Assembly (NCBI GenBank): GCA_016841605.1 | Contig: JAENYV010000001.1 | Location: forward strand, 62,001-126,000 | DNA length: 64,000 nucleotides | Origin: Dethiobacter alkaliphilus | GTDB lineage: Bacteria; Bacillota; Dethiobacteria; DTU022; UBA8154 | Direction: 5' to 3' | In this document: positions 1 to 64,000 of the stretch, piece by piece | Numbering within the stretch: position 1 is the first letter of the stretch | Layout of the letters: every line of letters starts with the position of its first letter | Made by a program: the position numbers and the translations under genes | Notes under the pieces: generated by a model | Told to the model about the DNA's origin: nothing | What the model saw: only the letters and a program-made list of their open reading frames with translations | Databases searched by the model: none

Positions 1-2
1 AA

Positions 3-665
3 GCTTCTCAGGGATTTGAACCACCAGCCAATGCTAAAATTCGGACACATTTGGGCGGATGGATTGATAAATATCAAGAGCAAGCAAAAAAACTAAAAGG
101 TTATTTTGAACTTGAATGTTCCAAGAGCAGTCATACAAAGTTTGGAGAGGTTATTATCAAAGAATTTCCATTTTTTTATGAAAGAATGGAGAGAACGATT
201 ATGGAATCAGATCAGCCTATATATCATAATTGGGTGGAAGCAATAAGGCAAACAGGAGGCTTATGTCATCAGGATTTTACGGCAGGCAATCTTATTTTGG
301 ATAAAAGAAATAGAATCTACGTTCTGGATACGGATTCTATTACGTTTGATATACCGCTCAGGGATATTAGAAAATTGTTGAATAAAATTGTTAAAAGAAA
401 AGGACAGTGGGATCTGATGCCGGTTAGAGATATTTTAATATGGTATCAGCGACAAAATCCTTTGCAAGATTGGCAGTGGCAGCTGTTAAGGCCGACATTA
501 TCATATCCGCACTTATTTGTTGGAATTATGAGTAAATATTATGAAAAAAGAGAGGAAACCTGGACAGAAGGAAAATATTTGCAAAGATTAAATGAAATGA
601 TCAACATTGAAAAATCAAAAGAGCCCATCATAAATAATGAAGCTCTGTTTTTTCCGCTGTCGTAG
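3..665 (+). CDS. CotS-family spore coat protein, 5' end missing
   Basis: The reading frame is open to the window edge, so the true start lies upstream; TTG at 51 is only an internal codon. The protein has the kinase-like fold of the CotS/YsxE coat family. The catalytic-loop-like motif LCHQDFTAGN is followed by VLDTDSITFD, where a DFG-like Asp would sit, and by DIRKLLNKI. These proteins are incorporated into the inner spore coat in Bacillus; whether they phosphorylate anything is unknown. It lies 16 bp upstream of a paralogue, and a glycosyltransferase completes the set, as in cotSA-cotS of Bacillus. The family call is firm; the function is inferred from the family. Confidence 0.85.
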   Translation, partial: ASQGFEPPANAKIRTHLGGWIDKYQEQAKKLKGYFELECSKSSHTKFGEVIIKEFPFFYERMERTIMESDQPIYHNWVEAIRQTGGLCHQDFTAGNLILDKRNRIYVLDTDSITFDIPLRDIRKLLNKIVKRKGQWDLMPVRDILIWYQRQNPLQDWQWQLLRPTLSYPHLFVGIMSKYYEKREETWTEGKYLQRLNEMINIEKSKEPIINNEALFFPLS

Positions 666-681
666 TTAAGGAGGTATTTAA

Positions 682-1692
682 TTGCAATTGGAAAACGATA
701 CGAAGAGCTTAAATACAACGGCTCAAAAGGTTTTATTACATTATGATATTACTCCGGAATCTCTAAGTATCATTCAGAACAATGGTTTAAAAACATTATG
801 GAAGTTTACATGCAATAATGAAAATAAATGCTTAAAACGGTTAAAACATACCTGGGATAAGGCTTTGTTTACGGTAAATGCTCAAATTTATATCTACCGG
901 ATGGGGGGATCTGTCCCAAAAGTTTACTTAAATCTTGAAGGAAAACCTATTACCGAATATAATGGGCAATTATTTGTCCTGTATGAATGGATTGAAGGAA
1001 GAGACTTTAATTTTGGCAGACCTTCCGATTTGCGTATGGCTATGGAAGGTTTAGCGGAATTTCATGTGCGATCAAAAGGATATACGGCACCGGAGGAGGC
1101 CAAAGTCTCTTCAAAACTTGGCAGGTGGCCTCACCAGTACGAATCCATGATTAGTAGAATGTTGAAATGGAAAAAGGAGGCTAAAGACAAGTCGCAAAAT
1201 CCGGTATATGCCGCTTATCTTCAATATATTGACAGTATGAAAAAAATTGGTGATATGGCAATTGATGCTTTACAGAAATCTTCTTATCATACTTTAACGG
1301 ATATTGCTTTAGAGAAATCGACTTTATGCCATCAGGATTACGGGGTAGGAAATGCGCTTCTTAAAGGGGATATCGTCTATGTTCTTGACCTGGATGGAAT
1401 AACTTATGATCTGCCAATGAGAGACTTACGAAAAATAATCGGTAAACGTATGGAAAAACTTGGAAAATGGGATAAAGAATTGATTCAAAAAATTGTCTTA
1501 TGGTATGGAAAAAACAATAAGCTTTCATCAGAAGAAAAGGCATTATTACAAATAGATTTACTTTTCCCGCACTGGTTTTTTGGGACTGTTAAAAATTTAT
1601 TTAAAAAAAATAAATTGCTTAAAGCCAGTGAAATCGTCGGAATTGGAGAATTTGAACAGAGTAAAATGTCTGTTATCAAAGATTTGTTTTAA
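682..1692 (+). CDS. CotS-family spore coat protein
   Basis: The protein is 336 residues, the usual length for CotS. TTG at 682 is preceded by AAGGAGG at good spacing. An aminoglycoside-phosphotransferase-like fold is visible: LFVLYEWIEGRDF in the hinge region, LCHQDYGVGNALL as the catalytic loop, and VLDLDGITYDLPMRDLRK as the metal-binding region. It resembles the truncated gene before it throughout the C-terminal half, so the two are tandem paralogues. It is probably cotranscribed with both neighbours. In Bacillus, CotS is an inner-coat protein made late in the mother cell. Catalytic activity is not established for the family. Confidence 0.88.
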   Translation: MQLENDTKSLNTTAQKVLLHYDITPESLSIIQNNGLKTLWKFTCNNENKCLKRLKHTWDKALFTVNAQIYIYRMGGSVPKVYLNLEGKPITEYNGQLFVLYEWIEGRDFNFGRPSDLRMAMEGLAEFHVRSKGYTAPEEAKVSSKLGRWPHQYESMISRMLKWKKEAKDKSQNPVYAAYLQYIDSMKKIGDMAIDALQKSSYHTLTDIALEKSTLCHQDYGVGNALLKGDIVYVLDLDGITYDLPMRDLRKIIGKRMEKLGKWDKELIQKIVLWYGKNNKLSSEEKALLQIDLLFPHWFFGTVKNLFKKNKLLKASEIVGIGEFEQSKMSVIKDLF

Positions 1693-1703
1693 GGAGGATT
1701 ATC

Positions 1704-2849
1704 GTGAAGGTTGCATTAATTTCTACTGAGAAACTTCCTGTTCCTCCCGTTTTAGGAGGCGCGATTCAAATTTATATTGATGCTATCCTGCCTATTTTGG
1801 CAAAGCATCATGAAGTGACTTTATTTAGTTTATATAATAATAAGTTGCCGGTTAAATATACATCGGGGAATATAAGACATATTCGTGTCAGGGGAAAAAC
1901 TGCCGACGAATATATAAACAATATTAAAAAAGCAATGACAGAGGACTCTCTTAAATACGATTTGCTACATGTCTTTAATAGACCCCTTTGGATAATTCGC
2001 TTAAGTGATGCAGCTCCCCAAAGTGCTTTCAGTTTGAGCCTGCACAATGAAATGTTTACACCTAAAAAAATTGATGAGGAAAGGGCGCTGTATTGTCTGG
2101 AAAAAGTAAGTTTTATCTCTACTGTGAGTCATTTTATCGCCAATTATATACAAGAAAGATATCCATTTGCCGCACACAAATTAAATGTAATTTATTCCGC
2201 GGCAGATGCTCATTTGTTTAAGCCTGTCTTGTCGGAAGATGTCAGGGAAGAGAGGGAGGCCATGCGAAGACAATATGGGCTGGATAATTATAAGGTAATT
2301 CTTTTTGTCGGAAGACTAAGCAGTAAAAAAGGAGCCCATATTTTATTAAAAGCTATGGAGCAAGTGATGGAGGCTCATCCTGAAGCTGCCCTGCTGTTTG
2401 TTGGAAGTAAATGGTATGGAAGTAATTTAACAGACAATTATATTGAAAAATTACAAGAGTTGGGGAAAAAGCTGAAAGGACCTGTGATTTTTACAGGTTT
2501 TTTAACTCCTCAGGAAATCCATAAATATTATCATATGGGAGATATATTTGTCTGTGCCTCTCAATGGAAAGAACCTTTGGCCAGGGTCCATTATGAAGCT
2601 ATGGCGGCAGGGCTTCCCATTATTTCAACGGCAAGAGGAGGAAATGCTGAAGTTATGCAGCAAATGGTTAACGGAATAATCATTGAAGAATACAATAATC
2701 CCGACGTAATGGCCGAAAAAATTAACTATCTTTTAGAGCATGAAGAGGAAGCTCTAAATATGGGGATAATCGGACGAAAGACGGCAGTGGAAAGATACAA
2801 CTGGGAGAGAGTGGCAAAGCAGCTTTTGACTCTCTTTGAAACAATTTAA
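1704..2849 (+). CDS. Family 4 glycosyltransferase, CotSA-like
   Basis: This 381-residue GT-B glycosyltransferase starts at GTG 1704 behind AAGGAGG, 11 bp after the second cotS-like gene. The N-terminal glycine-rich loop (PVLGGAIQIYI) is followed by a linker, and the C-terminal domain carries LFVGRLSSKKGAHILL and the nucleotide-sugar motif EPLARVHYEAMAAGLP, where EX7E is the usual catalytic pair. No signal peptide or membrane segment is seen, so it acts in the cytoplasm of the mother cell. Bacillus CotSA is the same kind of protein next to cotS, which supports a role in spore coat glycosylation. The donor and acceptor sugars cannot be told from sequence. Confidence 0.87.
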   Translation: MKVALISTEKLPVPPVLGGAIQIYIDAILPILAKHHEVTLFSLYNNKLPVKYTSGNIRHIRVRGKTADEYINNIKKAMTEDSLKYDLLHVFNRPLWIIRLSDAAPQSAFSLSLHNEMFTPKKIDEERALYCLEKVSFISTVSHFIANYIQERYPFAAHKLNVIYSAADAHLFKPVLSEDVREEREAMRRQYGLDNYKVILFVGRLSSKKGAHILLKAMEQVMEAHPEAALLFVGSKWYGSNLTDNYIEKLQELGKKLKGPVIFTGFLTPQEIHKYYHMGDIFVCASQWKEPLARVHYEAMAAGLPIISTARGGNAEVMQQMVNGIIIEEYNNPDVMAEKINYLLEHEEEALNMGIIGRKTAVERYNWERVAKQLLTLFETI

Positions 2850-2870
2850 AACTATTACTTAATACTAAAC

Positions 2871-2896
2871 ATCCCATGAATAGTTCTTCATGGGAT
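2871..2896 (+). terminator. Hairpin after the cotS-like operon
   Basis: A perfect 10-bp stem (ATCCCATGAA / TTCATGGGAT) with a 6-nt loop lies 22 bp after the glycosyltransferase stop. Only a broken T-rich stretch follows, so termination is probably leaky. Confidence 0.5.
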
Positions 2897-3010
2897 ATTT
2901 GGTATTGAAGAGCACATTATCGATAGTACGGAATATATTAAAAAGGAAATGATTTTCGGACTAATAATATAATTAATGTCAAATAAAGCTTTATTGGGGG
3001 ATGAAGAGAA

Positions 3011-3472
3011 ATGTTACCTACACCACAAAAATTTATGTTAACAGCTGGTACTGGGGAGGGGAAAACAAGTTTAACTGCCTTTGATGCGGCTCTGTTTGAT
3101 GCCGGTGTTGGAAATCTTAATCTAGTTAGAGTATCCAGTATATTGCCACCGAAAACACACTTTTATGAAAAAATAGAAATATCCCCGGGATCATTAGTAC
3201 CTACTGCTTATGGTTCTATTACCAGCAAAAATCCCGGGGAAATTATTTCCGTTGCCGTTGCCGTAGGAATTCCCGAAATTGATACATATGGGGTAATAAT
3301 GGAGTACTCGGGAAAATTTTCACAAGAAGAAATAGAAAAACGTATTAGAAATATGGTCGTCGAAGCATTCAAAATGAGAGACCTTCCTTTAAAAGAAATA
3401 AAAGTCTGCGCTGTGGAACATAAAGTAATCTGCTGCGGGAGTGCGTTTGCGGGAGTTGTTCTCTGGTACTAG
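3011..3472 (+). CDS. pdaD: Pyruvoyl-dependent arginine decarboxylase
   Basis: The 153-residue proenzyme belongs to the PvlArgDC family (usually 150-165 residues). It converts arginine to agmatine and CO2, the first step of polyamine synthesis by the agmatine route. The self-cleavage site VRVSSILP is intact (Ser42-Ser43); cleavage makes a beta chain and an alpha chain whose new N-terminus is the pyruvoyl cofactor. The C-terminal Glu/Cys-rich strand (VCAVEHKVICCGSAF) also fits the family. ATG 3011 has GGGGGATG just upstream. No speB or other polyamine gene lies beside it; the gene stands alone between the coat operon and two membrane protein genes on the other strand. Confidence 0.9.
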   Translation: MLPTPQKFMLTAGTGEGKTSLTAFDAALFDAGVGNLNLVRVSSILPPKTHFYEKIEISPGSLVPTAYGSITSKNPGEIISVAVAVGIPEIDTYGVIMEYSGKFSQEEIEKRIRNMVVEAFKMRDLPLKEIKVCAVEHKVICCGSAFAGVVLWY

Positions 3473-3479
3473 AGAACAA
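3456..3479. terminator. Bidirectional hairpin over the pdaD stop codon
   Basis: A perfect 9-bp inverted repeat (TTGTTCTCT / AGAGAACAA) with a 6-nt loop contains the pdaD TAG and lies 12 bp from the stop of the convergent EamA gene. The flanking T run is short, so strength is uncertain. Confidence 0.45.
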
Positions 3480-3490
3480 TTTAGTCCTAG

Positions 3491-3931
3491 TTATGAAGGG
3501 TTTAAACTCATACAAATAAGACCGATAACGATCAACATCGCTCCTGTCAATTTTAAAGCCGATACAGTTTCTCCCATAAAATACCAGCCAACCCAAAAGG
3601 TTAGCAGGGGAGATGCAGCCAGCACCAGAGATGTTTGCCCAATATCACCACGCTTAATAGCTGCATAATAAGCCAAATCTCCTGCAAAAGTGGCAAAAAA
3701 TGCTTCAATCCCAATAAAACACCAGGTTTTTCCCGGAACAGCTGTAATACGTCCAATGCCGCCACTGGAGATAAACCATATACCAATAAAAATTCCTACT
3801 AGAATCACTGTTAACAACGTACGAACGGCCAAACCATCAAGGGGATGAACATCTTTTAAACCTAATTTACCAAATGCCGGGGCAATACCCCAGCAGATAG
3901 CTCCAAACAAAGCGTAAATAAAGCTGAGCAA
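3491..3931 (-). CDS. Single-domain EamA-family transporter
   Basis: The 146-residue protein contains one EamA (DMT superfamily) unit with about five membrane spans. The opening FGAICWGIAPAFGKLGL is the characteristic start, and the last helix pair ends in MGETVSALKLTGAMLIVIGL. Full-length relatives have two such units, so this half-size form probably works as a dimer. The start is TTG with GGAAGGAG upstream. It follows the VanW gene by 23 bp on the same strand, so they may be cotranscribed. Substrate unknown; relatives move metabolites or amino acids. Confidence 0.8.
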   Translation of the reverse strand: MLSFIYALFGAICWGIAPAFGKLGLKDVHPLDGLAVRTLLTVILVGIFIGIWFISSGGIGRITAVPGKTWCFIGIEAFFATFAGDLAYYAAIKRGDIGQTSLVLAASPLLTFWVGWYFMGETVSALKLTGAMLIVIGLICMSLNPS

Positions 3932-3954
3932 AATTTCTTTCTCCTTCCTATTCT

Positions 3955-4905
3955 TTACTCTAAAAAGATCTTCTCAATTACCTGGGGCATAGGCTTATAG
4001 TAATTGACTCCCAAATCTTTTGTGAGCGGTGCTCCATCAAAATTTTCAATTGTTATCCATGATTTTACAGTAACGCTGTCAGCCCCGGGTATAACTATTT
4101 TTTCTTCTCCCGGGAGCAAATTAATGTTGTTACGATAAATTGTCTGCCTTTTCTGCCAGCCAAGGAGCTCATGGTGCCAGATAACCTTCGGAGGATATGC
4201 ACCTCCATATATTGCTATTGTTAAATCATCTCCTTCGGTATCGGCCCAGATAACAAGGGGATATTCGCTATTATTCTTAAAAGAAAAATCTTTGATCCCG
4301 TAAACGATGGTGGCATCTTGACCAGGGGGAACATAGGGGACAAGCATGCCATGAACGTGTCTTTCCAAAATATTTAAATTTGCTAATACAGCTACATTAT
4401 ATAAAGTTGTTGCTATTTTACAAACCCCTCCACCAACTGCGCTCACCACATTGTTGCCGCTATAGGCAGGTCCGTCCTTAAATCCCCGTTCCCTGTTGTA
4501 AGGTCCAATCGTCTGATTAAGGGAAAAATAGTCACCGGGCAGAACAATTGCTCCTGCCAGCAGATCTGCCGCGAGAGCCACATTATCTTTTTCTCCGGGC
4601 AAAGGGTCCGGTAAAGTTGTTTGAAAGGCGGCTAGACGCAATATCGCTCCGTACTGCCCGCACAACTCTAAAAAAGAACTATCATCTTCCCAGCTTAAAA
4701 ACCTATTTACCTGTTTACCATAAGGATGAGGTACGCTTTTATTTTCAATCTGAGCTAATAAGTCCTTTAAAGTATCTCTGTGGACATTTACATTATTTAC
4801 ATTTATATAACTAGAGAAAAAAATATGGTATATATATACTATTAATAGGATGCCCATCACTAATAGTAAAACAGGATAATATATGTTTTTGGCACACTTT
4901 TTCAT
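3955..4905 (-). CDS. VanW-like membrane-anchored protein
   Basis: The 316-residue protein has one N-terminal membrane span (about residues 10-30) and then an extracytoplasmic VanW domain. The signature stretch includes LPGDYFSLNQTIGPY, then GPAYSGNNVVSAVGGGVC, then ATTLYNVAVLANL, all typical of the family. VanW is named from vancomycin-resistance clusters, but the family is widespread in spore-forming Firmicutes and its biochemical role is unknown; no van genes are nearby. ATG at 4905 is preceded by GAGG. It is the first gene of a likely two-gene minus-strand unit with the EamA gene. Confidence 0.85.
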   Translation of the reverse strand: MKKCAKNIYYPVLLLVMGILLIVYIYHIFFSSYINVNNVNVHRDTLKDLLAQIENKSVPHPYGKQVNRFLSWEDDSSFLELCGQYGAILRLAAFQTTLPDPLPGEKDNVALAADLLAGAIVLPGDYFSLNQTIGPYNRERGFKDGPAYSGNNVVSAVGGGVCKIATTLYNVAVLANLNILERHVHGMLVPYVPPGQDATIVYGIKDFSFKNNSEYPLVIWADTEGDDLTIAIYGGAYPPKVIWHHELLGWQKRQTIYRNNINLLPGEEKIVIPGADSVTVKSWITIENFDGAPLTKDLGVNYYKPMPQVIEKIFLE

Positions 4906-5006
4906 AAATTACCTCTTTAAATAAAACATGCTTACTTAAATGTTATTCCTTAAAAAAAAAAACATACCTTAAAGCCATGGAAGGGGGAACATAGGTAGTT
5001 GTTGAC

Positions 5007-5035
5007 TTGCATGGTAAATAAAATATTGTTATAAT
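5007..5035 (+). promoter_or_regulatory. Sigma-A-type promoter for the cysteine hydrolase gene
   Basis: TTGCAT (5007-5012) and TATAAT (5030-5035) are separated by 17 bp, about 70 bp ahead of the ATG at 5108. The -10 box is perfect. Confidence 0.55.
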
Positions 5036-5107
5036 TTTACCGGTTAAAGTTTTTTTGATAAACGACTTTAGTAGGACTGTCAATTTACTTGTAAAGGATA
5101 TGGTCAA

Positions 5108-5692
5108 ATGGAACGTCCAACCAAAGATAAACCGGCCTTGTTAATTATTGACATGGTAAAAGACAATTTGTCTCCCGATCATCCTTTTCCTATAACACCG
5201 CTTGCAATTCGGATTATTCCCGCAATTAATAAGTTGATCGGTATGTTCAGAAAACAAGGCTGGCCTGTGATATTTCCCACGGATGCTTTTCATGAGCAGG
5301 ATTTTATTTTCGGTGGCCGCATGAAACCCCACTCACTGGCAGGCACCCGAGGAGCCGAGATAGCCGATGGTCTTGATTATCGGCCTGAAACGGACATGTG
5401 GCTTCCCAAACCCAAATTTTCAGCGTTTTTTCAAACCGGGCTTGAAAAAACGCTGCATGAACAGGGAGTTACCCTTTGTGCGGTAGCCGGTATTTCTACA
5501 AATTTTTGTATTTTGACCACCATTATGGATGCTTTGTGTCATGATTTCAAGGCAATATTGCTCGAAGATTGCACAGCAGCTCCTTCCGAGACTATTCATG
5601 ACGAGATACTTAAGATTTATCGGCGCAACGCTTTGTATCCTCTTTTCAGAGTGGCCTCTTCCCTGGAAATGGAAGAGATTTTGTCGGTTTAA
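5108..5692 (+). CDS. Isochorismatase-family cysteine hydrolase
   Basis: The 194-residue protein has the isochorismatase/nicotinamidase fold. The triad is visible: Asp15 in LLIIDMV, Lys in PKPKFSAFF (101 or 103), and Cys134 in AGISTNFC, next to the usual cis-peptide region. The family includes isochorismatase, nicotinamidase, N-carbamoylsarcosine amidase and biuret hydrolase; the metal-binding DXHXXXH of nicotinamidases is not seen, so nicotinamidase is less likely. The gene has its own sigma-A-type promoter and no informative neighbour. The substrate is not determinable here. ATG 5108 follows AAAGGAT. Confidence 0.82.
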   Translation: MERPTKDKPALLIIDMVKDNLSPDHPFPITPLAIRIIPAINKLIGMFRKQGWPVIFPTDAFHEQDFIFGGRMKPHSLAGTRGAEIADGLDYRPETDMWLPKPKFSAFFQTGLEKTLHEQGVTLCAVAGISTNFCILTTIMDALCHDFKAILLEDCTAAPSETIHDEILKIYRRNALYPLFRVASSLEMEEILSV

Positions 5693-5903
5693 TTTACGGG
5701 AATTTCGAATGTTTTATTGTTTTCAGGAGTGCCGGCCAGTCGGAAAAACTAATCTGAATCTAAAGGAAAGAGTATAGCTCTCCTCTTTTGGTTAAGCTAA
5801 AAAAAAAACCGAAAGGGGGTATAGCCCGTTTTGAAGATTATACGGCTGTGCAAGATGGTTTATTCCCAAGTAAAAGCCGTATTGATATTAGCGGGCTTGC
5901 ATA

Positions 5904-7190
5904 ATGGTCTTTAGTTTATCAGAAACAGAATCGGAAAAACGCGATGGTTTTATCCCCGGGTTTAATATCCGGACCGACTTGGCCGTGGAGGCCCACGAGG
6001 TAATCAGTGCACAGGGAGAAATACCGGGAGTCCGTACGGAAAAAGAAGGGGACGAAGATATTACGATTCACCGGGTTGCCGTTACGACAGAACAGGGAGC
6101 GGCGAAGATGGGTAAACCCATGGGGAATTATATTACCCTGGAGATTCCCGGACTGAGAAAAAAGAATACAGCGCTTCAGGATAAGGTAGTGCAGGTTTTT
6201 TATAAAGAACTGCAGCGTATGCTGAACTTAAACGGTCAGAAAAGCGTGATGGTAATCGGATTGGGTAACTGGAATGTTACACCTGATGCTCTGGGCCCCC
6301 GGGTAGTTCAGGAACTTTTTGTCACTCGCCATATTTTCAAGCTGAAACCGGAGATTCTCGGGGACGGATATCGTTCCGTCTGTGCTATATCACCGGGTGT
6401 CCTGGGAATTACGGGTATTGAAACAGGAGAAATTATTCGCGGTATCGCGGAACACGTCAAGCCGGATATTATTATTGCAGTAGATGCACTGGCAGCTCAC
6501 CGTATGAGCCGCCTCCATACCACTATTCAGGTGTCTGATACGGGGATTGTTCCCGGTTCGGGTGTGGGAAACCGGCGTCTGGGGATCAATCGGCAAACGA
6601 TGGGGGTTCCAGTTTATGCCATTGGAGTGCCGACTGTTGTTGATGCCGTGACTATCGCCGGAGACAGCATGGATAAAATGGCCGAGGCAATGAAAACGGA
6701 ATCTCCACAGGGAAATGTTTTTGCCGGAATTGTCCGGAAAATGAAATGGGAAGAAAAAAGAAATATTATAAAAGAAGTTCTGGAACCTTTTGCCGGAGAT
6801 CTGATCGTTACACCCAAAGAGATCGATACCTTGATCGAGGATATTTCTTTGGTTATCGCCGCTGGCCTTGATGCAGCTTTTCATCCGCAGATTGCCCGGG
6901 AGGAAGAAAAGCGTTTTACGGAAACTATTAATTTGACCAATTTACAGGGAAGCAGTCACCTGCCACAGGGCGATCCGGGAAATAATCCTTTACCACAGGG
7001 GAATTATCCGCTTAATGAACCAGTAGATCATCGCTACTTCAATCCCCAATTTCAAAATAATCCCCCCAAGTATGCCAATCAGGGAGCCAAAGCCGGAGCG
7101 CAGAGCTCTGTCCAGGGGAAGCCCCTTGAAAAGTTCTACCGTCAGAGCACCCAGGAAAGGTCCCAAAATGATACCGGCCGGACCGAATAA
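5904..7190 (+). CDS. gpr: Spore germination protease GPR, with C-terminal extension
   Basis: GPR degrades small acid-soluble spore proteins during germination. It is made as a zymogen in the forespore and trims itself; the processing region FNIRTDLAVEA is present around residue 20. The two Asp residues implicated in its unusual aspartic-type catalysis are visible as Asp128 (TPDALGP) and Asp194 (IAVDALAAHR). The conserved part ends near residue 330 (DAAFHPQ). About 90 more residues follow, polar and rich in Pro, Gln, Gly and Asn (LPQGDPGNNPLPQG), and the last 67 codons overlap the convergent DUF456 gene. ATG 5904 has only a weak GCGGG site, and an in-frame stop lies at 5889. Confidence 0.92.
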   Translation: MVFSLSETESEKRDGFIPGFNIRTDLAVEAHEVISAQGEIPGVRTEKEGDEDITIHRVAVTTEQGAAKMGKPMGNYITLEIPGLRKKNTALQDKVVQVFYKELQRMLNLNGQKSVMVIGLGNWNVTPDALGPRVVQELFVTRHIFKLKPEILGDGYRSVCAISPGVLGITGIETGEIIRGIAEHVKPDIIIAVDALAAHRMSRLHTTIQVSDTGIVPGSGVGNRRLGINRQTMGVPVYAIGVPTVVDAVTIAGDSMDKMAEAMKTESPQGNVFAGIVRKMKWEEKRNIIKEVLEPFAGDLIVTPKEIDTLIEDISLVIAAGLDAAFHPQIAREEEKRFTETINLTNLQGSSHLPQGDPGNNPLPQGNYPLNEPVDHRYFNPQFQNNPPKYANQGAKAGAQSSVQGKPLEKFYRQSTQERSQNDTGRTE

Positions 7191-7481
7191 AAAAATGCCT
7201 GGGAGAAGTCCCAGGGCGGCTCCCCATGTTGCTGCTCCGGAACCTCCGGAGTGTTTTACTCCCATAGCAGTGGCTAGATAGTCTACACTCATTACCAACA
7301 AGGCAGCAATTCCCTGATAAAGGTAGAAATCGAGAGACAGCCCGGGTGGGAATCCTGTCAGAATTCCATATATCAGCATACCGGCCCAGATTACGGTTAC
7401 TCCCGGGAGCAGGGGGAGGACAGTCCCGATAATGCCCACGCAGAACAGGATACCGGTGATAAGTAAAGGGAAAAAAGACAT
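6990..7481 (-). CDS. DUF456 integral membrane protein
   Basis: The 163-residue protein is nearly all membrane helix. It begins with LLPGVTVIWAGMLIYG, the typical DUF456 opening, and carries the glycine-rich core GLLPGIFLFGPAGIILGPFLGA. Function of the family is unknown. ATG 7481 is preceded by GAGGAGG at good spacing. Its last 67 codons are read on the opposite strand by the gpr extension (6990-7190), although this part of the DUF456 protein (ELFKGLPLDRALRSGFG and beyond) is still recognisable. It is therefore the gpr tail, not this gene, that looks newly acquired. Confidence 0.85.
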   Translation of the reverse strand: MSFFPLLITGILFCVGIIGTVLPLLPGVTVIWAGMLIYGILTGFPPGLSLDFYLYQGIAALLVMSVDYLATAMGVKHSGGSGAATWGAALGLLPGIFLFGPAGIILGPFLGALTVELFKGLPLDRALRSGFGSLIGILGGIILKLGIEVAMIYWFIKRIIPLW

Positions 7482-7689
7482 ATTACTTTACCTCCTCTTC
7501 TTTCTTGAGAAATTCGCTCATTTCTTGCTGAAACCTTCTATGGATCTTAATTTTATTATATTACCCGGGAAATGAAAGGGAGAGAATAACTCAGAACTTT
7601 TACTTCGCTTTCTGTTTATTTGTGGTAAAATATGATTTAACTGGGTTCAGGAAATAGAATAGAAGTAAACGGTGGGGAGTGAACCTAAA

Positions 7690-9285
7690 GTGAAAATTGT
7701 CTCCGGTGAAAAAATGGGCGAAATTGACAGGAAAGCCATGGAAGTTTATGGGATACCCGGGCTGGTTTTAATGGAAAATGCCGGGCTGCAGGTGGTCTCT
7801 ATGGTTTGTAAGCTACGTCCTCAAAGAAATAAAGGAAGGATTATAGTTTTTTGTGGTCGCGGTAACAATGGAGGGGACGGTTTTGTCATCTCCAGGCACC
7901 TGCAGAGGCTGGGTTACCGTGTGGAAACCTGGGCTCTGGGACCTCTTTCCTCCTATAAAGGGGATGCTGCCGTCAATTATGACATCTTTCTCAAGGGGGG
8001 TGGATACGTCTTCCTGGCGGCGGAAAACGATCCATCTAAAATTACTGAAGAACTACAGGTTTCAGACCTGATTATTGACGCTCTTCTGGGTACCGGGATT
8101 CGAAACCCGGTTGCGGAACCATTTGCAGAAGTTATCAGATCCATCAATAAAAGTAGGGCTGAGGTTTTGGCGGTAGATATCCCTTCCGGCATTTCCGCAG
8201 GAACGGGGGAGGTCCTCGGAATGGCAGTGAAGGCAGATTATACGGTGACTTTTGCGCTGCCCAAGCGGGGTCTTTTACTTTTCCCGGGAGCGGAGTATGC
8301 AGGGAAAGTCTTGATTGCGGATATTGGAATTCCCCGGGGATTGACGGCTTCTTCCGAAATCAGGGAGAACCTGGTTACAGGAGATGCTGTTAAGTCCCGG
8401 CTTCCTCTCAGGAAGACGGATAGCCATAAAGGAACATACGGACGAGCTCTTATCCTGGCGGGTTCTGCCGGTATGACCGGTGCGGCGTCCCTGGCCGGCG
8501 AAGCCGCACTGCGCGGCGGTGCCGGTCTGGTTTATGCAGGGACCGCCGCGGAATTAAGAGCAGTTTTGGAGGCCAAGCTCCAAGAAATAATTGTCCTGGG
8601 TTTTCCCGGAGACGGGAAGGGAAACCTGATACCCGCCGGGGCCCAGGAAATTGTGGATTTTGCCGGGAAGTGCCGGGTTGTGGCGTTTGGCCCCGGATTG
8701 GATCCTGGTTCCGGGACTCTGGCGCTGTTAAGAGAGTTGCTCGATAAAACAACGCTGCCCATGGTGGTAGATGCCGGTGGGCTGGGGGCACTGGCTTTGG
8801 ACACGAATCTCTTCAAAAATAAGAAGGCACCCCTGATTGTTACTCCCCACCCGGGAGAGATGGCCCGTCTAAGCGGAACAGAGACCTCCGTTATTCAGCG
8901 GGAGAGATGGAAATTTGCCGCAGAAAAAGCGCAGGAGTGGGACAGTATTGTCGTGCTGAAAGGAGCACATACTGTTACTGCTCTACCGGACGGAGAAATT
9001 TTTATCAATCCAACGGGAAATCCTGTTCTTTCCACTGCGGGGTCCGGAGATATTCTTACGGGGATAGTGACGGCACTGGTGGCCCAGGGGCTCCCTCTGC
9101 AGTGGGGAGCTGTTTGTGGGGCTTATCTCCACGGTCTGGCCGGAGACTTGCTGGCAGCCCAGACCGGTGAGAGAGGGCATATGGCAGGCGACCTGCTATC
9201 CTTTATTCCCATGGCGCTGAACCGGACGGCAGAACTTTCTTTTTCTGAGCCGGGAAGCCTTTACCCCGTAAAAATTATCAGTTAA
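7690..9285 (+). CDS. nnr: Bifunctional NAD(P)HX epimerase/dehydratase
   Basis: This enzyme repairs hydrated NADH and NADPH. The N-terminal YjeF_N/NnrE domain (about 1-215) carries GRGNNGGDGFV and VDIPSG and interconverts the R and S epimers. The C-terminal ribokinase-like NnrD domain (about 230-525) carries HKGTYGRALILAGS, TPHPGEMARL, VLKGAHTV and TAGSGDILTG, and dehydrates S-NAD(P)HX at the cost of ADP. An in-frame GTG at 7672 exists, but GTG 7690 has GGGGAG ten bases upstream and gives the family's normal start (MKIVSGEKM), so I use 7690 (531 residues). The ECF transporter genes follow directly, an order of unclear meaning. Confidence 0.93.
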   Translation: MKIVSGEKMGEIDRKAMEVYGIPGLVLMENAGLQVVSMVCKLRPQRNKGRIIVFCGRGNNGGDGFVISRHLQRLGYRVETWALGPLSSYKGDAAVNYDIFLKGGGYVFLAAENDPSKITEELQVSDLIIDALLGTGIRNPVAEPFAEVIRSINKSRAEVLAVDIPSGISAGTGEVLGMAVKADYTVTFALPKRGLLLFPGAEYAGKVLIADIGIPRGLTASSEIRENLVTGDAVKSRLPLRKTDSHKGTYGRALILAGSAGMTGAASLAGEAALRGGAGLVYAGTAAELRAVLEAKLQEIIVLGFPGDGKGNLIPAGAQEIVDFAGKCRVVAFGPGLDPGSGTLALLRELLDKTTLPMVVDAGGLGALALDTNLFKNKKAPLIVTPHPGEMARLSGTETSVIQRERWKFAAEKAQEWDSIVVLKGAHTVTALPDGEIFINPTGNPVLSTAGSGDILTGIVTALVAQGLPLQWGAVCGAYLHGLAGDLLAAQTGERGHMAGDLLSFIPMALNRTAELSFSEPGSLYPVKIIS

Positions 9286-9308
9286 AAGATTTTTGCAAGG
9301 TAAGCCGC

Positions 9309-10997
9309 TTGGCTAAATTTTCGAAGCAGCCGTTTGAGTACGAAGATAATTTACTTAAATCGTTGCTAAAATATGGTGTTCATGTTATTCTTATCTTGTA
9401 TATATTAAGGAAAAAGCGGGGAAAACAGGGCGTGGTAGAACCGGTTGTTGATATCCGGGATCTTACTTTTACATATAGCGAAAATTCCATTCCGGCACTG
9501 ATCGATATAAATTTTAAGGTGTTACCTGGTGAGTTTGTAACCATTACCGGGGACAGCGGCTGTGGTAAATCTACTCTGGCACTATGCTTGGCCGGTTTTA
9601 TCCCCAGTGCTTTTCCCGGCAAGATGCGCGGTACGGTTTGCATACAGGGAAAGGAGACAGGGGAATACCTTCACGGAGGACTTTCCGGGATTGTAGGACT
9701 CGTTCAGCAGGACCCGGAAGCACAACTCTGTACACTGAGTGTTAAAGACGAGGTTGCTTTTGGTCTGGAGAACCTCTGTTTTGCTTCGGAAAAGATAAGA
9801 GAAAATGTACAGTTTGCTCTGGCTGCAGTTGGGGCGGAAGCGTTGTTGGATAGAAAAGTACACACCCTCTCCGGAGGAGAAAAGCAGAGGGTTGCCATAG
9901 CTTCCGTTTTGGCCATGAATCCTTCCCTGCTGATCCTGGATGAACCGACAGCTAACCTGGACCCTCACTGTACGGAAGAGGTCCTGCGAGTGCTGGAGAA
10001 TTTGAAAAAAAAGCGCAAAACCTCCATTATTGTTATTGAACATCGTCTGGACCGGCTACTTCCTCTTTCCGACCGACTGGTGGTAATGAAAAGAGGCAGA
10101 ATAGTTGCTGAGACTATCCCGGCAGTAAACGGAAAACCGGATGCTCTTACGACAAGTGCAGTAAGATTGCCGCCCGTATCTTCTGATGAAATTCGACCCG
10201 GTGTTTCCCTTTTGCAGACCGACAGAATTTCGAATAATCCTCTCCTCGTTGTTGAAAATCTAAGCGCAGGTTACGAAGGGAAAAAAATTCTTGAAGACAT
10301 CAGCTTTTCCGCTTATCCCGGAGAAATTATCGCTCTTATGGGTGATAATGGCTGCGGGAAAACGACGCTGCTGCTGGCTTTGCTGGGAGTTCTACCCCTG
10401 CTGAAAGGGAAAATTTTTTTCGGGGGAGAACAGATTTCCATGATGAAGGTTAACCGGCGGGCTCGTAGCATGGGCCTTACTTTTCAGAATCCCAATCACC
10501 AGATTTTTGAGAATACCGTCTTGAAGGAAGCCCGGCTCCCTTCATTTTTTTTGAAAGATAGCTCCTGCAGCGAAGACGAACAGGAAATAATGCATTTCTT
10601 GGAAAAGTTTGACCTGCTGCAATACAAGGATAAAATTCCCTTTGCCTTAAGCCTGGGGGAGAAAAAGCGTCTCACCCTTGTCTCTGTTCTGGCTTACTCA
10701 CCGAAGCTTCTGATTCTTGATGAACCCCTGGTAGGACAGGATAGAGATCGTTTAAAGCTCCTTCTTGACGCACTGCTGGACCATAGCCGAAAGGGCGGCC
10801 TGACAATAATGATCTGTCACGAACCAGCTATTGTGGCTTCCTGGTGCCGGCGTATTCTATTCCTGGAAAAAGGCAGGCTGCGAATCAATGCCCCAACAGA
10901 AGTAGCTTTGGAAAAATTGTCTGAGTTAGGTCGGGATGAATATCTTCCTCCTTATGGATATACCGGTTTAACCTATGGGGAAAGGATGCCCGGATGA
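9309..10997 (+). CDS. ECF transporter ATPase with two fused ABC domains
   Basis: The protein carries two complete ABC ATPase cassettes and would serve as both A subunits of an energy-coupling-factor vitamin or metal transporter. Cassette 1 shows GDSGCGKST, LSGGEKQRVAIA and LLILDEPTANLDP; cassette 2 shows GDNGCGKTT, LSLGEKKRLTLV and LLILDEPLVGQD. The long TTG-initiated form has an odd 40-residue head containing a hydrophobic stretch; GTG at 9432, behind GGGG, gives a more usual start, so the 5' end is uncertain. It overlaps ecfT by 4 bp. No substrate-binding S component is nearby, so it may energise S components encoded elsewhere. Confidence 0.88.
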   Translation: MAKFSKQPFEYEDNLLKSLLKYGVHVILILYILRKKRGKQGVVEPVVDIRDLTFTYSENSIPALIDINFKVLPGEFVTITGDSGCGKSTLALCLAGFIPSAFPGKMRGTVCIQGKETGEYLHGGLSGIVGLVQQDPEAQLCTLSVKDEVAFGLENLCFASEKIRENVQFALAAVGAEALLDRKVHTLSGGEKQRVAIASVLAMNPSLLILDEPTANLDPHCTEEVLRVLENLKKKRKTSIIVIEHRLDRLLPLSDRLVVMKRGRIVAETIPAVNGKPDALTTSAVRLPPVSSDEIRPGVSLLQTDRISNNPLLVVENLSAGYEGKKILEDISFSAYPGEIIALMGDNGCGKTTLLLALLGVLPLLKGKIFFGGEQISMMKVNRRARSMGLTFQNPNHQIFENTVLKEARLPSFFLKDSSCSEDEQEIMHFLEKFDLLQYKDKIPFALSLGEKKRLTLVSVLAYSPKLLILDEPLVGQDRDRLKLLLDALLDHSRKGGLTIMICHEPAIVASWCRRILFLEKGRLRINAPTEVALEKLSELGRDEYLPPYGYTGLTYGERMPG

Positions 10998-11833
10998 TGA
11001 ACATTGACAGTTATAATGCCCGCAGAAAAACGGCTTCCCGGACAATAAAAGCATTTTTCCCAGGTCTAAGTTACGTAGATGGTTCCACGGTATTGCACCG
11101 GGCTCATCCTTTAGTCAAATTAGCATTGCTGCTTTCATTCAGCTTAACGGTTTTTGCTCTTTCCCCTTTTTTGCCGTCCGTCATACTCTTTGTGTTGCTT
11201 ATGACCGGTTATGGACTGGCAGGACTGGGGTTGACTTTTTTCTCACGCAAACTGCGCTTTATTTTTATTTTTGGATTTATAATTTTTATAGTCCAGATTT
11301 TATCGGTAAGGGAAGGTTTCCTGTTCTGGACGGTTTCCCTGGGAAAGATCCACCTGGATGTTTGGTCGGAGGGTTTCTGGGGAGGGCTTAGTATGATGAT
11401 GCGCTTTGTTAATGTTATTGGTTCCAGTTATCTTTTTGTGGCAACAACAGATCCGAACCGCCTTGCTTATGCCCTGATGCAAGTGGGCTTGCCGTACAGG
11501 CTTGGTTTTATGTTAATTACCGCTCTACGTTTCATTCCTCTTTTCCATATGGAACTGGCACAAGTCCGTAATGCACAGATGGCTAAGGGAATAGAGCTTG
11601 AAGGGGTTTCTCCGCGCAAAATGATCAAATACGTAAGATATCTACTGGTACCACTGGTTATTTCTGCTCTGAGCAAGGTTGATTTGCTGGCCATATCTAT
11701 GGAGAGCAGGGCTTTTGGGCTATACCCAACCAGGAGCTATATGGAGACGCAAGTGCTTTCCCCAAAAGACCGATTTCTCCTTCCGGCAATTCCTGTTTTG
11801 TTCGCAGCTTTTTATTTTTTCTTCCAAAGATAA
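10994..11833 (+). CDS. ecfT: ECF transporter transmembrane component EcfT
   Basis: The 279-residue protein has about five or six membrane spans. The two coupling-helix signatures that contact the ATPases are present: AQMAKGIE and SRAFG, variants of the A-R-G motifs of EcfT. The start ATG overlaps the ATPase stop (ATGA), implying coupled translation. A strong terminator follows. Together with the fused ATPase it makes a complete energising module. Which vitamin or metal it serves depends on an S component not present here. Confidence 0.88.
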   Translation: MMNIDSYNARRKTASRTIKAFFPGLSYVDGSTVLHRAHPLVKLALLLSFSLTVFALSPFLPSVILFVLLMTGYGLAGLGLTFFSRKLRFIFIFGFIIFIVQILSVREGFLFWTVSLGKIHLDVWSEGFWGGLSMMMRFVNVIGSSYLFVATTDPNRLAYALMQVGLPYRLGFMLITALRFIPLFHMELAQVRNAQMAKGIELEGVSPRKMIKYVRYLLVPLVISALSKVDLLAISMESRAFGLYPTRSYMETQVLSPKDRFLLPAIPVLFAAFYFFFQR

Positions 11834-11852
11834 AAATAGTATTTTAATACCT

Positions 11853-11886
11853 AAAACTCTTGTTTAACAGGACAAGAGTTTTTTTT
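11853..11886 (+). terminator. Rho-independent terminator after ecfT
   Basis: A perfect 11-bp stem (AAAACTCTTGT / ACAAGAGTTTT) with an 8-nt loop runs into a stretch of T residues, 20 bp after the ecfT stop. Confidence 0.9.
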
Positions 11887-12024
11887 ATTTGAACAGTTTA
11901 ATTACTTTGAAATGATTGCAGTAAAAAATAAAGTTTCTTTTTTCCGGGAACTATAAGTTATAAAAATAATAATAGGGATATACATTAAATATGAATAGGT
12001 TTTTTGATTTTGGAGATGGTAAAG

Positions 12025-12711
12025 ATGGTATTAAAACCTGGCAGGATAGTAATAGTGCTGCTGATCTTGCTGTTATGTGCAGGCTTTTTATATTTTTATC
12101 CTCGCCAAAGCTTAAATGCGGAAAATATTATCCATAGAACGCTGAAAAAAGAAAAAAATATTACCAGTTATTATCTAATGCTGGAAATGGAATTTAATCA
12201 GGGAAACAAGATCCGGGAACATTTCGTGCAGGTCTGGTATACATCTCCGCATTTTTTCCGGGTCGAATTTTTCCCCAGTTATCCGGAAAAAAACGGGCAA
12301 CCTGATCAGGTCATCATATCCGACGGGGTGAAAATATGGCTTTTCAGCCCGGAAATGGGCGATTATTTTGCACTAAGTCCCAGCTTGCAGGAACTTACCC
12401 CCACCCCTTTTTTATTGAATACATTTGTAGAAGGACTTGCCAAGTCGCGGGAAAGTGAATTTTTAGGAATAGAGAAAAAGGAAAAAAATGCATATTATCT
12501 GCTACGGGTTATCCCTCCGGTTTCCGGGAAAGAGCATGCCTATGAGGAAATTTGGTTGGAAAAAAGGACTCTTCTTCCTGTGCAGATCATTAGCTATGAC
12601 CAACAAGAACAAGTGCAGCAGCGAGTTTTATTTCACAAAACTGTTCTTAATGCCGATAACCCTGAAGAATTATTTAAAATTGATGAAAAAGGCGGCGCAG
12701 TAAGCCAGTGA
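12025..12711 (+). CDS. LolA/YdcC-like lipoprotein-sorting domain protein
   Basis: The 228-residue protein starts with a membrane anchor (about residues 7-26) followed by an extracytoplasmic beta-sheet domain of the LolA/outer-membrane-lipoprotein-sorting type. Recognisable elements are NITSYYLMLEMEF near the start of the domain, the strand VIISDGVKIWLFSPE, and the late EEIWLEKRTLLPVQI. Gram-positive relatives such as Bacillus YdcC are sporulation-associated. ATG 12025 is chosen because GGAG precedes it by 9 bp; TTG 12004 has no site. The stop overlaps the start of the prenyltransferase gene, so the two are an operon. Confidence 0.7.
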   Translation: MVLKPGRIVIVLLILLLCAGFLYFYPRQSLNAENIIHRTLKKEKNITSYYLMLEMEFNQGNKIREHFVQVWYTSPHFFRVEFFPSYPEKNGQPDQVIISDGVKIWLFSPEMGDYFALSPSLQELTPTPFLLNTFVEGLAKSRESEFLGIEKKEKNAYYLLRVIPPVSGKEHAYEEIWLEKRTLLPVQIISYDQQEQVQQRVLFHKTVLNADNPEELFKIDEKGGAVSQ

Positions 12712-13742
12712 CCAAAGTATACGAACCGTTTTTAATAAAACAGGAAAATGAGGCAGCTACGGATGCAGAAATATTACAGAGGAAAATAAGATCGCTTCTG
12801 GGAACAAACCTGGATAAAGTTGAAGAAATTCTTCAAGATTATCCGACTTCCGGAAAAGGGTTATTGCGTGAACTGGCGGATTATATCTTAACCTGCCGGG
12901 GGAAGCGGATGCGTCCGATTTTATTGATGTTGTGCGGAAATCTTGGAGCGGTTGTCGAAGATTACTCTATGGTCAGGGCGGCGGCGGCAGTTGAACTTAT
13001 TCATACAGCCTCTTTGATCCATGATGATGTGATCGATGCATCCCTCAAGAGAAGAGGGAAACTTTCACTGAATAATATCTGCGGCAACCGGTCGGCAGTT
13101 TTAGTAGGGGATTTCTTTTTTGCCCGGGCTTTTGAACTTATTGCTTGTTGTGGTGATTTCGAACTAAATATGCTTCTTACGCAGGCGATCGGAGCAATGT
13201 GCGAAGGCGAGATAGAGCAGGCCAGACTGGCATTTAACCCGATGATTTCAGAAGAGGATTATTTTGCCAATATTTATCGTAAGACCGCTGTTTTGCTTGA
13301 AGCTTCCTGCGGGGCAGGAGGACGCCTGGCTGCCCTGGATGAGCAGAATATACAGAAGCTGGAATCTTTTGGCCGAAACCTGGGTCTTGCTTTTCAGATT
13401 ACCGACGATATCCTTGATATTGTTGGAGAGCCCTCTATTACCGGCAAACCGGTGGGAAATGATCTCAAGGAGGGAAATATTACGCTTCCCCTCATCTATA
13501 TCCTTAAGGATCCTTATTGGGGGCCATGCCTGAGAGAAATAATTAACAAAAGAGATTTTTCTCCCGCTTCTTTGGAATTCCTGAAAGATCCATCTTGCAG
13601 CCGGGTTCCTCTTGAATCGGCTCGTTTAAAAGCTCTCCATTTCATTGAGAAAGCCCTCGAACATCTCTCCGGGTTTAAAGACTGCCCTGCTAAAACGGTC
13701 ATGAAAGAACTGGCCAATTCTATACCCAATAGAAATTCATAG
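12708..13742 (+). CDS. Polyprenyl diphosphate synthase (HepT-like)
   Basis: The protein is 344 residues with both Asp-rich motifs of trans-prenyltransferases: DDVID (first, followed by RRG) and DDILD (second). It condenses isopentenyl diphosphate onto an allylic starter to make a C30-C40 chain for quinone or other isoprenoids. Chain length cannot be read reliably. GTG 12708 overlaps the previous stop (GTGA). No hepS-like partner gene is present in the window, so it may be a homomeric enzyme or pair with a distant subunit. The convergent DUF2600 gene may use its product. Confidence 0.88.
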   Translation: MTKVYEPFLIKQENEAATDAEILQRKIRSLLGTNLDKVEEILQDYPTSGKGLLRELADYILTCRGKRMRPILLMLCGNLGAVVEDYSMVRAAAAVELIHTASLIHDDVIDASLKRRGKLSLNNICGNRSAVLVGDFFFARAFELIACCGDFELNMLLTQAIGAMCEGEIEQARLAFNPMISEEDYFANIYRKTAVLLEASCGAGGRLAALDEQNIQKLESFGRNLGLAFQITDDILDIVGEPSITGKPVGNDLKEGNITLPLIYILKDPYWGPCLREIINKRDFSPASLEFLKDPSCSRVPLESARLKALHFIEKALEHLSGFKDCPAKTVMKELANSIPNRNS

Positions 13743-13758
13743 AAATCGGTTGAGACCT

Positions 13759-14868
13759 TTAAATTAGACCTCTTTCCCGCAGCAAGCGGCAGGCATAAAA
13801 CATGACAAAGGTGTCTTTTTCTCCTGTTGCCGACAGAAGACGGCGGGCGCTTTTTTCCAGCCCCTGACTTTTAATTTTCGGATCCGATAGGTAGAGAGCC
13901 AGGAGACCCTTGACCACGGTACGGTGGAAAGCGGGTTCCGGCATTTCTTCTGCCCGGCGAAGTGCTTTTTCAACAAATACCTCCATTCGGTAGAGACATT
14001 GCTCTTTACCGGAATAAAACGAAACAAAATTTAAGTCTTTTTCACGTTGATCCTCTTCCTGATCGATAAAATAGTCCAATAAAATATGTAATCCACAAAT
14101 CCAGGGAAAGTAACCGTTAAAGAGCGTTTCAACTTCATCCGGGTTAATTTCTTGGCGGGAAGCTAATGCCAGGAGAACAAATATTCCCAAAGTGGAACCT
14201 GACGCTGCGGCAAACTCATTCCAGTAGAGGTATGGAAATTTTTTTTGATATCTTTGAAACCATTTAACCAGGTAACGGGAGCGGTTCTCTACTGAAAGGT
14301 GTTTGAGGGCCTGAAGGTCACTATAAAGAGCAGCCAGGAAAAAAAGTTTATCTTTGACTTTTTTATAGCCGGGGAGTTTACGGAGCATCTCCCTGCTTTT
14401 TTTGACCAAATTTTCCAGATATCCTCCGTCCTCATTGATGAAATAAAAGCGGTAATAGTCTTCGTTATTTTCATTCTCAGATTGTAGAGCTCTCAACATG
14501 GACAAATGCAGATAGCGAAAGCCCCTCTCTCTGAAGGTATCTTTTTCCATTTCCGTCAAATATGGTCTGTCCTGCTGCAATGAAATCCTGTCACAAAGAT
14601 TGTCCAGGTAATCACTGATAGTCTGATAAGAGACGATTAAGGGGATGAGCTTTTCAACTGCCGTTGGTTGGAGCAGGGAAAAAACGGCTCCTCCCTGACA
14701 ATGGAACCGCTTCGAGTTGATGCTTTGCAGAGCCTGTTTCCGCAGAAAAGGGGAGGGGCAGGCTTGTAGAGATTGCTTCCAACCCTGCAGTTCCTTTTCC
14801 ACCGCAGGCAGAACCTTTCCAACAAGGCGAATTATAAGCAGCCACTGTATCAGGTGACTTTGCATCAT
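13759..14868 (-). CDS. DUF2600 protein, tetraprenyl-beta-curcumene-synthase-like
   Basis: The 369-residue all-helical protein matches the DUF2600/YtpB family, whose Bacillus member cyclises a C35 prenyl diphosphate to tetraprenyl-beta-curcumene. Visible family features are SYQTISDYLDNLCDR near residue 80, the aromatic RFYFINEDGGYLENLV, and LLDYFIDQEEDQ near residue 265, Asp-rich segments that could bind the diphosphate through Mg2+. It converges on the polyprenyl synthase gene with only 16 bp between stops, a physical link that fits a two-step isoprenoid route. The start is one of two adjacent ATGs at 14868/14865, with AGGA upstream. Confidence 0.82.
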   Translation of the reverse strand: MMQSHLIQWLLIIRLVGKVLPAVEKELQGWKQSLQACPSPFLRKQALQSINSKRFHCQGGAVFSLLQPTAVEKLIPLIVSYQTISDYLDNLCDRISLQQDRPYLTEMEKDTFRERGFRYLHLSMLRALQSENENNEDYYRFYFINEDGGYLENLVKKSREMLRKLPGYKKVKDKLFFLAALYSDLQALKHLSVENRSRYLVKWFQRYQKKFPYLYWNEFAAASGSTLGIFVLLALASRQEINPDEVETLFNGYFPWICGLHILLDYFIDQEEDQREKDLNFVSFYSGKEQCLYRMEVFVEKALRRAEEMPEPAFHRTVVKGLLALYLSDPKIKSQGLEKSARRLLSATGEKDTFVMFYACRLLRERGLI

Positions 14869-14966
14869 ATTTATTCCTGCTTTCTTTTTATTACATTTTA
14901 AACGATTCTACAGGGTGTTATACAAAAAAGACATAAAAACCTGGGAAAATTACGGTTTGCACAGGC

Positions 14967-14993
14967 ACAAAATAACTCTTTAGCCATAAAATA
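14967..14993 (+). promoter_or_regulatory. Sigma-K/E-like promoter for the family 2 glycosyltransferase
   Basis: AC (14967-14968), 16 bp, then CATAAAATA (14985-14993) matches the mother-cell consensus AC-N16/17-CATANNNTA. It lies 48 bp ahead of the ATG at 15041. Confidence 0.55.
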
Positions 14994-15040
14994 ATAGTAA
15001 CGATATTTCTTCTAGAGCATTGGAAAGCGAGGAAATGCAA

Positions 15041-15805
15041 ATGCCATTCCCTAAACTTGAGGATGTTTCTATTATTCTTGCCGCTTATAACGCGCTTAAT
15101 TACTCCAAAGCCTGTCTGCAAACCATCCGGAAGTACACCCCGGAAGGCTATCAGCTGATCCTGGTTAATAACGGTTCAACAGATGATACCAAAGATTTTT
15201 TTGATCGTATTCCAGGAGCACATGTCATTCACAACACGAAAAACCTGGGTTTTCCCGGGGGATATAATCAGGGTATGCGAGCCGCTTCAACAAAATACTT
15301 GCTTCTCATAAATAATGATTGTTTGGTCAGCCATAATTGGTTGGACAATATGCTTTCCTGTGCTTTAAGTGAACGGGATATCGGTATCGTGGGACCACTG
15401 AGCAATCGTGTTCCCACCCGGCAACGGGTGGATAAGGAATTTAAGAACATGGATGAATTTTACGCTTTTACGGAAGAATTCAACCGGCCGGACAGCAGCA
15501 AGTGGTTTCCCGTTTCCAGGCTAAGTGGTTTTTGTTTTCTTATTCGAAAAGAAGTAGTAGAAAAAATAGGGTATTTTGATGAAGCTTTTGGCGCCGGAAC
15601 CCACGAAGATGTTGATTATTGTCTGCGGGCAAGAAACGCCGGCTTTAAGCTTTTCTGTGCCGGTGATGTTTTCATCCATCATTTTTCCCATCAAACTTTT
15701 ATTGCCAACAACATTGACCTCCAGGAAATATACCATTATAACAAATATTTGTTAAACCAGAAATGGAGCCTGTACAAGACAAAAAGCATTAAAAACACCA
15801 GGTAA
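15041..15805 (+). CDS. Family 2 glycosyltransferase
   Basis: The 254-residue GT-A glycosyltransferase has VSIILAAYNALNYSKACL at the start, LVNNGSTDDT, the metal-site region LLINNDCLV, and a C-terminal GAGTHEDVDYCLRARNAGF, as in rhamnosyl- and related transferases. No membrane segment is seen. ATG 15041 is preferred over TTG 15020 because GAGG sits 8 bp before it. The upstream promoter fits the mother-cell sigma-K pattern, so I infer a role in spore-surface glycosylation late in sporulation. A small gene with the same promoter type follows. Donor and acceptor unknown. Confidence 0.85.
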   Translation: MPFPKLEDVSIILAAYNALNYSKACLQTIRKYTPEGYQLILVNNGSTDDTKDFFDRIPGAHVIHNTKNLGFPGGYNQGMRAASTKYLLLINNDCLVSHNWLDNMLSCALSERDIGIVGPLSNRVPTRQRVDKEFKNMDEFYAFTEEFNRPDSSKWFPVSRLSGFCFLIRKEVVEKIGYFDEAFGAGTHEDVDYCLRARNAGFKLFCAGDVFIHHFSHQTFIANNIDLQEIYHYNKYLLNQKWSLYKTKSIKNTR

Positions 15806-15830
15806 CAATTTTTTTAACTGCGCATAAACT
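15804..15830 (+). promoter_or_regulatory. Sigma-K/E-like promoter for the 59-residue gene
   Basis: AC (15804-15805), exactly 16 bp, then CATAAACTA (15822-15830). The promoter begins at the glycosyltransferase stop and gives a leader of about 20 nt before TTG 15860. Confidence 0.55.
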
Positions 15831-15859
15831 ATAGAAAACTTATGAAAGGGGGAATTATC

Positions 15860-16039
15860 TTGGTTAATATTATGAATAAACCCGAACAGGTTCTGAAAAT
15901 TAGACTTGGTCGCCGGGGTTACAGCCTTGAAGATTGTAAAGAATTGTTGGAAAACAGGAGAGGAGATGTTTCGCTTATCAACAAACGAGGTTCACTCAAG
16001 ACCAGTTTAAAAGATACCGGCTCAATAAGACATTGTTGA
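15860..16039 (+). CDS. Small basic protein, unrecognised
   Basis: I do not recognise this 59-residue protein. AAGGGGG lies 7 bp before TTG 15860, the best start; ATG 15842 overlaps that site and is unlikely, and ATG 15872 is possible. The sequence is basic and polar (RLGRRGYSLEDCKELLENRR), with no membrane segment and two Cys. A sigma-K-like promoter directly upstream and the neighbouring glycosyltransferase suggest a small late-sporulation or coat protein. That is an inference from context only. Confidence 0.6.
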   Translation: MVNIMNKPEQVLKIRLGRRGYSLEDCKELLENRRGDVSLINKRGSLKTSLKDTGSIRHC

Positions 16040-16122
16040 AAAAGATAGAACTGACCGGGTCGTCAGATAGCCCAGGATAATTAGTTATCGTCCGAGTTGA
16101 GACCAGATACATGAATTGAATG

Positions 16123-16158
16123 ATTAAAACAGGCTGAAACTTTAAGGCCTGTTTTAAT
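16123..16158. terminator. Perfect 12-bp hairpin
   Basis: ATTAAAACAGGC (16123-16134) and GCCTGTTTTAAT (16147-16158) flank a 12-nt loop, 84 bp after the small gene and 30 bp before the next start. It fits a terminator (TTTT in the second arm) but could also act in the leader of the downstream gene. Confidence 0.6.
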
Positions 16159-16188
16159 GTTGATCACACCCCCAAGTGAGGGATGAAA

Positions 16189-17037
16189 ATGAAGGGATTA
16201 AAAAAAGAAGAAAAAAATGGATATTTGCCCATATTTACAGACCGATTTTTCTTTTTTTTATTTTATTTACCGCAAGTAGTTTTTGTAAAAGTTGAAAATG
16301 TGCAGGCTGAATGCCAAAAAACTTCCGATGGGGAATTACCGTACATATGGGGTCGTTACGAAATATGGATAGGTCTTCAAAAAAAAGAACGTAAAAATGA
16401 TAATTATCAACTAAGAGTATTTACTCGTAATTTTCTTTTTCTTATCAATCCTTCAACCGGTTATGGTAAAGGATATCCGGAGATTAAAGAATTGCAATGT
16501 GAAACTAAACATGAAATACAAGTGAACCGTCTCTGGAAACTGCCGTTTTCAGGCAAAACATTCTTTATTCCCTGGAAAATTGCTGTAAAGGTCCAATTAC
16601 TGTTCAGAGAATCTCAGAAGGAGAAGTTTTGCAGCACCTTTTTACCTGAAAACGAGGAAAATAATGAGCAAAACGAGCACAAGCATATAATCGAGTTTTT
16701 TGAAGAAGAACTTTTTGCAGGTTTTACTCTGGCGGAAGCTCATAAAGCTCAGGAGGAAGAAAAGAATCGACCGGACTTGACAATATTCGGGGAAGATGAT
16801 GCACAGGATATTGAAATTGTTGAAGTTCTTGATGTTGAAGAAGAGGAGGATAAGGAAAAAGAAAAGGACCTGCCGGAAGTTAGAGAGGATCTGGCAGATT
16901 TAATTGCTTTGGATGGCCGGAGCAAAAAAACTTCGCAGAAGTTGCTCAATTCTCATATCTGTCCTCCAAAAAGAAAAAAACGCTATTTATTTTATGATAT
17001 TGTTTTGCGTCAATGGGAAAGTGAAAAAAATAAATGA
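16189..17037 (+). CDS. Unrecognised protein with acidic linker and basic C-terminus
   Basis: I do not recognise this 282-residue protein. ATG 16189 has GAGGG 6 bp upstream; ATG 16183 touches that site. The first half is rich in Phe, Tyr and Trp and looks like a compact beta domain (YIWGRYEIWIGL, then PWKIAVKVQLLF). Residues about 155-230 are strongly acidic with Glu/Asp runs (VLDVEEEEDKEKEKD), and the end is basic (PPKRKKRYLFYDIVLRQW). No signal peptide is convincing. It converges with the beta-propeller/coiled-coil gene 15 bp away. Base composition is AT-rich like its neighbours. Confidence 0.6.
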   Translation: MKGLKKEEKNGYLPIFTDRFFFFLFYLPQVVFVKVENVQAECQKTSDGELPYIWGRYEIWIGLQKKERKNDNYQLRVFTRNFLFLINPSTGYGKGYPEIKELQCETKHEIQVNRLWKLPFSGKTFFIPWKIAVKVQLLFRESQKEKFCSTFLPENEENNEQNEHKHIIEFFEEELFAGFTLAEAHKAQEEEKNRPDLTIFGEDDAQDIEIVEVLDVEEEEDKEKEKDLPEVREDLADLIALDGRSKKTSQKLLNSHICPPKRKKRYLFYDIVLRQWESEKNK

Positions 17038-17064
17038 AAAAAAGATGTAGATTTAATCTTTTTT
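17038..17064. terminator. AT-rich hairpin between convergent genes
   Basis: AAAAAAGAT and ATCTTTTTT pair around a 9-nt loop in the 15-bp gap and the adjacent gene end. It is A-tailed on one side and T-tailed on the other, so it could end both transcripts. The stem is weak. Confidence 0.4.
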
Positions 17065-18591
17065 AAAGAGTCGGGAGAAAAAGCCCTTATTTTTTGTTGA
17101 CAACGTCATGTTCTTTTCCCGGCGTAGGTCCATGAGCTGTTCCTCGAGCTGCTTGATAATGTTCATTTGTTGGGCATTTTCTTCTCTTAATCGTTCTTTC
17201 TCTCTTTCATTCTTGGCTATCCTGTTCAGCAGTTCTTGATTCCGGATCGTTAGTTTTTCCTTTTCATCCTCAATACAACTCTGCAGCTCGAGTAATTTTT
17301 TTTTAAAAAGCTCCTCTGCTTGGTCCAAGGCGATATTTTTATCAGCGAGAATTTTCTCCAGTTCTTGAACTTTGGTCATTTCCCGCTCGCGAACTTTCGT
17401 CAGCTCTTTTTTTGTCTTTTCCAGCTTTTCTTGCAGACTAGTTTGGGATTTATACAGTTCTTTGGAGTGGTTCAGGAAATATGATGAAAGTAAATCAAGG
17501 CTGCGCAAGTGATCATTTAGGTTTTCTTTTTTTTCTCCTTTGTTACTACTCTGTAATAAACCTGGATAAAGTGTTACTTTCGGAGGGATATTGATGGTGT
17601 AAACGTAGGTTATGCCTGTATATTGAAGATGAGCGGGAAACCGGTGCGAGCGTAAGCGAGTTACTTTGGAAGGTCTTGTGTAAAGCAGTTCCCGGCTTTC
17701 ATCCCAGGAACTGCCTCCATTATGGGAACAAATACTGGTTAAACCCTTTTCATTGGCTAAAACCATGTATAGTTGCTTGTTAGTGAAGTAAAGAGGAACA
17801 AGATATAGTAAATTTTCAGAAACTTGCCGGTGCTGAAAGTTTTTCCATTCTCCTTTTGTATTTCTACCGGCATAATTTAAAAAAAATGTTTCCTGTTCTT
17901 GACTAATCCAGGTTGTATGCCAGATATTATCCCGGTCGAGGAGGAAAGTTGGAGTATAAGGCTCCGGATGGAGACCTGTTCCGGGAAAGCCTGTCTTTTT
18001 ATCCAGGCGACCGCTTATTCCATCTATTTTATCCCATGTTAATCGGAAATTGTCACCCTCTTGACGGCAATAAACGGTGTTGATGTTATTTTGCGGATCA
18101 CTAAAAATCGATCCATAATTTGCTGTTGGATAGTAACCATAATCCAGAACAGATCGTTCCGGTTTTTTCCCTTGTTCATAACGATGGTAAAATAACCACC
18201 ACATAAGTTTTTCCTGGTCCACAGCCCGATGGAGGACATGCAAGCGGTTGTCTGCATCAAAACTACAGGAAAGAAAAGTTATTGTTTTTGTGGGGTCTTC
18301 ATATAAAATTTTAACATCTGCAGCAGGATCAAGCGGATTCAGATAAAATATTCTCCCCTCATTATCATAGCTCATAATTTTCAGATTGCCTTTACGGTCA
18401 AAAGCAGCTTCAAAACCGCCAATCTGCCTTGCGAAAAGATTTTGTGATTTTAATTCCCAGTGATTTTGAGCTTGCAGAAACAAAGAAACATGTCCGAAGG
18501 CATCGGTTACAAAATAGCATTGTTCTCCCTCAAATTCTGCCAGGAGGGGAATAATATCCGCTTTAAAAAAATTCCTGTTTGGCACATCCAT
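17053..18591 (-). CDS. Putative beta-propeller plus coiled-coil protein
   Basis: The 512-residue protein is unrecognised by name. Residues 1-340 contain repeated units with Trp, Asp-x-Asp-like turns and short beta strands (CSFDADNRLHVLHRA; CSHNGGSSWDESREL, the latter close to the Asp-box SxDxGxxW of sialidase-type propellers), so I infer a propeller. Residues about 380-495 form a long charged coiled coil (heptads of Leu/Ile with Glu/Lys), and the end is basic and aromatic (GFFSRLFKKD). No signal peptide is seen. It may be a structural or scaffold protein, possibly of the spore. Function is not established. Confidence 0.65.
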   Translation of the reverse strand: MDVPNRNFFKADIIPLLAEFEGEQCYFVTDAFGHVSLFLQAQNHWELKSQNLFARQIGGFEAAFDRKGNLKIMSYDNEGRIFYLNPLDPAADVKILYEDPTKTITFLSCSFDADNRLHVLHRAVDQEKLMWWLFYHRYEQGKKPERSVLDYGYYPTANYGSIFSDPQNNINTVYCRQEGDNFRLTWDKIDGISGRLDKKTGFPGTGLHPEPYTPTFLLDRDNIWHTTWISQEQETFFLNYAGRNTKGEWKNFQHRQVSENLLYLVPLYFTNKQLYMVLANEKGLTSICSHNGGSSWDESRELLYTRPSKVTRLRSHRFPAHLQYTGITYVYTINIPPKVTLYPGLLQSSNKGEKKENLNDHLRSLDLLSSYFLNHSKELYKSQTSLQEKLEKTKKELTKVREREMTKVQELEKILADKNIALDQAEELFKKKLLELQSCIEDEKEKLTIRNQELLNRIAKNEREKERLREENAQQMNIIKQLEEQLMDLRREKNMTLSTKNKGFFSRLFKKD

Positions 18592-18713
18592 CTGTATCTT
18601 CCTTATTGTTTCCTTTTTTATTATTACTCAGTTCTTCGTATGATTATGAGTTGACACTATCACTGCAGCGAAAAATAGTTCCAAAAATTACTATGTATAT
18701 TATTTATTCCAAT

Positions 18714-18757
18714 AAAAACAATAATTACCTGGCAATTGCCAGGTAATTATTGTTTTT
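18714..18757. repeat. 44-nt perfect palindrome between divergent genes
   Basis: Each arm is 22 nt and they meet without a spacer (centre GGCAATTGCC). It lies 26 bp upstream of the -35 box of the CAP-domain gene and 123 bp upstream of the start of the divergent coiled-coil gene. A-rich and T-rich ends give it the shape of a bidirectional terminator, but no gene ends here. Confidence 0.85.
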
Positions 18758-18782
18758 ACAGGATTAGACAAGTTCTTCCATT

Positions 18783-18811
18783 TTGTTAATAAAACGGACT
18801 TTTAATATAAT
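18783..18811 (+). promoter_or_regulatory. Sigma-A promoter for the CAP-domain gene
   Basis: TTGTTA (18783-18788), 17 bp, TATAAT (18806-18811), with a leader of about 25 nt before ATG 18843. Confidence 0.7.
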
Positions 18812-18842
18812 ACTAGACAGTAAATGAATGGAGGATTTAAAA

Positions 18843-19637
18843 ATGAAAAGGAATTTTATCCTGTTTAAGGTTTTCCTGATTGTCGTGCTGTGTTCTTTAA
18901 TCTCTTTTCCCTGCCAGGTTGCTGCTTTTCGTACTACCCTGGACAGGGGAGGCGTGACGGTAAATACTTCTGCCCAGGGCAGCAGTCCAATACCAACGAC
19001 GCCTTCAACCCCTGCGGAGCAACCGGTGGATAATTCGCAGCAATCCGGTAACCAGACTCAGCAGTCTGTTAACCAGATGACAGGCAGCCGCAGCACGATA
19101 TCCCGTTCCGGGGTTTATGTGCCTCCCGCTTCTTCGTCTTCTGAACCATCCGAGACGGACCCTGAGCCTTCACCGTCACAGGATCCCCAGGATCCCGAGG
19201 ATCCCGACTCATCGCCAAACCTGCCGGAGGCCCCGCAGGCTCCTGCCTGGCTAACTGCGGATGAAGCCCAGGCTTATGTCTGGTTAAATGAACTGCGTTT
19301 GCAAAATAACCTGCCTTCTGTCTCCATTGACGCAAAACTTGTCGAAGTCGCCAGGATGAAGGCCCAGGACATGGCTGATAATAATTACTTTAGCCATGTT
19401 TCGCCCACTTATGGGTCCGTCAGCCAGATGCTGCGTAATGCCGGTGTTGTCTATAAAAGAGCCGGAGAAAATCTCTCCAAGGCAGGTAATATTAAACAGG
19501 CTCACCTGCAGTTGGAATACAGCACAAAGGGACACAGAGAGATCATGCTTAATTCCGGTTATAACAAAGTCGGTATCGGAGTTGTTTGTCTTAAAAATGT
19601 TCCGGGAATTGTCCTCGTGGAGATTTTTACAGACTAG
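18843..19637 (+). CDS. Secreted CAP-domain (YkwD-like) protein
   Basis: The 264-residue protein has an N-terminal signal peptide (basic MKRN, then a hydrophobic core to about residue 26) and a low-complexity Ser/Pro/Gln/Asp linker (about 35-130). The C-terminal CAP/SCP domain (about 140-262) carries DMADNNYFSHVSP, RAGENLSKA and GHREIMLNSGYNKVGIG, the conserved elements of the YkwD/SafA-adjacent family. CAP proteins of Firmicutes are exported and envelope- or spore-associated; enzymatic activity is not proven. GGAGG sits 8 bp before ATG 18843. A sigma-A promoter and a strong terminator frame it as a single gene. Confidence 0.88.
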   Translation: MKRNFILFKVFLIVVLCSLISFPCQVAAFRTTLDRGGVTVNTSAQGSSPIPTTPSTPAEQPVDNSQQSGNQTQQSVNQMTGSRSTISRSGVYVPPASSSSEPSETDPEPSPSQDPQDPEDPDSSPNLPEAPQAPAWLTADEAQAYVWLNELRLQNNLPSVSIDAKLVEVARMKAQDMADNNYFSHVSPTYGSVSQMLRNAGVVYKRAGENLSKAGNIKQAHLQLEYSTKGHREIMLNSGYNKVGIGVVCLKNVPGIVLVEIFTD

Positions 19638-19672
19638 AAAAAGAAGCTCCGTTACGGAGCTTCTTTTTTTTA
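19638..19672. terminator. Bidirectional terminator
   Basis: GAAGCTCCG / CGGAGCTTC with a 3-nt loop, flanked by A5 and T8 tracts, sits between the convergent CAP-domain and UDP-sugar dehydrogenase genes. Confidence 0.9.
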
Positions 19673-20914
19673 GAGGACTCCTCTTGTATCAATGAGGAGC
19701 GAAACATTTTTTTGAATGCTCTGGTAGTCAATACCGTCATGGTCGGTCGTAATAACGGTACAATCAATTTCCTTAAGGGGAACCTTATCCAAGGGTTCAC
19801 TGTTATAATTTTCCCCGGCTATTTCAATGTAGGAGACAAAAGGATCATAAAAGGATACAAGGGAATGATGCTCCCTGAGGATTTTGAACAGGTTAATGGC
19901 AGGAGATTCCCTGATATCGGGAACATTTTTTTTATATGTTATCCCTAAAAGCAAGATCCTGGCTTTGTTAAGTTCTTTTCCTTTTTCTTTTAAAGCTTTT
20001 TTGACTCTAATAAAAACTTGCCATGGTCTCTCCCTGTTTAAAGAAGTGGCCAGTTCCAAAAGCCGGCAAGGCATTCCTTGTAAACGGGCCTGCCAGGTTA
20101 AAAAATACGGGTCCGTTGTCAGGCAGTGCCCTCCGACGCCCGGTCCGGGGAAAAAAGGCATGAAACCAAAGGGCTTTGTACCTGCCGCATTAATGACTTC
20201 GTAAACATCAAGTTTGCTGCTGCGGCAGTAATTATCAATTTCATTAATAAACGCAATATTTAAACTACGAAAAGAGTTTTCCAGAAGTTTTACGGTTTCC
20301 GCAATTTCCGGGCTTGAAACTTTTATAACCGAATCGACAAAATGGCTGTAAAAGAGAGAAGCCAGCTTACCGGCTGTACTACTCATTCCTCCAACAATAC
20401 GGGGGGTGTTTTTCAAGGTAAAATTATTATTTCCGGGATCTATTCTTTCCGGGGCATAAACAAGATAAAAATCTTTGTCGTGGAAAAGCCCGCACTGTAA
20501 AAAGAGAGGGTATATTTTTTCTCGCAGAGCCCCGGGAGAAATCGTGCTTTCGATGATAACCAGTTTTTTTTCGGGGATATGGCGTGCAATCTCCTGTGCA
20601 GCAGATTGCACAAGTGAAATATCCGGAGTGAAATCATTTGTTACAGGGGTGGGGACGCAAATAATGGCAACATCGCATTTTCGCAGGAGACCGAAGTCAG
20701 TAGTCAGCTCTATCCCGTCGAGAGAGTTTTGATCAAGGAAAGGGATCTCCAGGTATCCATTTTTTAAGCGTTCTATCTTTTCTCTATCAATATCGATCCC
20801 AATTGTCTTGAAGCCCTTTTGTACCAAGGCACCGGCCAGGGGTAGACCGACATATCCCAGACCAAGTACTGCTGCTGTAATTTCCTTTTGGTTAATTTTT
20901 TGTGCTAGATCCAT
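19670..20914 (-). CDS. UDP-GlcNAc 6-dehydrogenase, WbpA-like
   Basis: The 414-residue nucleotide-sugar dehydrogenase carries the Rossmann motif VLGLGYVGLPLA, the middle-domain CVPTPV and STISPGALRE, the catalytic Cys region GPGVGGHCLTTDPYFL, and the C-terminal GITYKKNVPDIRESPA. It should oxidise C6 of UDP-N-acetylglucosamine (or a close UDP-hexose) to the uronic acid with two NAD+. The assignment to GlcNAc comes from context: WbpE-, WbpD- and WbpB-like genes follow upstream. ATG 20914 is chosen because AAAGG precedes it by 9 bp; ATG 20923 overlaps that site. A terminator separates it from the aminotransferase gene, so it needs its own promoter. Confidence 0.85.
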   Translation of the reverse strand: MDLAQKINQKEITAAVLGLGYVGLPLAGALVQKGFKTIGIDIDREKIERLKNGYLEIPFLDQNSLDGIELTTDFGLLRKCDVAIICVPTPVTNDFTPDISLVQSAAQEIARHIPEKKLVIIESTISPGALREKIYPLFLQCGLFHDKDFYLVYAPERIDPGNNNFTLKNTPRIVGGMSSTAGKLASLFYSHFVDSVIKVSSPEIAETVKLLENSFRSLNIAFINEIDNYCRSSKLDVYEVINAAGTKPFGFMPFFPGPGVGGHCLTTDPYFLTWQARLQGMPCRLLELATSLNRERPWQVFIRVKKALKEKGKELNKARILLLGITYKKNVPDIRESPAINLFKILREHHSLVSFYDPFVSYIEIAGENYNSEPLDKVPLKEIDCTVITTDHDGIDYQSIQKNVSLLIDTRGVL

Positions 20915-20984
20915 GGAACCCATCCTTTATATTTTCATCGAACTGTTCATACGTTTATTCTATTCCCGTATGGTCTTTTTGGTG

Positions 20985-21018
20985 AAAAAAAGGGGCATCA
21001 TATGATGCCCCTTTTTTA
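20985..21018 (-). terminator. Terminator of the aminotransferase gene
   Basis: GGGGCATC/GATGCCCC flanked by A7 and T6 tracts lies 23 bp past the aminotransferase stop. It is close to symmetric and may work in both directions. Confidence 0.85.
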
Positions 21019-21040
21019 TAGGAGAATGATACACTATTTT

Positions 21041-22138
21041 TTAATCTATTTCTTGCAGTACTTGTGTTATGAGAGAAATATCCTCTTCTGTCAGACCAGG
21101 ATACATCGGAAGAGCCAGGGAAGTCTCCGCGATACTTTCCGCAACAGGAAAATCCCCTTTTTTGTAGCCCAGTGAGGAGAAGACCTTTTGTAAATGCAGA
21201 GGCAATGGATAATAGATGCCGCAGCCGATTTGCTTGTTTAATAGTTGTTCCTTCAGCAAATCCCTGCGAGGATGCAGTAGAACAAATAGATGATAAACAT
21301 GTGTGCTTTCCGGATTACGGCGGGGTAAAAGGCAAGGTGTGTTTTGTAGATAATATTCATATAAACGGGCGGCTCTTTTCCTCCGGCTATTATCTTCGTC
21401 GAGATGTTTTAGGAAAATACGCAAGATGGCTGCCTGAATTTCATCTAGTCTACTGTTTAAACCTGCTGTTTCATGGAAATATTTTTTTTCGCTGCCGTGT
21501 GTGCGCAAACTCCTGATTTTTCGGGCCAGCTTCTCATCGTTTGTCGTTACCAGACCTCCATCTCCCATGCAGCCCAGGTTTTTAGTTGGGAAGAAGCTAA
21601 AACAACCCGTGTCGCCAAGTGTCCCTGCCTTTTTACCCTTGTATTCCGCCCCGATGGCCTGACAGGCGTCCTCAACGACTGCTAAGTTGCAACTGCTTGC
21701 GATTTTCAAAATACTATCCATTTCGGCAACCTGGCCGAAAAGGTGCACAGGTATAATTGCCCGTGTCCTTGATGTAATGTTCTTTTGCAGAAGAGCAGGA
21801 TTTAGATTATAACTATCAGGGCTGATATCAACAAAAACCGGTTTTGCTCCGACGCGTAAAATTGATCCTGCCGTGGCGAAAAAAGTATATGGTGTTGTGA
21901 TGACTTCATCTTCCTGACCGATACCCAAAGCCATGAGTGATAGAGTTAAAGCGTCGCTGCCGCTGGCCACGCCGATAGCGTACCTGCAGCCTAGATAAAC
22001 TGCTATTTCCCTTTCCAGCGCCTCCACGTTGGCTCCTAAAATATATTGACCGCCTGCCATAACCTCCTGCACAACCATATCAATGGAGGTTTTATTCCGG
22101 CGATAGCGTTCCTGAATATCAACCAGGGGAATGTTCAT
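21041..22138 (-). CDS. DegT/DnrJ-family PLP aminotransferase, WbpE-like
   Basis: The 365-residue sugar aminotransferase begins MNIPLVDIQERY, the usual WbpE/WlbC start. The frame extends further upstream but overlaps the acyltransferase gene; ATG 22138 has GGAGGGGG before it and is chosen. The PLP features are SGSDALTLSL, VEDACQAIGAEYKGKKAG, and the Schiff-base Lys in SFFPTKNLGCMGDGG. By analogy it transfers an amino group from glutamate to C3 of the 3-keto UDP-GlcNAcA. It follows the acyltransferase gene by 13 bp, so these two steps are cotranscribed. Confidence 0.87.
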   Translation of the reverse strand: MNIPLVDIQERYRRNKTSIDMVVQEVMAGGQYILGANVEALEREIAVYLGCRYAIGVASGSDALTLSLMALGIGQEDEVITTPYTFFATAGSILRVGAKPVFVDISPDSYNLNPALLQKNITSRTRAIIPVHLFGQVAEMDSILKIASSCNLAVVEDACQAIGAEYKGKKAGTLGDTGCFSFFPTKNLGCMGDGGLVTTNDEKLARKIRSLRTHGSEKKYFHETAGLNSRLDEIQAAILRIFLKHLDEDNSRRKRAARLYEYYLQNTPCLLPRRNPESTHVYHLFVLLHPRRDLLKEQLLNKQIGCGIYYPLPLHLQKVFSSLGYKKGDFPVAESIAETSLALPMYPGLTEEDISLITQVLQEID

Positions 22139-22151
22139 GGTAACCCCCTCC

Positions 22152-22868
22152 CTATAACTGTAATCTTTGGGACTTGAATAATTGAGCCGGTACTCCTTTA
22201 TAAGCCCTGTGAGGCAGCGTATCCCTCGTAATAACGGAACCTGCTGCAATGTAAGATCCGGTTTCGACAATAATTCCCGGTAAGAGAACAGCACCGCCTC
22301 CAACCCTGGCACCTTTTTTGATTAAAGGACCCCTTTTTTCTTTTAATCTTTTTTCACCACGGCCCATATAATTATCATTGGTGGTTGTAACCATTGGCCC
22401 TAAAAAGACGTTTTCTTCCAATACGGTATAAGCTGTCACGTAAGAACCTGTTTGTATCTTGCTGTGATCTCCCACTGAGACATTGTTTTCCAGGCAAACA
22501 CCGCGACCGACCAGAACATTATTTCCCAGATGACAATTTTCTCTGATAAATGCCTGTTCTCCAACCAGGCATTCCGCTCCCAGAATACTGCCTGCGAAAA
22601 GAAGGGAGAGACTGCCGATAATAGTATTCTCGCCTATCTTGAGAGGATGAAGCGGTTTTTTATAGGATAAAGTGCTGCTTGCCGCCAGGTGGGGTTGCCG
22701 GCCGAGAATGCAGTTGTCTCCGACAATACAACCGGAAGCAAATTCCGTAAAGGGATAAATAATTACGTTGTTGCCGATAACGACATTGTTGCCGAAGGAG
22801 ACTCCTTCACCGATAACGACACCCGATCCTACGCTGCTGTTATTATTTCCCTGTTTTTTGCTGGACAA
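22152..22868 (-). CDS. Left-handed beta-helix acetyltransferase, WbpD-like
   Basis: The protein is built from hexapeptide repeats (VVIGEGVSFGNNVVIGNNVIIYP and many more units) and belongs to the acyl-CoA-dependent sugar N-acetyltransferases. TTTNDNYMGRG and the final AAGSVITRDTLPHRAYKGVPA are typical of WbpD. It should acetylate the 3-amino group of the UDP-sugar. The start is uncertain: TTG 22868 has GAAGGAAG at good spacing, while ATG 22901 and GTG 22961 lack a clear site. It is the first gene of a two-gene minus-strand unit, divergent from the oxidoreductase gene. Confidence 0.82.
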   Translation of the reverse strand: MSSKKQGNNNSSVGSGVVIGEGVSFGNNVVIGNNVIIYPFTEFASGCIVGDNCILGRQPHLAASSTLSYKKPLHPLKIGENTIIGSLSLLFAGSILGAECLVGEQAFIRENCHLGNNVLVGRGVCLENNVSVGDHSKIQTGSYVTAYTVLEENVFLGPMVTTTNDNYMGRGEKRLKEKRGPLIKKGARVGGGAVLLPGIIVETGSYIAAGSVITRDTLPHRAYKGVPAQLFKSQRLQL

Positions 22869-23042
22869 AGTTTCCACTTCCTTCAGACTTTTCCTGTACA
22901 TATTATTATAATATTGTTCATACCATAAACCGTTACACTTATGCCAGGAACCTTTATGCACGGATCACAGTATACTAATAGTCTAGAGTCTAAGTTTATA
23001 ATCAAAAGCCGTATTTGACTTTTAAAATTGGAGATGACAGTG

Positions 23043-24068
23043 ATGTTTGGGGTAGGTATCGTCGGGAGCAGTGCGATAGCCGGGAAACATGCTGCGGCTG
23101 TTAAAAATATTGTCGGCCTGGATTTGCGCACAGTCTGTGATATCAATCAGATTCAGGGAAAAGATTTTGCCGTGGAGTATGGAATTGGTTATTGTTATGA
23201 TTACAATGAACTGTTAAGGGATGAAAAAATCCATCTTATCGCAATTTGTACGCCAAACTGGCTGCATGCACCTATGGCGGAAGCAGCGATGCTGGCGGGA
23301 AAACATGTCCTGGTGGAAAAACCTCTGGCGCTAGGCGTACAGGAAGCCCGTCATTTAATGGAACTCAGCCGGCAAAAAAGAGTCCAACTGGGGGTAGCCT
23401 ACCAACTGCGCTTATTGCATCATATTAAAGCTGTTAAAAAAATATTGGAGGGGGGCTCTCTGGGTGTTGTAAACCATTTTCTCTTATCTCTGCGTTTAAA
23501 CCGAAACGCTGATTATTTCCGCAAATCCCTCTGGCGCGGTCAAAGAGCAAAAGACGGTGGTTTACTTTATAATCAGGCCATCCATTATCTTGATTTAATT
23601 CACTGGTTTCAGGGACCGTTTCAAGTATTGACTTCGTACATGACAACGAGAAAGCCCTATATGGAAACTGAAGATCTTGTTATAGCTTTGCTGGCCAATA
23701 AAGAAGGTACAGCAGGGATTGTTGAGGCTTCCATTTCGATCTATCCACAAAGCATGGGGTGCACGTTAAGTATTTTTGCAGAGAAGGGTACGGTTATACT
23801 TGATGGAATGGCGCTTGATCGAGTGTCTTACTGGAAGGCGAGTGTGCCGGCCCCTCTTTCCGAAGACAGTTCCCGGGGGCATGAAAAGTTGTATGATGAT
23901 TTTTACAGGAATCTTGTGCGGGGGAGCGTTCCTGCAGTTTCAGGGGCAGATGTTTTGGGAAGCATGGAATTGATAGAAAAGATAATCCTTTCTTCCTTAA
24001 CAGAAAAAAAACAGGCAAATAGCGAAATGCGGAAGGAAACGGCAGAAAATGACGCGGGTTTTAATTAG
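23043..24068 (+). CDS. Gfo/Idh/MocA-family oxidoreductase, WbpB-like
   Basis: The 341-residue NAD-dependent oxidoreductase has GVGIVGSSAIAGKHA as its Rossmann loop, ICTPNWLHAPMA and the family Lys motif HVLVEKPLAL; the C-terminal part has GGLLYNQAIHYLDLIHW with the conserved Asp and His. In context it should oxidise C3 of UDP-GlcNAcA, feeding the aminotransferase. ATG 23043 has GGAG 9 bp upstream; TTG 23028 overlaps it. It is divergent from the WbpE/WbpD unit and overlaps the rmlD-like gene by 20 bp, so translation of the two is probably coupled. Confidence 0.83.
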   Translation: MFGVGIVGSSAIAGKHAAAVKNIVGLDLRTVCDINQIQGKDFAVEYGIGYCYDYNELLRDEKIHLIAICTPNWLHAPMAEAAMLAGKHVLVEKPLALGVQEARHLMELSRQKRVQLGVAYQLRLLHHIKAVKKILEGGSLGVVNHFLLSLRLNRNADYFRKSLWRGQRAKDGGLLYNQAIHYLDLIHWFQGPFQVLTSYMTTRKPYMETEDLVIALLANKEGTAGIVEASISIYPQSMGCTLSIFAEKGTVILDGMALDRVSYWKASVPAPLSEDSSRGHEKLYDDFYRNLVRGSVPAVSGADVLGSMELIEKIILSSLTEKKQANSEMRKETAENDAGFN

Positions 24069-24885
24069 CGGTAGCGGCGGTATGTTAGCCCGGGCTTTGC
24101 AACAGAGCTTTGAACGCGACTTTGTGCTGGCCATACCAAGAGAGGAAATGGATATAACGAATTTGCAGGATACCTTGAAGACAGTTCATGATTTTAAGCC
24201 GGATATTATTTTAAATCCGGCAGCTTTCACCCGGGTGGATGATAATGAACTATTTCCGGAAAAGTCTTTCCTGGTCAATGCCCTGGGAGCAGGGCATATG
24301 GCTACGGCAGCGCGGCAAATAGGTGCGCGACTTGTGCACTTCAGTACGGATTATATTTTTGACGGGAAGCGGAAGGTTCCCTACAGGGAAGGGGATTTGC
24401 CGAATCCTCTTTCTGTTTATGGGGCTTCCAAGCTCGCCGGGGAGAAGCTGGTCAGAAAGATATGCAGTGAACATTATATTGTTCGCACATCCTGGTTGTT
24501 TGGGTATAAAGAGGGAAATTTTATTAACTATATTCTGCAGAGTTTAAGAGAAGAAAAATTTGTCCGGGCTGCCATGGATCAGGTGGGTTCTCCCACTTTT
24601 GTTTCCGACCTGGCCGGGGCAGTAAAAGTATTGGTGGAGGAACCCGCATACGGAACTTATCATCTTACTAACAGCGGTTTCTGCAGCCGCTATCAGTTGG
24701 CCAGGGAAATTGCCCGGTATAATGGTTGTTCTGAAAAGATGATTCTCCCGCTAAAAATGGATGACCTTAATTTAAAGGCCAGGCGGCCCTGCTATACCGT
24801 TCTGGATAATCGTTGCTGGCGGGACAGGGGGTTTCATCCTCTGAGAGATTATCATCCTGCTTTAGATGATTTTTTAAAAAGATAA
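24049..24885 (+). CDS. rfbD: dTDP-4-dehydrorhamnose reductase
   Basis: The 278-residue extended SDR makes dTDP-L-rhamnose by NADPH-dependent reduction of the 4-keto sugar. Visible are the cofactor loop ISGSGGMLARAL (a GXXGXLG variant), NPAAFTRVDDNE, HFSTDYIFDG and the catalytic YGASK, then RTSWLFG. ATG 24049 lies inside the end of the oxidoreductase gene. RmlA and RmlC are missing from the window, while an RmlB-like gene lies 1.35 kb downstream, separated by two putative spore genes. It could supply rhamnose to the same surface glycan as the WbpABDE-like genes. Confidence 0.88.
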   Translation: MTRVLISGSGGMLARALQQSFERDFVLAIPREEMDITNLQDTLKTVHDFKPDIILNPAAFTRVDDNELFPEKSFLVNALGAGHMATAARQIGARLVHFSTDYIFDGKRKVPYREGDLPNPLSVYGASKLAGEKLVRKICSEHYIVRTSWLFGYKEGNFINYILQSLREEKFVRAAMDQVGSPTFVSDLAGAVKVLVEEPAYGTYHLTNSGFCSRYQLAREIARYNGCSEKMILPLKMDDLNLKARRPCYTVLDNRCWRDRGFHPLRDYHPALDDFLKR

Positions 24886-24892
24886 TTAAAAA

Positions 24893-24925
24893 AGAAGGGA
24901 TAGCGCACCAGCGTCTATCCCTTCT
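24893..24925 (-). terminator. Terminator of the Cys-rich protein gene
   Basis: An 11-bp stem (AGAAGGGATAG / CTATCCCTTCT) with an 11-nt loop. A T-run follows on the minus strand only, so it mainly ends the minus-strand transcript, though it also lies just after the rfbD stop. Confidence 0.75.
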
Positions 24926-24969
24926 ACTATTGGGGCCGATCTTAAAAAGCGAGCTTAAGTATCCATCTG

Positions 24970-25701
24970 TTAAAGCTGATCAGTATCAGGCTGCGGAGGG
25001 AAGAGAGTATCTACAGGTGGACATTCAATTTCTATTTGTTGCGGTGCCGCTTCACAAGGTCTGGGGATGCAGTAGCCGTAAACCGGAACTAAGAGCTTGA
25101 CAAAGGCTGTTACTTCAATGACTTTACAGACTTTAACAGTGCAAATCACGGATGTTACCGGATCTCCGGGAGGAACCGTTTCCGGAGAACAGTAACAGGT
25201 AAAGTTGACGACTTCGCAAAAAACGAACGGGCCTCCACCAGGACCAAAAAGAACGCCGGAGGGTGGTACGTATAATTGAACCTGGTTAAAAAAGTCGGTA
25301 ATAGTTTCCGTAAATGAGCAAAGAAGAACTGGAGGAGTAAAGCTGTCATCATATAATGAGATCGTTATTTGAATTTCTTGCCTGACGGTAACAATCCTTA
25401 TGTTGTCACTAATTGGTGGACTAACGTCGACCACGAAACACTCAGCGGAAATAACCGCACATTCAACCCGGTCCACCCGTGTTAAATCCACATTTTCACA
25501 GGGTGAGCCTAGCCCGGTTGGGATTGCAAAGCTTCTGATTATGACATCTTCTTTGAAACATTGATCGAAAACTTTTTCAACTACCATACAATCAATTTCA
25601 GTAGTCGGGGGGCATTCCCTCTGACCTGTATAGGTGTTGATGGGACAAAGACCAGGCTGTAGGAATTCACCGCTTACAGGGTCAATTGCTGGACCTGCCA
25701 T
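24970..25701 (-). CDS. Cys-rich putative spore surface protein
   Basis: I cannot name this 243-residue protein. It contains about 17 Cys spread over its length, often next to Pro, Glu or Val (RECPPTTEIDC, CYCSPETVPPGDP, YCIPRPCEAA), mostly beta-strand-like segments rich in Val, Ile and Thr, and no membrane anchor. Relatives of this style occur in spore-forming Clostridia, but that is from memory. ATG 25701 has AAAGGAG 8 bp upstream. The promoter upstream fits sigma-K exactly, so I infer a disulfide-cross-linked coat or exosporium protein. It is divergent from a 59-residue gene with the same type of promoter. Confidence 0.7.
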   Translation of the reverse strand: MAGPAIDPVSGEFLQPGLCPINTYTGQRECPPTTEIDCMVVEKVFDQCFKEDVIIRSFAIPTGLGSPCENVDLTRVDRVECAVISAECFVVDVSPPISDNIRIVTVRQEIQITISLYDDSFTPPVLLCSFTETITDFFNQVQLYVPPSGVLFGPGGGPFVFCEVVNFTCYCSPETVPPGDPVTSVICTVKVCKVIEVTAFVKLLVPVYGYCIPRPCEAAPQQIEIECPPVDTLFPPQPDTDQL

Positions 25702-25779
25702 TTTTTTCACTCCTTTCTAATCAGGGACGTATACAACTAAAGATGAAAAATTTTCTCGTTTTTTGTCCCTGTTATTTAA

Positions 25780-25851
25780 TTTTATAGTATGAGTAAGAAG
25801 AGATTTTGTTACTTAGATTTTGGGCTATTAATTAACCATTTTATAGTATGA
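25780..25851. repeat. 13-bp direct repeat in the divergent spore-gene promoter region
   Basis: TTTTATAGTATGA occurs at 25780-25792 and 25839-25851, 59 bp apart. Read on the minus strand each copy contains CATACTATA, the mother-cell -10 box; only the first has a proper -35. Confidence 0.75.
25783..25809 (-). promoter_or_regulatory. Sigma-K/E-like promoter of the Cys-rich gene
   Basis: On the minus strand: AC, exactly 16 bp, then CATACTATA (25791 down to 25783). This matches AC-N16-CATANNNTA and leaves a leader of about 75 nt before ATG 25701. Confidence 0.6.
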
Positions 25852-25862
25852 ACCATAGAATA
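25835..25862 (+). promoter_or_regulatory. Sigma-K/E-like promoter of the 59-residue gene
   Basis: AC (25835-25836), 17 bp, then CATAGAATA (25854-25862), ending 25 bp before ATG 25888. Confidence 0.55.
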
Positions 25863-25887
25863 AAAAAAACGGTTAGGAGGTTAAGCA

Positions 25888-26067
25888 ATGCCAGGAGGAA
25901 AGAAAGAAGCTGATCATCTATCCAGAAGTATGTTAAGGCGAAGAAGTGTTCTTACGGGAGACCGGGCTGTTTCGTATTTTCGTGTGCAGGATGTACCGCA
26001 AAATTTAACTGAGGAAGAATATAATAAACGGTTGGCAGAAATTAAAAAATTGGCCGGATTCGGCTGA
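25888..26067 (+). CDS. 59-residue protein, putative spore protein
   Basis: This gene is too short for usual ORF cut-offs but has a clear TAGGAGG 8 bp before ATG 25888. The protein begins MPGGKKEADHLSRS, has a basic run MLRRRSVL, and ends EEYNKRLAEIKKLAGFG, probably a short amphipathic helix. I do not recognise it. The mother-cell-type promoter and the divergent Cys-rich gene suggest a small coat-associated protein. A 7-bp hairpin (CATCAAG/CTTGATG, 26080-26098) follows without a T-run. Confidence 0.7.
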   Translation: MPGGKKEADHLSRSMLRRRSVLTGDRAVSYFRVQDVPQNLTEEEYNKRLAEIKKLAGFG

Positions 26068-26240
26068 AATAACAGAGGACATCAAGTTCAGCTTGATGGT
26101 CTATCAGGCAAATTAACAAGTAACAGATACATACTTAACAACTCAAGAGATAGTAATACGTGATTTTTCAGTTCTGTATTCCGAATACTTAAGCAGATAT
26201 ACTTAACCCGGGAAGGGGCTGCGATAGGAGTGGATATTAA

Positions 26241-27206
26241 GTGTTGCATTCAATCTTGGTGACTGGGGGAGCCGGTTTTATCGGCAGCAATTTTTTATTA
26301 TATATGGTTCCTCGTTACCCAGGGGTTTCTTTTATCAATATGGATAAACTGACTTACGCATCCGACCTCAGTAATCTTAAAGAAATCAGCACCTGTAGTA
26401 ACTACTTCTTTTTCTGTGGTGATATTAGCAATCAACAAGACGTTGATGATGTCATGAAAGAAAGAGTGGAAGCTATCGTTAATTTTGCAGCTGATTCGCA
26501 TCTAGATAACAGCATCGTTGCCCCTCGAAACTTTATCGATTCGAATATTTGCGGCTGTTATTATTTATTGGAAGCGGCAAGAAATAACAAAATTAAAAAA
26601 TTTCTGCAGGTTTCCTCAAATGAGGTTTACGGTTCACTGGGTAAAAACGGTTTTTTTACGGAAGAAACCCCTATGGCTCCCAATAACCCCTATTCCGCCG
26701 GCAAAGCATCCGCTGATTGCCTGACCCGGGCTTACCATAGGACATACAATTTGGATACATGTATTACACGTTCGGTAAATAATTATGGTCCCTATCAGCA
26801 GAGGGAAAAATTCATACCCAGTGTCATTTATCATGCTCTGTGCGATGAACCTATTCCAGTGTATGGGGATGGAATGCAGGTGAGAGATTGGATTTTTGTC
26901 CGGGATCATTGCCGTGCCCTGGAACAGGTTCTTTTTCATGGAAAGGCGGGTGAGGTCTATAATATAGGTGCGGAGGAAGAGAGAACCAACCTGGAACTGG
27001 CGGGTTCTATTCTGCATATTTTGGGAAAATCTCCCTCTCTTTTAAATTTTGTTCCCGATCGTCCCGGTCACGATAGAAGATATGCCGTTAAAGCTGAAAA
27101 AATTAAAAAAGAGCTTGGCTGGGAGCCCAGGAGTGTATTGGAAGTGGCTCTGCAGCAAACGGTGGCGTGGTATGTGCGTAAGTATAAAGCTGAATTGTCA
27201 TGTTAA
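26241..27206 (+). CDS. rfbB: dTDP-glucose 4,6-dehydratase-like enzyme
   Basis: The 321-residue extended SDR has the RmlB layout: VTGGAGFIGSNFL, AADSHLDNSI, the catalytic YSAGK, RSVNNYGPYQQREKFIP and GDGMQVRDWIFVRDHC. One active-site position differs: the usual STDEVYG reads SSNEVYG, so the Asp that protonates in RmlB is Asn here; Glu, Tyr and Lys are kept. It may act on dTDP-glucose more slowly or on a related NDP-sugar. GTG 26241 has GGAG 10 bp upstream. A terminator-like hairpin follows, so it is the end of the sugar block. Confidence 0.85.
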   Translation: MLHSILVTGGAGFIGSNFLLYMVPRYPGVSFINMDKLTYASDLSNLKEISTCSNYFFFCGDISNQQDVDDVMKERVEAIVNFAADSHLDNSIVAPRNFIDSNICGCYYLLEAARNNKIKKFLQVSSNEVYGSLGKNGFFTEETPMAPNNPYSAGKASADCLTRAYHRTYNLDTCITRSVNNYGPYQQREKFIPSVIYHALCDEPIPVYGDGMQVRDWIFVRDHCRALEQVLFHGKAGEVYNIGAEEERTNLELAGSILHILGKSPSLLNFVPDRPGHDRRYAVKAEKIKKELGWEPRSVLEVALQQTVAWYVRKYKAELSC

Positions 27207-27256
27207 CCGTTTTCATAATGAAGAGATAGTGATGTTTGAGGCAGAGCTTAATTCTT

Positions 27257-27285
27257 CTACTCCGGCAGGAGCGCTGGAGTAGTTT
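27257..27285 (+). terminator. Probable terminator after rfbB
   Basis: CTACTCC / GGAGTAG extended by GGC/GCT pairs gives about 10 bp (one G-T) with a 6-nt loop, followed by TTTCATTT. Confidence 0.6.
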
Positions 27286-27315
27286 CATTTGGGAGGTAAA
27301 TTACTGTTTAATTGA

Positions 27316-27345
27316 TTGCACAGGTGGGGGTCTAGATGGTATAAT
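27316..27345 (+). promoter_or_regulatory. Sigma-A promoter for hom
   Basis: TTGCAC (27316-27321), 18 bp, TATAAT (27340-27345), 57 bp before ATG 27402. Confidence 0.65.
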
Positions 27346-27401
27346 GAGCGAGAAACGGGCCAAAGATGGGCTATTTACCCTTATTACGGAGGTCGCTGCC
27401 A

Positions 27402-28691
27402 ATGGAACGAATAATAAAGGTCGGGCTTTTAGGTCTGGGAACAGTTGGTTCGGGAGTTTTACGTATCCTGGAGATCAACAGCGAAGAGGTAACCCGTAGA
27501 GCCGGGGCAAAAGCGGAGATTAAAAAAATTCTGGTCAGGGACCTGGAAAAGAAAAGGTCTGTGCCTGTTGATGCAAAACTGCTGACCACAGATCCCTGGG
27601 AAGTCATTCGGGACCCGGAAATAGAAGTTATTATTGAACTGATCGGGGGAACAGTAGCGGCACGCAGCTATGTGGAAGAGTCCCTTCGGGCAAAGAAGTA
27701 TGTTATTACCGCTAACAAGGACATGATGGCTCTTGCCGGGGGAGAGCTCCTTTCTCTGGCTAAAGAAGCAGGCCGGAATATTTACTATGAAGCCAGCGTC
27801 GGCGGAGGAATTCCTCTGATCAGACCGCTTAAACACAGCCTTGGGGCCAATAAGATTATCAGCCTCATGGGAATCATCAATGGGACTACCAATTATATCC
27901 TTACCCGTATGTCCCTGGAGAAGATGGACTTTCAAACTGCGCTTCAAGAAGCCCAGGAAAAAGGTTTTGCCGAACAGGATCCCTCCAGCGATCTGGATGG
28001 TAAAGATGCTGCTTACAAACTTTGCATCCTGGCCGGCCTGGCTTTTAATAGCCCGATTCGCTACAATGATATTCACGTTGAAGGGATCAGGGGTATTGGG
28101 CAGAGAGATATTTTTTATGCCGAGGAGCTGGGTTTTATACTGAAACTCCTGGCTATTGGGGATGAACTGGAAGGAGGTCTGGCTTTACGGGTGCATCCGA
28201 CACTTATTCCTTCCACGCATCCTTTGGCGGGAGTACTTGACGAAAATAATGCCCTTTACTTAGTGGGAAACGCGGTGGGAGAGGTGATGTTTTACGGACC
28301 GGGAGCCGGCTCCATGCCGACGGGAAGTTCTGTTGTCGCCGATCTTATTGACGTAATACGCAACATAAACCACCAGGTAGAAAACGGGATTATGGAGATG
28401 GATTTTCGTGAGAAGAAAATTGTTCCGGTGGAGATGCTTTCTTCCGCTTTTTACCTGCGTTTACAGGCTCACGACCAGCCGGGAGTCTTTGCCGGTCTGG
28501 CCAATGCTTTTGCCGATGAGGCGGTGAGCCTGGACCGGATTATTCAGAAACGTAGCGAGGCGGGCCGGGCAGAAATAGTTCTTGTTACGCATGTTGTTGA
28601 AGAGAGAAGTTTTAACCGTGCCCTGGAAAAAATTAAGGAATTTCCCGCGATCGAAAAAATAAACAGCCTCTTCAGGGTTATAGAGAGTTGA
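27402..28691 (+). CDS. hom: Homoserine dehydrogenase
   Basis: The 429-residue enzyme reduces aspartate semialdehyde to homoserine for threonine and methionine. It has the NAD(P)-binding GLLGLGTVGSGVL, then VITANKD, the catalytic-domain NGTTNYILTRM and FAEQDPSSDLDGKDAAYKL, and a C-terminal ACT domain from about residue 350 (YLRLQAHDQPGVFAGLA) that gives feedback control by threonine in relatives. ATG 27402 has GGAGG 9 bp upstream; the longer frame from 27366 has no site. It is probably a single gene with its own promoter. Confidence 0.94.
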   Translation: MERIIKVGLLGLGTVGSGVLRILEINSEEVTRRAGAKAEIKKILVRDLEKKRSVPVDAKLLTTDPWEVIRDPEIEVIIELIGGTVAARSYVEESLRAKKYVITANKDMMALAGGELLSLAKEAGRNIYYEASVGGGIPLIRPLKHSLGANKIISLMGIINGTTNYILTRMSLEKMDFQTALQEAQEKGFAEQDPSSDLDGKDAAYKLCILAGLAFNSPIRYNDIHVEGIRGIGQRDIFYAEELGFILKLLAIGDELEGGLALRVHPTLIPSTHPLAGVLDENNALYLVGNAVGEVMFYGPGAGSMPTGSSVVADLIDVIRNINHQVENGIMEMDFREKKIVPVEMLSSAFYLRLQAHDQPGVFAGLANAFADEAVSLDRIIQKRSEAGRAEIVLVTHVVEERSFNRALEKIKEFPAIEKINSLFRVIES

Positions 28692-28861
28692 GCATATTAT
28701 TGGCATAAATAGGAAATATGTAAAAGAATATACTCGGCAGGAATAAAACCTTACAACGTTGAATAACTATAAATATTAATCGTATTGATTCATTTTATTC
28801 CAGGCTGGTAGGCTAAACTTTTTTCTTTGAAGAGAATCTTAAATACCGCTGGTGAGAAATT

Positions 28862-30007
28862 ATGGCTACCATTTATAATCTGGGGAGGCCTACCTGGGCA
28901 GAGGTCAATCTATCCCGCCTGGCTTCCAATGTGAGGGAGTTCAGACGCATACTGCCTCCCGGTGTTCGGATCATGGCCGTTATTAAGGCTGATGGATACG
29001 GTCATGGAGCATATGAGGTTTCCCGTGCCGCTCTGAAAGAAGGGGCCATGATGTTGGGGGTTGCCTCTCTGGAGGAAGGGCTGGAACTGCGGCAGAAAGG
29101 GATCGGTTCTCCTATTTTAATTTTGGGGTATACTGATCCCCGACAAAATTGTCTTTTAATAGAAAATGATCTGACTCCGACTGTTTTTCAGTGGGAAGCG
29201 GCCTTTTCTCTCTCGGAGCAGGCTTTGGCATTGGGGAAACAGGTACCGGTTCACGTAAAACTGGATACCGGAATGAGCCGGCTTGGTTTACAGGAACCTG
29301 CCCATATACTTTCTTTCCTGGAGAAACTTTCAGGACTTGCCGGGATCCGGATTGAAGGATTATTTACGCACTTTGCCACGGCAGACGAGAAGGAAAAGAG
29401 CTTTCTGCATGAACAACTGCACAGGTTTAATACCGTGATCGAGGAGGGGGAGAAGAAGGGGATTCACATTCCCCTCAAGCATGCCGCCAACAGCGCGGCA
29501 GCAATTGATTTTCCCGAATCCCGCCTGGATATGGTCCGCATCGGTCTCGGTATCTATGGTTGTTATCCTTCAGGTGAGGTTTCCAGGGAGCAGATTGAGC
29601 TTCGTCCCGTTCTTTCCCTAAAGAGCCGCATCGTTCTTTTAAAAAAAATTTCTCCGGGAACTCCTGTCAGCTATGGGAGGACATTTACAGCGGCAGCGGA
29701 AACAATGATAGCTGTAGTGCCCCTTGGTTACGGGGACGGGTATAGCCGGCAGCTTTCCAATAAAGGGGTTATGCTTGTTCGCGGCCGGGATGTTCCGGTA
29801 ATCGGTCGTGTTTGTATGGATTTAACCATGCTGGATGTGGGAGCGGTTCCAGGTGTTCAGGAGGGAGATGAAGTAGTAGTCTATGGGAAGCAGGGTTCCC
29901 GGGAGATTTCAGTGGACCGGGTGGCAGAACAGTTGGGGACGATTAGTTATGAGCTTCTCTGTAATATTAGCAACCGGGTTCCCCGGATCTACACCGGCAG
30001 CATATAA
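28862..30007 (+). CDS. alr: Alanine racemase
   Basis: The 381-residue PLP enzyme interconverts L- and D-alanine for peptidoglycan and, in spores, controls germination by alanine. The PLP Lys42 lies in VIKADGYGHGAYEV; the second catalytic residue is the Tyr of PVSYGRTF; MIAVVPLGYGDGYSR and RVCMDLTMLDVG are also typical. It lies upstream of the ndoAI-ndoA pair, the conserved Firmicutes order. The start ATG 28862 has only a modest GGTGAG site. The 170-bp gap before it shows no clear promoter. Confidence 0.95.
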   Translation: MATIYNLGRPTWAEVNLSRLASNVREFRRILPPGVRIMAVIKADGYGHGAYEVSRAALKEGAMMLGVASLEEGLELRQKGIGSPILILGYTDPRQNCLLIENDLTPTVFQWEAAFSLSEQALALGKQVPVHVKLDTGMSRLGLQEPAHILSFLEKLSGLAGIRIEGLFTHFATADEKEKSFLHEQLHRFNTVIEEGEKKGIHIPLKHAANSAAAIDFPESRLDMVRIGLGIYGCYPSGEVSREQIELRPVLSLKSRIVLLKKISPGTPVSYGRTFTAAAETMIAVVPLGYGDGYSRQLSNKGVMLVRGRDVPVIGRVCMDLTMLDVGAVPGVQEGDEVVVYGKQGSREISVDRVAEQLGTISYELLCNISNRVPRIYTGSI

Positions 30008-30104
30008 AAAATGATACAAAAAAGGAATACAATAACGGGTAATATTTCAAGTTCCGGGAATGATATGTAAGGTCTTATTTATATTATTTTTGGGGGTGCT
30101 TTCC

Positions 30105-30377
30105 TTGGCAAGAACAAAAAGGATTATGATTAGCCTGCCCCATAATCTCTTGCAGGAAGTGGATGGGGTGGTAGAGATGGAGAAGCGAACACGGAGTGAA
30201 TTTATCAGGGAAGCCATGAGACTTTATCTCCAGGAACGAAGGAAAAAGCAGATTCGTGAACAAATGCAGGAAGGGTACATGGAGATGGCCCGCTTAAACC
30301 TGACCCTGGCTAATGAAGCCATTTCTGCAGAGAATGAGGCAGATCGCCTTGCCGAGGAAATCGTTAGTGGAGAGTGA
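30105..30377 (+). CDS. ndoAI: CopG-type antitoxin EndoAI/MazE
   Basis: The 90-residue ribbon-helix-helix protein ([17 protein letters not shown], then [13 protein letters not shown]) is the usual partner of EndoA in Firmicutes; its C-terminal tail blocks the toxin's RNA site. TTG 30105 behind GGGGGTG gives the family start; the longer frame from 30060 adds an unlikely hydrophobic head. Its stop overlaps the toxin start by 4 bp, so the pair is translated in a coupled way. Together with alr upstream, the order is typical of sporulating Firmicutes. Confidence 0.9.
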
Positions 30378-30733
30378 CGATAGTGGAGATTAAACGAGGT
30401 TTTGTTTTTTATGCCGATCTGAGTCCTGTTGTCGGTTCGGAGCAGGGAGGCTTCAGGCCGGTGCTGATTATCCAAAATAACGTAGGTAATAAGTTCAGTC
30501 CTACGGTAATTGTCGCTGCAATCACATCACAAATCCAGAAAGCCAAGCTCCCAACCCATGTGGAACTGCAGGCGAGAAGACACGGGCTGGAAAAGGATTC
30601 GGTTGTTCTCCTGGAGCAGATTCGAACCATTGATAAACAGCGATTGCAGCAAAAAATTACGGAACTTGATGATACAGTTATGAATTTTGTTGACGACGCT
30701 TTAAAGATCAGCCTGGGGTTAATTGATTTTTAA
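30374..30733 (+). CDS. ndoA: mRNA interferase EndoA/MazF
   Basis: The 119-residue PemK/MazF-family endoribonuclease carries [20 protein letters not shown] and [24 protein letters not shown], diagnostic of EndoA, which in Bacillus cuts at UACAU. Active-site Arg (GGFRPVLII) and Thr (AAITSQ) are present. GTG 30374 overlaps the antitoxin stop; GTG 30383 is an alternative with GGAG at 10 bp. A T-rich tail without a hairpin follows. Confidence 0.94.
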
Positions 30734-30844
30734 TTTATTTTCTTTCTCTTTATATCTTTCTCTTTTAAAAGGGTAAGCTGCAGGATTTTAAGCAAAGCCG
30801 TTCTGTAGAGTACCCGTTTTTAATTTCAGGAGGAGGAATAAATA

Positions 30845-31552
30845 ATGCTGCCTGTGGGGATCACATGCGGAAGCAGAGAAAAACCCCGTTACCTGAAGCT
30901 TTCCTGGGATTATATAAACGCAGTTGAACGGGCGGGGGGCTTCCCCGTCCCGCTGATGTTCTTCAGGCAGGAAAGTGCCCGCACAGCTATGGGGATGATC
31001 CGGGGATTGATTCTTTCCGGGGGAGGTGATGTCGATCCTTACTTTTTCGGGGAGGAGCCTCTTTCCGGTTGCGGTGAGATTTCCCCCCTCCGCGATAAGA
31101 TGGAACTGGAATTGACAAAGTTGGCGCTTGAGGCTAAAATGCCCATCCTGGGAATTTGCCGCGGCGCTCAGGTGCTTAATATAGCCCTGGGAGGAGATAT
31201 TTTTCAGGATCTCAGCCTGAAAAAAGGGCCGCTGCTGGAGCATATGCAAAAGGCACCGACATATCACCCCTTTCACCGCTTGACGATTATCGGTGGGACC
31301 AGGTTGAGTGAGATTCTTCCCGGCCATACTGAATTGAGGGTCAATAGCTTCCACCATCAGGCTGTCGGAAAATTGGGGGAAGGATTGATCATATCAGCTT
31401 ATGCCACCGATGGTGTTGTTGAAGCGGTAGAGTCTACCAGGCATCCCTTTGCCCTGGGGGTGCAGTGGCATCCGGAAGCGATGGCCGGGAAAAACATTCC
31501 CGGCGGGCAAGAACTTTTTGACGCACTATTGCAAGCAGCCGCACAGTATTAA
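30845..31552 (+). CDS. Gamma-glutamyl-GABA hydrolase-like amidotransferase (peptidase C26)
   Basis: The 235-residue class-I glutamine-amidotransferase-like hydrolase has the nucleophile Cys105 in GICRGAQVLN and the His/Glu pair in VQWHPEA. LILSGGGDVDPYFFGEE is typical of the PuuD-like branch that cleaves gamma-glutamyl amides. No puu genes are near, so the physiological substrate is uncertain. ATG 30845 has AGGAGGAGG upstream. It sits alone between ndoA and serA. Confidence 0.85.
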   Translation: MLPVGITCGSREKPRYLKLSWDYINAVERAGGFPVPLMFFRQESARTAMGMIRGLILSGGGDVDPYFFGEEPLSGCGEISPLRDKMELELTKLALEAKMPILGICRGAQVLNIALGGDIFQDLSLKKGPLLEHMQKAPTYHPFHRLTIIGGTRLSEILPGHTELRVNSFHHQAVGKLGEGLIISAYATDGVVEAVESTRHPFALGVQWHPEAMAGKNIPGGQELFDALLQAAAQY

Positions 31553-31674
31553 TTAAGAACAGATAAGCTCCAGGGATTCGGGGACGGGAATTATTGCCTA
31601 ACGACTGAACTTATGATATAGTTAATGAAAAAAATAAGTGATTGTTAGATGTAGCTTCAGGAGGTTAGGTGCAG

Positions 31675-33267
31675 ATGGTTGAGACAAGCCGGTATAGAGT
31701 TCTGGTCAGCGATCCTGTTTCAGAGGAAGGAGTTCGGCTAATTCAAGAAGTTGCTCAGGTAGATATTCGGACAGGTTTATCTCCCCAGGAACTTGTTGAA
31801 ATTATAGGTGAATATGATGCACTGCTGGTACGTAGCGGTACGCAGGTTACGGCGGATATCATCGCTGCCGGGAAGAGGCTGAAAGTCATCGGCCGGGCGG
31901 GCGTCGGGGTCGATAATATTGACGTGGATAAGGCCACGGAAGGGGGTATCCTTGTTGTTAATGCCCCCGAGGGAAATACTATTTCAGCTGCCGAGCATAC
32001 TATGGCTTTAATGCTGGCTTTGGCTCGCAATATATCCCGTGCTTCCGCTTCCATCAGAGAAAATCTCTGGGAAAGAAGTAAGTTTCTGGGAATTGAATTA
32101 TATAAAAAGAATCTTGGAATTATCGGGCTGGGAAGAATCGGCGGTGAAGTTGCCAAAAGAGCAAGAGCTTTCGGTATGCATATTCTCGCCTATGATCCCT
32201 ATATCTCAACCGAGCAGGTGGAAAAGCTGGGAATTACCTCGGCAACTCCGGAGGAAATTTATCGGCAGGCTGATTTTATTACTCTGCATGTTCCCAAGAC
32301 TTCTTTAACCCGTCATATGATCGGAGCTCCCGAATTGGCCATGATGAAGGATGGGGTACGCATTATTAACTGTGCCCGTGGGGGGCTGGTAAATGAAAAA
32401 GCACTGTACGATGCCATCCTTAACGGCAAAGTGGCCGGGGCGGCTCTGGATGTTTTTGAAGAAGAACCTCCCAAAGATAATCCTCTTTTCTCGCTTGATC
32501 AGGTCATCGGCACTCCGCACCTTGGAGCATCAACCCAGGAGGCACAGGTAAATGTGGCAGTTCAGGTCGCTGAACAGTTTGCCCATGTCTTCAAGGGTGA
32601 GCCTGTGCACATGGCAGTCAATGTTCCCGTGTTACCGCCGGAGTTAATGGCTGAAGTTGAGCCTTTCATTCCCCTTATGGAAACGATGGGCAACTTTTAT
32701 ATGCAGATTTTTAACGGAAGAGTGGAGAAGATTGAAGTAACTTACAACGGTGAAATTGCTTCTTATCCGCTTACATCCCTGACTACTGCCCTGCTTATTG
32801 GTTTTTTACGTTTCATGCTCAAGAGCAATGTAAACTTTGTCAATGCTCCTTTACTGGCCAGGCAGCGCGGGATCAAGGTAAACGAGATCTCCAGCAAGAG
32901 TGCGGCCTCTTTTCATAACTTGATCTCAGTTAAGGTTTTTACCGGCGGCACCAGCCAAACCATTGCCGGAACCCTTTTTGAGGGAAAAGATATCCGTATT
33001 GTACAGATCGGAGAATACCGTATTGAAGTAGTCCCCTCCCGTTACATGTTGGTAAGCCGCTACTATGACAAGCCCGGAATTATCGGAAGAGTCGGCACTA
33101 TTCTGGGTGAAAACAATATTAATATCGGCAACATGCAGGTCGGAAGCCACAAAAGCAAGGGAGAAGCTCTTATGGTTCTCCAGGTGGATCAACCCATTTC
33201 AGAAGATATTTTAAAAGAGATTGAGAAAAGCGAACACATAATAAATACTTGTTTTGTGGAATTATAG
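31675..33267 (+). CDS. serA: D-3-phosphoglycerate dehydrogenase
   Basis: The 530-residue long-form SerA makes 3-phosphohydroxypyruvate, the first step of serine synthesis. The catalytic and NAD domains show GRAGVGVDNID, LGIIGLGRIGGEVAKRA, NCARGGLVNE and the His of GTPHLGAST; an intervening ASB domain (about 320-445) and a C-terminal ACT domain (MLVSRYYDKPGIIGRVG) follow. ATG 31675 is favoured because GGAGG lies 10 bp upstream; GTG 31669 is too close to it. The next gene starts 24 bp downstream. Confidence 0.95.
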   Translation: MVETSRYRVLVSDPVSEEGVRLIQEVAQVDIRTGLSPQELVEIIGEYDALLVRSGTQVTADIIAAGKRLKVIGRAGVGVDNIDVDKATEGGILVVNAPEGNTISAAEHTMALMLALARNISRASASIRENLWERSKFLGIELYKKNLGIIGLGRIGGEVAKRARAFGMHILAYDPYISTEQVEKLGITSATPEEIYRQADFITLHVPKTSLTRHMIGAPELAMMKDGVRIINCARGGLVNEKALYDAILNGKVAGAALDVFEEEPPKDNPLFSLDQVIGTPHLGASTQEAQVNVAVQVAEQFAHVFKGEPVHMAVNVPVLPPELMAEVEPFIPLMETMGNFYMQIFNGRVEKIEVTYNGEIASYPLTSLTTALLIGFLRFMLKSNVNFVNAPLLARQRGIKVNEISSKSAASFHNLISVKVFTGGTSQTIAGTLFEGKDIRIVQIGEYRIEVVPSRYMLVSRYYDKPGIIGRVGTILGENNINIGNMQVGSHKSKGEALMVLQVDQPISEDILKEIEKSEHIINTCFVEL

Positions 33268-33291
33268 TGTCAAGGAGAAGGAGGGTTTACG

Positions 33292-33519
33292 ATGCCCATT
33301 TATGAATATCGATGCAACTGCGGTCATCAGTTTGAAAAACTCTGTCGTATGAACGATACCTCGGTTCAGTTGTGTCCAAAATGCGGAGGTGAAACCCGGA
33401 AAGTTGTATCTTTATTTCGAACCGGCCGGTCCTCCGACAGTTTTGGCGGAGATGATTATTCTTCCGGCGGCAGCAGTTGTAGCGGTTGCAGCAGCTCAAG
33501 TTGTGCCGGGTGCCGTTAA
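33292..33519 (+). CDS. FmdB-family zinc ribbon protein
   Basis: The 75-residue protein opens MPIYEYRCNCGHQFE and has a second CxxC in QLCPKCGG, a zinc ribbon of the FmdB type. The tail is Ser/Gly/Cys-rich (SSGGSSCSGCSSSSCAGC), common in this family. Function is unknown; FmdB relatives are proposed regulators. It follows serA by 24 bp behind AAGGAGGG and is ended by a strong terminator. Confidence 0.85.
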   Translation: MPIYEYRCNCGHQFEKLCRMNDTSVQLCPKCGGETRKVVSLFRTGRSSDSFGGDDYSSGGSSCSGCSSSSCAGCR

Positions 33520-33588
33520 TCAAACATTTATATCTGAGACTGCCGGTCAGCGTTATGTTTAAATTTGCTGTTCCGTCAAGCTTTTCCC

Positions 33589-33613
33589 GGCTTCCTGTTT
33601 AGGAAGCCTTTTT
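33589..33613 (+). terminator. Rho-independent terminator after serA/FmdB
   Basis: GGCTTCCT-GTTT-AGGAAGCC followed by TTTTT. Confidence 0.92.
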
Positions 33614-33684
33614 CCTTCAGTGAAACAATGGATACTACCTATTAAATTATCTATAGTACCCTGCGGAACTATTCATGAATTCTA

Positions 33685-33714
33685 TTGTCGCCAAAAATAG
33701 CGGGTTGTTATAAT
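33685..33714 (+). promoter_or_regulatory. Sigma-A promoter for the DUF3343/desulfurase operon
   Basis: TTGTCG (33685-33690), 18 bp, TATAAT (33709-33714), 52 bp before ATG 33767. Confidence 0.55.
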
Positions 33715-33766
33715 ATAACAAGGAAAGTTTGTTTTCAGTAGGGAAAGAAGGAAAAGGGGGCTTCCG

Positions 33767-34042
33767 ATGAAACAGGCATATTTTACCTTTCCAACAACTT
33801 TTCAGGCTATTAAAGCGGAAAAAGCCCTTACGGGGGGGGATTGGGCCTTTAAAATGGTTCCCGTCCCCCGGAGCATCAGTTCCAGTTGTGGGACGGCTCT
33901 GCGTTGTCAACCGGAAGATGCCGGAGCTATCCGTGTTTTCCTCCGGGAGACGCTGGTGGAGACAGACGGTTACTTTGAGTTGGAAGAGGATGTTCCCTCC
34001 GGTTCCTGGTCTTTCTTTAAAAAAGAGGGGAATAAAAATTAA
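33767..34042 (+). CDS. DUF3343 protein, putative Se/S carrier
   Basis: The 91-residue protein matches DUF3343, annotated as a putative selenium/sulfur carrier. It has AYFTFPTTFQAIKAEK, VPVPRSISSSCGTALRC with two Cys that could carry a persulfide or selenide, and an acidic C-terminal part. It abuts a cysteine desulfurase (stop and next ATG adjacent), which supports a role in accepting sulfur or selenium from it. AAGGGGG sits before ATG 33767. Confidence 0.85.
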   Translation: MKQAYFTFPTTFQAIKAEKALTGGDWAFKMVPVPRSISSSCGTALRCQPEDAGAIRVFLRETLVETDGYFELEEDVPSGSWSFFKKEGNKN

Positions 34043-35209
34043 ATGGAAAAAACATTAAAAAGTTGCTATCTTGATAACGCCGCCACCTCCTGGCCCAAGC
34101 CGGAGGCTGTTTACAAAGCTGCTGAGGTCTTCCTGCGACGAGGCGGTGCTAATCCCGGCCGTTCCGGACATACCCGCTCACTGGATGCCGACAGGCTGCT
34201 CTTTGAGACCCGGGAGAGAGCCGCTTCCTTTTTAGGCGCTGCTCAGCCTGAAGAGATTATCTTTACCTTTAATGCAACTGATTCCCTGAACATGGCTATC
34301 AAGGGAGTACTGGAACCCGGTGATCATGTTATCTATACCTCACTTGAACATAACTCTGTCCTCAGGCCGCTTGGCTCACTGCGTCAAAGAGGAGTTATTA
34401 CGACGACAATGGTTTCCTGCGACTCATCAGGATGGCTGGATCCCCAGGATATTGAAAAAGCCATTCGGCCGGAAACCAGGCTGATCATCTGTACTCATGC
34501 CTCCAACATTATCGGCAGAATTCTCCCCGTGGAAGAAATTGGACTGCTGGCAAAAAAAAAGGAAATTCTCTTTCTTTTGGACAGCGCACAGACTGCCGGT
34601 GCTCTTCCTCTGGATCTTTCCCGGATTGGGGCGGATTTGGCTGCTTTTACCGGCCATAAAAGCCTCCTGGGACTTCCTGGAGTAGGGCTGCTCTATCTGC
34701 GCAGCGGTGTGAAAATTAAACCCTGGCGGGAGGGCGGCACGGGAAGTCGCTCAGAGGATGAGCTGCAACCGGAAATAATGCCGGATTACCTGGAGGCGGG
34801 GACAATGAATACTGTCGGTATAGCCGGGCTGAATGAAGGGCTAAAATATCTCCAAAAGGTTGGAATTGAGACCGTTAGGGAGCATGAAATTGCGCTTAAT
34901 CGCAGGCTTATTGACGGTTTAAGTGAAATAAAAGAGGTCCGGGTTTTCGGGGCGAAAGAACCCAGAAAGTCCGTTGCGGTGACTTCTTTTACAGTAGAGG
35001 GGATTGATAGCGGCGAACTGGGCTATATTCTTGAACAGGGTTTTGGAATACTCAGCCGTACGGGACTTCACTGTGCCCCCTGTGCCCACCGCTCCATCGG
35101 TACTTTCCCTCAGGGGACGGTGCGCTTCAGTTTGAGCTGCTTTACCGGGGAAGAGGAGATCGATTACGCCCTTGCATCCCTACAAGAGATAACCTCCCGT
35201 TTTTCTTAA
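34043..35209 (+). CDS. Class V aminotransferase, cysteine desulfurase family
   Basis: The 388-residue PLP enzyme opens CYLDNAATSWPKP and keeps the PLP Lys206 in FTGHKSLLGLPG, plus THASNIIGRILPVE and DSAQTAGALPLDL. The Cys-containing loop HCAPCAHRSIG near residue 340 would carry the persulfide. It is closest to the desulfurase family found next to DUF3343 proteins rather than IscS/NifS or SufS. Coupling to DUF3343 suggests a dedicated sulfur or selenium delivery route, possibly for the Mo enzymes of the window (inference). Confidence 0.87.
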   Translation: MEKTLKSCYLDNAATSWPKPEAVYKAAEVFLRRGGANPGRSGHTRSLDADRLLFETRERAASFLGAAQPEEIIFTFNATDSLNMAIKGVLEPGDHVIYTSLEHNSVLRPLGSLRQRGVITTTMVSCDSSGWLDPQDIEKAIRPETRLIICTHASNIIGRILPVEEIGLLAKKKEILFLLDSAQTAGALPLDLSRIGADLAAFTGHKSLLGLPGVGLLYLRSGVKIKPWREGGTGSRSEDELQPEIMPDYLEAGTMNTVGIAGLNEGLKYLQKVGIETVREHEIALNRRLIDGLSEIKEVRVFGAKEPRKSVAVTSFTVEGIDSGELGYILEQGFGILSRTGLHCAPCAHRSIGTFPQGTVRFSLSCFTGEEEIDYALASLQEITSRFS

Positions 35210-35227
35210 AGTAATGAAAAGGGGGTT

Positions 35228-37297
35228 TTGAAGATAGGCAGCGTTGGAGTAAAGAGTCTTGATTTTTTTGTCCATGCTTTACTTGCTTCCGGTATTCTCT
35301 ACTTTTTGATGGCTTTAACAGGTCCTCAAAAACGGGATACCAGAGGAGGATTGAGTTTTACCGCTCTGATGCTGGGAGGAAGCATATACTCGATCGGATA
35401 TTATTTTGAACTCCAGAGTTTGAATATTTATCATGTATTTAACTGGCTGCGCTTTGAATATATTTCCGTCCCCTTTATTCCCGTCCTGTGGATGCTTTTT
35501 ATACTCCAGTATACCGACCGGGCAAAGCAGTTGAAAAAGTTTGCTCCCGCTGCACTTTTTATCATTCCCACTATTACGTTTGTTCTCATTTTAACAAACG
35601 ATATTCATCACCTTTTTTACCGCTGTTTAACGTTACCCACAACAAATCCGCTTTCCATTGTCTTGCTGGAGAAAGGTCCGTGGTACTGGGTACATATCTC
35701 TTATTCCAACATCTCCTTTCTGGTAGGGAGCTTCATTTTGCTTTATTCTTCCCTTCAGTCCGGGGCCTATTATAGAAAGCGTTTTTTCCTTCTCTGGATT
35801 GGCTCCCTGGTGCCCTGGGTCTGCATGATCATCTATCTTCTGGGAGGTTCCCCGATGAATCTTGATCTGGGGCCCTTTGGTTTAATCTTTGCCGGAATAA
35901 TAACCATTTACAATTTACACCGCCATAAGCTGTTTGATCTTCTTCCCGTTGCCAGAGCCAATCTTTTTGAGACCATTCAGGACTGTGTCCTGGTTTTGGA
36001 TTCCCAAAACCGTCTAGCCGATATGAACAACGCCGCGTCTGTACTTTTTGGAGTAGATAAATCATTTTTCGGTCGGCCGGCGGATAACCTCTTTAATATC
36101 TTTCAGATACAAGATCCGTTACAGCATGATAGTAAAAATATCCGGGATTTTCTTCTGCAATCTGCAGATTCCCGTAATTCCATTGCCTGCTCCTATAATT
36201 CCGGAGACGGAATACGCTGGGTTGATATCCGGGTCTCTCGGTTGTATGATCAGCATGAGGCATCCCAGGGATGTATCATTATCATCAGGGACATTACCGA
36301 AAGTAAGCAGGCGGAGAACTTGCTCAAAATACAGCGCGATCTGGCCCTGTCTCTGGGAAATGCCGTGAAGTTCAAAGAAACGCTGGACCTTTGTCTGGAT
36401 GCTGCTATCAAAGTTTCCCTTATGGACAGCGGAGCAATGTACCTTCTTGACGAAACAGAAAAAGTTTTCAGACTGGTCTGCCATACAGGTTTTTCGGCTT
36501 CTTTTGTTGAGGCGACAGCACACCAGGAACCGGAAAGGGCCGGTATCCGGCTCGACTTGGTCGAACGGCCTGTTTATACTCGTTACCGGGATCTGGGCAT
36601 CCTCCCGGATGAGGCAGGAGCAGAATGCCCCGAAAACTTGGAAGCCGTTGCTGTTATCCCTATCAGGCATGATGACAGTACTATTGCCTGCATGATTATT
36701 GCTTCCCATACCCACAAGGAAGCTCCCGCCTTCTCCCGGACAGCCCTGGAGACTATTGCCGGTCAAGTCGGACAGGCAATTGCCAGACTTCTCTATGAAG
36801 AAAAATTGCGGTATTTTAGCATGCATGATGCGTTGACCGGTCTTTATAATCGTGCCTATTTTCAAGAGGAACTGCTGCGCTTAAGCAAAAGCAGGGAATA
36901 TCCCATTACCATTCTTTCTATAGACGTGGACGGGTTAAAACCGATCAATGATAATTTGGGGCATATCATGGGTGATACTCTGCTCAAAGCTTGCGGGGAA
37001 GTCCTGCGTAAGTCTATTCGTTCATCGGATTTGGCAGCCAGGCTGGGAGGCGATGAGTTTGCTATTGTTTTACCCCGGTCAGACACAAGCATTGGGCAAA
37101 AAATTGCGGACCGGATACAGATACTTATAGAAAATTATAACAGGAAACACTCTGAACTGCCTCTTCGTATCTCTATAGGGATAGCTACAGCCAAAAGCGA
37201 TAAGAAACCGCTGAAGGAGATTTATAAACAAGCGGACGACCTGATGTATAAGAATAAAGAAATTCGCAAAAAGCGGACTTTGCATGCAAATAACTAA
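35228..37297 (+). CDS. Membrane-bound diguanylate cyclase (7TM-PAS-GAF-GGDEF)
   Basis: The 689-residue signalling protein has about seven N-terminal membrane spans (1-225, HisKA_7TM-like sensor), a PAS domain (about 240-355), a GAF domain (about 370-515) and a GGDEF domain (about 525-685). The active motif GGDEF is intact in RLGGDEFAIVL, and the product-inhibition RxxD site (RSSD) sits five residues before it, so it should make cyclic di-GMP and be inhibited by it. No EAL or HD-GYP gene lies nearby. TTG 35228 is used, but AAAAGGGGG is only 2 bp away, so the start is poor. Confidence 0.9.
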   Translation: MKIGSVGVKSLDFFVHALLASGILYFLMALTGPQKRDTRGGLSFTALMLGGSIYSIGYYFELQSLNIYHVFNWLRFEYISVPFIPVLWMLFILQYTDRAKQLKKFAPAALFIIPTITFVLILTNDIHHLFYRCLTLPTTNPLSIVLLEKGPWYWVHISYSNISFLVGSFILLYSSLQSGAYYRKRFFLLWIGSLVPWVCMIIYLLGGSPMNLDLGPFGLIFAGIITIYNLHRHKLFDLLPVARANLFETIQDCVLVLDSQNRLADMNNAASVLFGVDKSFFGRPADNLFNIFQIQDPLQHDSKNIRDFLLQSADSRNSIACSYNSGDGIRWVDIRVSRLYDQHEASQGCIIIIRDITESKQAENLLKIQRDLALSLGNAVKFKETLDLCLDAAIKVSLMDSGAMYLLDETEKVFRLVCHTGFSASFVEATAHQEPERAGIRLDLVERPVYTRYRDLGILPDEAGAECPENLEAVAVIPIRHDDSTIACMIIASHTHKEAPAFSRTALETIAGQVGQAIARLLYEEKLRYFSMHDALTGLYNRAYFQEELLRLSKSREYPITILSIDVDGLKPINDNLGHIMGDTLLKACGEVLRKSIRSSDLAARLGGDEFAIVLPRSDTSIGQKIADRIQILIENYNRKHSELPLRISIGIATAKSDKKPLKEIYKQADDLMYKNKEIRKKRTLHANN

Positions 37298-37448
37298 TCT
37301 CCATTCATAGAATTTTTGCTATTAATATAGATGAAACAAATTATCGCATCCGGTTTTAAATTAGAAATAAAGGGATTTGAGTCAATTTATCGAAATATAT
37401 TAATTAAATACAAAAAATATACTTTTCCTGAAAAAGGGGAGTTATTAA

Positions 37449-39437
37449 ATGATGGATTTCAAAATTTCAGTTGAAAATAATTTATTGTTTAATATTAGAA
37501 ATAAAAAAGTTGTTAAATTAATGAAAGATAATTGGGAACAATTTATATACAATGGTATAGAAAGCGAATCTGTTCGTGGTACTATTTTTCGCTCCTGGTT
37601 ACGCTGCCGTAAAAATAATTTAGATCCATATAAAGGATTAAATAATAATATTTTACCTGAGCATGAAGTTAAAAATCGTTACGACAACGTTAAGGAAATG
37701 CTTGATGTAGCCAAGCCTTTTATGAAATCTCTTTATACTTTGGTCAAAGGCTCTGGGTATGTTGTTATGTTTCATGATAAAGACGGGATTTTGCTAGAAC
37801 AATTTGGTGACCCTGATATGATGCGATATATTGAATCACTGAATGTTGTTCACGGAGCTACATGTAAAGAAAGCATAGTAGGCACCACAGCACCTGGTAT
37901 TTGCTTGATCGAACGGAATCCCACCCTGGTTTATTTTAAGGAGCATTATTGTATAAATTACCATCAATGGACCAGTTCTGCCTCGCCAATTTTTGATACG
38001 GAAGGAACTTTATTCGGCACTTTAAATCTAGCAGGAAAGTATTACAGAACACACATTCATACACTGGGTTTGGTTGTAGCAGCAGCAAAAGCAATTGAAA
38101 GGGAGTTATCTTTGAAAGCGGTAAAGAGCAAGTTTAAAAAGACTAATTTATATATTGATGCTATTATTAATTCCGTATCAGAAGGAGTAATATCATTCAA
38201 TGAGGATGGAGTAATTAACCATATTAATCAAGTTGGCGCAAATATGTTGGGTTTGTCCCTTGATGAATGCGTAGGTGCTCCAATAAACAGATTATTCAAT
38301 GACGTGAATCTTATTAATACTCTTTCTGAAATGTTCGAAAAAACAAGAAACAATAAATTAACACTACAAACTCAAAATGGAAAAATTAAAGTCGATACAA
38401 CTTTCAAAGTGGTTAGAGATGATGAAGGTACAATAACATATATCGGGACTTTTAATAAAATTGATAAATATGAAATAAATGTAAAGAATAGAGCATTGAA
38501 TGCAAAATATACTTTTGATGATATAGTATTTGTTAGTAAGAAAATAAGGAATCTTGTCGAATATGCCCAAAATGTTTGTTTAAATGATTCTACAGTGCTT
38601 ATCGAAGGGGAAAGTGGAACAGGCAAAGAATTGTTTGTGCAGGCTATTCACAATTATAGTATTCGGAAAACAAAACCTTTTATTGTATTAAATTGTGCTG
38701 CTTTGCCAAAAGACCTTATTCACAGTGAACTATTTGGTTACGAAGGGGGTTCTTTTACAGGTGCCTATAAAAGTGGAAAACAGGGTAAATTTGAGCAAGC
38801 CAATGGGGGAACAATTTTTTTAGATGAAATTGGTGATATGCCTATAGAGGTTCAAGCAAATTTATTAAGGGTTTTACAGGAAAAAGAATTCATGCGAATT
38901 GGTGGGGAGCAAAGTATTAGCCTTGATGTAAGAGTTATTGCAGCAACTAACAAGCAATTACAAAACGAGATTAAAAAAGGTAATTTTCGCCAGGATCTCT
39001 TTTACCGATTAAATATTATTCATATAAATTTGCCACCTCTCAGAGAAAGACCTGAAGATATTCTGCCGCTTACCAGGTTTTTGTTACAGAAACATTGCCG
39101 GAGAAACAATTGTTCTGTACCTTCAATCGCACCAGAAGTCGAAAACATTTTTCTTTCGTATTACTGGCCTGGAAATGTTAGAGAACTAGAAAATGTAATT
39201 ATTAAAATACTTTTTTCCTTAAAAACAGATACCATTACTACTAATAATTTGCCAGATGAACTATTAAATAGCACAAAAAATATCAAAGTCGTCTCTTTGG
39301 AAGATTTAGAAAAAAATGCCATAATTAAAGCTCTGGATTGTTTTGATTTTAATATCTCAAAAGCAGCAAAAGGGCTTGGTATTACTAGAGCATCTTTATA
39401 TAACAAAATTAAAAAATATAATATAATGGTAGAATAA
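37449..39437 (+). CDS. Sigma-54-dependent activator, AcoR-like (GAF-PAS-AAA-Fis)
   Basis: The 662-residue enhancer-binding protein has an AcoR-type GAF region (about 55-215), a PAS domain (about 230-345), the AAA+ sigma-54 domain (about 370-600) and a Fis-type HTH (about 618-658, AAKGLGITRASLYNKIKK). Walker A is GESGTGKE, and the sigma-54 contact loop reads GSFTGA in place of GAFTGA. DNA is very AT-rich. A hairpin terminator and then a clear -24/-12 promoter driving the SDR/oxidoreductase operon lie downstream, so I infer it activates that operon in response to a small aromatic or carbonyl ligand. Confidence 0.9.
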   Translation: MMDFKISVENNLLFNIRNKKVVKLMKDNWEQFIYNGIESESVRGTIFRSWLRCRKNNLDPYKGLNNNILPEHEVKNRYDNVKEMLDVAKPFMKSLYTLVKGSGYVVMFHDKDGILLEQFGDPDMMRYIESLNVVHGATCKESIVGTTAPGICLIERNPTLVYFKEHYCINYHQWTSSASPIFDTEGTLFGTLNLAGKYYRTHIHTLGLVVAAAKAIERELSLKAVKSKFKKTNLYIDAIINSVSEGVISFNEDGVINHINQVGANMLGLSLDECVGAPINRLFNDVNLINTLSEMFEKTRNNKLTLQTQNGKIKVDTTFKVVRDDEGTITYIGTFNKIDKYEINVKNRALNAKYTFDDIVFVSKKIRNLVEYAQNVCLNDSTVLIEGESGTGKELFVQAIHNYSIRKTKPFIVLNCAALPKDLIHSELFGYEGGSFTGAYKSGKQGKFEQANGGTIFLDEIGDMPIEVQANLLRVLQEKEFMRIGGEQSISLDVRVIAATNKQLQNEIKKGNFRQDLFYRLNIIHINLPPLRERPEDILPLTRFLLQKHCRRNNCSVPSIAPEVENIFLSYYWPGNVRELENVIIKILFSLKTDTITTNNLPDELLNSTKNIKVVSLEDLEKNAIIKALDCFDFNISKAAKGLGITRASLYNKIKKYNIMVE

Positions 39438-39469
39438 TATTAAAATAAAAATATGCGGTCACTAAGTTG

Positions 39470-39497
39470 GCTCCTGGATAAACCAGGGGCTTTTTTT
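39470..39497 (+). terminator. Terminator of the first sigma-54 activator gene
   Basis: GCTCCTGG-ATAAA-CCAGGGGC (one G-T pair) followed by T7. Confidence 0.88.
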
Positions 39498-39795
39498 GTG
39501 TACGGCGGGGTGGCATCTGCTGTGCACTAACACAGCAAAGTTGCTGATAAGGACAGCGGCCACGTTACGGAAGTAAAACGAACCGGGAGTCCGGAAGACG
39601 ACAATCACGAAGGTGGAAATTCACGTTGATATAAACCTTATAAAGATTAGATCAGGGGAAGTCTAAATTAGCTATGTAAAAAAATTGTACACATTACACT
39701 GGTAACGTTGGCATCCTTTCTATAATAAATATTTTAAAGCATTTTCAAATACGGTAGAATCGCATTTTAGATAAATTTTGTGTAAAAATATTAAA
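39498..39795. other. Gene-free stretch with GC-rich patch and direct repeats
   Basis: From 39500 to about 39630 the sequence is noticeably more GC-rich than its surroundings and includes a TGCTGTG/CACAGCA hairpin, with no start-coded ORF of useful length; its origin is unexplained. Closer to the sigma-54 promoter, GCATTTT is repeated at 39739 and 39762 (23 bp apart), a spacing that could fit activator sites on one face of the helix. Confidence 0.4.
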
Positions 39796-39812
39796 TTGGC
39801 ATAGATTTTGCA
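39796..39812 (+). promoter_or_regulatory. Sigma-54 promoter of the SDR/AOR operon
   Basis: TTGGCATAGATTTTGCA carries GG at -24 and GC at -12 separated by exactly 10 bp. Transcription should start near 39824, giving a leader of about 240 nt. Confidence 0.8.
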
Positions 39813-39876
39813 CAATTTAAGGGTAAAGGGTAGATACATTAACTCATTCTATATTTTTTTTAGGAGGGATTTGGTT

Positions 39877-39891
39877 ATGGATTATGGTTAG
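39877..39891 (+). other. Four-codon leader minigene
   Basis: AGGAGGGA at 39862-39869 is followed at ideal spacing by ATG GAT TAT GGT TAG. This is a near-perfect translation start that yields only Met-Asp-Tyr-Gly. It lies about 55 nt into the sigma-54 transcript, 170 nt before the SDR gene. Confidence 0.45.
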
Positions 39892-40063
39892 ATAAAGTTT
39901 TTTAGGCATTAATCATTATAATTTTAATTATCGGAAAAAAGTATGATCTTTAGGCTTTAAAGCAAAATATGATAGGAATTTTCTGAAAATTAATGGGAGG
40001 TGAGGCGTTAAGAGCTAAGCGCAAGTGAAAGTAGTATTTAAAAAATAAAGGAGGTTTATTCAG

Positions 40064-40819
40064 ATGAGATTTGAAGACAAAGTAGTTATTATTACGGGTG
40101 CTGGTCAGGGTATTGGCAGAGTGTTTGCAAAAGTTTTTGCAAAGGAAGGAGCAACAGCCGTAGTTGCGGATTTAAATGTTGAAAAAGCTGAAGCGGTGGT
40201 GACGGAGTGTAAAGATCTTGGTGGGAACGCTATTGCTGTGTCAGTAGACGTCTCTGATGAACAAAGTGTTCAGTCTATGGTGGACAATGTGATGAATGTA
40301 AAAGGCAAAATCGATATTCTCGTCAACTGTGCTGCTATATTTTCAACAATTAAAATGAAGCCTACGGAAGAAATAACTGTAGATGAGTGGGATAAACTTA
40401 TGGCAGTAAATTTAAAAGGAACATGGCTTTGTTGCAAAGCAGTTATTCCAGTTATGAAAGCCCAGAAAAAAGGGAAAATCATCAATATGTCTTCTTGTTC
40501 TTATTTAGAGGGACGTCCAAATTACACTCATTATATCTCGTCAAAGTCAGGAGTGCTTGGTATTACTAGAGGTCTGGCCAGGGAACTCGGTGATTGGAAC
40601 ATTACCGTAAATACAATTATGCCTGGAGCAGTAAGTACTGAGATTCCTAGAGGAACGGTTACCCCTGAGCAGCTGAAGGCCATGCTTGATCAGCGCTGCA
40701 TTAAACGCGTGGAAGTTCCTGAGGATCTGGTTGGCCCTCTATTCTTCTTTTCTTCTGAAGAAAGTGATTTTGTCACCGGCCAGTCCCTTTGTGTTAATGG
40801 AGGACAAGTAATGCAGTAA
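40064..40819 (+). CDS. Short-chain dehydrogenase/reductase (FabG-like)
   Basis: The 251-residue classical SDR shows the cofactor motif TGAGQGIG, NCAAIFS (NNAG-like), the catalytic Ser in INMSSCSY, and the Tyr/Lys pair in YISSK. An Asp after beta-2 (VVADLN) favours NAD(H) over NADP(H). It is the first gene after a sigma-54 promoter, 12 bp ahead of an aldehyde:ferredoxin oxidoreductase, so it may make the aldehyde or ketone that enzyme uses. RBS AAAGGAGG precedes ATG 40064. The substrate is unknown. Confidence 0.88.
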   Translation: MRFEDKVVIITGAGQGIGRVFAKVFAKEGATAVVADLNVEKAEAVVTECKDLGGNAIAVSVDVSDEQSVQSMVDNVMNVKGKIDILVNCAAIFSTIKMKPTEEITVDEWDKLMAVNLKGTWLCCKAVIPVMKAQKKGKIINMSSCSYLEGRPNYTHYISSKSGVLGITRGLARELGDWNITVNTIMPGAVSTEIPRGTVTPEQLKAMLDQRCIKRVEVPEDLVGPLFFFSSEESDFVTGQSLCVNGGQVMQ

Positions 40820-40831
40820 GGAGTGAATAAA

Positions 40832-42670
40832 GTGTTTGGATTTGCAGGAAAATGGGCTGATATAGATCTTACTAATCGTACTGTCAAATATATTGATTTT
40901 TCCGAAAGAATACTGAGGGATTACTTGGGCGGTACAGGTATCGGAGCGAGAGTACTTTATGATCGGGTAAAACCGGGTGTGGAATGGGATAGCCCTAAAA
41001 ATTGTATTGTTATCGCGGGTGGCCCTTTAAATGGTACTCGTGCGGCTGGGTCAGGAGCATTTTGCGTTGTCACGAAAGGTCCACTTACCAACGGGTCTAC
41101 CTCAGTGCAAGCAAATGGTTTTTTGGGAGCTTACCTGAAAACTTCAGGGATAGACGGTCTGATTATTGGGGGTATTTCTGAAGATTGGGTTTATTTATAT
41201 ATACATGACGGGGTTATGGAAATTCGCGATGCCCGCGATTTGCTTGGGTTAGATACTCTTGACACGGAGAAAAGGGTAAAAGAGTTGATAGGAAAAACGG
41301 GTCATAAATCCAGTGTGTTTGGTATCGGTCCGGCGGGAGAAAAATTAGTGAAATTTGCCGCTCTGGTTGGTGATAAGGGACACGTGGCAGCACATAACGG
41401 GGTTGGGGCGGTTCTGGGGAGTAAAAAAGTAAAAGCTATTGCTGTAGAACGTGGGAAGTTCAAGACGTCATTATTTGATCCGAAGCGTGTTACAGAGCTT
41501 TCCAGGCAAATGATTGAGGATGCCAAAAAGAATATGCCTGAAATGGAAAAAGGAACATCTTTTCTTCTCCCTATCTACATCCGAACAGGAGTGCTGCCGT
41601 ATAAAAATCTTAACTCAAATATAATCCCCGATGAGTACCTTAAACTTGGGGGAGATTACTACCGCGAAAAGTTTGATTTAAAACGAGAACCATGCTATGC
41701 CTGTCCCAGTAAACACTGCCACATAGTAACAGTAACCGAAGGGCCGTATACCGGATTCGTTGGTGAAGAACCGGAATACGAACTAATGGCTGGTATGGGA
41801 CCGTTAATCGGCAATAGTGACCCCGGGGCAGCGGTTGTTCTTGCCGACACGTTGGATAGGGTAGGTGTAGATGGGAATGAAGGTAGTTGGTTGATAGCGT
41901 TTGTAATCGAAATGTTCGAACGAGGTTTACTGAACTTACAAGATACGGATGGACTGGAACTCCGTTGGGGTAACGTGGAAGCAGTACGTGCCTTGATCTA
42001 TAAAATAGCTAACAGGGAAGGGATAGGCAACGTATTGGCTGAGGGAGTGAAGAGAGCGGCCCGGCACTTTGGCGGAGAGGCGCTGAATATGGCTGTTTAT
42101 CAAAATAAAGGTCATGCTCCGCGGGGCCACGATCACCGATCGCGCTGGTCGGAGATGTTTGATACCGCTGTTTCAAATTGCGGTACCATTGAAAGTACGC
42201 ACGTTCGTTTATCACCAGATGAGGCTTTTTCATCGGAGACGATTGCCGATACACTTGCTAAAGGAAAGACCAGGTGTTTTGTGGATTCTTTAGTTATGTG
42301 CATGTTTCCCACACAAACGATGCTTTCAAGGAATATTGAACAACTTGTTGAATTAATTAGAGCCGCTACTGGTTGGGATTATACCGATGAAGAGGGTTAT
42401 AATCAGTCTTTACGAACAGTTAATTTATTAAGGGCATTTAATGTGCGGCATGGTATTTCTACGGAGATTGAACGTCCATCTTCAAGGTATGGTTCAGTAC
42501 CGGTGGATGGTCCTACTCAGGGAAAAGATGTTATGTTGATTTGGGATGAGACACTTGATCGTTATTATAATCTAATGGGATGGGATCGCAAAACCGGTAA
42601 ACCATATCAGGATACTCTGCTTAAATTAGGTTTAAATGATGTTGTTGGAGACTTGTATAAAAACGCGTAA
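40832..42670 (+). CDS. Aldehyde:ferredoxin oxidoreductase-family tungsten/molybdenum enzyme
   Basis: The 612-residue protein is full length for the AOR family (GKWADIDLTNRTV, LGGTGIGARVLYDRV, GPLNGTRAAGSG, and the pterin-binding KGHAPRGHDHRS region). Iron-sulfur ligands are Cys288, Cys291, Cys296 and Cys490, but the first cluster motif is CX2CX4C (CYACPSKHC) instead of the usual CX2CX3C. It should oxidise an aldehyde to the acid with ferredoxin, or run in reverse. GTG 40832 is chosen because AAGGAG lies 8 bp upstream. Sigma-54-driven with the SDR and MBL genes. Confidence 0.9.
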   Translation: MFGFAGKWADIDLTNRTVKYIDFSERILRDYLGGTGIGARVLYDRVKPGVEWDSPKNCIVIAGGPLNGTRAAGSGAFCVVTKGPLTNGSTSVQANGFLGAYLKTSGIDGLIIGGISEDWVYLYIHDGVMEIRDARDLLGLDTLDTEKRVKELIGKTGHKSSVFGIGPAGEKLVKFAALVGDKGHVAAHNGVGAVLGSKKVKAIAVERGKFKTSLFDPKRVTELSRQMIEDAKKNMPEMEKGTSFLLPIYIRTGVLPYKNLNSNIIPDEYLKLGGDYYREKFDLKREPCYACPSKHCHIVTVTEGPYTGFVGEEPEYELMAGMGPLIGNSDPGAAVVLADTLDRVGVDGNEGSWLIAFVIEMFERGLLNLQDTDGLELRWGNVEAVRALIYKIANREGIGNVLAEGVKRAARHFGGEALNMAVYQNKGHAPRGHDHRSRWSEMFDTAVSNCGTIESTHVRLSPDEAFSSETIADTLAKGKTRCFVDSLVMCMFPTQTMLSRNIEQLVELIRAATGWDYTDEEGYNQSLRTVNLLRAFNVRHGISTEIERPSSRYGSVPVDGPTQGKDVMLIWDETLDRYYNLMGWDRKTGKPYQDTLLKLGLNDVVGDLYKNA

Positions 42671-42712
42671 GACACAATCTTCAATTAAAAAAATTTTAAG
42701 GAGAAATTATTT

Positions 42713-43513
42713 ATGAAGGTTTACATTCTGGATAACGGTATTTTAGAATTTGATGCCAACTGTTTGGTGAATTTCACCACTCGTGCTACATCAGTAAACA
42801 AAACACCTGTGCATAAATGGATTAAAATTCCTATTTATGCTGTGCTTATCGATCATCCGCAAGCTAAGATCCTTTACGATACAGGTTGTGCATCCAACTC
42901 TATGGAGGGTAAATGGCCCGAATATCATACTATTGAAAATACCTATACTTTTACCGAAGATCAGCGCTTTGATAACCAGTTACAGAAAGCAGGCTTTAAG
43001 CCCGAGGATATTGATATTGTCGTAATGTCCCATATGCATCTGGATCATGCCGGCAACCTAGATATGTTTAAACACGCTGATGTCTATGTTCACAAGGAAG
43101 ATTTTGCTAATGGCCTTGTCGTGACACATAAAAGCCCCGATCCAAACACCTATGGAGGATATATTCGGGCGGATCTGGAAGTTCCCTGTAACTTTAAGTT
43201 GGTTGAAGATGAATTTGAACTAGTGCCCGGTGTGCAAATTTTGAACCTGCCAGGGCATTCTCCAGGAGTTCTGGGACTTATGGTTCACTTAAAAAATTCA
43301 GGAACGCTAATCTTTCCTAGTGATGCTCTTTATAGCAGAGAAAACTATGGACCTCCTCCTCGTATTTCGGGAATTTTTTACGACAGCATTAATTTCTTTA
43401 AAACTATAGAAAAAATCCGAAAATTAGAAAAGAAATATGATGCACAAGTAATGTTCTCACATGACATTGGATTTTTCCAAACCATGAAACTTACACCTGG
43501 TTATTACGATTGA
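42713..43513 (+). CDS. MBL-fold hydrolase, lactonase-like
   Basis: The 266-residue metallo-beta-lactamase-fold protein has the metal-binding HMHLDHAGN motif near residue 105 and later His/Asp ligands (LPGHSPGV, FPSDALY, FSHDIG). It groups with N-acyl-homoserine-lactonase-like proteins, which open cyclic esters. In a catabolic operon a lactone or ester intermediate is a more likely substrate than a signal molecule. RBS AAGGAG precedes ATG 42713. A strong terminator ends the operon 65 bp downstream. Confidence 0.82.
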   Translation: MKVYILDNGILEFDANCLVNFTTRATSVNKTPVHKWIKIPIYAVLIDHPQAKILYDTGCASNSMEGKWPEYHTIENTYTFTEDQRFDNQLQKAGFKPEDIDIVVMSHMHLDHAGNLDMFKHADVYVHKEDFANGLVVTHKSPDPNTYGGYIRADLEVPCNFKLVEDEFELVPGVQILNLPGHSPGVLGLMVHLKNSGTLIFPSDALYSRENYGPPPRISGIFYDSINFFKTIEKIRKLEKKYDAQVMFSHDIGFFQTMKLTPGYYD

Positions 43514-43577
43514 CCAAAAGTTTTTAATAGAATTTAGTTTGGTTACTCGATAGTAAGAAAATGGGTTTATCGAACTT

Positions 43578-43607
43578 GAGGTAGGCCCTTAGAGGGCCTA
43601 CCTCTTT
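43578..43607 (+). terminator. Terminator of the SDR/AOR/MBL operon
   Basis: A perfect 12-bp stem (GAGGTAGGCCCT / AGGGCCTACCTC) with a 3-nt loop, then TTT. A small CCGGAT/ATCCGG hairpin follows at 43615-43629. Confidence 0.85.
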
Positions 43608-43717
43608 AAGCATGCCGGATGAGATCCGGATTCATTATATTAATTCGGTATAGCATGCGGCAAAGCCTTTATTGTTTAATCTTTTTTTTCAAAAAATTTT
43701 TAGGGGGGTAAATAGTT

Positions 43718-44968
43718 TTGAATAACAACAGGTATATGTGGACTGTGTTAATAATCCATTGGTTAGTTTGGGGGATTATTGCATTAGATCGGATGCTGCC
43801 GACTTATGTTGCTCCATATATAATCAATGATCTGCACCTTACTCAGGCTCAATTCGGTATGATTATGTCTACTTTGACGGTAACGTGGGCAGTGATGGGT
43901 ACATTTGGCGGGCACCTATCTGATCGCATCGGGAGGGCTAAGGTGGTATTTCCGTCTATCTTATGGTTTTCAATTACAACAGGTTTCGCTGCCCTGGCGC
44001 GCAGTTTTGGGCAGATGGCGGGGATTTTGGGGCTTGTCGGTCTCGGCCAGGGAAGCTATTGGGGGTCTGGCGTTGCTCATGTAAGTGAAGTATGGCCGGA
44101 AGAGAAAAGGGGATTCGCTCTTGGATTTCATCAGACAGGGTTTCCCATCATCGGAATGTTCATTGGGGGGGCCTTTGCCGGTTATGTAGCTTTAAATTGG
44201 GGATGGCGTGCAGTCTTTCCAATTGCGGCTATAGCTGGAATTGTATTAAGCATTGTGTTTCGTCTTCTGATACGGGAGTCTAAATTATATTTAGACTCCA
44301 AAAACGAAAAAGATTCAGTGACACATGACGAACATAAGGTAAGTTTAAAAGATGCAACAGAACTATTTTCAAATAGAAATTGGTTAATTAACCTGATTAT
44401 CATTGCTTTATCATTGGTTGGCTTCTGGGCGGTAAGTACTTTTATAGTTATTTACTTGACTGAAGTTAAGGGTTTCAGTATTGCTATAGCCGGAGGTATT
44501 GTAGGGATAGTGGGCGCCGGCGGTTTCTTTGGGCAGTTTCTTTCAGCTTGGTATTCAGATCGAATTGGAAGAAGACCCGCTTATCTTGTGGCCACTTTGT
44601 CCGGAGCAATTGGGACTTTGATTCTCATTATGAGCAATTCGGTGCCGATTGTGATTATTGGACTACTAATTACCGGGTATGGAATATATGGCCCAATTGC
44701 TCTAGGGGAAGCAGTATTGCCGGGGGACGTGGTGAAGAAACGTTTAGTGGGAACGTCTGCCGGTATCACAATGCTGGTCGCCGAATTTTTTGGAATTATT
44801 GGGTCAGTCCTTGGTGGCCGTTGTAACGACTATTTTGGCCAAACCGGTTCGCTTTGGTTGGGGGTAATTGCGTTCTCGCTTGCAACTGTAGGTGTGTTAT
44901 TCCTGGGTGAAACTGCGCCAAGGTTCAGTAATAGACAGTCTGATACTGCCGTGGATTTCGTAAAATAA
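43718..44968 (+). CDS. MFS transporter, probable carboxylate/aromatic acid carrier
   Basis: The 416-residue protein has 12 predicted membrane spans, a central cytoplasmic loop (about 190-215), and the MFS signature GGHLSDRIGRAKVV after helix 2, repeated as SDRIGRRPAYL in the second half. Helix 1 contains Asp in ALDRMLP, as in aromatic-acid and sugar-acid proton symporters of the AAHS/ACS type. TTG 43718 follows AGGGGGG. It lies between two catabolic operons, so it is a candidate importer for their substrate. Specificity cannot be read from sequence. Confidence 0.85.
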   Translation: MNNNRYMWTVLIIHWLVWGIIALDRMLPTYVAPYIINDLHLTQAQFGMIMSTLTVTWAVMGTFGGHLSDRIGRAKVVFPSILWFSITTGFAALARSFGQMAGILGLVGLGQGSYWGSGVAHVSEVWPEEKRGFALGFHQTGFPIIGMFIGGAFAGYVALNWGWRAVFPIAAIAGIVLSIVFRLLIRESKLYLDSKNEKDSVTHDEHKVSLKDATELFSNRNWLINLIIIALSLVGFWAVSTFIVIYLTEVKGFSIAIAGGIVGIVGAGGFFGQFLSAWYSDRIGRRPAYLVATLSGAIGTLILIMSNSVPIVIIGLLITGYGIYGPIALGEAVLPGDVVKKRLVGTSAGITMLVAEFFGIIGSVLGGRCNDYFGQTGSLWLGVIAFSLATVGVLFLGETAPRFSNRQSDTAVDFVK

Positions 44969-45041
44969 ACAACCGGACTAATTTCCAGTTGCATAGACGA
45001 TCCTATCCCAATACAGGTCAAAAGAAAAGAGACTAAAACAA

Positions 45042-45092
45042 GCTGGTGTGCAGTGTGGTAAAGGATTTAGGCTATCTACATTGCACACCAGC
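45042..45092. repeat. 14-bp inverted repeat in the MFS-decarboxylase gap
   Basis: GCTGGTGTGCAGTG and CATTGCACACCAGC (13 of 14 pair, 23-nt spacer) lie 73 bp after the MFS stop. It could be a terminator without T-run or an operator. The rest of the 274-bp gap is AT-rich with no ORF. Confidence 0.6.
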
Positions 45093-45242
45093 CGCGATTA
45101 CATATTAAAACCACATCATAAAAAACAATTCAGCCACAGCAAGAAATAAAATTGGAAAAAATTTTACACCAACAAAAGTTCCCTAAATTATAATTTACCT
45201 TCTTCCCATTAAAAAAAAACAATAGAAATGAGGATGAAATAT

Positions 45243-46235
45243 ATGAGCAAATTATCGCTTACTCTTGCTTGCGCACCTTATGACCGGGTACAGGCTTTAA
45301 TTAACGGAACAGTGGCTCCGGAAGGCATTGATCTAAATATTCTGCCGATGGAAGTGGAGGAAGTTTTCTGGCGCCAGTTAAATTATGGGGAGTTTGACGT
45401 CTCGGAATCATCTTTATCCTCATATACGCTGCTTCGCTCGAAAGGGGATAATCGTTTTATCGCTATCCCTGTCTTTCCGTCGAGGTTTTTTCGTCATTCA
45501 TGTATTTTTATCAATACCCGGAAAGAAATTAAGAGGCCGGAAGACTTGAAAGGCAAAATTGTTGGAGTGCCCGAATACCAGATGACCGCGCCCCTATGGC
45601 AAAGGGGCATCATGGCTGATGAATACGGAGTGCATCCCCGGGATATGAGCTGGCGCAGTGGTGGACAGGAAGAACCCGGTAGGGTTGACAAAGTTGCTAT
45701 GAATCTTCCGTCAGACGTACACCTCGAGCAGATTCCGGCTGATAAAACACTATCCCAAATGCTTGACAATGGTGAGATAGATGCACTTTTTAGTGCTCGT
45801 ACACCTTCCTGCTTCCTGAAAGGGTCACCGAACGTGGCGCGCCTTTTCCCTAATTTCCGTGAAGTAGAAGGGGACTATTTTCAGCGTACGGGTATCTTTC
45901 CGATCATGCACATCGTCATTATCAGACGAGATCTTTACGAAGCAAACCGTTGGGTTGCCATGAGCCTGTATAAAGCATTTTGTCAGGCTAAAAATATTAT
46001 TATGGAAAACTTTAACATTACTTCGGCCCTTTATACCACCCTTCCCTGGATGACCGATGAGGTGGAGCGTACCAGAGGGGCTCTTGGCAATGACTTTTGG
46101 CCATACGGAATCGGGCCAAATCGGAAAACACTGGATGCTTTTTTCCGCTATCATCATAATCAGGGTCTTTCAAGCAAAATGATGAGCATTGAGGAGCTTT
46201 TCGCACCGGAAACCATGAGCGAGTTTAAAATTTAG
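45243..46235 (+). CDS. 4,5-dihydroxyphthalate decarboxylase-like protein
   Basis: The 330-residue protein resembles 4,5-dihydroxyphthalate decarboxylase: LSLTLACAPYDRVQAL, VAPEGIDLNIL, FDVSESSLSSYTLLRS and FIAIPVFPSRFFRHSCIFIN. The fold is that of periplasmic binding proteins, and automatic annotation may call it an ABC solute-binding protein, but there is no signal peptide or lipobox and no ABC genes, so an intracellular enzyme is more likely. ATG 45243 has GAGGA 8 bp upstream. It probably removes CO2 from a hydroxylated aromatic or related dicarboxylate. Confidence 0.75.
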   Translation: MSKLSLTLACAPYDRVQALINGTVAPEGIDLNILPMEVEEVFWRQLNYGEFDVSESSLSSYTLLRSKGDNRFIAIPVFPSRFFRHSCIFINTRKEIKRPEDLKGKIVGVPEYQMTAPLWQRGIMADEYGVHPRDMSWRSGGQEEPGRVDKVAMNLPSDVHLEQIPADKTLSQMLDNGEIDALFSARTPSCFLKGSPNVARLFPNFREVEGDYFQRTGIFPIMHIVIIRRDLYEANRWVAMSLYKAFCQAKNIIMENFNITSALYTTLPWMTDEVERTRGALGNDFWPYGIGPNRKTLDAFFRYHHNQGLSSKMMSIEELFAPETMSEFKI

Positions 46236-46294
46236 AACACTGATAAAGGAAGGGGCGGACGACTTATGAGAGAGCCTAAAAAGCGTTAGGCGGA

Positions 46295-47233
46295 TTACTT
46301 TTGCATAATACGAGATCTTATTTCGAAGTACTCCATAGTAAAATCCAGGAAAGCATGGCTCAGGGGTGGCAGAACTCTCTTTTTCCGGTAAATAAGGTAA
46401 AAATTTCTCTTTAGCATCAGTTCTTCCAGGCTGTATCCTTCTATCGAACCGATACGGAGCTCTTCTTCTACTGCTTTGCGGGATATTACCGTAAGCCCCA
46501 TCCCGGCTTTAACGGCTTCTTTAATAGCTTCCTGGCCTTCCAGATAAGCTACCACACGAAGATCGGGAGTACTTCCGAACCTTTTTTGCAGGGCTTTTTC
46601 AAAAACAAGGCGTGTAGCAGATCCCGGTTCTCGCAGGACAAAGGGATAGCTAAGGCAGGCCTCCAGCTTGACGGGAGGTAGCCCGGATTTTGTAGGGGCT
46701 TCTTTGGAAAGATTTGTGTCCGGTGGAGCGATGAGGATGAGCTGGTCTTCAACCAGCTTTACCTGTCCCAACCCTTCGCTGGTAACAGGCTTTCCGGCAA
46801 AGCCCAGGTCATAGGTATAGTCTCGGATGCTTTCAAAAACGTGCCGCGTATCCCGCAGCAGGACGGAGAAAGTAACACCGGGATACTTACGGCTGAAAGA
46901 GTGAAGTAGACCCGGCAAAAGGTACGCACCTGGAACGCTGCTCGCGGCGATCTCCAGGTGCCCCTTAACAATACGATAGTTTTCCTGAATGGCGGAAAGA
47001 GCTTCTTCCTTAATTTCCAGGATTTCCTGGGCAAACTTAAAGAGAATCTTGCCCCCTTCGGTCAGCATTAGTTCTCGCTGGCTTCGATCAAAAAGAGACG
47101 TTCCAATCTCGTTCTCCAGGGCTTTAATATGAGCGCTAACTGTGGGCTGACTTAGAAAGATATTTTCAGCCGCACGTGAAAAATTTTTTTGTTTGGCTAC
47201 TTCTACAAAAACCTTGAGCTGGTGGAAATCCAT
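46295..47233 (-). CDS. LysR-family regulator
   Basis: The 312-residue regulator has the N-terminal winged HTH (FSRAAENIFLSQPTVSAHIKALE) and a substrate-binding domain. The start resembles the branch annotated as selenium-metabolism-associated LysR or CysL-like, but I am not certain. It is divergent from the nitroreductase gene across 350 bp that contain inverted repeats, and convergent with the decarboxylase-like gene. The likely targets are itself and the nitroreductase. Confidence 0.85.
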   Translation of the reverse strand: MDFHQLKVFVEVAKQKNFSRAAENIFLSQPTVSAHIKALENEIGTSLFDRSQRELMLTEGGKILFKFAQEILEIKEEALSAIQENYRIVKGHLEIAASSVPGAYLLPGLLHSFSRKYPGVTFSVLLRDTRHVFESIRDYTYDLGFAGKPVTSEGLGQVKLVEDQLILIAPPDTNLSKEAPTKSGLPPVKLEACLSYPFVLREPGSATRLVFEKALQKRFGSTPDLRVVAYLEGQEAIKEAVKAGMGLTVISRKAVEEELRIGSIEGYSLEELMLKRNFYLIYRKKRVLPPLSHAFLDFTMEYFEIRSRIMQK

Positions 47234-47584
47234 GTACTATTCATTCCTTTCTCCTTTACCCTCCTGTTATCCGGTCAGGGTGAGGAGGTAGCAATCTTCT
47301 TCCTCGGAAAATTCGACTTCAGCTTTCAGTATACTTTTCTTACTTTTTCTCACTCCTACCATCATATCATACTTGATCAATACTTCTACTATTATAGTAA
47401 AAGCAAAAGGTGTAATGGAAATAGAAAATATCTATAGTTACACGATCAAGTATAGATAATAGGAAGGCAATTTTTAATTATTTTCTTGCATATATCTCGC
47501 CGGCTTTTTGCAGGAAAGTGATAATAAAATGGATAATAACCAAAGTATTGAAAAAAGTTAGTAATATAGAGGGGGTAAGTAAAA
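47234..47584. promoter_or_regulatory. LysR-nitroreductase divergent control region
   Basis: This 350-bp AT-rich gap holds no gene. ATACTTGATC (47369-47378) and GATCAAGTAT (47444-47453) form a 10-bp inverted repeat 65 bp apart, and TCTATA/TATAGA half-sites flank the second copy. They are candidate LysR recognition and activation sites. Confidence 0.45.
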
Positions 47585-48136
47585 ATGGAAACAAGGGAAT
47601 GTATAAAAAACAGAAGAAGCATAAGAAATTTTACCAACCAAGAAATTTCTGAGGAAATTTTGCGGGAATTATTGGAGGCAGTCCGCTGGTCTCCCTCATG
47701 GGCCAACACACAGTGTTGGGAACTGATCGTGGTTAGGGAACAAGCAAATAAAGAAAAACTGGCTGAATTGCTGGCGGAAAGAAATCCCGGAACCAAAGCA
47801 GTTGTACAGGCACCGCTTGTCCTGGTTTTTTGCGGTAAAAAGGGAGTGTCGGGTTACAAAAAAGGAGTTTCTTTGACTAATAAGGGTGACTGGTTTATGT
47901 TTGATGTGGGTGTTGCCTGTCAGAATTTCTGCTTAGCTGCCCATGATCTTGGACTTGGTACAGTGCAAATCGGAAATTATGACCATCAGAGTGTGGATAA
48001 ATTTTTAAACTTAGCCGGGGATGTTGAATCAGTTGCAATTATTCCTATCGGTTATCCTGCCAAGGAGAGCATAGCTCCTTCAAGAAAGGAAATTGAGAAT
48101 TTTGTTTTTCTGGAAAGTTACGGGAAAAAATGTTAA
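47585..48136 (+). CDS. Nitroreductase-family flavoprotein
   Basis: The 183-residue FMN protein has CIKNRRSIRNFTNQEIS at the start and AVRWSPSWANTQCWE, the FMN-phosphate contact, then GLGTVQIGNYD near the end. It could reduce nitro, quinone or conjugated double bonds with NAD(P)H. GGGGG precedes ATG 47585. A piece of a second, decayed copy with its terminator occurs at 59305-59470. The gene lies between a LysR gene and a sigma-54 activator gene, so it belongs to the catabolic island by position. Confidence 0.85.
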   Translation: METRECIKNRRSIRNFTNQEISEEILRELLEAVRWSPSWANTQCWELIVVREQANKEKLAELLAERNPGTKAVVQAPLVLVFCGKKGVSGYKKGVSLTNKGDWFMFDVGVACQNFCLAAHDLGLGTVQIGNYDHQSVDKFLNLAGDVESVAIIPIGYPAKESIAPSRKEIENFVFLESYGKKC

Positions 48137-48160
48137 TGGACTGATCAGGTAAAATCGTGC

Positions 48161-48198
48161 AATTCAGTGGGAGATTTTCGCTCTCCCACTGAATTTTT
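48161..48198 (+). terminator. Terminator of the nitroreductase gene
   Basis: AATTCAGTGGGAG / CTCCCACTGAATT with a 9-nt loop, then TTT. A modified copy occurs at 59427-59469. Confidence 0.85.
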
Positions 48199-48349
48199 AC
48201 AAGAAGGTATTTGTTCGTCTATAGAGAAATTTATAAATATTCGTTCATATAATTATAAGCGAAATAGAAAAAGGCAACTTTAGTTTCCAGATTATTTTAA
48301 AAGTTTCCAGTTGATTTGCATTAAAAAGAAAGGAGAAAGAAAATAAAAT

Positions 48350-50086
48350 ATGAAATTTCCTGAAATTTTAAACGTTTTAATAGAGTCGGTTCATAATGGT
48401 ATTCTTGCCATTAATACAGAAGGAATTGTCACTGTCTGCAATAAGGCGGCAAGAATGATGATGGGCATAGATAAAAGTATTGAAGGGCAGCCCGTTGAGT
48501 CGATTATTTCCAATACACAGCTTTTAAATGTTTTAAAAACAGGAGAGCCCCAATATGCAGAAAAATTTATTTACAGAAACAAGACTTTTTTATCAAATAG
48601 AACACCTATTATCTTAAATAATCAAATTGTCGGTGCAGTAGCTGTTTTTCAGGATATTACAGATATTGAGAAGATATCTTTAGAATTATCAACATTACAA
48701 TATTTGAACCGGGAATTAAATACGATTATTGACTCTATTGATGATGGAGTTCTCGTCATTGATGAAAAGGGGAAAATAGTCCGGGTAAATAAATCATTCG
48801 AAAGGGTAACCGGACTAAATCATCAAGAATACAGTAACAGTTCTTTGCAATCTTTATACGAGAAAGGATTATTATTATATACTCCCATAGCATCTGCTGC
48901 GTTAGAAAAAAAAGAGGTCATTACCAATTTGCAGATTATCAGTACGGGAAAAGAGTTAATCATAACAGCCATTCCGGTAACTGATGAATATGGAAAAATA
49001 AATAAAGTTGTTACAACAGCAAGGGATATAACAGATTTAAATAAATTAAAACAAGAACTTGAACAATCGCAAAAACTGTCTGAGCTATACCGTGCTCAAA
49101 TAAATCAACTTTCAAAGAAACGTTTTATTAAAGATAACAAAATAGTTACCCGCAATACGAAAATGTTGGATATTTTGGAGTTGTCTCATCGAATAGCACA
49201 AACGGAGACAACAGTTCTTATTTTAGGTGAATCCGGAGTCGGTAAAGAATTGATCGCTGAAAATATACACAATTGGAGTGACAGAGCCAAAAAAGGTCCT
49301 CTAGTTGAAGTTAACTGCAGCGCTATTCCTAAAGAATTATTAGAATCGGAGTTTTTTGGTTATGAATCAGGTTCTTTCACAGGAGCAAAAAAGGATGGTA
49401 AACCTGGTCTTTTTGAGATAGCAAGTGAAGGTAGTATTTTTCTTGATGAAATTGGTGATCTTCCCTTAGAGATGCAGGCAAAACTTTTACGTGTTCTTGA
49501 AACAAAACAGTTTTTACGTTTGGGAGGGCTAAAGCCCAAAACAATTAATACCCGTTTTATTGCAGCGACAAACCAGGATCTTGAAGATAAAGTTAAAAAT
49601 GGATTATTTCGCGAAGACTTATTTTACCGGTTAAATGTTGTTCCGATAGTAGTCCCTCCGCTTCGAGAAAGACAGGATGATATTCCCATTTTGTTGGCCT
49701 TTTTCCTTAATAGATTTAATCAAAAGTACAGATATTCAAAAAGTTTTAAATCCGAAGTAGTTTCTTTCTTACAGAAATATCATTGGCCGGGCAATGTCCG
49801 GGAGTTAAAGAATATCATCGAAAGACTGGTTCTTATTAGCAATCAGAATGTTATTCTCAAAGAAGATATCCCTGAGAATATTTTAAAAAGTATAGAATCA
49901 AATGAAATCAAGAAAAAAACATATAGCTTAAGCGGTCAATATCTAAAAGAACTTAAAGAGGAACTGGAAATAATTATTCTCAAAGAAGCAATGAATGAAT
50001 TTACCTCTATGAGAAAAATTGCCGAAGAACTGGGTTTATCTCATACGGCAATTATTAAGAAAATGCGCAAGTACAAACTATCTTAG
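48350..50086 (+). CDS. Sigma-54-dependent activator (PAS-PAS-AAA-Fis)
   Basis: The 578-residue enhancer-binding protein has two PAS domains (about 8-115 and 125-235), a short helical linker, the AAA+ domain (about 262-490; GESGVGKE, GSFTGAKKDG, DEIGDLP) and a Fis-type HTH (about 545-578). The two PAS domains may sense a ligand or redox state. It lies 280 bp upstream of a -24/-12 promoter, so I infer it activates the molybdenum hydroxylase/TRAP operon. A fragment of its PAS coding sequence is repeated at 59494-59555. AAGGAGAAAG precedes ATG 48350. Confidence 0.9.
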   Translation: MKFPEILNVLIESVHNGILAINTEGIVTVCNKAARMMMGIDKSIEGQPVESIISNTQLLNVLKTGEPQYAEKFIYRNKTFLSNRTPIILNNQIVGAVAVFQDITDIEKISLELSTLQYLNRELNTIIDSIDDGVLVIDEKGKIVRVNKSFERVTGLNHQEYSNSSLQSLYEKGLLLYTPIASAALEKKEVITNLQIISTGKELIITAIPVTDEYGKINKVVTTARDITDLNKLKQELEQSQKLSELYRAQINQLSKKRFIKDNKIVTRNTKMLDILELSHRIAQTETTVLILGESGVGKELIAENIHNWSDRAKKGPLVEVNCSAIPKELLESEFFGYESGSFTGAKKDGKPGLFEIASEGSIFLDEIGDLPLEMQAKLLRVLETKQFLRLGGLKPKTINTRFIAATNQDLEDKVKNGLFREDLFYRLNVVPIVVPPLRERQDDIPILLAFFLNRFNQKYRYSKSFKSEVVSFLQKYHWPGNVRELKNIIERLVLISNQNVILKEDIPENILKSIESNEIKKKTYSLSGQYLKELKEELEIIILKEAMNEFTSMRKIAEELGLSHTAIIKKMRKYKLS

Positions 50087-50112
50087 TATATACGTCACCT
50101 CTTCGTATATAC
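50086..50112 (+). terminator. Hairpin at the end of the second activator gene
   Basis: GTATATACG / CGTATATAC with a 9-nt loop overlaps the last base of the stop codon. The stem is AT-rich and no long T-run follows. Confidence 0.45.
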
Positions 50113-50368
50113 ATCCCCTATTTTAATTATTTGATTTATAATTGGAAACTTTTTATTCCAATTTTTTTTATTATTACTAAGATTGACTCATTCTTTCCTT
50201 CCTTCCGGTGAGTGCTCGGGACGCTTGGAGTGCTCAGACAAAGAGCCCGATCGGTGCTCTCCGTTTCCTGCCTGCAAGTCCTGCGGTTCTCCTTAGCCCT
50301 TTGATTACCTATCCGGTAAAGCAATGTTATATCTTGTTGTTATTGCCTTATTTCTTTGTATATTCTGA
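50113..50368. other. Upstream region of the molybdenum hydroxylase operon
   Basis: No gene is seen. An AT-rich part is followed by a GC-rich patch (50205-50290) in which TGCTC occurs three times at 50213, 50231 and 50254, twice as GAGTGCTC. These are candidate activator sites 115-155 bp ahead of the sigma-54 promoter. Confidence 0.4.
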
Positions 50369-50385
50369 GTTGGCATATATATTGC
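50369..50385 (+). promoter_or_regulatory. Sigma-54 promoter of the molybdenum hydroxylase/TRAP operon
   Basis: TTGGCATATATATTGCA: GG and GC are separated by 10 bp, as at 39796. Transcription should start near 50397. Confidence 0.82.
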
Positions 50386-50442
50386 ACTAATAGTTAATAT
50401 CAAAATATTTTGGTGGCTGATCATTTTTGGAGGTGTTATTGA

Positions 50443-50484
50443 ATGAAGGTTACACAAAACTACTGTATGGGAGTGAGGCTATGA
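50443..50484 (+). CDS. 13-residue leader peptide ORF
   Basis: GGAGG at 50429-50433 is 9 bp from ATG 50443, a better match than any site for the large gene itself. The ORF encodes MKVTQNYCMGVRL and its TGA overlaps the ATG of the hydroxylase gene (ATGA). It probably couples translation of the large subunit or acts as a sensor leader. Alternatively the large gene starts at TTG 50427 or 50439 in another frame. Confidence 0.45.
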   Translation: MKVTQNYCMGVRL

Positions 50485-52775
50485 ACCGGGAGTTTTCAGT
50501 TATCGGCAAAGCAATACCGCGGGTTGATGCCCTTGCTAAAGTAACAGGGAGAGCGCTCTATGCCGCAGATCTTTCCATGCCGGGTATGCTTTACGGAAAG
50601 ATATTGCGCAGTCCTTACTCCCACGCCAAGATTCTTAATATAGACACCGGCCAGGCCGAAAAGTTGCCGGGGGTGCGGGCGGTAGTTACAGGGAAGGACT
50701 TTCCCGGCATCAAGTACGGACTGATGCCGGAGACAAGGGATCAATTACCCTTCCCGATTGACAAGGTGCGGCATTACGGTGAAGGGGTAGCGGCTGTAGC
50801 TGCAGTAGATCCCGAGATCGCGGAAGAGGCCCTCTCGCTTATCAGGGTAGAATACGAGGAACTGCCTCCTGTGCTTGATCCTGTTGAGGCCATGAATGAA
50901 GGCAGTCCGCTTGTTCACGAGCACGCACCCCGGAACATAGCTTTTAGCTGTAATTATCATTTTGGCGACGTGGATGCGGCTTTCAAGGAGGCTGACTACA
51001 TTCGTGAAGAAACCTTTACCACCCAAAGGGTGAACATCGGGTTCATCGAGCCGCATGCAGTATTGGCCTCGGTGGACGGTGACGGGCGCATTACCCTTAA
51101 GGCCTCAAAACAAAGTCCCTATGTCACGTGGAGGCATATGGCAAGAGCGTTAGGGGTGTCTCCTAACGATATTCACATAATTCAAGACCACTATGTCGGC
51201 GGAGCCTTCTCAGGCAAGCATGACCCGTTTGATCTGGATTTTGCTGCCGTGCGAATGGCGCAAAAAACCGGGCGTCCGGTGAAGATCGTCCTCTCTCAGG
51301 ATGAAGTATTGACCGCGTACCGCCAGCGTCACAGCAAGATAGTCAAGATGAAAATCGGCGTAAAACGTGACGGCACCTTGTTGGCCTGTGACACCACACT
51401 AATATCCGAGGGCGGTGCGTATGCATGTGTATCCCCGTTTAACACATATATATTCGCAGCTTTCTTGACAACCACATATCGCTTGCCCAATGTCAAGTTT
51501 ACGGGTTATCGGCCGTACACTACCAAGCAACCGTGTGGGGCTGTTCGGGGGCAGGCTATTCCCATAGCGCGGTATGCGTTTGACTCTCTCCTTGACATAG
51601 TGGCCGAGGATCTTGGGCTGGACAAATGGGAAGTTAGACGCAAGAATGCTCTGCGAGCGGGAGAGACAACAGCGAATAAGATGTACCTGACTACCTGTGG
51701 GCTGGAAGAATGTCTCGACAAACTGGCGGACGCACTTAACTGGGAAGAGCGTAAGAAAAAGAAGATACCCTACCGCGGCATTGGCTTCAGCTGCGGGTCG
51801 CACCCTTCCGGTGTGCGCTTGGGAGGGCATTTCGGTTCTACGGCATTAGTTAAGATAATGGAAGACGGAACGGTTACTTTAATCCACGGTTCCACAGAAA
51901 TAGGGCAGGGTGTAGACACGGTTATGGCGCAAATTGCTGCCGAACCGCTTGGCCTGGAGACCAAAGATGTCCGTGTTGCACCGGAGGATAGCGATTCTAC
52001 TGCTCTGGATTCGGGGATGTTCGGGGACCGCTGTACACTTTGGACCGGCAATGCTGTCCTGGCGGCTGCCCGGGATGCGCGGCAACAACTGGCGGAGGTT
52101 GCAGCAGAGATTCTTGGTGCCGGTCCGGACAGTCTTGTTTTCCGCAATCATAAAATTTATCCGGATGGCCGTCCCGAGAACGCGGTCCCTTTTCTCCAGG
52201 TAGTTCGCAAAGCAATCTACGAGAAAGGGGAGACCATTTACGGTCGGGGGACATGGTCTGCCCCGGGGGTTGAAATGGTAAACATGAAGACCGGCGAAGG
52301 AAACTTATCACCGGCCCTCTCTTTCATTGCTCAGGCCGCAGAGGTGGAAGTTGATCCGGAAACCGGGCATGTCAAGGTTTTAAAGTTCATCGCTTGTGAT
52401 GACGCCGGCCAGCCCATAAATAAACTCACGTTGGATGGGCAAGTGGAGGGTGCCGCAGTGTTCACGATGGGGCAGGCGCTATATGAGGATGTGAAATACG
52501 ACGCGGCCGGCCGGCCGGTCAATGCCTCCTTGAGAGACTATAAGATGCCCACTGTGATGGATGTGCCGGAGATAGAAATCCACCATATCATTACTGATGA
52601 ACCTTCAGGCCCGTTTGGTGCCAAGGGCGCCGGGGAAGCCAGTACAGCCGGAACACTTGCCGCTGTTGCCAATGCAGTGTTCGATGCTTTGGGTGTCCGC
52701 ATAAAGGACTTGCCCATAGCCCCGGAGAAAGTCGTTGAAGCGTTGCGGGTGAAGAAGGAAGAAGGAAGCCGGTAA
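50481..52775 (+). CDS. Molybdenum hydroxylase large subunit (xanthine dehydrogenase family)
   Basis: The 764-residue molybdopterin-binding subunit starts MNREFSVIGKAIPRVDALAKVTG. Mo-site motifs are GGAFSGKHDPF, CGAVRGQAIP, GSTEIGQGVD and GPFGAKGAGEAS, whose Glu is the catalytic base. The enzyme should hydroxylate an aromatic or N-heterocyclic carbon with water, or act on a thioester-linked aromatic. ATG 50481 has GGGAG 7 bp upstream and starts on the leader ORF's stop. The gene is clearly more GC-rich than the small and FAD subunit genes, which lie downstream of an unusual AMP-ligase insertion. Confidence 0.9.
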   Translation: MNREFSVIGKAIPRVDALAKVTGRALYAADLSMPGMLYGKILRSPYSHAKILNIDTGQAEKLPGVRAVVTGKDFPGIKYGLMPETRDQLPFPIDKVRHYGEGVAAVAAVDPEIAEEALSLIRVEYEELPPVLDPVEAMNEGSPLVHEHAPRNIAFSCNYHFGDVDAAFKEADYIREETFTTQRVNIGFIEPHAVLASVDGDGRITLKASKQSPYVTWRHMARALGVSPNDIHIIQDHYVGGAFSGKHDPFDLDFAAVRMAQKTGRPVKIVLSQDEVLTAYRQRHSKIVKMKIGVKRDGTLLACDTTLISEGGAYACVSPFNTYIFAAFLTTTYRLPNVKFTGYRPYTTKQPCGAVRGQAIPIARYAFDSLLDIVAEDLGLDKWEVRRKNALRAGETTANKMYLTTCGLEECLDKLADALNWEERKKKKIPYRGIGFSCGSHPSGVRLGGHFGSTALVKIMEDGTVTLIHGSTEIGQGVDTVMAQIAAEPLGLETKDVRVAPEDSDSTALDSGMFGDRCTLWTGNAVLAAARDARQQLAEVAAEILGAGPDSLVFRNHKIYPDGRPENAVPFLQVVRKAIYEKGETIYGRGTWSAPGVEMVNMKTGEGNLSPALSFIAQAAEVEVDPETGHVKVLKFIACDDAGQPINKLTLDGQVEGAAVFTMGQALYEDVKYDAAGRPVNASLRDYKMPTVMDVPEIEIHHIITDEPSGPFGAKGAGEASTAGTLAAVANAVFDALGVRIKDLPIAPEKVVEALRVKKEEGSR

Positions 52776-52810
52776 TACTTAATGAACGGAAGTTCAGCAA
52801 AAAATCAAAA

Positions 52811-52858
52811 TGAGCACCAACCGAATTGGAAGTTCTCTTCCAATTCGGCCGCTGCTCA
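52811..52858 (+). other. Intercistronic stem-loop between the large subunit and ligase genes
   Basis: CCGAATTGGAAG-TTCT-CTTCCAATTCGG is a perfect 12-bp stem, extended by TGAGCA/TGCTCA after a 4-nt internal loop. No T-run follows and the ligase RBS is 9 bp downstream, so RNA stabilisation or processing seems likelier than termination. Confidence 0.6.
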
Positions 52859-52881
52859 TAGTTTATAAGGAGGATGAGACA

Positions 52882-54558
52882 ATGTTGCCTGGTTGTTCCG
52901 ACTGGCCGATGGAGTTTGAAAAGCGCTATGTGTCCAGGGGTTATTGGGAAGGCCTTACTATTGGCGATATACTTGATCGTAGTGCCTGGGCTTTTCCGGA
53001 AAGGGAGGCCCTTGTTGGTGTGTCGCCGGTGTGGGGGGAAACGCGCGATACTTACGCCGTGCTGCAGATGAAAGTAAACAGATTGGCCATTCACCTGTTG
53101 CGGATAGGTGTTACGCCGCTGGATCGGGTCATTATGCAGTTCCCCAATATTCCCGAGTTTTTTTATCTTTATTTCGCCTTGCACAAGATAGGCGCTATTC
53201 CTGTCATGTGCTTGCCGGCCCACAGGTATGCGGAGGTAAGCTACCTTTGCAGCCAGGTAGGAGCGCGCGGCTACGGCGTGCCTTCGACGCTCAGGGGTTT
53301 TAACTACCTTGAACTAGCGAAAGAGATGAGAGACACAGGCGGGATAGAATATGTGCTGGTAGCAGGCAGAGAGGCACTGCCGGGAATGGTGCTTTTAAAT
53401 GAACTGCTTGAAGATCCAATCGAGGAGAGGTATCCGGATGATTATCTTACAGCCTGGCGGCCGGATCCGAACGAAGTAGCCGTGTTTCAACTGTCCGGTG
53501 GGACGACAGGGATACCCAAGCTGATTCCGCGGACCCATAACGGGTACCTTTGTTGCTCCAAGTATAGCGCCATGCTGGCCGGTTTCACGCCCTATACTGT
53601 TTTTCTCGCCACGACGCCCGTTGCTCATAACTTTACTATAACTTCACCGGGTATCCACGCGGCGGTCTTCTTCGGGGCGAAGTCTGTCCTGGCCCTTTCG
53701 CCCAACCCGGATACCGTCTTTGCTTTAATCGAAAAAGAGCGGGTGACTTACGCCAATGCGGTGCCGGCTGTAATTATTAGCTGGTTGAACTATGATAAGC
53801 TTTCGAAATACGATATAAGCTCGCTTGAGGTCATCATTAGCGGCGGTTCGAAATTCAATCCGGAAATTGCCCATTTGGTGCCGGAAAGATTGGATTGCAA
53901 GCTTCAGCAGACGTTGGGGATGGCCGAAGGGCTTAACGTTTATACGCGATTGGATGACTCCGGAAAAATTATTTTCGAAACTGTCGGGCGGCCATTGCTT
54001 CCGGACGACGAAATCAAGATAGTCGACGAGGAAGGAAAGGATGTACCCCCGGGAGAGATTGGCGAGCTTTGGACTCGGGGACCGTACACCATTCGTGGTT
54101 ATTATCAGGCGGAGGAACAAAATCGGGAAGCTTTTACGCCGGACGGTTTTTATAAATCCGGCGATCTGGTTCGCCTGGTTGATGGTAACCTGGTTGTGGA
54201 AGGGCGCAGGAAAGATGTTGTTAATAGGGGAGGTGAGAAAATTAGTGCCGAGGAGATCGAAAACCTGATCCTGAGCCATCCGAAAGTAATAAATACTGCA
54301 GTTGTCAGCATGCCCGACCCCATTTTAGGGGAGAGAATCTGTGCATATGTAATTTTGCAGCCTGGAACAAAAATAACACTTGATGAACTAAGGGACTTTC
54401 TTCTTAGTAAACAAATTGCCAAGTTTAAGCTGCCTGAGAGGGTAGAGATAGTTGACTCATTTGTCTTGACACCTGTTGGTAAGGTCTCCAAAAAAGATTT
54501 GCGGGTTGACATTGCGGAAAAACTGGCGAGAGAAAATCAATCAGCCAAGGGTGCCTGA
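52882..54558 (+). CDS. Aryl-acid AMP ligase (2,3-dihydroxybenzoate-AMP ligase-like)
   Basis: The 558-residue adenylate-forming enzyme is closest in style to DhbE/EntE. It has the P-loop-like LSGGTTGIPKLIPRTHNGY, the adenylation motifs GMAEGLNVYTR and YKSGDLV, and the C-terminal Lys in VGKVSKKDLR. No aryl carrier protein or NRPS gene is near, so it probably makes an aryl-CoA. ATG 52882 has AAGGAGG 8 bp upstream; the frame runs further up to 52810 through the hairpin. It splits the hydroxylase subunit genes, suggesting that hydroxylation and activation share one substrate. Confidence 0.87.
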   Translation: MLPGCSDWPMEFEKRYVSRGYWEGLTIGDILDRSAWAFPEREALVGVSPVWGETRDTYAVLQMKVNRLAIHLLRIGVTPLDRVIMQFPNIPEFFYLYFALHKIGAIPVMCLPAHRYAEVSYLCSQVGARGYGVPSTLRGFNYLELAKEMRDTGGIEYVLVAGREALPGMVLLNELLEDPIEERYPDDYLTAWRPDPNEVAVFQLSGGTTGIPKLIPRTHNGYLCCSKYSAMLAGFTPYTVFLATTPVAHNFTITSPGIHAAVFFGAKSVLALSPNPDTVFALIEKERVTYANAVPAVIISWLNYDKLSKYDISSLEVIISGGSKFNPEIAHLVPERLDCKLQQTLGMAEGLNVYTRLDDSGKIIFETVGRPLLPDDEIKIVDEEGKDVPPGEIGELWTRGPYTIRGYYQAEEQNREAFTPDGFYKSGDLVRLVDGNLVVEGRRKDVVNRGGEKISAEEIENLILSHPKVINTAVVSMPDPILGERICAYVILQPGTKITLDELRDFLLSKQIAKFKLPERVEIVDSFVLTPVGKVSKKDLRVDIAEKLARENQSAKGA

Positions 54559-54646
54559 AAGCAAATTTGTTGATCCGGATGATGCAACTTTTGGGAATTT
54601 ATTCAACTGGGAGCAAAATCTTCAAGCAAAATCTTCAAGTAAATAA
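54551..54646 (+). other. Possible 31-codon ORF with tandem 13-mer
   Basis: GTG 54551 opens an ORF across the ligase stop (starts PESKFVDPDDATFG). It contains GCAAAATCTTCAA twice in tandem (54612-54637). It has only AAGG adjoining the GTG, so translation is doubtful; it could be the remains of a longer tail or gene. Confidence 0.3.
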
Positions 54647-54673
54647 TATACATTTTCTGGGGGGCAGATGCAA

Positions 54674-55141
54674 ATGGGAGAGCGGATTTTCTGTAAGATA
54701 AATAATGTAGATTACGATGTAGTAGTAAATCATAACGAGACTTTACTACATTTGTTAAGAAATAAATTAGGTTTAACCGGTACTAATGAAGGTTGCGGCA
54801 GCGGAGATTGTGGAGCCTGTACAGTTATCGTTAACGGAAAGGCAGTAAATTCATGTTTGTATTTAGCTGTGGATATAGACGGTAAGGAAGTTTTAACAAT
54901 AGAAGGGCTGGCTGACGGAGAGAAACTGCACCCGCTTCAAGAAGCCTTTATCGAAGAAGGAGCAGTGCAATGCGGTTTTTGCACGCCCGGTGTTTTAATG
55001 TCCGCAAAAGCTCTTTTAGATGAAAAATCTCATCCTTCTGAAGAAGAAATACGAAAAGGAATTGCCGGTCATTTATGCCGATGCACAGGGTATATAAAAA
55101 TTGTGAAAGGGATTTCATCTGCAGCCGAAAAAATAAAATAA
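54674..55141 (+). CDS. Molybdenum hydroxylase 2Fe-2S subunit
   Basis: The 155-residue small subunit has the ferredoxin-type cluster motif CGSGDCGACTV with a later Cys (SCLYLA), and the second cluster motif CGFCTPG with CRCTGY. It passes electrons from the Mo site to FAD. ATG 54674 has GGGGGG 9 bp upstream; ATG 54668 is too close. It lies downstream of the ligase and is AT-richer than the large subunit gene. Confidence 0.93.
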   Translation: MGERIFCKINNVDYDVVVNHNETLLHLLRNKLGLTGTNEGCGSGDCGACTVIVNGKAVNSCLYLAVDIDGKEVLTIEGLADGEKLHPLQEAFIEEGAVQCGFCTPGVLMSAKALLDEKSHPSEEEIRKGIAGHLCRCTGYIKIVKGISSAAEKIK

Positions 55142-55174
55142 CAGAAAAATAAGAAGCCATGAAAGGAGATAAAA

Positions 55175-56062
55175 GTGTTTAAGCCTTTTGAGTATTTACG
55201 ACCTAAAAGTATAACGGAAGCAGTTGAGTTGGGTGTAACTTATGGTTCAGAGGCACAATATATGGCCGGAGGGACGGATGTCTTAGTAAATTTAAAGAAT
55301 AAACCGCAAAAAGCTCTTAAGTTCATAATAACACTTCGTTATGTAAATGATCAACTGAATTATATCAAATTAGAAGATAGGTATTTAAAAATAGGTGCCT
55401 TGACTACGCACAGAGACCTTGAAAAATCCGCTTTGATTCAAAGGGAGTATCAGGTTCTCCATGACGCTGTTTCACAGGTGGGTTCGGTTCAGATAAGAAA
55501 TGTGGCTACCATCGGAGGCAATATTTGCAGTTCATTGCCGTCGGCTGATACAGCTTCACCATTGTTGGTTTTGGGTGCTCAATTAAAAATTATGGGGCAA
55601 GACGGAGAAAAAGTGGTCGCATTGGAAGATTTTTATCTGGGGCATGCGCAAAATATTTTAAATAAAGGAGATATTTTAACGGAAATAATTATTCCCCCAA
55701 AAAAATCATATGCCGCCGGTAAATATTATAAGCTTGGCAGACGAGGGGCCATGGAGCTTCCTCTGGTGGGTGCCGCTGTTTACCTTGTTATGGATAAAAA
55801 TCTTGATTTATGTCTTGATGCGAGAGTCGCCTTAACAACTGCTGCCCCTGTTCCTTTACCGGCTAAAAAGGCCGCGCAAGAATTGGTCGGAAAGCCTATA
55901 TCTCCCGATAATTTAACAAAGGCAGGAAAAATAGCTGTTCAAGAAGCTTCACCGAGAACTAGTTTGCGGACGACAGCCGCATACAGAAGGGAAGTTCTTC
56001 CTGTTCTCGTGCGAAGGGCCGGATTAGAGGCATACGAGAGAATAAAACAAAACCGGAACTGA
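55175..56062 (+). CDS. Molybdenum hydroxylase FAD subunit
   Basis: The 295-residue subunit has the FAD loops MAGGTDVLV and IGGNICSSLPSADTA. It lacks the Cys-rich 4Fe-4S insertion found in 4-hydroxybenzoyl-CoA reductase beta subunits, so this enzyme is not of that type and more likely hydroxylates its substrate. GTG 55175 has GAAAGGAG upstream. The end of the operon's enzyme part is marked by a hairpin at 56131. Confidence 0.9.
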   Translation: MFKPFEYLRPKSITEAVELGVTYGSEAQYMAGGTDVLVNLKNKPQKALKFIITLRYVNDQLNYIKLEDRYLKIGALTTHRDLEKSALIQREYQVLHDAVSQVGSVQIRNVATIGGNICSSLPSADTASPLLVLGAQLKIMGQDGEKVVALEDFYLGHAQNILNKGDILTEIIIPPKKSYAAGKYYKLGRRGAMELPLVGAAVYLVMDKNLDLCLDARVALTTAAPVPLPAKKAAQELVGKPISPDNLTKAGKIAVQEASPRTSLRTTAAYRREVLPVLVRRAGLEAYERIKQNRN

Positions 56063-56130
56063 ATATACGACAAAAGTCCTGTCTGAAATCTCTATCGATG
56101 CCTTCGCTAGACACGCATCTTCTGTGAGTA

Positions 56131-56158
56131 TGTGGGCAACACCAAAGGGTTGCCCACA
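56131..56158 (+). other. Stem-loop between hydroxylase and TRAP genes
   Basis: TGTGGGCAAC / GTTGCCCACA (10 bp, loop 8 nt) without T-run, 70 bp after the FAD gene. It may protect or process the mRNA, or act as a partial terminator ahead of dctP. Confidence 0.55.
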
Positions 56159-56251
56159 AGCCCGCTGCTGTAAAGATTTCTTATCGGCAAAATTGTAAAA
56201 ATAATTAGAAACTTATTAATTTATTACAAATAACGAGGAGGTAAAACAAAA

Positions 56252-57358
56252 ATGAATATATTGGGTTATCAAGCACGGTGGATTACTATTTTGTTATTAA
56301 TAGTGTTAATGGGAGGAATAGTTCTTTTCGGAGGGTGTGCCGGGACAACCGGCTCGCCCGCAGAGGAAACCGGCGAACCGCAGGAAACCATTGAGTTAAG
56401 CTTTGCCCATTTTTTTCCGGCAACTGATATGATTGAGACAGATATGGTCCAGCTTTGGATTCGTAAAGTGGAGGAAGCTACGGATAATCGGCTCAAAATA
56501 ACCAGCTATCCCGGACAGGTTCTTGTCCCATCTGCCGAAACCTATCAGAGTGTTGTTGAGGGTGTCGTTGATATCGGCCTTTCATGTCACGGATATACGA
56601 GGGGAAAGTTTCCCATCATAGAAACATTTTTGCTTCCCGGGATAGCTTCTGTTAATGCAAAAGCAGCAAGTTATGCTCTCATGGAAGCCATCAATACCTT
56701 GAATCCTTTGGAGATACAAAATACAAAGCATTTATGGAGCTGGGGGAACGCCCCGGGCGGTATGATGATGCAAAGTCCGGTCAGAAAGCTGGAAGATTTA
56801 CAGGGTGTTGAAATCGGCGTTACAGCCGGGCCGCGTGCCGAAGCGTTTAAACTGCTTGGAGCAGTGCCTGTAACCTTAGCTATGCCGGAATGGTACGAGG
56901 CACTTTCAAGAGGAGTTATGACGGGGGGAATAGCAGGGCTGGATACAATGAAGACCTTTAAACTTGGTGAGGTTACAGGTGATTATATCACAATAGCTCC
57001 CTTTATGTTTAATCAAACCTTCTTTGTCGTCATGAACCAGGAAACCTGGAATTCATTGCCGGGAGATATTCAGGATATTATCACGCAAGTTACAGATGAA
57101 TTTTTCCATGAATGTGTTACGGATTTCTGGTTTGAGTATGCAGATCAGGGCTTGGAATATACGCGTAATTTGAAAAATGTTGAGATTATCGAGCTGCCGG
57201 ATGAGGAAATTCAAAGATGGTTAGAAAAAATGCAACCAATTATGGATCAACACATTGCTTATTTAAATGAAAGGGATTTGCCGGGAGAAGAAATTGTTAA
57301 GACAATTCTTGAAATTGTTGAAGATAATAATCAAAAGTATGGCGATATTCAACAATAA
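56252..57358 (+). CDS. dctP: TRAP transporter solute-binding protein DctP
   Basis: The 368-residue extracytoplasmic solute-binding protein has a signal peptide with a lipobox-like FGGCAG (Cys near residue 29) and a Glu/Pro/Gly linker. DctP features include LSFAHFFPATD, then WIRKVEEATDN, and the carboxylate-binding Arg region in VEIGVTAGPRAEAFKLLG. It should deliver an organic acid to DctQM. GAGGAGG precedes ATG 56252. It is separated from dctQ by a 15-bp hairpin, typical where the binding protein is made in excess. Confidence 0.92.
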   Translation: MNILGYQARWITILLLIVLMGGIVLFGGCAGTTGSPAEETGEPQETIELSFAHFFPATDMIETDMVQLWIRKVEEATDNRLKITSYPGQVLVPSAETYQSVVEGVVDIGLSCHGYTRGKFPIIETFLLPGIASVNAKAASYALMEAINTLNPLEIQNTKHLWSWGNAPGGMMMQSPVRKLEDLQGVEIGVTAGPRAEAFKLLGAVPVTLAMPEWYEALSRGVMTGGIAGLDTMKTFKLGEVTGDYITIAPFMFNQTFFVVMNQETWNSLPGDIQDIITQVTDEFFHECVTDFWFEYADQGLEYTRNLKNVEIIELPDEEIQRWLEKMQPIMDQHIAYLNERDLPGEEIVKTILEIVEDNNQKYGDIQQ

Positions 57359-57417
57359 GGTTTAAACCTATTTTATTCTTTTGTCAGGAAATCGGCAGCA
57401 GTAACCTCTAGTTAATA

Positions 57418-57468
57418 GTTAAGTCAGGGCAAATAATATTTTTAAACGTTATCTTGCCCTGACTTAAC
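57418..57468 (+). other. Intercistronic stem-loop between dctP and dctQ
   Basis: GTTAAGTCAGGGCAA / TTGCCCTGACTTAAC, 15 perfect pairs with a 21-nt AT-rich loop. It would protect the dctP message or reduce transcription into dctQM. Confidence 0.65.
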
Positions 57469-57479
57469 GAAAGGACTTC

Positions 57480-57986
57480 TTGAAAAAGAAAATGGAAAGG
57501 GTGAGCAGATTGGGAAAATTTAATGTTATGATAAGCAACCTTCTTAATGCAATTTCCCAATTTTTTTTAGCACTAATCATGGTCCTGGTGGTGAGTAATG
57601 TGCTAATGAGGCTTTTAGGAAGACCAATTATGGGGTCTTATGAATTTGTCGGATACCTGGCAACAATGGTAACAAGTCTGGCTTTAGGCTACTGTGCGAT
57701 TCAAGGAGGGCATATTGCTATTGATTTTTTCTTTAACAGGTTGCATTTGGGATTTCGGAAGGTTATGGATATTATTGTCAGTATATTCATATCACTATTT
57801 TTGCTGTTGATTCTATATAGAACCGCACTTTACGCCAATCAATTACGCATAAGCGGAGAAGTTTCCCTGACAACAGGTATTCCTTATTATCCGGTCGGAT
57901 TTACGGTAGTGCTCGGGTTTCTCATCTACTTTCTCGTATCGCTGGGTCCTGTCCTGGAGTCTTTGAAAAAGGTGGTTCAAAAATGA
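57480..57986 (+). CDS. dctQ: TRAP transporter small membrane subunit DctQ
   Basis: The 168-residue protein has four membrane spans and the family motif MRLLGRPIMGSYEFVGYLA. TTG 57480 is close to AAGGA; TTG 57510, with AAAGGG 8 bp upstream, is an equally good start. It overlaps dctM by 4 bp. It links the binding protein to the large channel subunit. Confidence 0.88.
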   Translation: MKKKMERVSRLGKFNVMISNLLNAISQFFLALIMVLVVSNVLMRLLGRPIMGSYEFVGYLATMVTSLALGYCAIQGGHIAIDFFFNRLHLGFRKVMDIIVSIFISLFLLLILYRTALYANQLRISGEVSLTTGIPYYPVGFTVVLGFLIYFLVSLGPVLESLKKVVQK

Positions 57987-59299
57987 GTCCATTGTACATT
58001 GGAATAATCGGCATAATATTGTTTTTGTTCCTGGTGTTTTTTAAAGTACCTATTGCCCTATCGATGAGTTTGGTAGGTTTTTTGGGCTATGGTTATATAG
58101 TTTCATTAGGAGCTGCCTCAAGGTTGCTGGCATCCGAAATATTTTCATCCTTTTCTTCTTATTCTTTGAGTGTTATCCCCATGTTTGTTTTAATGGGTTT
58201 TTTAGCGTATTATGCGGGAATCGGCAACAAACTTTTTTCTTTTGCTTATAAAATAATAGGCCGCTTACCCGGTGGTCTGGCAATGGCAAGTCAAGTCGCC
58301 TGTACAATTTTTGGAGCAATATGCGGTTCCGCTACAGCTACAGCAGCTACTATCGGTTCTGTTGCGATCCCTGAAATGAAAAAGTATGATTATGATTCTT
58401 CCCTCTCCGCGGGGTGTATTGCTGCCGGTGGAGCGATAGGAGTAATGATTCCACCAAGTATTATTTTTATTCTTTATGGTGTTGCGACAGAACAATCCAT
58501 TGCAAAATTGTTTTTAGCCGGGATACTGCCGGGAATTCTCTTAATGTGTTTATACATAATCGCCATATGGGTCGTTTGTACTAAAAATCCGAATTTAGGT
58601 CCCACGGCAACAGGCCCTCGTTTAAGCTTAAGAGAAAAGATTAGGCCCCTCAAGGGGGTTTTGCTGCAAGTTTTTGCCGTATTTTGTCTTTCCCTGGGAG
58701 GTCTTTTTGCCGGCTGGTTTACCCCAACGGAAGCCGGGGGTGTTGGGGCAGCAGGAGTCCTTGTTGTCACAGTTATTGATGGTAGTATGAGCTGGAAAAA
58801 ATTTGTAAGCGCATTAAAAGATACAACATCCATGGTGGCAATGATTATGTTTTTAGTGGCAGGTGCAACAATTTTCGGCCGTTTTATGACTATAAGCCGT
58901 ATTCCGGAGGCAATTGCCCAATGGATTTCGGCTCTCCCTTTGCCGCCCTTTTTTGTAATGGTCATTGTGCTCTTAATATATGTGGCATTGGGAATGTTTA
59001 TTGAAGCCATTCCCTTAATTCTGTTAAGTGTGCCAATTTTCTTCCCTTTGGTTGTTAATGTCTTAGGATATGATCCGATCTGGTTCGGAGTAATAATTGT
59101 CATGGTTGGAGCATTAGGCATCATTACACCTCCAGTGGGGATTAATGTTTATGTTGTGAGTACTATTGCCAGAGAGATACCAATTGATAAAATATTTCGT
59201 GGTATTGTCCCTTTTTTAATTGCAGCTATAATCTGTTGTATACTCTTGATCCTTTTCCCGTGGATAGCTACATTATTGCCATATTATGTTATCGGCTAA
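57983..59299 (+). CDS. dctM: TRAP transporter large membrane subunit DctM
   Basis: The 438-residue protein has about 12 membrane spans with the Na+-site segments FGAICGSATATAATIGSVAIP and GGAIGVMIPPSIIFILYG, and IEAIPLILLSVPIFFPLV. ATG 57983 overlaps the dctQ stop. It carries out Na+-coupled uptake of an acid captured by DctP. It is the last gene of the island; six bases after its stop the decayed repeat copy begins. Confidence 0.92.
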   Translation: MSPLYIGIIGIILFLFLVFFKVPIALSMSLVGFLGYGYIVSLGAASRLLASEIFSSFSSYSLSVIPMFVLMGFLAYYAGIGNKLFSFAYKIIGRLPGGLAMASQVACTIFGAICGSATATAATIGSVAIPEMKKYDYDSSLSAGCIAAGGAIGVMIPPSIIFILYGVATEQSIAKLFLAGILPGILLMCLYIIAIWVVCTKNPNLGPTATGPRLSLREKIRPLKGVLLQVFAVFCLSLGGLFAGWFTPTEAGGVGAAGVLVVTVIDGSMSWKKFVSALKDTTSMVAMIMFLVAGATIFGRFMTISRIPEAIAQWISALPLPPFFVMVIVLLIYVALGMFIEAIPLILLSVPIFFPLVVNVLGYDPIWFGVIIVMVGALGIITPPVGINVYVVSTIAREIPIDKIFRGIVPFLIAAIICCILLILFPWIATLLPYYVIG

Positions 59300-59304
59300 C
59301 AAGT

Positions 59305-59555
59305 ATTGCCTGTCGGAATTTCTGTTTAGCTGCCCATAATCTTGGACTTGGTACAGTGCAAATAGGAAATTATGACCGTCAGAGTGTGAAAGTTACTAAA
59401 AAAATGTTAATGGACTGATCAGGTAAAGCCGTGCAATTCAGTGGGAGTGCCCCACTGAATTGCACGGCTAACGCAAAAACATTGAAAACTTGTTTTCAAA
59501 TAAAATTCTTATTATCTTAAATAATCAGATTGTCGGAGCAGTAGCTATTTTTCAG
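59305..59555 (+). pseudogene. Decayed copy of nitroreductase 3' end plus sigma-54 activator fragment
   Basis: Three blocks match the 47.9-48.65 kb region in the same order and strand. 59305-59389 matches nitroreductase codons at 47912-47996 with about six mismatches in 85. 59388-59445 matches its 3' end and terminator arm at 48113-48170. 59494-59555 matches the PAS coding sequence of the second activator at 48591-48652, with three mismatches in the last 45. The intervening parts are deleted. A short in-frame piece (CRNFCLAAHNLGLGTVQ) survives but has no start. Confidence 0.85.
59427..59469. repeat. 19-bp perfect hairpin in the decayed copy
   Basis: The left arm 59427-59445 and right arm 59451-59469 pair over 19 bp around AGTGC. 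In the parental terminator (48161-48195) only 13 bp pair. No T-run follows. Confidence 0.8.
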
Positions 59556-60123
59556 CAGGGGAAGACCAACCCCAGCCAATAAAATGTTTTCCGTCCCAAT
59601 TCTTTTGGCGGCCGAGTGATAATTGGAATAATTCGGTTTGCCAATAGCTTGATACGGAAGAAAAGCCTCCTTCCTCCTGTTCCTCTTCCTCAAATGCTCC
59701 CAGCCTTTCTGTATAAAAATCCTGCAAATATTTATACAGTTCCCCGGCCGTATCTTCATCCTCAGTAGATATAACAAAATAAAAACTATAAAGCATATTT
59801 TGGTCAAAATTAAATTCCAATTCTGCGCGGTGGCCCAGTACTTCTATTTCTACTACGGCTTCCCTAAGCCCGCTCTCCCCCAGGCTCTCAAGATCGCCTT
59901 CCGGATGGAGCGGCCCCATTCCGGGAAACTGCTCTTTTACGTCCTGGTATGTTAAACCAAAGGATAAATCATCGCCGAGGAGCAGTAACTCCTCTTCAGC
60001 GTTTTGTTGCGCAGTTTCTTCCGGTTCTCCTTCTTCCCCCTGAGCCTCGGTTCCGTTATTTATACAACCAAAGAGGAAAACACTTAGCGATAAAATAAGG
60101 GCAAATAAGAATGTTTTTTTCAT
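59545..60123 (-). CDS. Small lipoprotein, unrecognised
   Basis: The 192-residue protein has a lipoprotein signal (MKKTFLFALILSLSVFLFGC, lipid Cys20), an acidic Glu-rich linker to about residue 50, and a compact domain containing DLSFGLTYQDVKEQFPG and YKYLQDFYTERLGA. I do not recognise the domain; the Tyr/Phe-rich pattern suggests an alpha/beta fold exposed outside the membrane. Its 3' end overlaps the decayed repeat by 11 bp. The next upstream gene on the strand is hydrogenase hndD, 102 bp away, so cotranscription is possible. Confidence 0.75.
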   Translation of the reverse strand: MKKTFLFALILSLSVFLFGCINNGTEAQGEEGEPEETAQQNAEEELLLLGDDLSFGLTYQDVKEQFPGMGPLHPEGDLESLGESGLREAVVEIEVLGHRAELEFNFDQNMLYSFYFVISTEDEDTAGELYKYLQDFYTERLGAFEEEEQEEGGFSSVSSYWQTELFQLSLGRQKNWDGKHFIGWGWSSPAEK

Positions 60124-60225
60124 CTATTCGTCTCCCGTTTCTTTTTTGATTTTTAGACGTAATCAGTCTCTTGGGGGTTCCGAATTATTATTTTTACATC
60201 ATTTTTACAGAAATAAGCATCATCA

Positions 60226-61986
60226 TTAGACTTGAGTAGTATTGGGGGGATTAGGCATTTCGTCCATTAATGGATTGTAATGGACATGGAGCAGTGACTT
60301 TATCTTATTTTTCTTCAAAAGGTCGGCGTAGAGAGCTTCTAATATAGGGTTTTCCTCAGATCTTTTGACCTGGGACAATTTATCCGCCTTATACAATCCG
60401 GTGGAGCGGTTTTGTTTAACGTGTTTGGGAGCAAACGGCTGTCCTGCGCCGCCGATACAGCCGCCGGGACAGGCCATAGCTTCAATAAAATCATAATGGA
60501 CCTTGTTGGCTTTTATCTGTTTTATAATTTCGTCCACATTCTTTAGCCCGTTCACTATGGCAATTTTTACTGTTTCATCCCCAATTTTAATTTCGGCTTC
60601 CTTTGCTCCTTCAAGGCCTCTTATACCCGTATAGGCAATTTCCGTCATCGCTTCTTTGCTTTTATCCTCTAATACCCGGCGTATAACCGCTTCCGTCACA
60701 CCGCCCGTCACGCCGAAAAGAACTCCCGCCCCACTATGCATCCCAAAGGGCATATCAGGTGCTTCCGGCTCTAAATCGTCAAAGACGATCCCTGCTTCCT
60801 TAAACATTTTGACAAGCTCCTGGGTGGTGATGACATAATCAACATCGGGTATACCGGCATGTTGGAACTCATCCCGTGCGGCTTCAAATTTTTTGGCGGT
60901 ACAGGGCATCACCGCAATACTTACCATTGTCCTCTTTTCCACAGCTTTCATGCTTTCCGCGTGCTCTTTAAGTATGGCTCCGAGCATCTGCATGGGAGAT
61001 TTGCATGACGAAACCGCATCTTTAAATTCCGGATATTTTTTCTCCATGTAGCATATCCATGCCGGACAGCAGGAGGTAAACATCGGGATATTCGCCTTTT
61101 TATAAATCCTGCGCTGTAGCTCCGCAGATTCTTCCAAGACTGTTAAATCAGCTGCCAGAGAAGTGTCATAAATTTCGTCAAAACCAAGTATCCGCAGCCC
61201 TGCCACGATTTTTCCCATGACGTTTTCGCCGGAAACAACACCAAATTCCTCGCCAAACGCTACGCGAACGGCCGGCGCTACTTGAACCACAACCCGTTTA
61301 GTTTCGTCATAAATTGCCCTCCAGACAGCTGCGGTGTCGTCTTTTACTGTAATGGCTCCAGTGGGGCAGACAGCAGCGCATTGACCGCAGTGGACACACG
61401 ATGTTCCGCTGATCGGTTCGTCGAAAGCGGTACTGACTTTCATCATAGAACCTCTTCCTTTGAAATCTATGGCTCCGACATTTTGAACTTCTGAACACAT
61501 GCGCACGCAATCACCGCATAGGATACACTTATTGGGGTTGCGGACAATGGATAAGCTGGAATTATCAATTGGATCTTTATGTTTGACGAAATCGCCTCCA
61601 TTAAAACGGATTGTGGTGATGCCAAAGCGCAAGGCAAGTTCCTGCAAGCGGCACTTGCCGCTTTTTGAGCAGGTGGTGCAGTCACGGGAATGGGAGGACA
61701 AGAGCAATTCCAAGATCATTTTTCTGTGTTTTTGCAGCCTGGGTGTGTTTGTTTTTATCTTCATACCATCCTGCGGAGGAGTATGGCAGGATGCTTTAAT
61801 GTCTCCCCACTCATTTTCCACTACACACATTCGACAGGCACCGTACACGGAAAGCTCGGAATAGTAACAAAATGTGGGAAGCTCAATACCTGCTTTACGA
61901 ACAACTTCCAGGATATTTTTCTCTTCGGTGAACTCCACCCTGTGCCCATCCACCCACATGTATTTTTTTTGGGTTGCAGCTTTCAT
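60226..61986 (-). CDS. hndD: NADP/NAD-linked [FeFe] hydrogenase catalytic subunit
   Basis: The 586-residue group A [FeFe] hydrogenase has an N-terminal 2Fe-2S domain (CYYSELSVYGACRMC), a His-ligated 4Fe-4S site (HSRDCTTCSKSGKC), two 4Fe-4S clusters (CILCGDCVRMC, CVHCGQCAAVCP) and the H-cluster motifs L1 TSCCPAW, L2 MPCTAKKFEA and L3 EAMACPGGCIGGAGQP. It makes or consumes H2 in the trimeric bifurcating enzyme. ATG 61986 has GGAGG 9 bp upstream; the longer frame overlaps the hndC gene. The operon order hndA-hndC-hndD is the usual one. Confidence 0.93.
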   Translation of the reverse strand: MKAATQKKYMWVDGHRVEFTEEKNILEVVRKAGIELPTFCYYSELSVYGACRMCVVENEWGDIKASCHTPPQDGMKIKTNTPRLQKHRKMILELLLSSHSRDCTTCSKSGKCRLQELALRFGITTIRFNGGDFVKHKDPIDNSSLSIVRNPNKCILCGDCVRMCSEVQNVGAIDFKGRGSMMKVSTAFDEPISGTSCVHCGQCAAVCPTGAITVKDDTAAVWRAIYDETKRVVVQVAPAVRVAFGEEFGVVSGENVMGKIVAGLRILGFDEIYDTSLAADLTVLEESAELQRRIYKKANIPMFTSCCPAWICYMEKKYPEFKDAVSSCKSPMQMLGAILKEHAESMKAVEKRTMVSIAVMPCTAKKFEAARDEFQHAGIPDVDYVITTQELVKMFKEAGIVFDDLEPEAPDMPFGMHSGAGVLFGVTGGVTEAVIRRVLEDKSKEAMTEIAYTGIRGLEGAKEAEIKIGDETVKIAIVNGLKNVDEIIKQIKANKVHYDFIEAMACPGGCIGGAGQPFAPKHVKQNRSTGLYKADKLSQVKRSEENPILEALYADLLKKNKIKSLLHVHYNPLMDEMPNPPNTTQV

Positions 61987-61990
61987 TTTA

Positions 61991-63871
61991 TCATTCCTCC
62001 AAAATAGCGTTAAATTTGCATGTGGAAATACAAGCTTCGCATTTAATACACTTTGTACCGTCAATGGTAAAAGCTTTTTTTATTTCTCCGCTGATGGCCC
62101 CAACAGGACAGATCTGTGAACACTTTCCGCAACCGCGGCAGAGCGAGGCATCGATAGAAATACTTTTTAGGGCCTGACAAATTTTGGCAGGGCATTTTTT
62201 GTCGTATACATGAGCAATGTATTCATCTCTGAAGTACTTGATCGTACTCACAACCGGGGATCCTGCTGTTTTGCCGAGCCCGCAGAGGGAAGTTGCGGAA
62301 ATAGTATCTTCCAGATCAAGCAGAATATCGATATCCTCCGGTTCGCCTTTACCCGATACAATACGCTCAAGAATATTAAGCATTGCCCTGGTTCCCTCAC
62401 GGCAGGGAACACATTTTCCGCATGATTCTTTCTGGGTAAAGTTCATGAAGAAGCGTGCAACCTCCACCATACAGGTGGTTTCATCCAAGACCACAAGGCC
62501 TCCGGAACCCATTATTGCTCCAACTTTTTTTATTGAATCAAAATCAATGGGCAAATCTAAATACTCGTCAGTCAAACATCCCCCTGAAGGCCCGCCGATT
62601 TGTACAGCCTTAAAAGCTTTGTCATCTTTTACGCCGCCGCCGATCTCAAAAACAATCTCTCTTAAGGTGGTGCCCATGGGGACTTCAATCAGTCCGGTGC
62701 TTTTAACATTACCGGTCAAAGAGAATACTTTAGTCCCGGGACTGTTAGCAGTGCCGATTTTGCGATATTCAGCTGCGGAGATATTAATTATTATGGGAAC
62801 GTTGGCAAATGTTTCCACATTATTCAGGACAGTCGGTTTGGCAAACAATCCCTGTTCAACTGTCCGGGGCGGCTTTACACGCGGCATTCCCCTGTTTCCC
62901 TCAATTGAAGCGGTCAGGGCGCTGCCCTCGCCGCAAACAAATGCGCCGGCACCTTGATTAATTTTAATTGTAAAGGAAAAATCCGTGCCGAGAATGTGAT
63001 GCCCCAGCAATCCATATTTTTCAGCCTGTTCAATGGCAATTTTTAGCCTTTTTACCGCTAACGGGTATTCAGCGCGAACATAAATATATCCGTTTTGCGC
63101 GCCGGTTGCGATGCCGGCGATTATCATACCCTCGAGCATTCTGTGAGGGTCGCCTTCCATGATGCTTCTGTCCATAAAAGCACCCGGATCTCCTTCGTCG
63201 CCGTTGCAGATGACATACTTAATTGTTTCCTTATGCCGTTTTACCTGCTCCCATTTTTGGCCGGCCGGGTATCCTCCTCCTCCCCGTCCACGTAATCCGG
63301 CCTCAGAAATTTCCCGGCAGATATCATCCGGAGAAAGATCAAAGAGTGCTGTTTCCAGAGCTTTATAACCGTCGTTTGCAATATACTCTTCAATGGATTC
63401 CGCATCAGTATGTCCGCAATGAGAACGGACAAGACGTGTTTGTTTTTTATAAAAGGGGATCTCCTCCTGTGTTGGATAGATAACACCGTCTTGTTGAAAA
63501 AGTAACCTTTTTACCGGTTTATCTCCGATAATGCTTGTTTCCAGAATCTCTTCGCAATCCTCAAGCTTCACTTTGAGAAACAGCCAGCCGGCAGGTTCGA
63601 TGCGCACGAGAGGTCCCATTTCACAAAAACCATGACAACCGCTTTTTTTCAACCCGATGCTTTCTCCCTCAAGCCCGTGGCCCAGCTCAAATGAACAATT
63701 AACGCCGCGTTCAGCACAAAGGGCTTTCAACCTGTCGAATATTTCGAGGGAACCTCCGGCAACACAGCCGGTCTCTGCACAAACAAGCACTTTCTTTTTT
63801 TGACGGGATAAATGCTCGGCAAAGGTGCGTCTGGCTTCTATCAAATCTTCTTTGCAAGTGAATCTATTCAC
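61991..63871 (-). CDS. hndC: Bifurcating hydrogenase NuoF-like flavoprotein subunit
   Basis: The 626-residue subunit has an N-terminal thioredoxin-like 2Fe-2S domain (about 25-125; VCAETGCVAGG, SGCHGFCEMGP). Next is the NuoF core with GRGGGGYPAGQKW (NADH site), CNGDEGDPGAFMDR (FMN), and the cluster motif ESCGKCVPCREG with a later Cys. A C-terminal pair of 4Fe-4S clusters (CRGCGKCSQICP, CIKCEACISTC) completes it. It couples NAD(P)H, ferredoxin and H2 by flavin-based bifurcation. GTG 63871 has GGAGG 9 bp upstream and overlaps the hndA stop by 8 bp. Confidence 0.92.
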   Translation of the reverse strand: MNRFTCKEDLIEARRTFAEHLSRQKKKVLVCAETGCVAGGSLEIFDRLKALCAERGVNCSFELGHGLEGESIGLKKSGCHGFCEMGPLVRIEPAGWLFLKVKLEDCEEILETSIIGDKPVKRLLFQQDGVIYPTQEEIPFYKKQTRLVRSHCGHTDAESIEEYIANDGYKALETALFDLSPDDICREISEAGLRGRGGGGYPAGQKWEQVKRHKETIKYVICNGDEGDPGAFMDRSIMEGDPHRMLEGMIIAGIATGAQNGYIYVRAEYPLAVKRLKIAIEQAEKYGLLGHHILGTDFSFTIKINQGAGAFVCGEGSALTASIEGNRGMPRVKPPRTVEQGLFAKPTVLNNVETFANVPIIINISAAEYRKIGTANSPGTKVFSLTGNVKSTGLIEVPMGTTLREIVFEIGGGVKDDKAFKAVQIGGPSGGCLTDEYLDLPIDFDSIKKVGAIMGSGGLVVLDETTCMVEVARFFMNFTQKESCGKCVPCREGTRAMLNILERIVSGKGEPEDIDILLDLEDTISATSLCGLGKTAGSPVVSTIKYFRDEYIAHVYDKKCPAKICQALKSISIDASLCRGCGKCSQICPVGAISGEIKKAFTIDGTKCIKCEACISTCKFNAILEE

Positions 63872-64000
63872 GAATTTTGGCCTCCTTTTTGGCCTCCGTT
63901 TTGATTTCCTCCAAATATGTGCGCACTTTTTCGGGCGTCATCGCTGCATTTACTTCATCATTAATTGAAATCACAGGGGCAAGCCCGCAGGCCCCGAGGC
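63864..64000 (-). CDS. hndA: NuoE-like thioredoxin-fold hydrogenase subunit, 3' end only
   Basis: Only the last 44 codons lie in the window. They begin with LGACGLAPVISI, the last 2Fe-2S Cys region of NuoE/HndA, then NDEVNAAMTPEKVRTYLEEI and a Lys/Glu-rich tail. The stop at 63864-63866 overlaps the hndC GTG, and the tail carries hndC's ribosome site (GGAGG). It is the first subunit of the trimeric bifurcating hydrogenase. The 5' part and promoter are outside the window. Confidence 0.88.
   Translation of the reverse strand, partial: LGACGLAPVISINDEVNAAMTPEKVRTYLEEIKTEAKKEAKIRE

Follow-up and report, generated by a model that had tools for sequence, protein, structure and literature searches.

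The window analysed here is a 64-kb stretch of DNA (positions 62001–126000 of contig 30) from a genome of 4.07 Mb in 36 contigs. A perfect palindrome lies in it at 18713–18758, in the gap between two divergent genes, both of which begin here, as the sequence-only reading had stated. The minus-strand gene (17053–18591) starts at 18591, at a distance of 121 nt from the palindrome, and the plus-strand gene (18843–19637) starts 84 nt from it at an ATG at 18843. This ATG was taken in place of the listed ORF start at 18828 because of the position of the GGAGG motif that precedes it. The plus-strand gene encodes a YkwD-like CAP-domain protein (PF00188, E = 6.6e-14), which scores 109 bits against the YkwD model TIGR02909, under the cut-off of 171. 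The minus-strand gene encodes a protein of 512 amino acids that is conserved in the family and matches no Pfam or NCBIfam family. In PDB comparisons with a profile of 11 members, its C-terminal part, which is coiled-coil-like, finds mostly coiled-coil chains, while its N-terminal part finds weak sialidase/neuraminidase stretches (E of about 0.2–0.8). Elsewhere in the window, 13759–14868 encodes a full-length DUF2600 protein (PF10776, E = 1.9e-125).

The site TTGTTA-17-TATAAT on the plus strand at 18783–18811 scores 10/12 and its -10 element is conserved in the relatives; judged by its sequence, it is probably the promoter of the CAP gene. A weaker promoter-like site on the same strand, TTGACA-17-AATAGT at 18651–18679, also scores 10/12 but is not above chance; a short transcript starting from it could run into the palindrome. 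The promoter scan found no sigma-70-type promoter for the minus-strand gene, and its total of 3 sites compares with 2.1 ± 1.9 in shuffled sequence, which is the chance level. Thus, of the two divergent promoters proposed earlier, the plus-strand one is supported as probable and the minus-strand one finds no counterpart in the scan.

The palindrome is 46 nt long and consists of two 23-nt arms that meet with no spacer. It had been described as 44 nt with 22-nt arms; perfection and lack of a spacer were correct, and the length given (18714–18757) left out one matching pair at each end. The palindrome forms the inner part of a wider imperfect inverted repeat at 18700–18771, whose 36-nt arms are 86% complementary. 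When the window was shuffled 30 times with its dinucleotides preserved, zero-spacer arms reached at most 11 nt, and simple arithmetic from base composition predicts about 1e-9 such palindromes per 64 kb. A sample of 744 kb of the same genome (the window and 34 pieces of 20 kb each, taken from two contigs) contains 35 palindromes with an arm of at least 12 nt and a loop of at most 8 nt, six of which, this one included, have a loop of at most 1 nt. Its arm is the longest in the sample; the palindrome is real and lies far beyond chance.

A 91-nt RNA at the site is predicted to fold at -35.1 kcal/mol (z = -8.5), and none of 200 shuffled sequences was as stable. For rightward transcription, a terminator-like hairpin at 18719–18752 (-21.9 kcal/mol) is followed directly by TTTTTACA, the whole feature spanning 18719–18760 on the plus strand. 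For leftward transcription, a hairpin at 18717–18754 (-24.5 kcal/mol) is followed by TTTATTGG, spanning 18709–18754 on the minus strand. The earlier observation that A and T tracts are placed as in a bidirectional terminator is therefore borne out, with a strong stem and a T-tract on each strand. Position is where the site departs from known bidirectional intrinsic terminators, which lie where the transcripts of known genes end; here both annotated neighbours start. Because of this we class the palindrome as terminator-like rather than as a proven terminator, and a stray or small transcript ending here is possible. A dedicated terminator scan did not report the palindrome, although a stem of this length may lie beyond the stem and loop sizes that the scan allows.

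The 744-kb sample was surveyed for gaps with a hairpin of -10 kcal/mol or lower directly followed by a T-rich tail; gap classes are approximate since gene starts were taken from the longest ORFs. Such hairpins are found on the plus strand in 8 of 37 convergent gaps, on the minus strand in 8 of 37 and on both strands in 5 of 37. In divergent gaps the corresponding counts are 5, 2 and 1 of 48, and the single divergent gap with hairpins on both strands is that of the palindrome. The five other divergent-gap matches range from -10.3 to -12.7 kcal/mol. With one shuffle per gap, the control gave 1/37 and 0/37 for convergent gaps and 0/48 for divergent gaps on either strand. The weak divergent-gap hairpins are nevertheless near background, because shuffled divergent gaps of an earlier 364-kb sample, which lies inside the 744 kb, gave 0/28 and 3/28. 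By this survey, the palindrome has the shape of a terminator and stands out among sites in such a position.

Other hairpins of this build stand at gene ends in the window. One of them, palindromic and with A/T tails, closes the CAP gene itself at 19638–19668, immediately before the stop of the convergent gene, so that the hairpin lies between two convergent stops, and a second one lies downstream of a gene at 20986–21017. Both are near-perfect palindromic terminators with A/T tails, with loops of 1 and 0 nt, respectively. The hairpin at 19638–19668 illustrates what terminators look like in this genome. Two other hairpins of the window, at 48161–48195 and 59427–59469, lie 11 kb apart and have the arm AATTCAGTGGGAG in common; genome-wide, the pattern used for the search is present at only these two places.

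The palindrome has no second copy. The 18-nt core occurs once in the 4.07-Mb genome at up to 2 mismatches, with one further site at 3 mismatches, and the reversed control pattern gives equally many matches. The 21-nt arm has no further copy in the genome at up to 3 mismatches, so the check that had been proposed, a search for the same palindrome elsewhere in the genome, came back negative. No exact match to the 20-nt core was found in genome_contigs or viral_contigs, from which records of the own genome are possibly excluded, and we set aside the idea of a core common to other bacteria or viruses. Searches of plasmids and phages yielded no similar DNA, and with a single locus in the genome a repeat or mobile element of REP, BIME or MITE type was likewise rejected. 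This uniqueness argues against a shared operator as well as against a mobile repeat. A known RNA family was also discarded, as no Rfam family reaches its gathering score in the window.

Named relatives are MAGs such as Dethiobacter sp. SURF_39, from which we take the organism to be, probably, an uncultured member of the Bacillota similar to Dethiobacter. Homologues of the 512-aa protein are present in 16 of 23 genomes of the family (the own genome included); across the order, 30 of 71 genomes have one. Among 15 loci of relatives within the family, the CAP gene divergently adjoins the minus-strand gene at 12; of the 15, L007 and L012 are at the ends of contigs and in L011 no CAP gene was found. 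This conserved pairing of the 512-aa protein with a YkwD-like CAP protein merits a functional look in its own right. None of the 12 relatives that keep this pair has a palindrome (arm of at least 11 nt, loop of at most 8 nt) in the divergent gap. Since the pair is kept and the palindrome is not, we regard the palindrome as lineage-specific. At 14 more distant loci of the order, some of them shortened by contig ends, no palindrome was seen before the gene, and the CAP gene is nearby in five. The intergenic gap is 251 nt here, compared with 217–239 nt in nine of the ten relatives in which both gene starts could be set; the remaining one has 296 nt. Excluded from this comparison are L012, L014 and L020, in which a start is not set or doubtful. 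An alignment had given the impression that relatives carry a weak hairpin and T-run at the same place; this was withdrawn, as the scan matches are near the shuffled rate. Matches of -8 kcal/mol or lower occur in 4 of 14 intergenic pieces, none of them reaching -10, and in the 11 relative pieces with a shuffle control 3 match on the plus strand (shuffled rate 0.10) and 1 on the minus strand (shuffled rate 0.06).

What the relatives do share in the intergenic region is a conserved block, YCARTAAATGCTAATAATAA, located about 50–90 nt before the minus-strand gene (L006, L008, L009, L012, L013 and L015), which is perhaps part of the promoter or a regulator site of that gene. In four of five genomes searched (G006, G009, G019 and G021) the block occurs at 0–1 mismatches only at this locus; in the fifth (G001) the copy at the locus has 3 mismatches. 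In local alignment, the best minus-strand matches of the palindrome arm are this same block in six relatives, 50–86 nt before the gene, with individual p values of 0.007–0.12. A profile of the block, built from 7 of 14 relative intergenic pieces (L014, L016–L019, L020 and L062 were unused), scores 28.4 bits on the plus strand over the left arm and its outer flank (18704–18733), in inverted orientation, and 20.0 bits on the minus strand over the right arm; the resemblance is suggestive. On shuffled gaps the profile reaches a mean of 13.9 and a maximum of 27.0 bits in 400 shuffles, and a maximum of 19.8 bits in a set of 300. The arm with its flank is also the best of 756 genome tiles with more than 60% AT and of 545 with more than 62% AT. 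The sub-parts alone are unexceptional (flank 16.8 bits, shuffle maximum 20.4; arm 19.6 bits, shuffle maximum 20.9), and L016–L019 score no higher than their own shuffle means on that strand. The likeness was noticed first and tested afterwards. Because the test is post hoc, the sub-parts are not significant and the better of the two matches is inverted relative to the relatives, we treat the likeness as a lead, which suggests that the palindrome arms may descend from a locus-specific cis-element turned into an inverted pair.

Several known systems resemble the palindrome in part. It shares with bidirectional intrinsic (Rho-independent) terminators a GC core, an A-tract and a T-tract on either side and a strong hairpin on both strands; it differs from them in lying between gene starts rather than ends, in having arms without a spacer and in having tracts that lie partly within the stem. 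PMC2965389 (Genome Biol 2010) describes 5' terminators, attenuators and terminator/operator palindromes, with which it has in common a terminator hairpin near gene starts, and proposes that a palindrome may switch between terminating transcription and binding a factor. Unlike the 5' terminators and attenuators described there, it is not conserved in the gene family. BIME/REP units are likewise palindromic and, according to the same paper, able to terminate transcription both ways, whereas the present palindrome is single-copy in its genome.

The reading that we prefer, with a probability of about 0.42, is that the palindrome is a lineage-specific hairpin of the bidirectional intrinsic-terminator type, located between divergent gene starts and acting as an insulator. 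Transcription across it, from either side, would give an RNA with a stem of 15–17 bp around the CCTGGC/GCCAGG core, and the U-tract that follows (UUUUUA rightward, UUUAUU leftward) would lead to release. Stray short transcripts, from the CAP promoter firing backward or from cryptic promoters opposite, would in this way be stopped before the start region of the opposite gene. Sequence, folding energies, gene order and absence from the relatives are established, whereas it is inferred that transcripts reach the palindrome, that they would be terminated efficiently and that the cell would benefit. Bacterial promoters commonly fire in both directions, accounting for 19% of the RNAs detected in E. 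coli in the data quoted from PMC12825309, which makes the need for a two-way stop plausible. Of the three roles suggested earlier (promoter insulation, binding of a dimeric regulator and cruciform extrusion), insulation fits best, given a stem and T-tract on both strands like those at 19638–19668 and 20986–21017. Against the terminator reading stand three observations: the same gene pair in 12 relatives manages without the palindrome, with only weak hairpins and T-runs in the gap; the A/T tracts are themselves partly taken up by the stem; and the terminator scan passed the site over.

The main rival is a neutral mutational origin, in which a polymerase switched templates within an imperfect inverted repeat, so that one arm became a copy of the other, and the resulting perfect palindrome was tolerated because of its place outside genes and core promoters. 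Such quasipalindrome template switching, which increases complementarity, is established in E. coli (PMC7202029). The absence of the palindrome from all relatives compared, the gap, which is longer than in nine of ten relatives, and the perfect inner 46 nt within a decayed wider repeat, the pattern that partial perfecting of an imperfect repeat would leave, are consistent with it. We hold it to be somewhat unlikely, as the T-tracts and GC core give a good two-way terminator shape that chance products need not have and the pre-switch state is seen in no close relative. The two lines may also be joined: a template switch would have made the conserved, non-palindromic cis-block into a head-to-head inverted pair, creating a two-way terminator and possibly a doubled binding site. 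This is unlikely in our estimate, and since the block matches better in inverted orientation relative to the relatives, an extra event is needed. If true, a terminator would have been born out of an existing promoter element.

Between divergent starts, dyad symmetry stands in a usual position for an operator, and the likeness of the arms to the block upstream of the minus-strand gene, which no shuffle in the sets of 400 and 300 equalled, would suit the operator of a locus-specific dimeric regulator of one or both genes. However, a dimeric regulator's operator would be expected to have further copies before co-regulated genes or to be conserved at the same locus, and this palindrome is unique and absent from the relatives, whose block is non-palindromic and confined to this locus. 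No regulator gene was found among the six neighbouring ORFs scanned, and 46 perfect base pairs exceed the need of a dimer. The dimeric-regulator proposal is weakened by these results to a locus-specific site, which is possible though rather improbable. More improbable still is a terminator for a small RNA, unannotated and about 75 nt long, transcribed from the TTGACA-17-AATAGT site with a start near 18686; the order of promoter-like site, hairpin and T5 fits such a transcript, but promoter-like matches in the region are at chance level, Rfam offers no family in the window and the relatives have no comparable hairpin. A DNA cruciform serving as a supercoiling sensor has only a very slight chance of being correct. 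A perfect 46-nt palindrome, the single strand of which folds at -20.1 kcal/mol (z = -9.4), could extrude, but it is not conserved in the relatives, and the GC pairs flanking its centre make for slow extrusion.

Should the palindrome be neutral, it would add one to the palindromes that template switching leaves behind. If the terminator-type hairpin works as we propose, the locus would show cleanly how a terminator can serve to insulate divergent promoters from each other, and the absence of the palindrome from the relatives would provide a natural before-and-after comparison for how such insulators arise.

Follow-up and report, generated by a model that had tools for sequence, protein, structure and literature searches.

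Directly behind the dctM gene in a 64,000-nucleotide stretch of Dethiobacter alkaliphilus DNA (hereafter the window, whose coordinates are used throughout), we found a shrunken direct copy, 59303–59555, of the segment at 47910–48652. Between the two copies lies a catabolic gene cluster that we call unit 2. We consider it probable (roughly 0.6) that unit 2, together with the adjoining 3′ part of a nitroreductase-family gene (NR), long ago underwent a tandem duplication of which this remnant is the decayed end. An operon-sized catabolic unit was thus probably once duplicated in this lineage, and the locus illustrates how such duplications are erased. The remnant itself is a dead fragment and not a working element; it is an ordinary leftover of an old duplication and reveals no new mechanism.

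Structure of the remnant

A blastn search with 59001–60000 as the query and the window as the subject returned three collinear plus/plus blocks (Table 1). Block 2 runs from NR codon 177 to the stop codon and includes the 5′ arm of the NR terminator hairpin; in a chained alignment the 3′ arm was also partly kept (48182–48195 = 59448–59461). The remnant lacks 117 bp inside NR and approximately 396 bp between the terminator and the PAS-coding sequence. Similarity was far above chance, as the chained alignment of the two stretches scored 278, compared with a maximum of 29 in 200 shuffles and 34 in 200 other segments of the window. These results confirmed an earlier note on this DNA, which had described three matching blocks behind dctM, ordered and on one strand, that carry terminator and sigma-54 activator PAS sequence and are cut by internal deletions from about 740 bp to about 250 bp. 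Its phrase 'nitroreductase 3′ codons' named the correct gene but was slightly loose, because block 1 derives from the middle-to-3′ part of NR. When translated, the block 1 reading frame in the remnant had no start codon and was closed by a TGA at approximately 59416.

Table 1. Features at and around the remnant, in window coordinates; the nfnAB-like copies lie to the right of the window
Feature	Position	Strand	Remarks
LysR regulator	46295–47233	-	NR neighbour here; in congener G002 on the same contig as NR, ~6.5 kb from it; 81% DNA identity
Nitroreductase-family gene (NR)	47585–48136	+	PF00881; 80% aa identity in G002, 74% in G001
Left (source) copy	47910–48652	+	NR 3′ part, terminator, start of sigma-54 activator
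PAS-sigma-54 activator (PrdR-like)	48350–50086	+	Opens unit 2; congeners have no close relative
Molybdenum hydroxylase, large subunit	50427–52775	+	Closest to the 4-hydroxybenzoyl-CoA reductase alpha model; below cut-off
AMP-forming aryl-acid ligase	52810–54558	+	2,3-dihydroxybenzoyl-adenylate-synthase-like, below cut-off
Molybdenum hydroxylase, 2Fe-2S subunit	54668–55141	+	
Molybdenum hydroxylase, FAD subunit	55175–56062	+	
TRAP transporter DctP-DctQ-DctM	56252–59299	+	dctM stop 3 bp before remnant
Remnant block 1	59303–59388	+	= 47910–47995, NR codons 109–137; 80/86, 93%, E 7e-32
Remnant block 2	59388–59461	+	Copy of 48113–48195: end of the NR coding sequence with stop codon, terminator region; loop shortened
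Block 2 core match	59388–59447	+	= 48113–48173; 56/61, 92% over 61 bp, E 3e-18
Inverted repeat	59427–59469	.	Perfect 19-bp arms, exactly reverse-complementary; 5-nt loop
Remnant block 3	59485–59555	+	= 48581–48652, PAS-coding, sigma-54 activator; 62/72, 86%, E 1e-17
Putative lipoprotein gene	59545–60123	-	Stop codon 59545–59547, inside remnant block 3
nfnAB-like copy 1	68220–70500		G000:C30:130220-132500 (L037)
nfnAB-like copy 2	74913–77193		G000:C30:136913-139193 (L037)

No further copy of the blocks was detected elsewhere in the organism's own genome (4.07 Mb), and within 33.5–60.5 kb they were the sole direct repeats, marginal low-identity families aside. A dispersed copy or a REP/MITE-like family of the hairpin was rejected, since there are two genome sites only. 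Tandem-repeat arrays were absent from the remnant site, as were Rfam elements from 30–64 kb of the window. An assembly artefact is unlikely because the copies differ by approximately 9% and the right copy has deletions of its own. The remnant was present in none of 40 relatives, the one match (in congener G002) being to the intact NR.

Hairpin within the remnant

The perfect inverted repeat in the remnant folds as RNA with an energy of −40.6 kcal/mol (z −8.1). Its stem is longer at the base than that of the homologous left terminator, which is without pairing there. A role as a terminator is doubtful because no T-run follows the hairpin on the plus strand; the terminator scan did not list it. 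We therefore regard it as very improbable that the remnant is a selected functional element, such as one that terminates the convergent transcripts of dctM and the lipoprotein gene. Such a role would suit so stable a hairpin between convergent genes, but in addition to the missing T-run and the scan result, the flanking NR and PAS pieces are decaying and have no part in termination, so the hairpin would at best have been put to secondary use.

Template switching leaves traces such as perfect inverted repeats (PMC8794818), and if it had occurred at the deletion joint, the perfect stem would be accounted for; a change in the left copy is just as conceivable. The 19-nt arms, exactly complementary where the left terminator is unpaired at the stem base, resemble the products of quasipalindrome correction or template-switch mutation (PMC8794818, PMC7202029). 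Unlike those cases, the direction of change here is not polarised, because no outgroup carries the hairpin, and it may be the left copy that lost pairing.

Polarity of decay

The left copy is most likely the original and in its old place, because the LysR–NR linkage is common to G002 and because each of the four amino-acid differences of block 1 is derived in the right copy. Block 1 contains six left/right differences. Four of the four nonsynonymous differences were derived on the right when compared with congeners G002 and G001 (the first, at 47912, was polarised by G001 alone, as G002 has a third base), one synonymous change (47932) was derived on the left, and one difference was not polarisable. 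Because derived changes occur on each side, enough time has passed since the copies separated for drift in both of them. The left–right dS of approximately 0.1, compared with approximately 2 for NR between this genome and G002 (rough values from few sites), indicates that the copies split much more recently than the species. Relative to the outgroups, relaxed constraint is visible in one copy, in the derived changes on the right and in the closed NR frame, and the right copy thus drifts without constraint. The earlier statement that the right copy is the decayed one therefore agrees with the polarisation of block 1.

Unit 2 and the resident nitroreductase

Unit 2 probably forms an operon for aromatic-acid degradation. 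The earlier note had placed molybdenum hydroxylase, ligase and TRAP genes between the copies; we recovered these, along with the FeS and FAD subunit genes and the full DctPQM set. The NCBIfam equivalog cut-offs for 4-hydroxybenzoyl-CoA reductase were missed by all three subunits (alpha 735.6 vs 994.6 bits, gamma 164 vs 257.8, beta 119.7 vs 404.6). A three-subunit molybdenum hydroxylase is nevertheless encoded beside an aryl-acid AMP ligase, an arrangement in keeping with a candidate 4-hydroxybenzoyl-CoA reductase. The FAD subunit (295 aa) scored best as XdhB-type, and the 4-hydroxybenzoyl-CoA reductase beta model matched it weakly.

A search of 71 genomes from the order turned up no syntenic counterpart of unit 2. 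Relatives of the activator and hydroxylase in the order and in a 398-genome sample of the phylum were approximately 40–47% identical overall: the best activator relatives in the sample reached 45–47%, and the best hydroxylase relatives within the order approximately 42–43%. No other genome in the 398-genome set gave a hydroxylase match at E 1e-215. Where the activator matched in genome contigs, unit 2 was not alongside. Among the matches listed, the best plasmid relative of the hydroxylase was approximately 38% identical, and the terminator pattern had no match in viral contigs.

NR is a resident gene of the genus and not part of unit 2, which begins at the sigma-54 activator. Congeners G001 and G002 both have NR, with no activator beside it and no unit 2; the boundary of the unit was corrected to exclude NR. 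In G002, convergent nfnAB-like genes follow NR within approximately 120 bp, and here the nfnAB orthologues are found approximately 20 kb from NR, at 68.2 kb in window coordinates, and have the same shared terminator. We do not read the interval from NR to nfnAB as a single clean 20-kb insertion, since its lipoprotein and hydrogenase genes are located elsewhere in G002; the region has thus undergone more than one rearrangement. In G001, the [FeFe] hydrogenase orthologue (G001:C59:17599-19392, L083) has two TGA codons and one TAA codon in frame, and is either a pseudogene or affected by sequencing errors.

Origin of the remnant

Both edges of the remnant are abrupt and look like illegitimate joints. 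On the left, the dctM stop codon is followed after 3 bp by the middle of NR; on the right, the remnant runs into the 3′ end of the lipoprotein gene, which is encoded on the opposite strand and whose product ends in ...WGWSSPAEK here and in ...WGWE in the G002 homologue (G002 L036 8812-9909). A head-to-tail duplication joins the end of the duplicated segment to its start, and a joint from dctM to mid-NR is what a duplication of approximately 47910–59300 is expected to give; the left edge thus supports one. The fusion to the lipoprotein gene end is in keeping with a deletion that extended beyond the copy. The activator already stood behind NR at the time of copying, since the NR–activator junction is part of the copy.

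The sequence of events would then have been as follows. Unit 2 (regulator, hydroxylase, ligase and TRAP genes) would have arrived behind the resident NR by some route, and the stretch from mid-NR (approximately 47910) to just past dctM would have been duplicated head to tail by illegitimate recombination. Illegitimate deletions would then have removed the second copy except for approximately 250 bp, its junction with the right flank included, leaving a spliced NR–terminator–PAS pseudogene fragment joined to the 3′ end of the lipoprotein gene. One of the internal deletions may have coincided with copying of the left arm of the hairpin, which would yield the perfect stem. Most likely the duplication once spanned the whole unit, and the events took place in this order and by this mechanism. 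A separate illegitimate deletion is needed because ordinary RecA-dependent loss of the second copy would leave no remnant; with the original right flank gone, microhomology at the junction can no longer be read. Against a duplication, no trace of a second hydroxylase, ligase or TRAP gene was found near the remnant, and a complete tandem copy was seen in no further strain.

The main rival, which we think possible but distinctly less likely, is that a second unit never existed and that a short templated patch, only approximately 0.25–0.74 kb of the NR–regulator stretch, was copied to the dctM flank by template switching or as filler DNA in break repair, perhaps as three pieces from the outset. 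This would account for the fact that nothing of the remainder of a second unit survives, that the search with the whole unit hit nothing else in the genome but paralogues at approximately 65–73%, and that both outer ends are abrupt; the inverted repeat, as a trace typical of template switching (PMC8794818), points the same way. No further sequence of the duplicated segment was found to the right of 59555, an absence that is compatible with a deletion as well as with a patch. A patch, however, requires either the copying of a 0.74-kb template or three ordered switches, in the same orientation, into one nearby template, whereas bacteria more commonly take the route of tandem duplication with subsequent deletion.

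Tandem duplications that arise spontaneously in horizontally acquired genes have been documented (PMC11111574), as have frequent genome-wide spontaneous duplications and deletions (PMC3411829). The favoured duplication resembles such duplication–amplification and deletion of gene clusters (PMC11111574, PMC3411829) in its head-to-tail order, its span of approximately 11.4 kb and the later loss of most of the copy. It differs in that a degraded 250-bp end alone remains, with no amplified state or copy-number change observed.

That a duplicated NR–regulator stretch brackets unit 2, as the earlier note had stated, is clear from the blastn blocks. Its further proposal, that the unit arrived or was duplicated by homologous recombination between NR–regulator repeats, was not supported by our data. 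A single repeat pair exists and its outer ends are abrupt, so the repeats look like the product of a duplication and not its substrate. Arrival via pre-existing NR–activator repeats is disfavoured because the congeners lack the activator: instead of an empty site with NR beside the regulator, G001 and G002 have NR only. Neither a donor nor a tandem NR–regulator–hydroxylase array was found among the genomes searched, related genomes included. A Campbell-type event, in which circular or related-strain DNA carrying NR, regulator and unit recombined with a resident NR–regulator pair and left direct repeats, would fit a unit that is absent from relatives and flanked by direct repeats. We judge it improbable: the right copy holds the NR–regulator junction, which demands that the regulator was resident beforehand, yet NR in the congeners has no regulator beside it and the NR–regulator stretch is not repeated elsewhere in the genome. 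The arrangement also recalls genomic islands with attachment-site direct repeats, in that direct repeats enclose a block that the relatives lack. Unlike in such islands, no integrase was recognised among the annotated end genes, and the repeats are pieces of protein genes, 86–93% alike and with internal deletions.

Possible loss of unit 2 and neighbouring loci

The two copies are exactly identical over at most 29 bp in a row, at the NR terminator (48125–48153/59399–59427), a length near the lower limit for RecA-dependent recombination. A crossover within it could delete 11,274 bp, which is the whole of unit 2, and leave NR intact. Loss or amplification of unit 2 through the repeats is possible in this way, and was seen in no genome examined. 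That unit 2 was until recently an active tandem array, with a copy number that aided the establishment of a newly acquired aromatic-degradation pathway, and with the 29-bp identity still permitting precise loss of 11.27 kb, strikes us as quite improbable.

Upstream lies a second block of approximately 11.1 kb (35206–46316; unit 1: sigma-54 activator, SDR, AFOR, MFS and others) that is absent in G002, where a clean empty site has the flanks 144 bp apart; no strong direct repeat was found at the ends of unit 1. The activators of units 1 and 2 (38733–39063 and 49355–49685) share 66% DNA identity, only in the conserved AAA+ stretch, and neither unit is a recent copy of the other.

To the right of the window, the nfnAB-like genes (glutamate-synthase-like/NADH-dependent ferredoxin:NADP) are doubled in direct order, with 99.96% identity over 2281 bp and a GGDEF-EAL gene and a chemotaxis-receptor gene between the copies. 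This pair, 9 kb further right, is either a very recent duplication or a gene conversion, and shows that direct duplication does happen in the region. Further right (87424–93278 on the window scale), short repeats recur every 66 bp or so over a long stretch downstream of a Cas3-like gene (L037:15141-17465), which probably represents a long CRISPR array.
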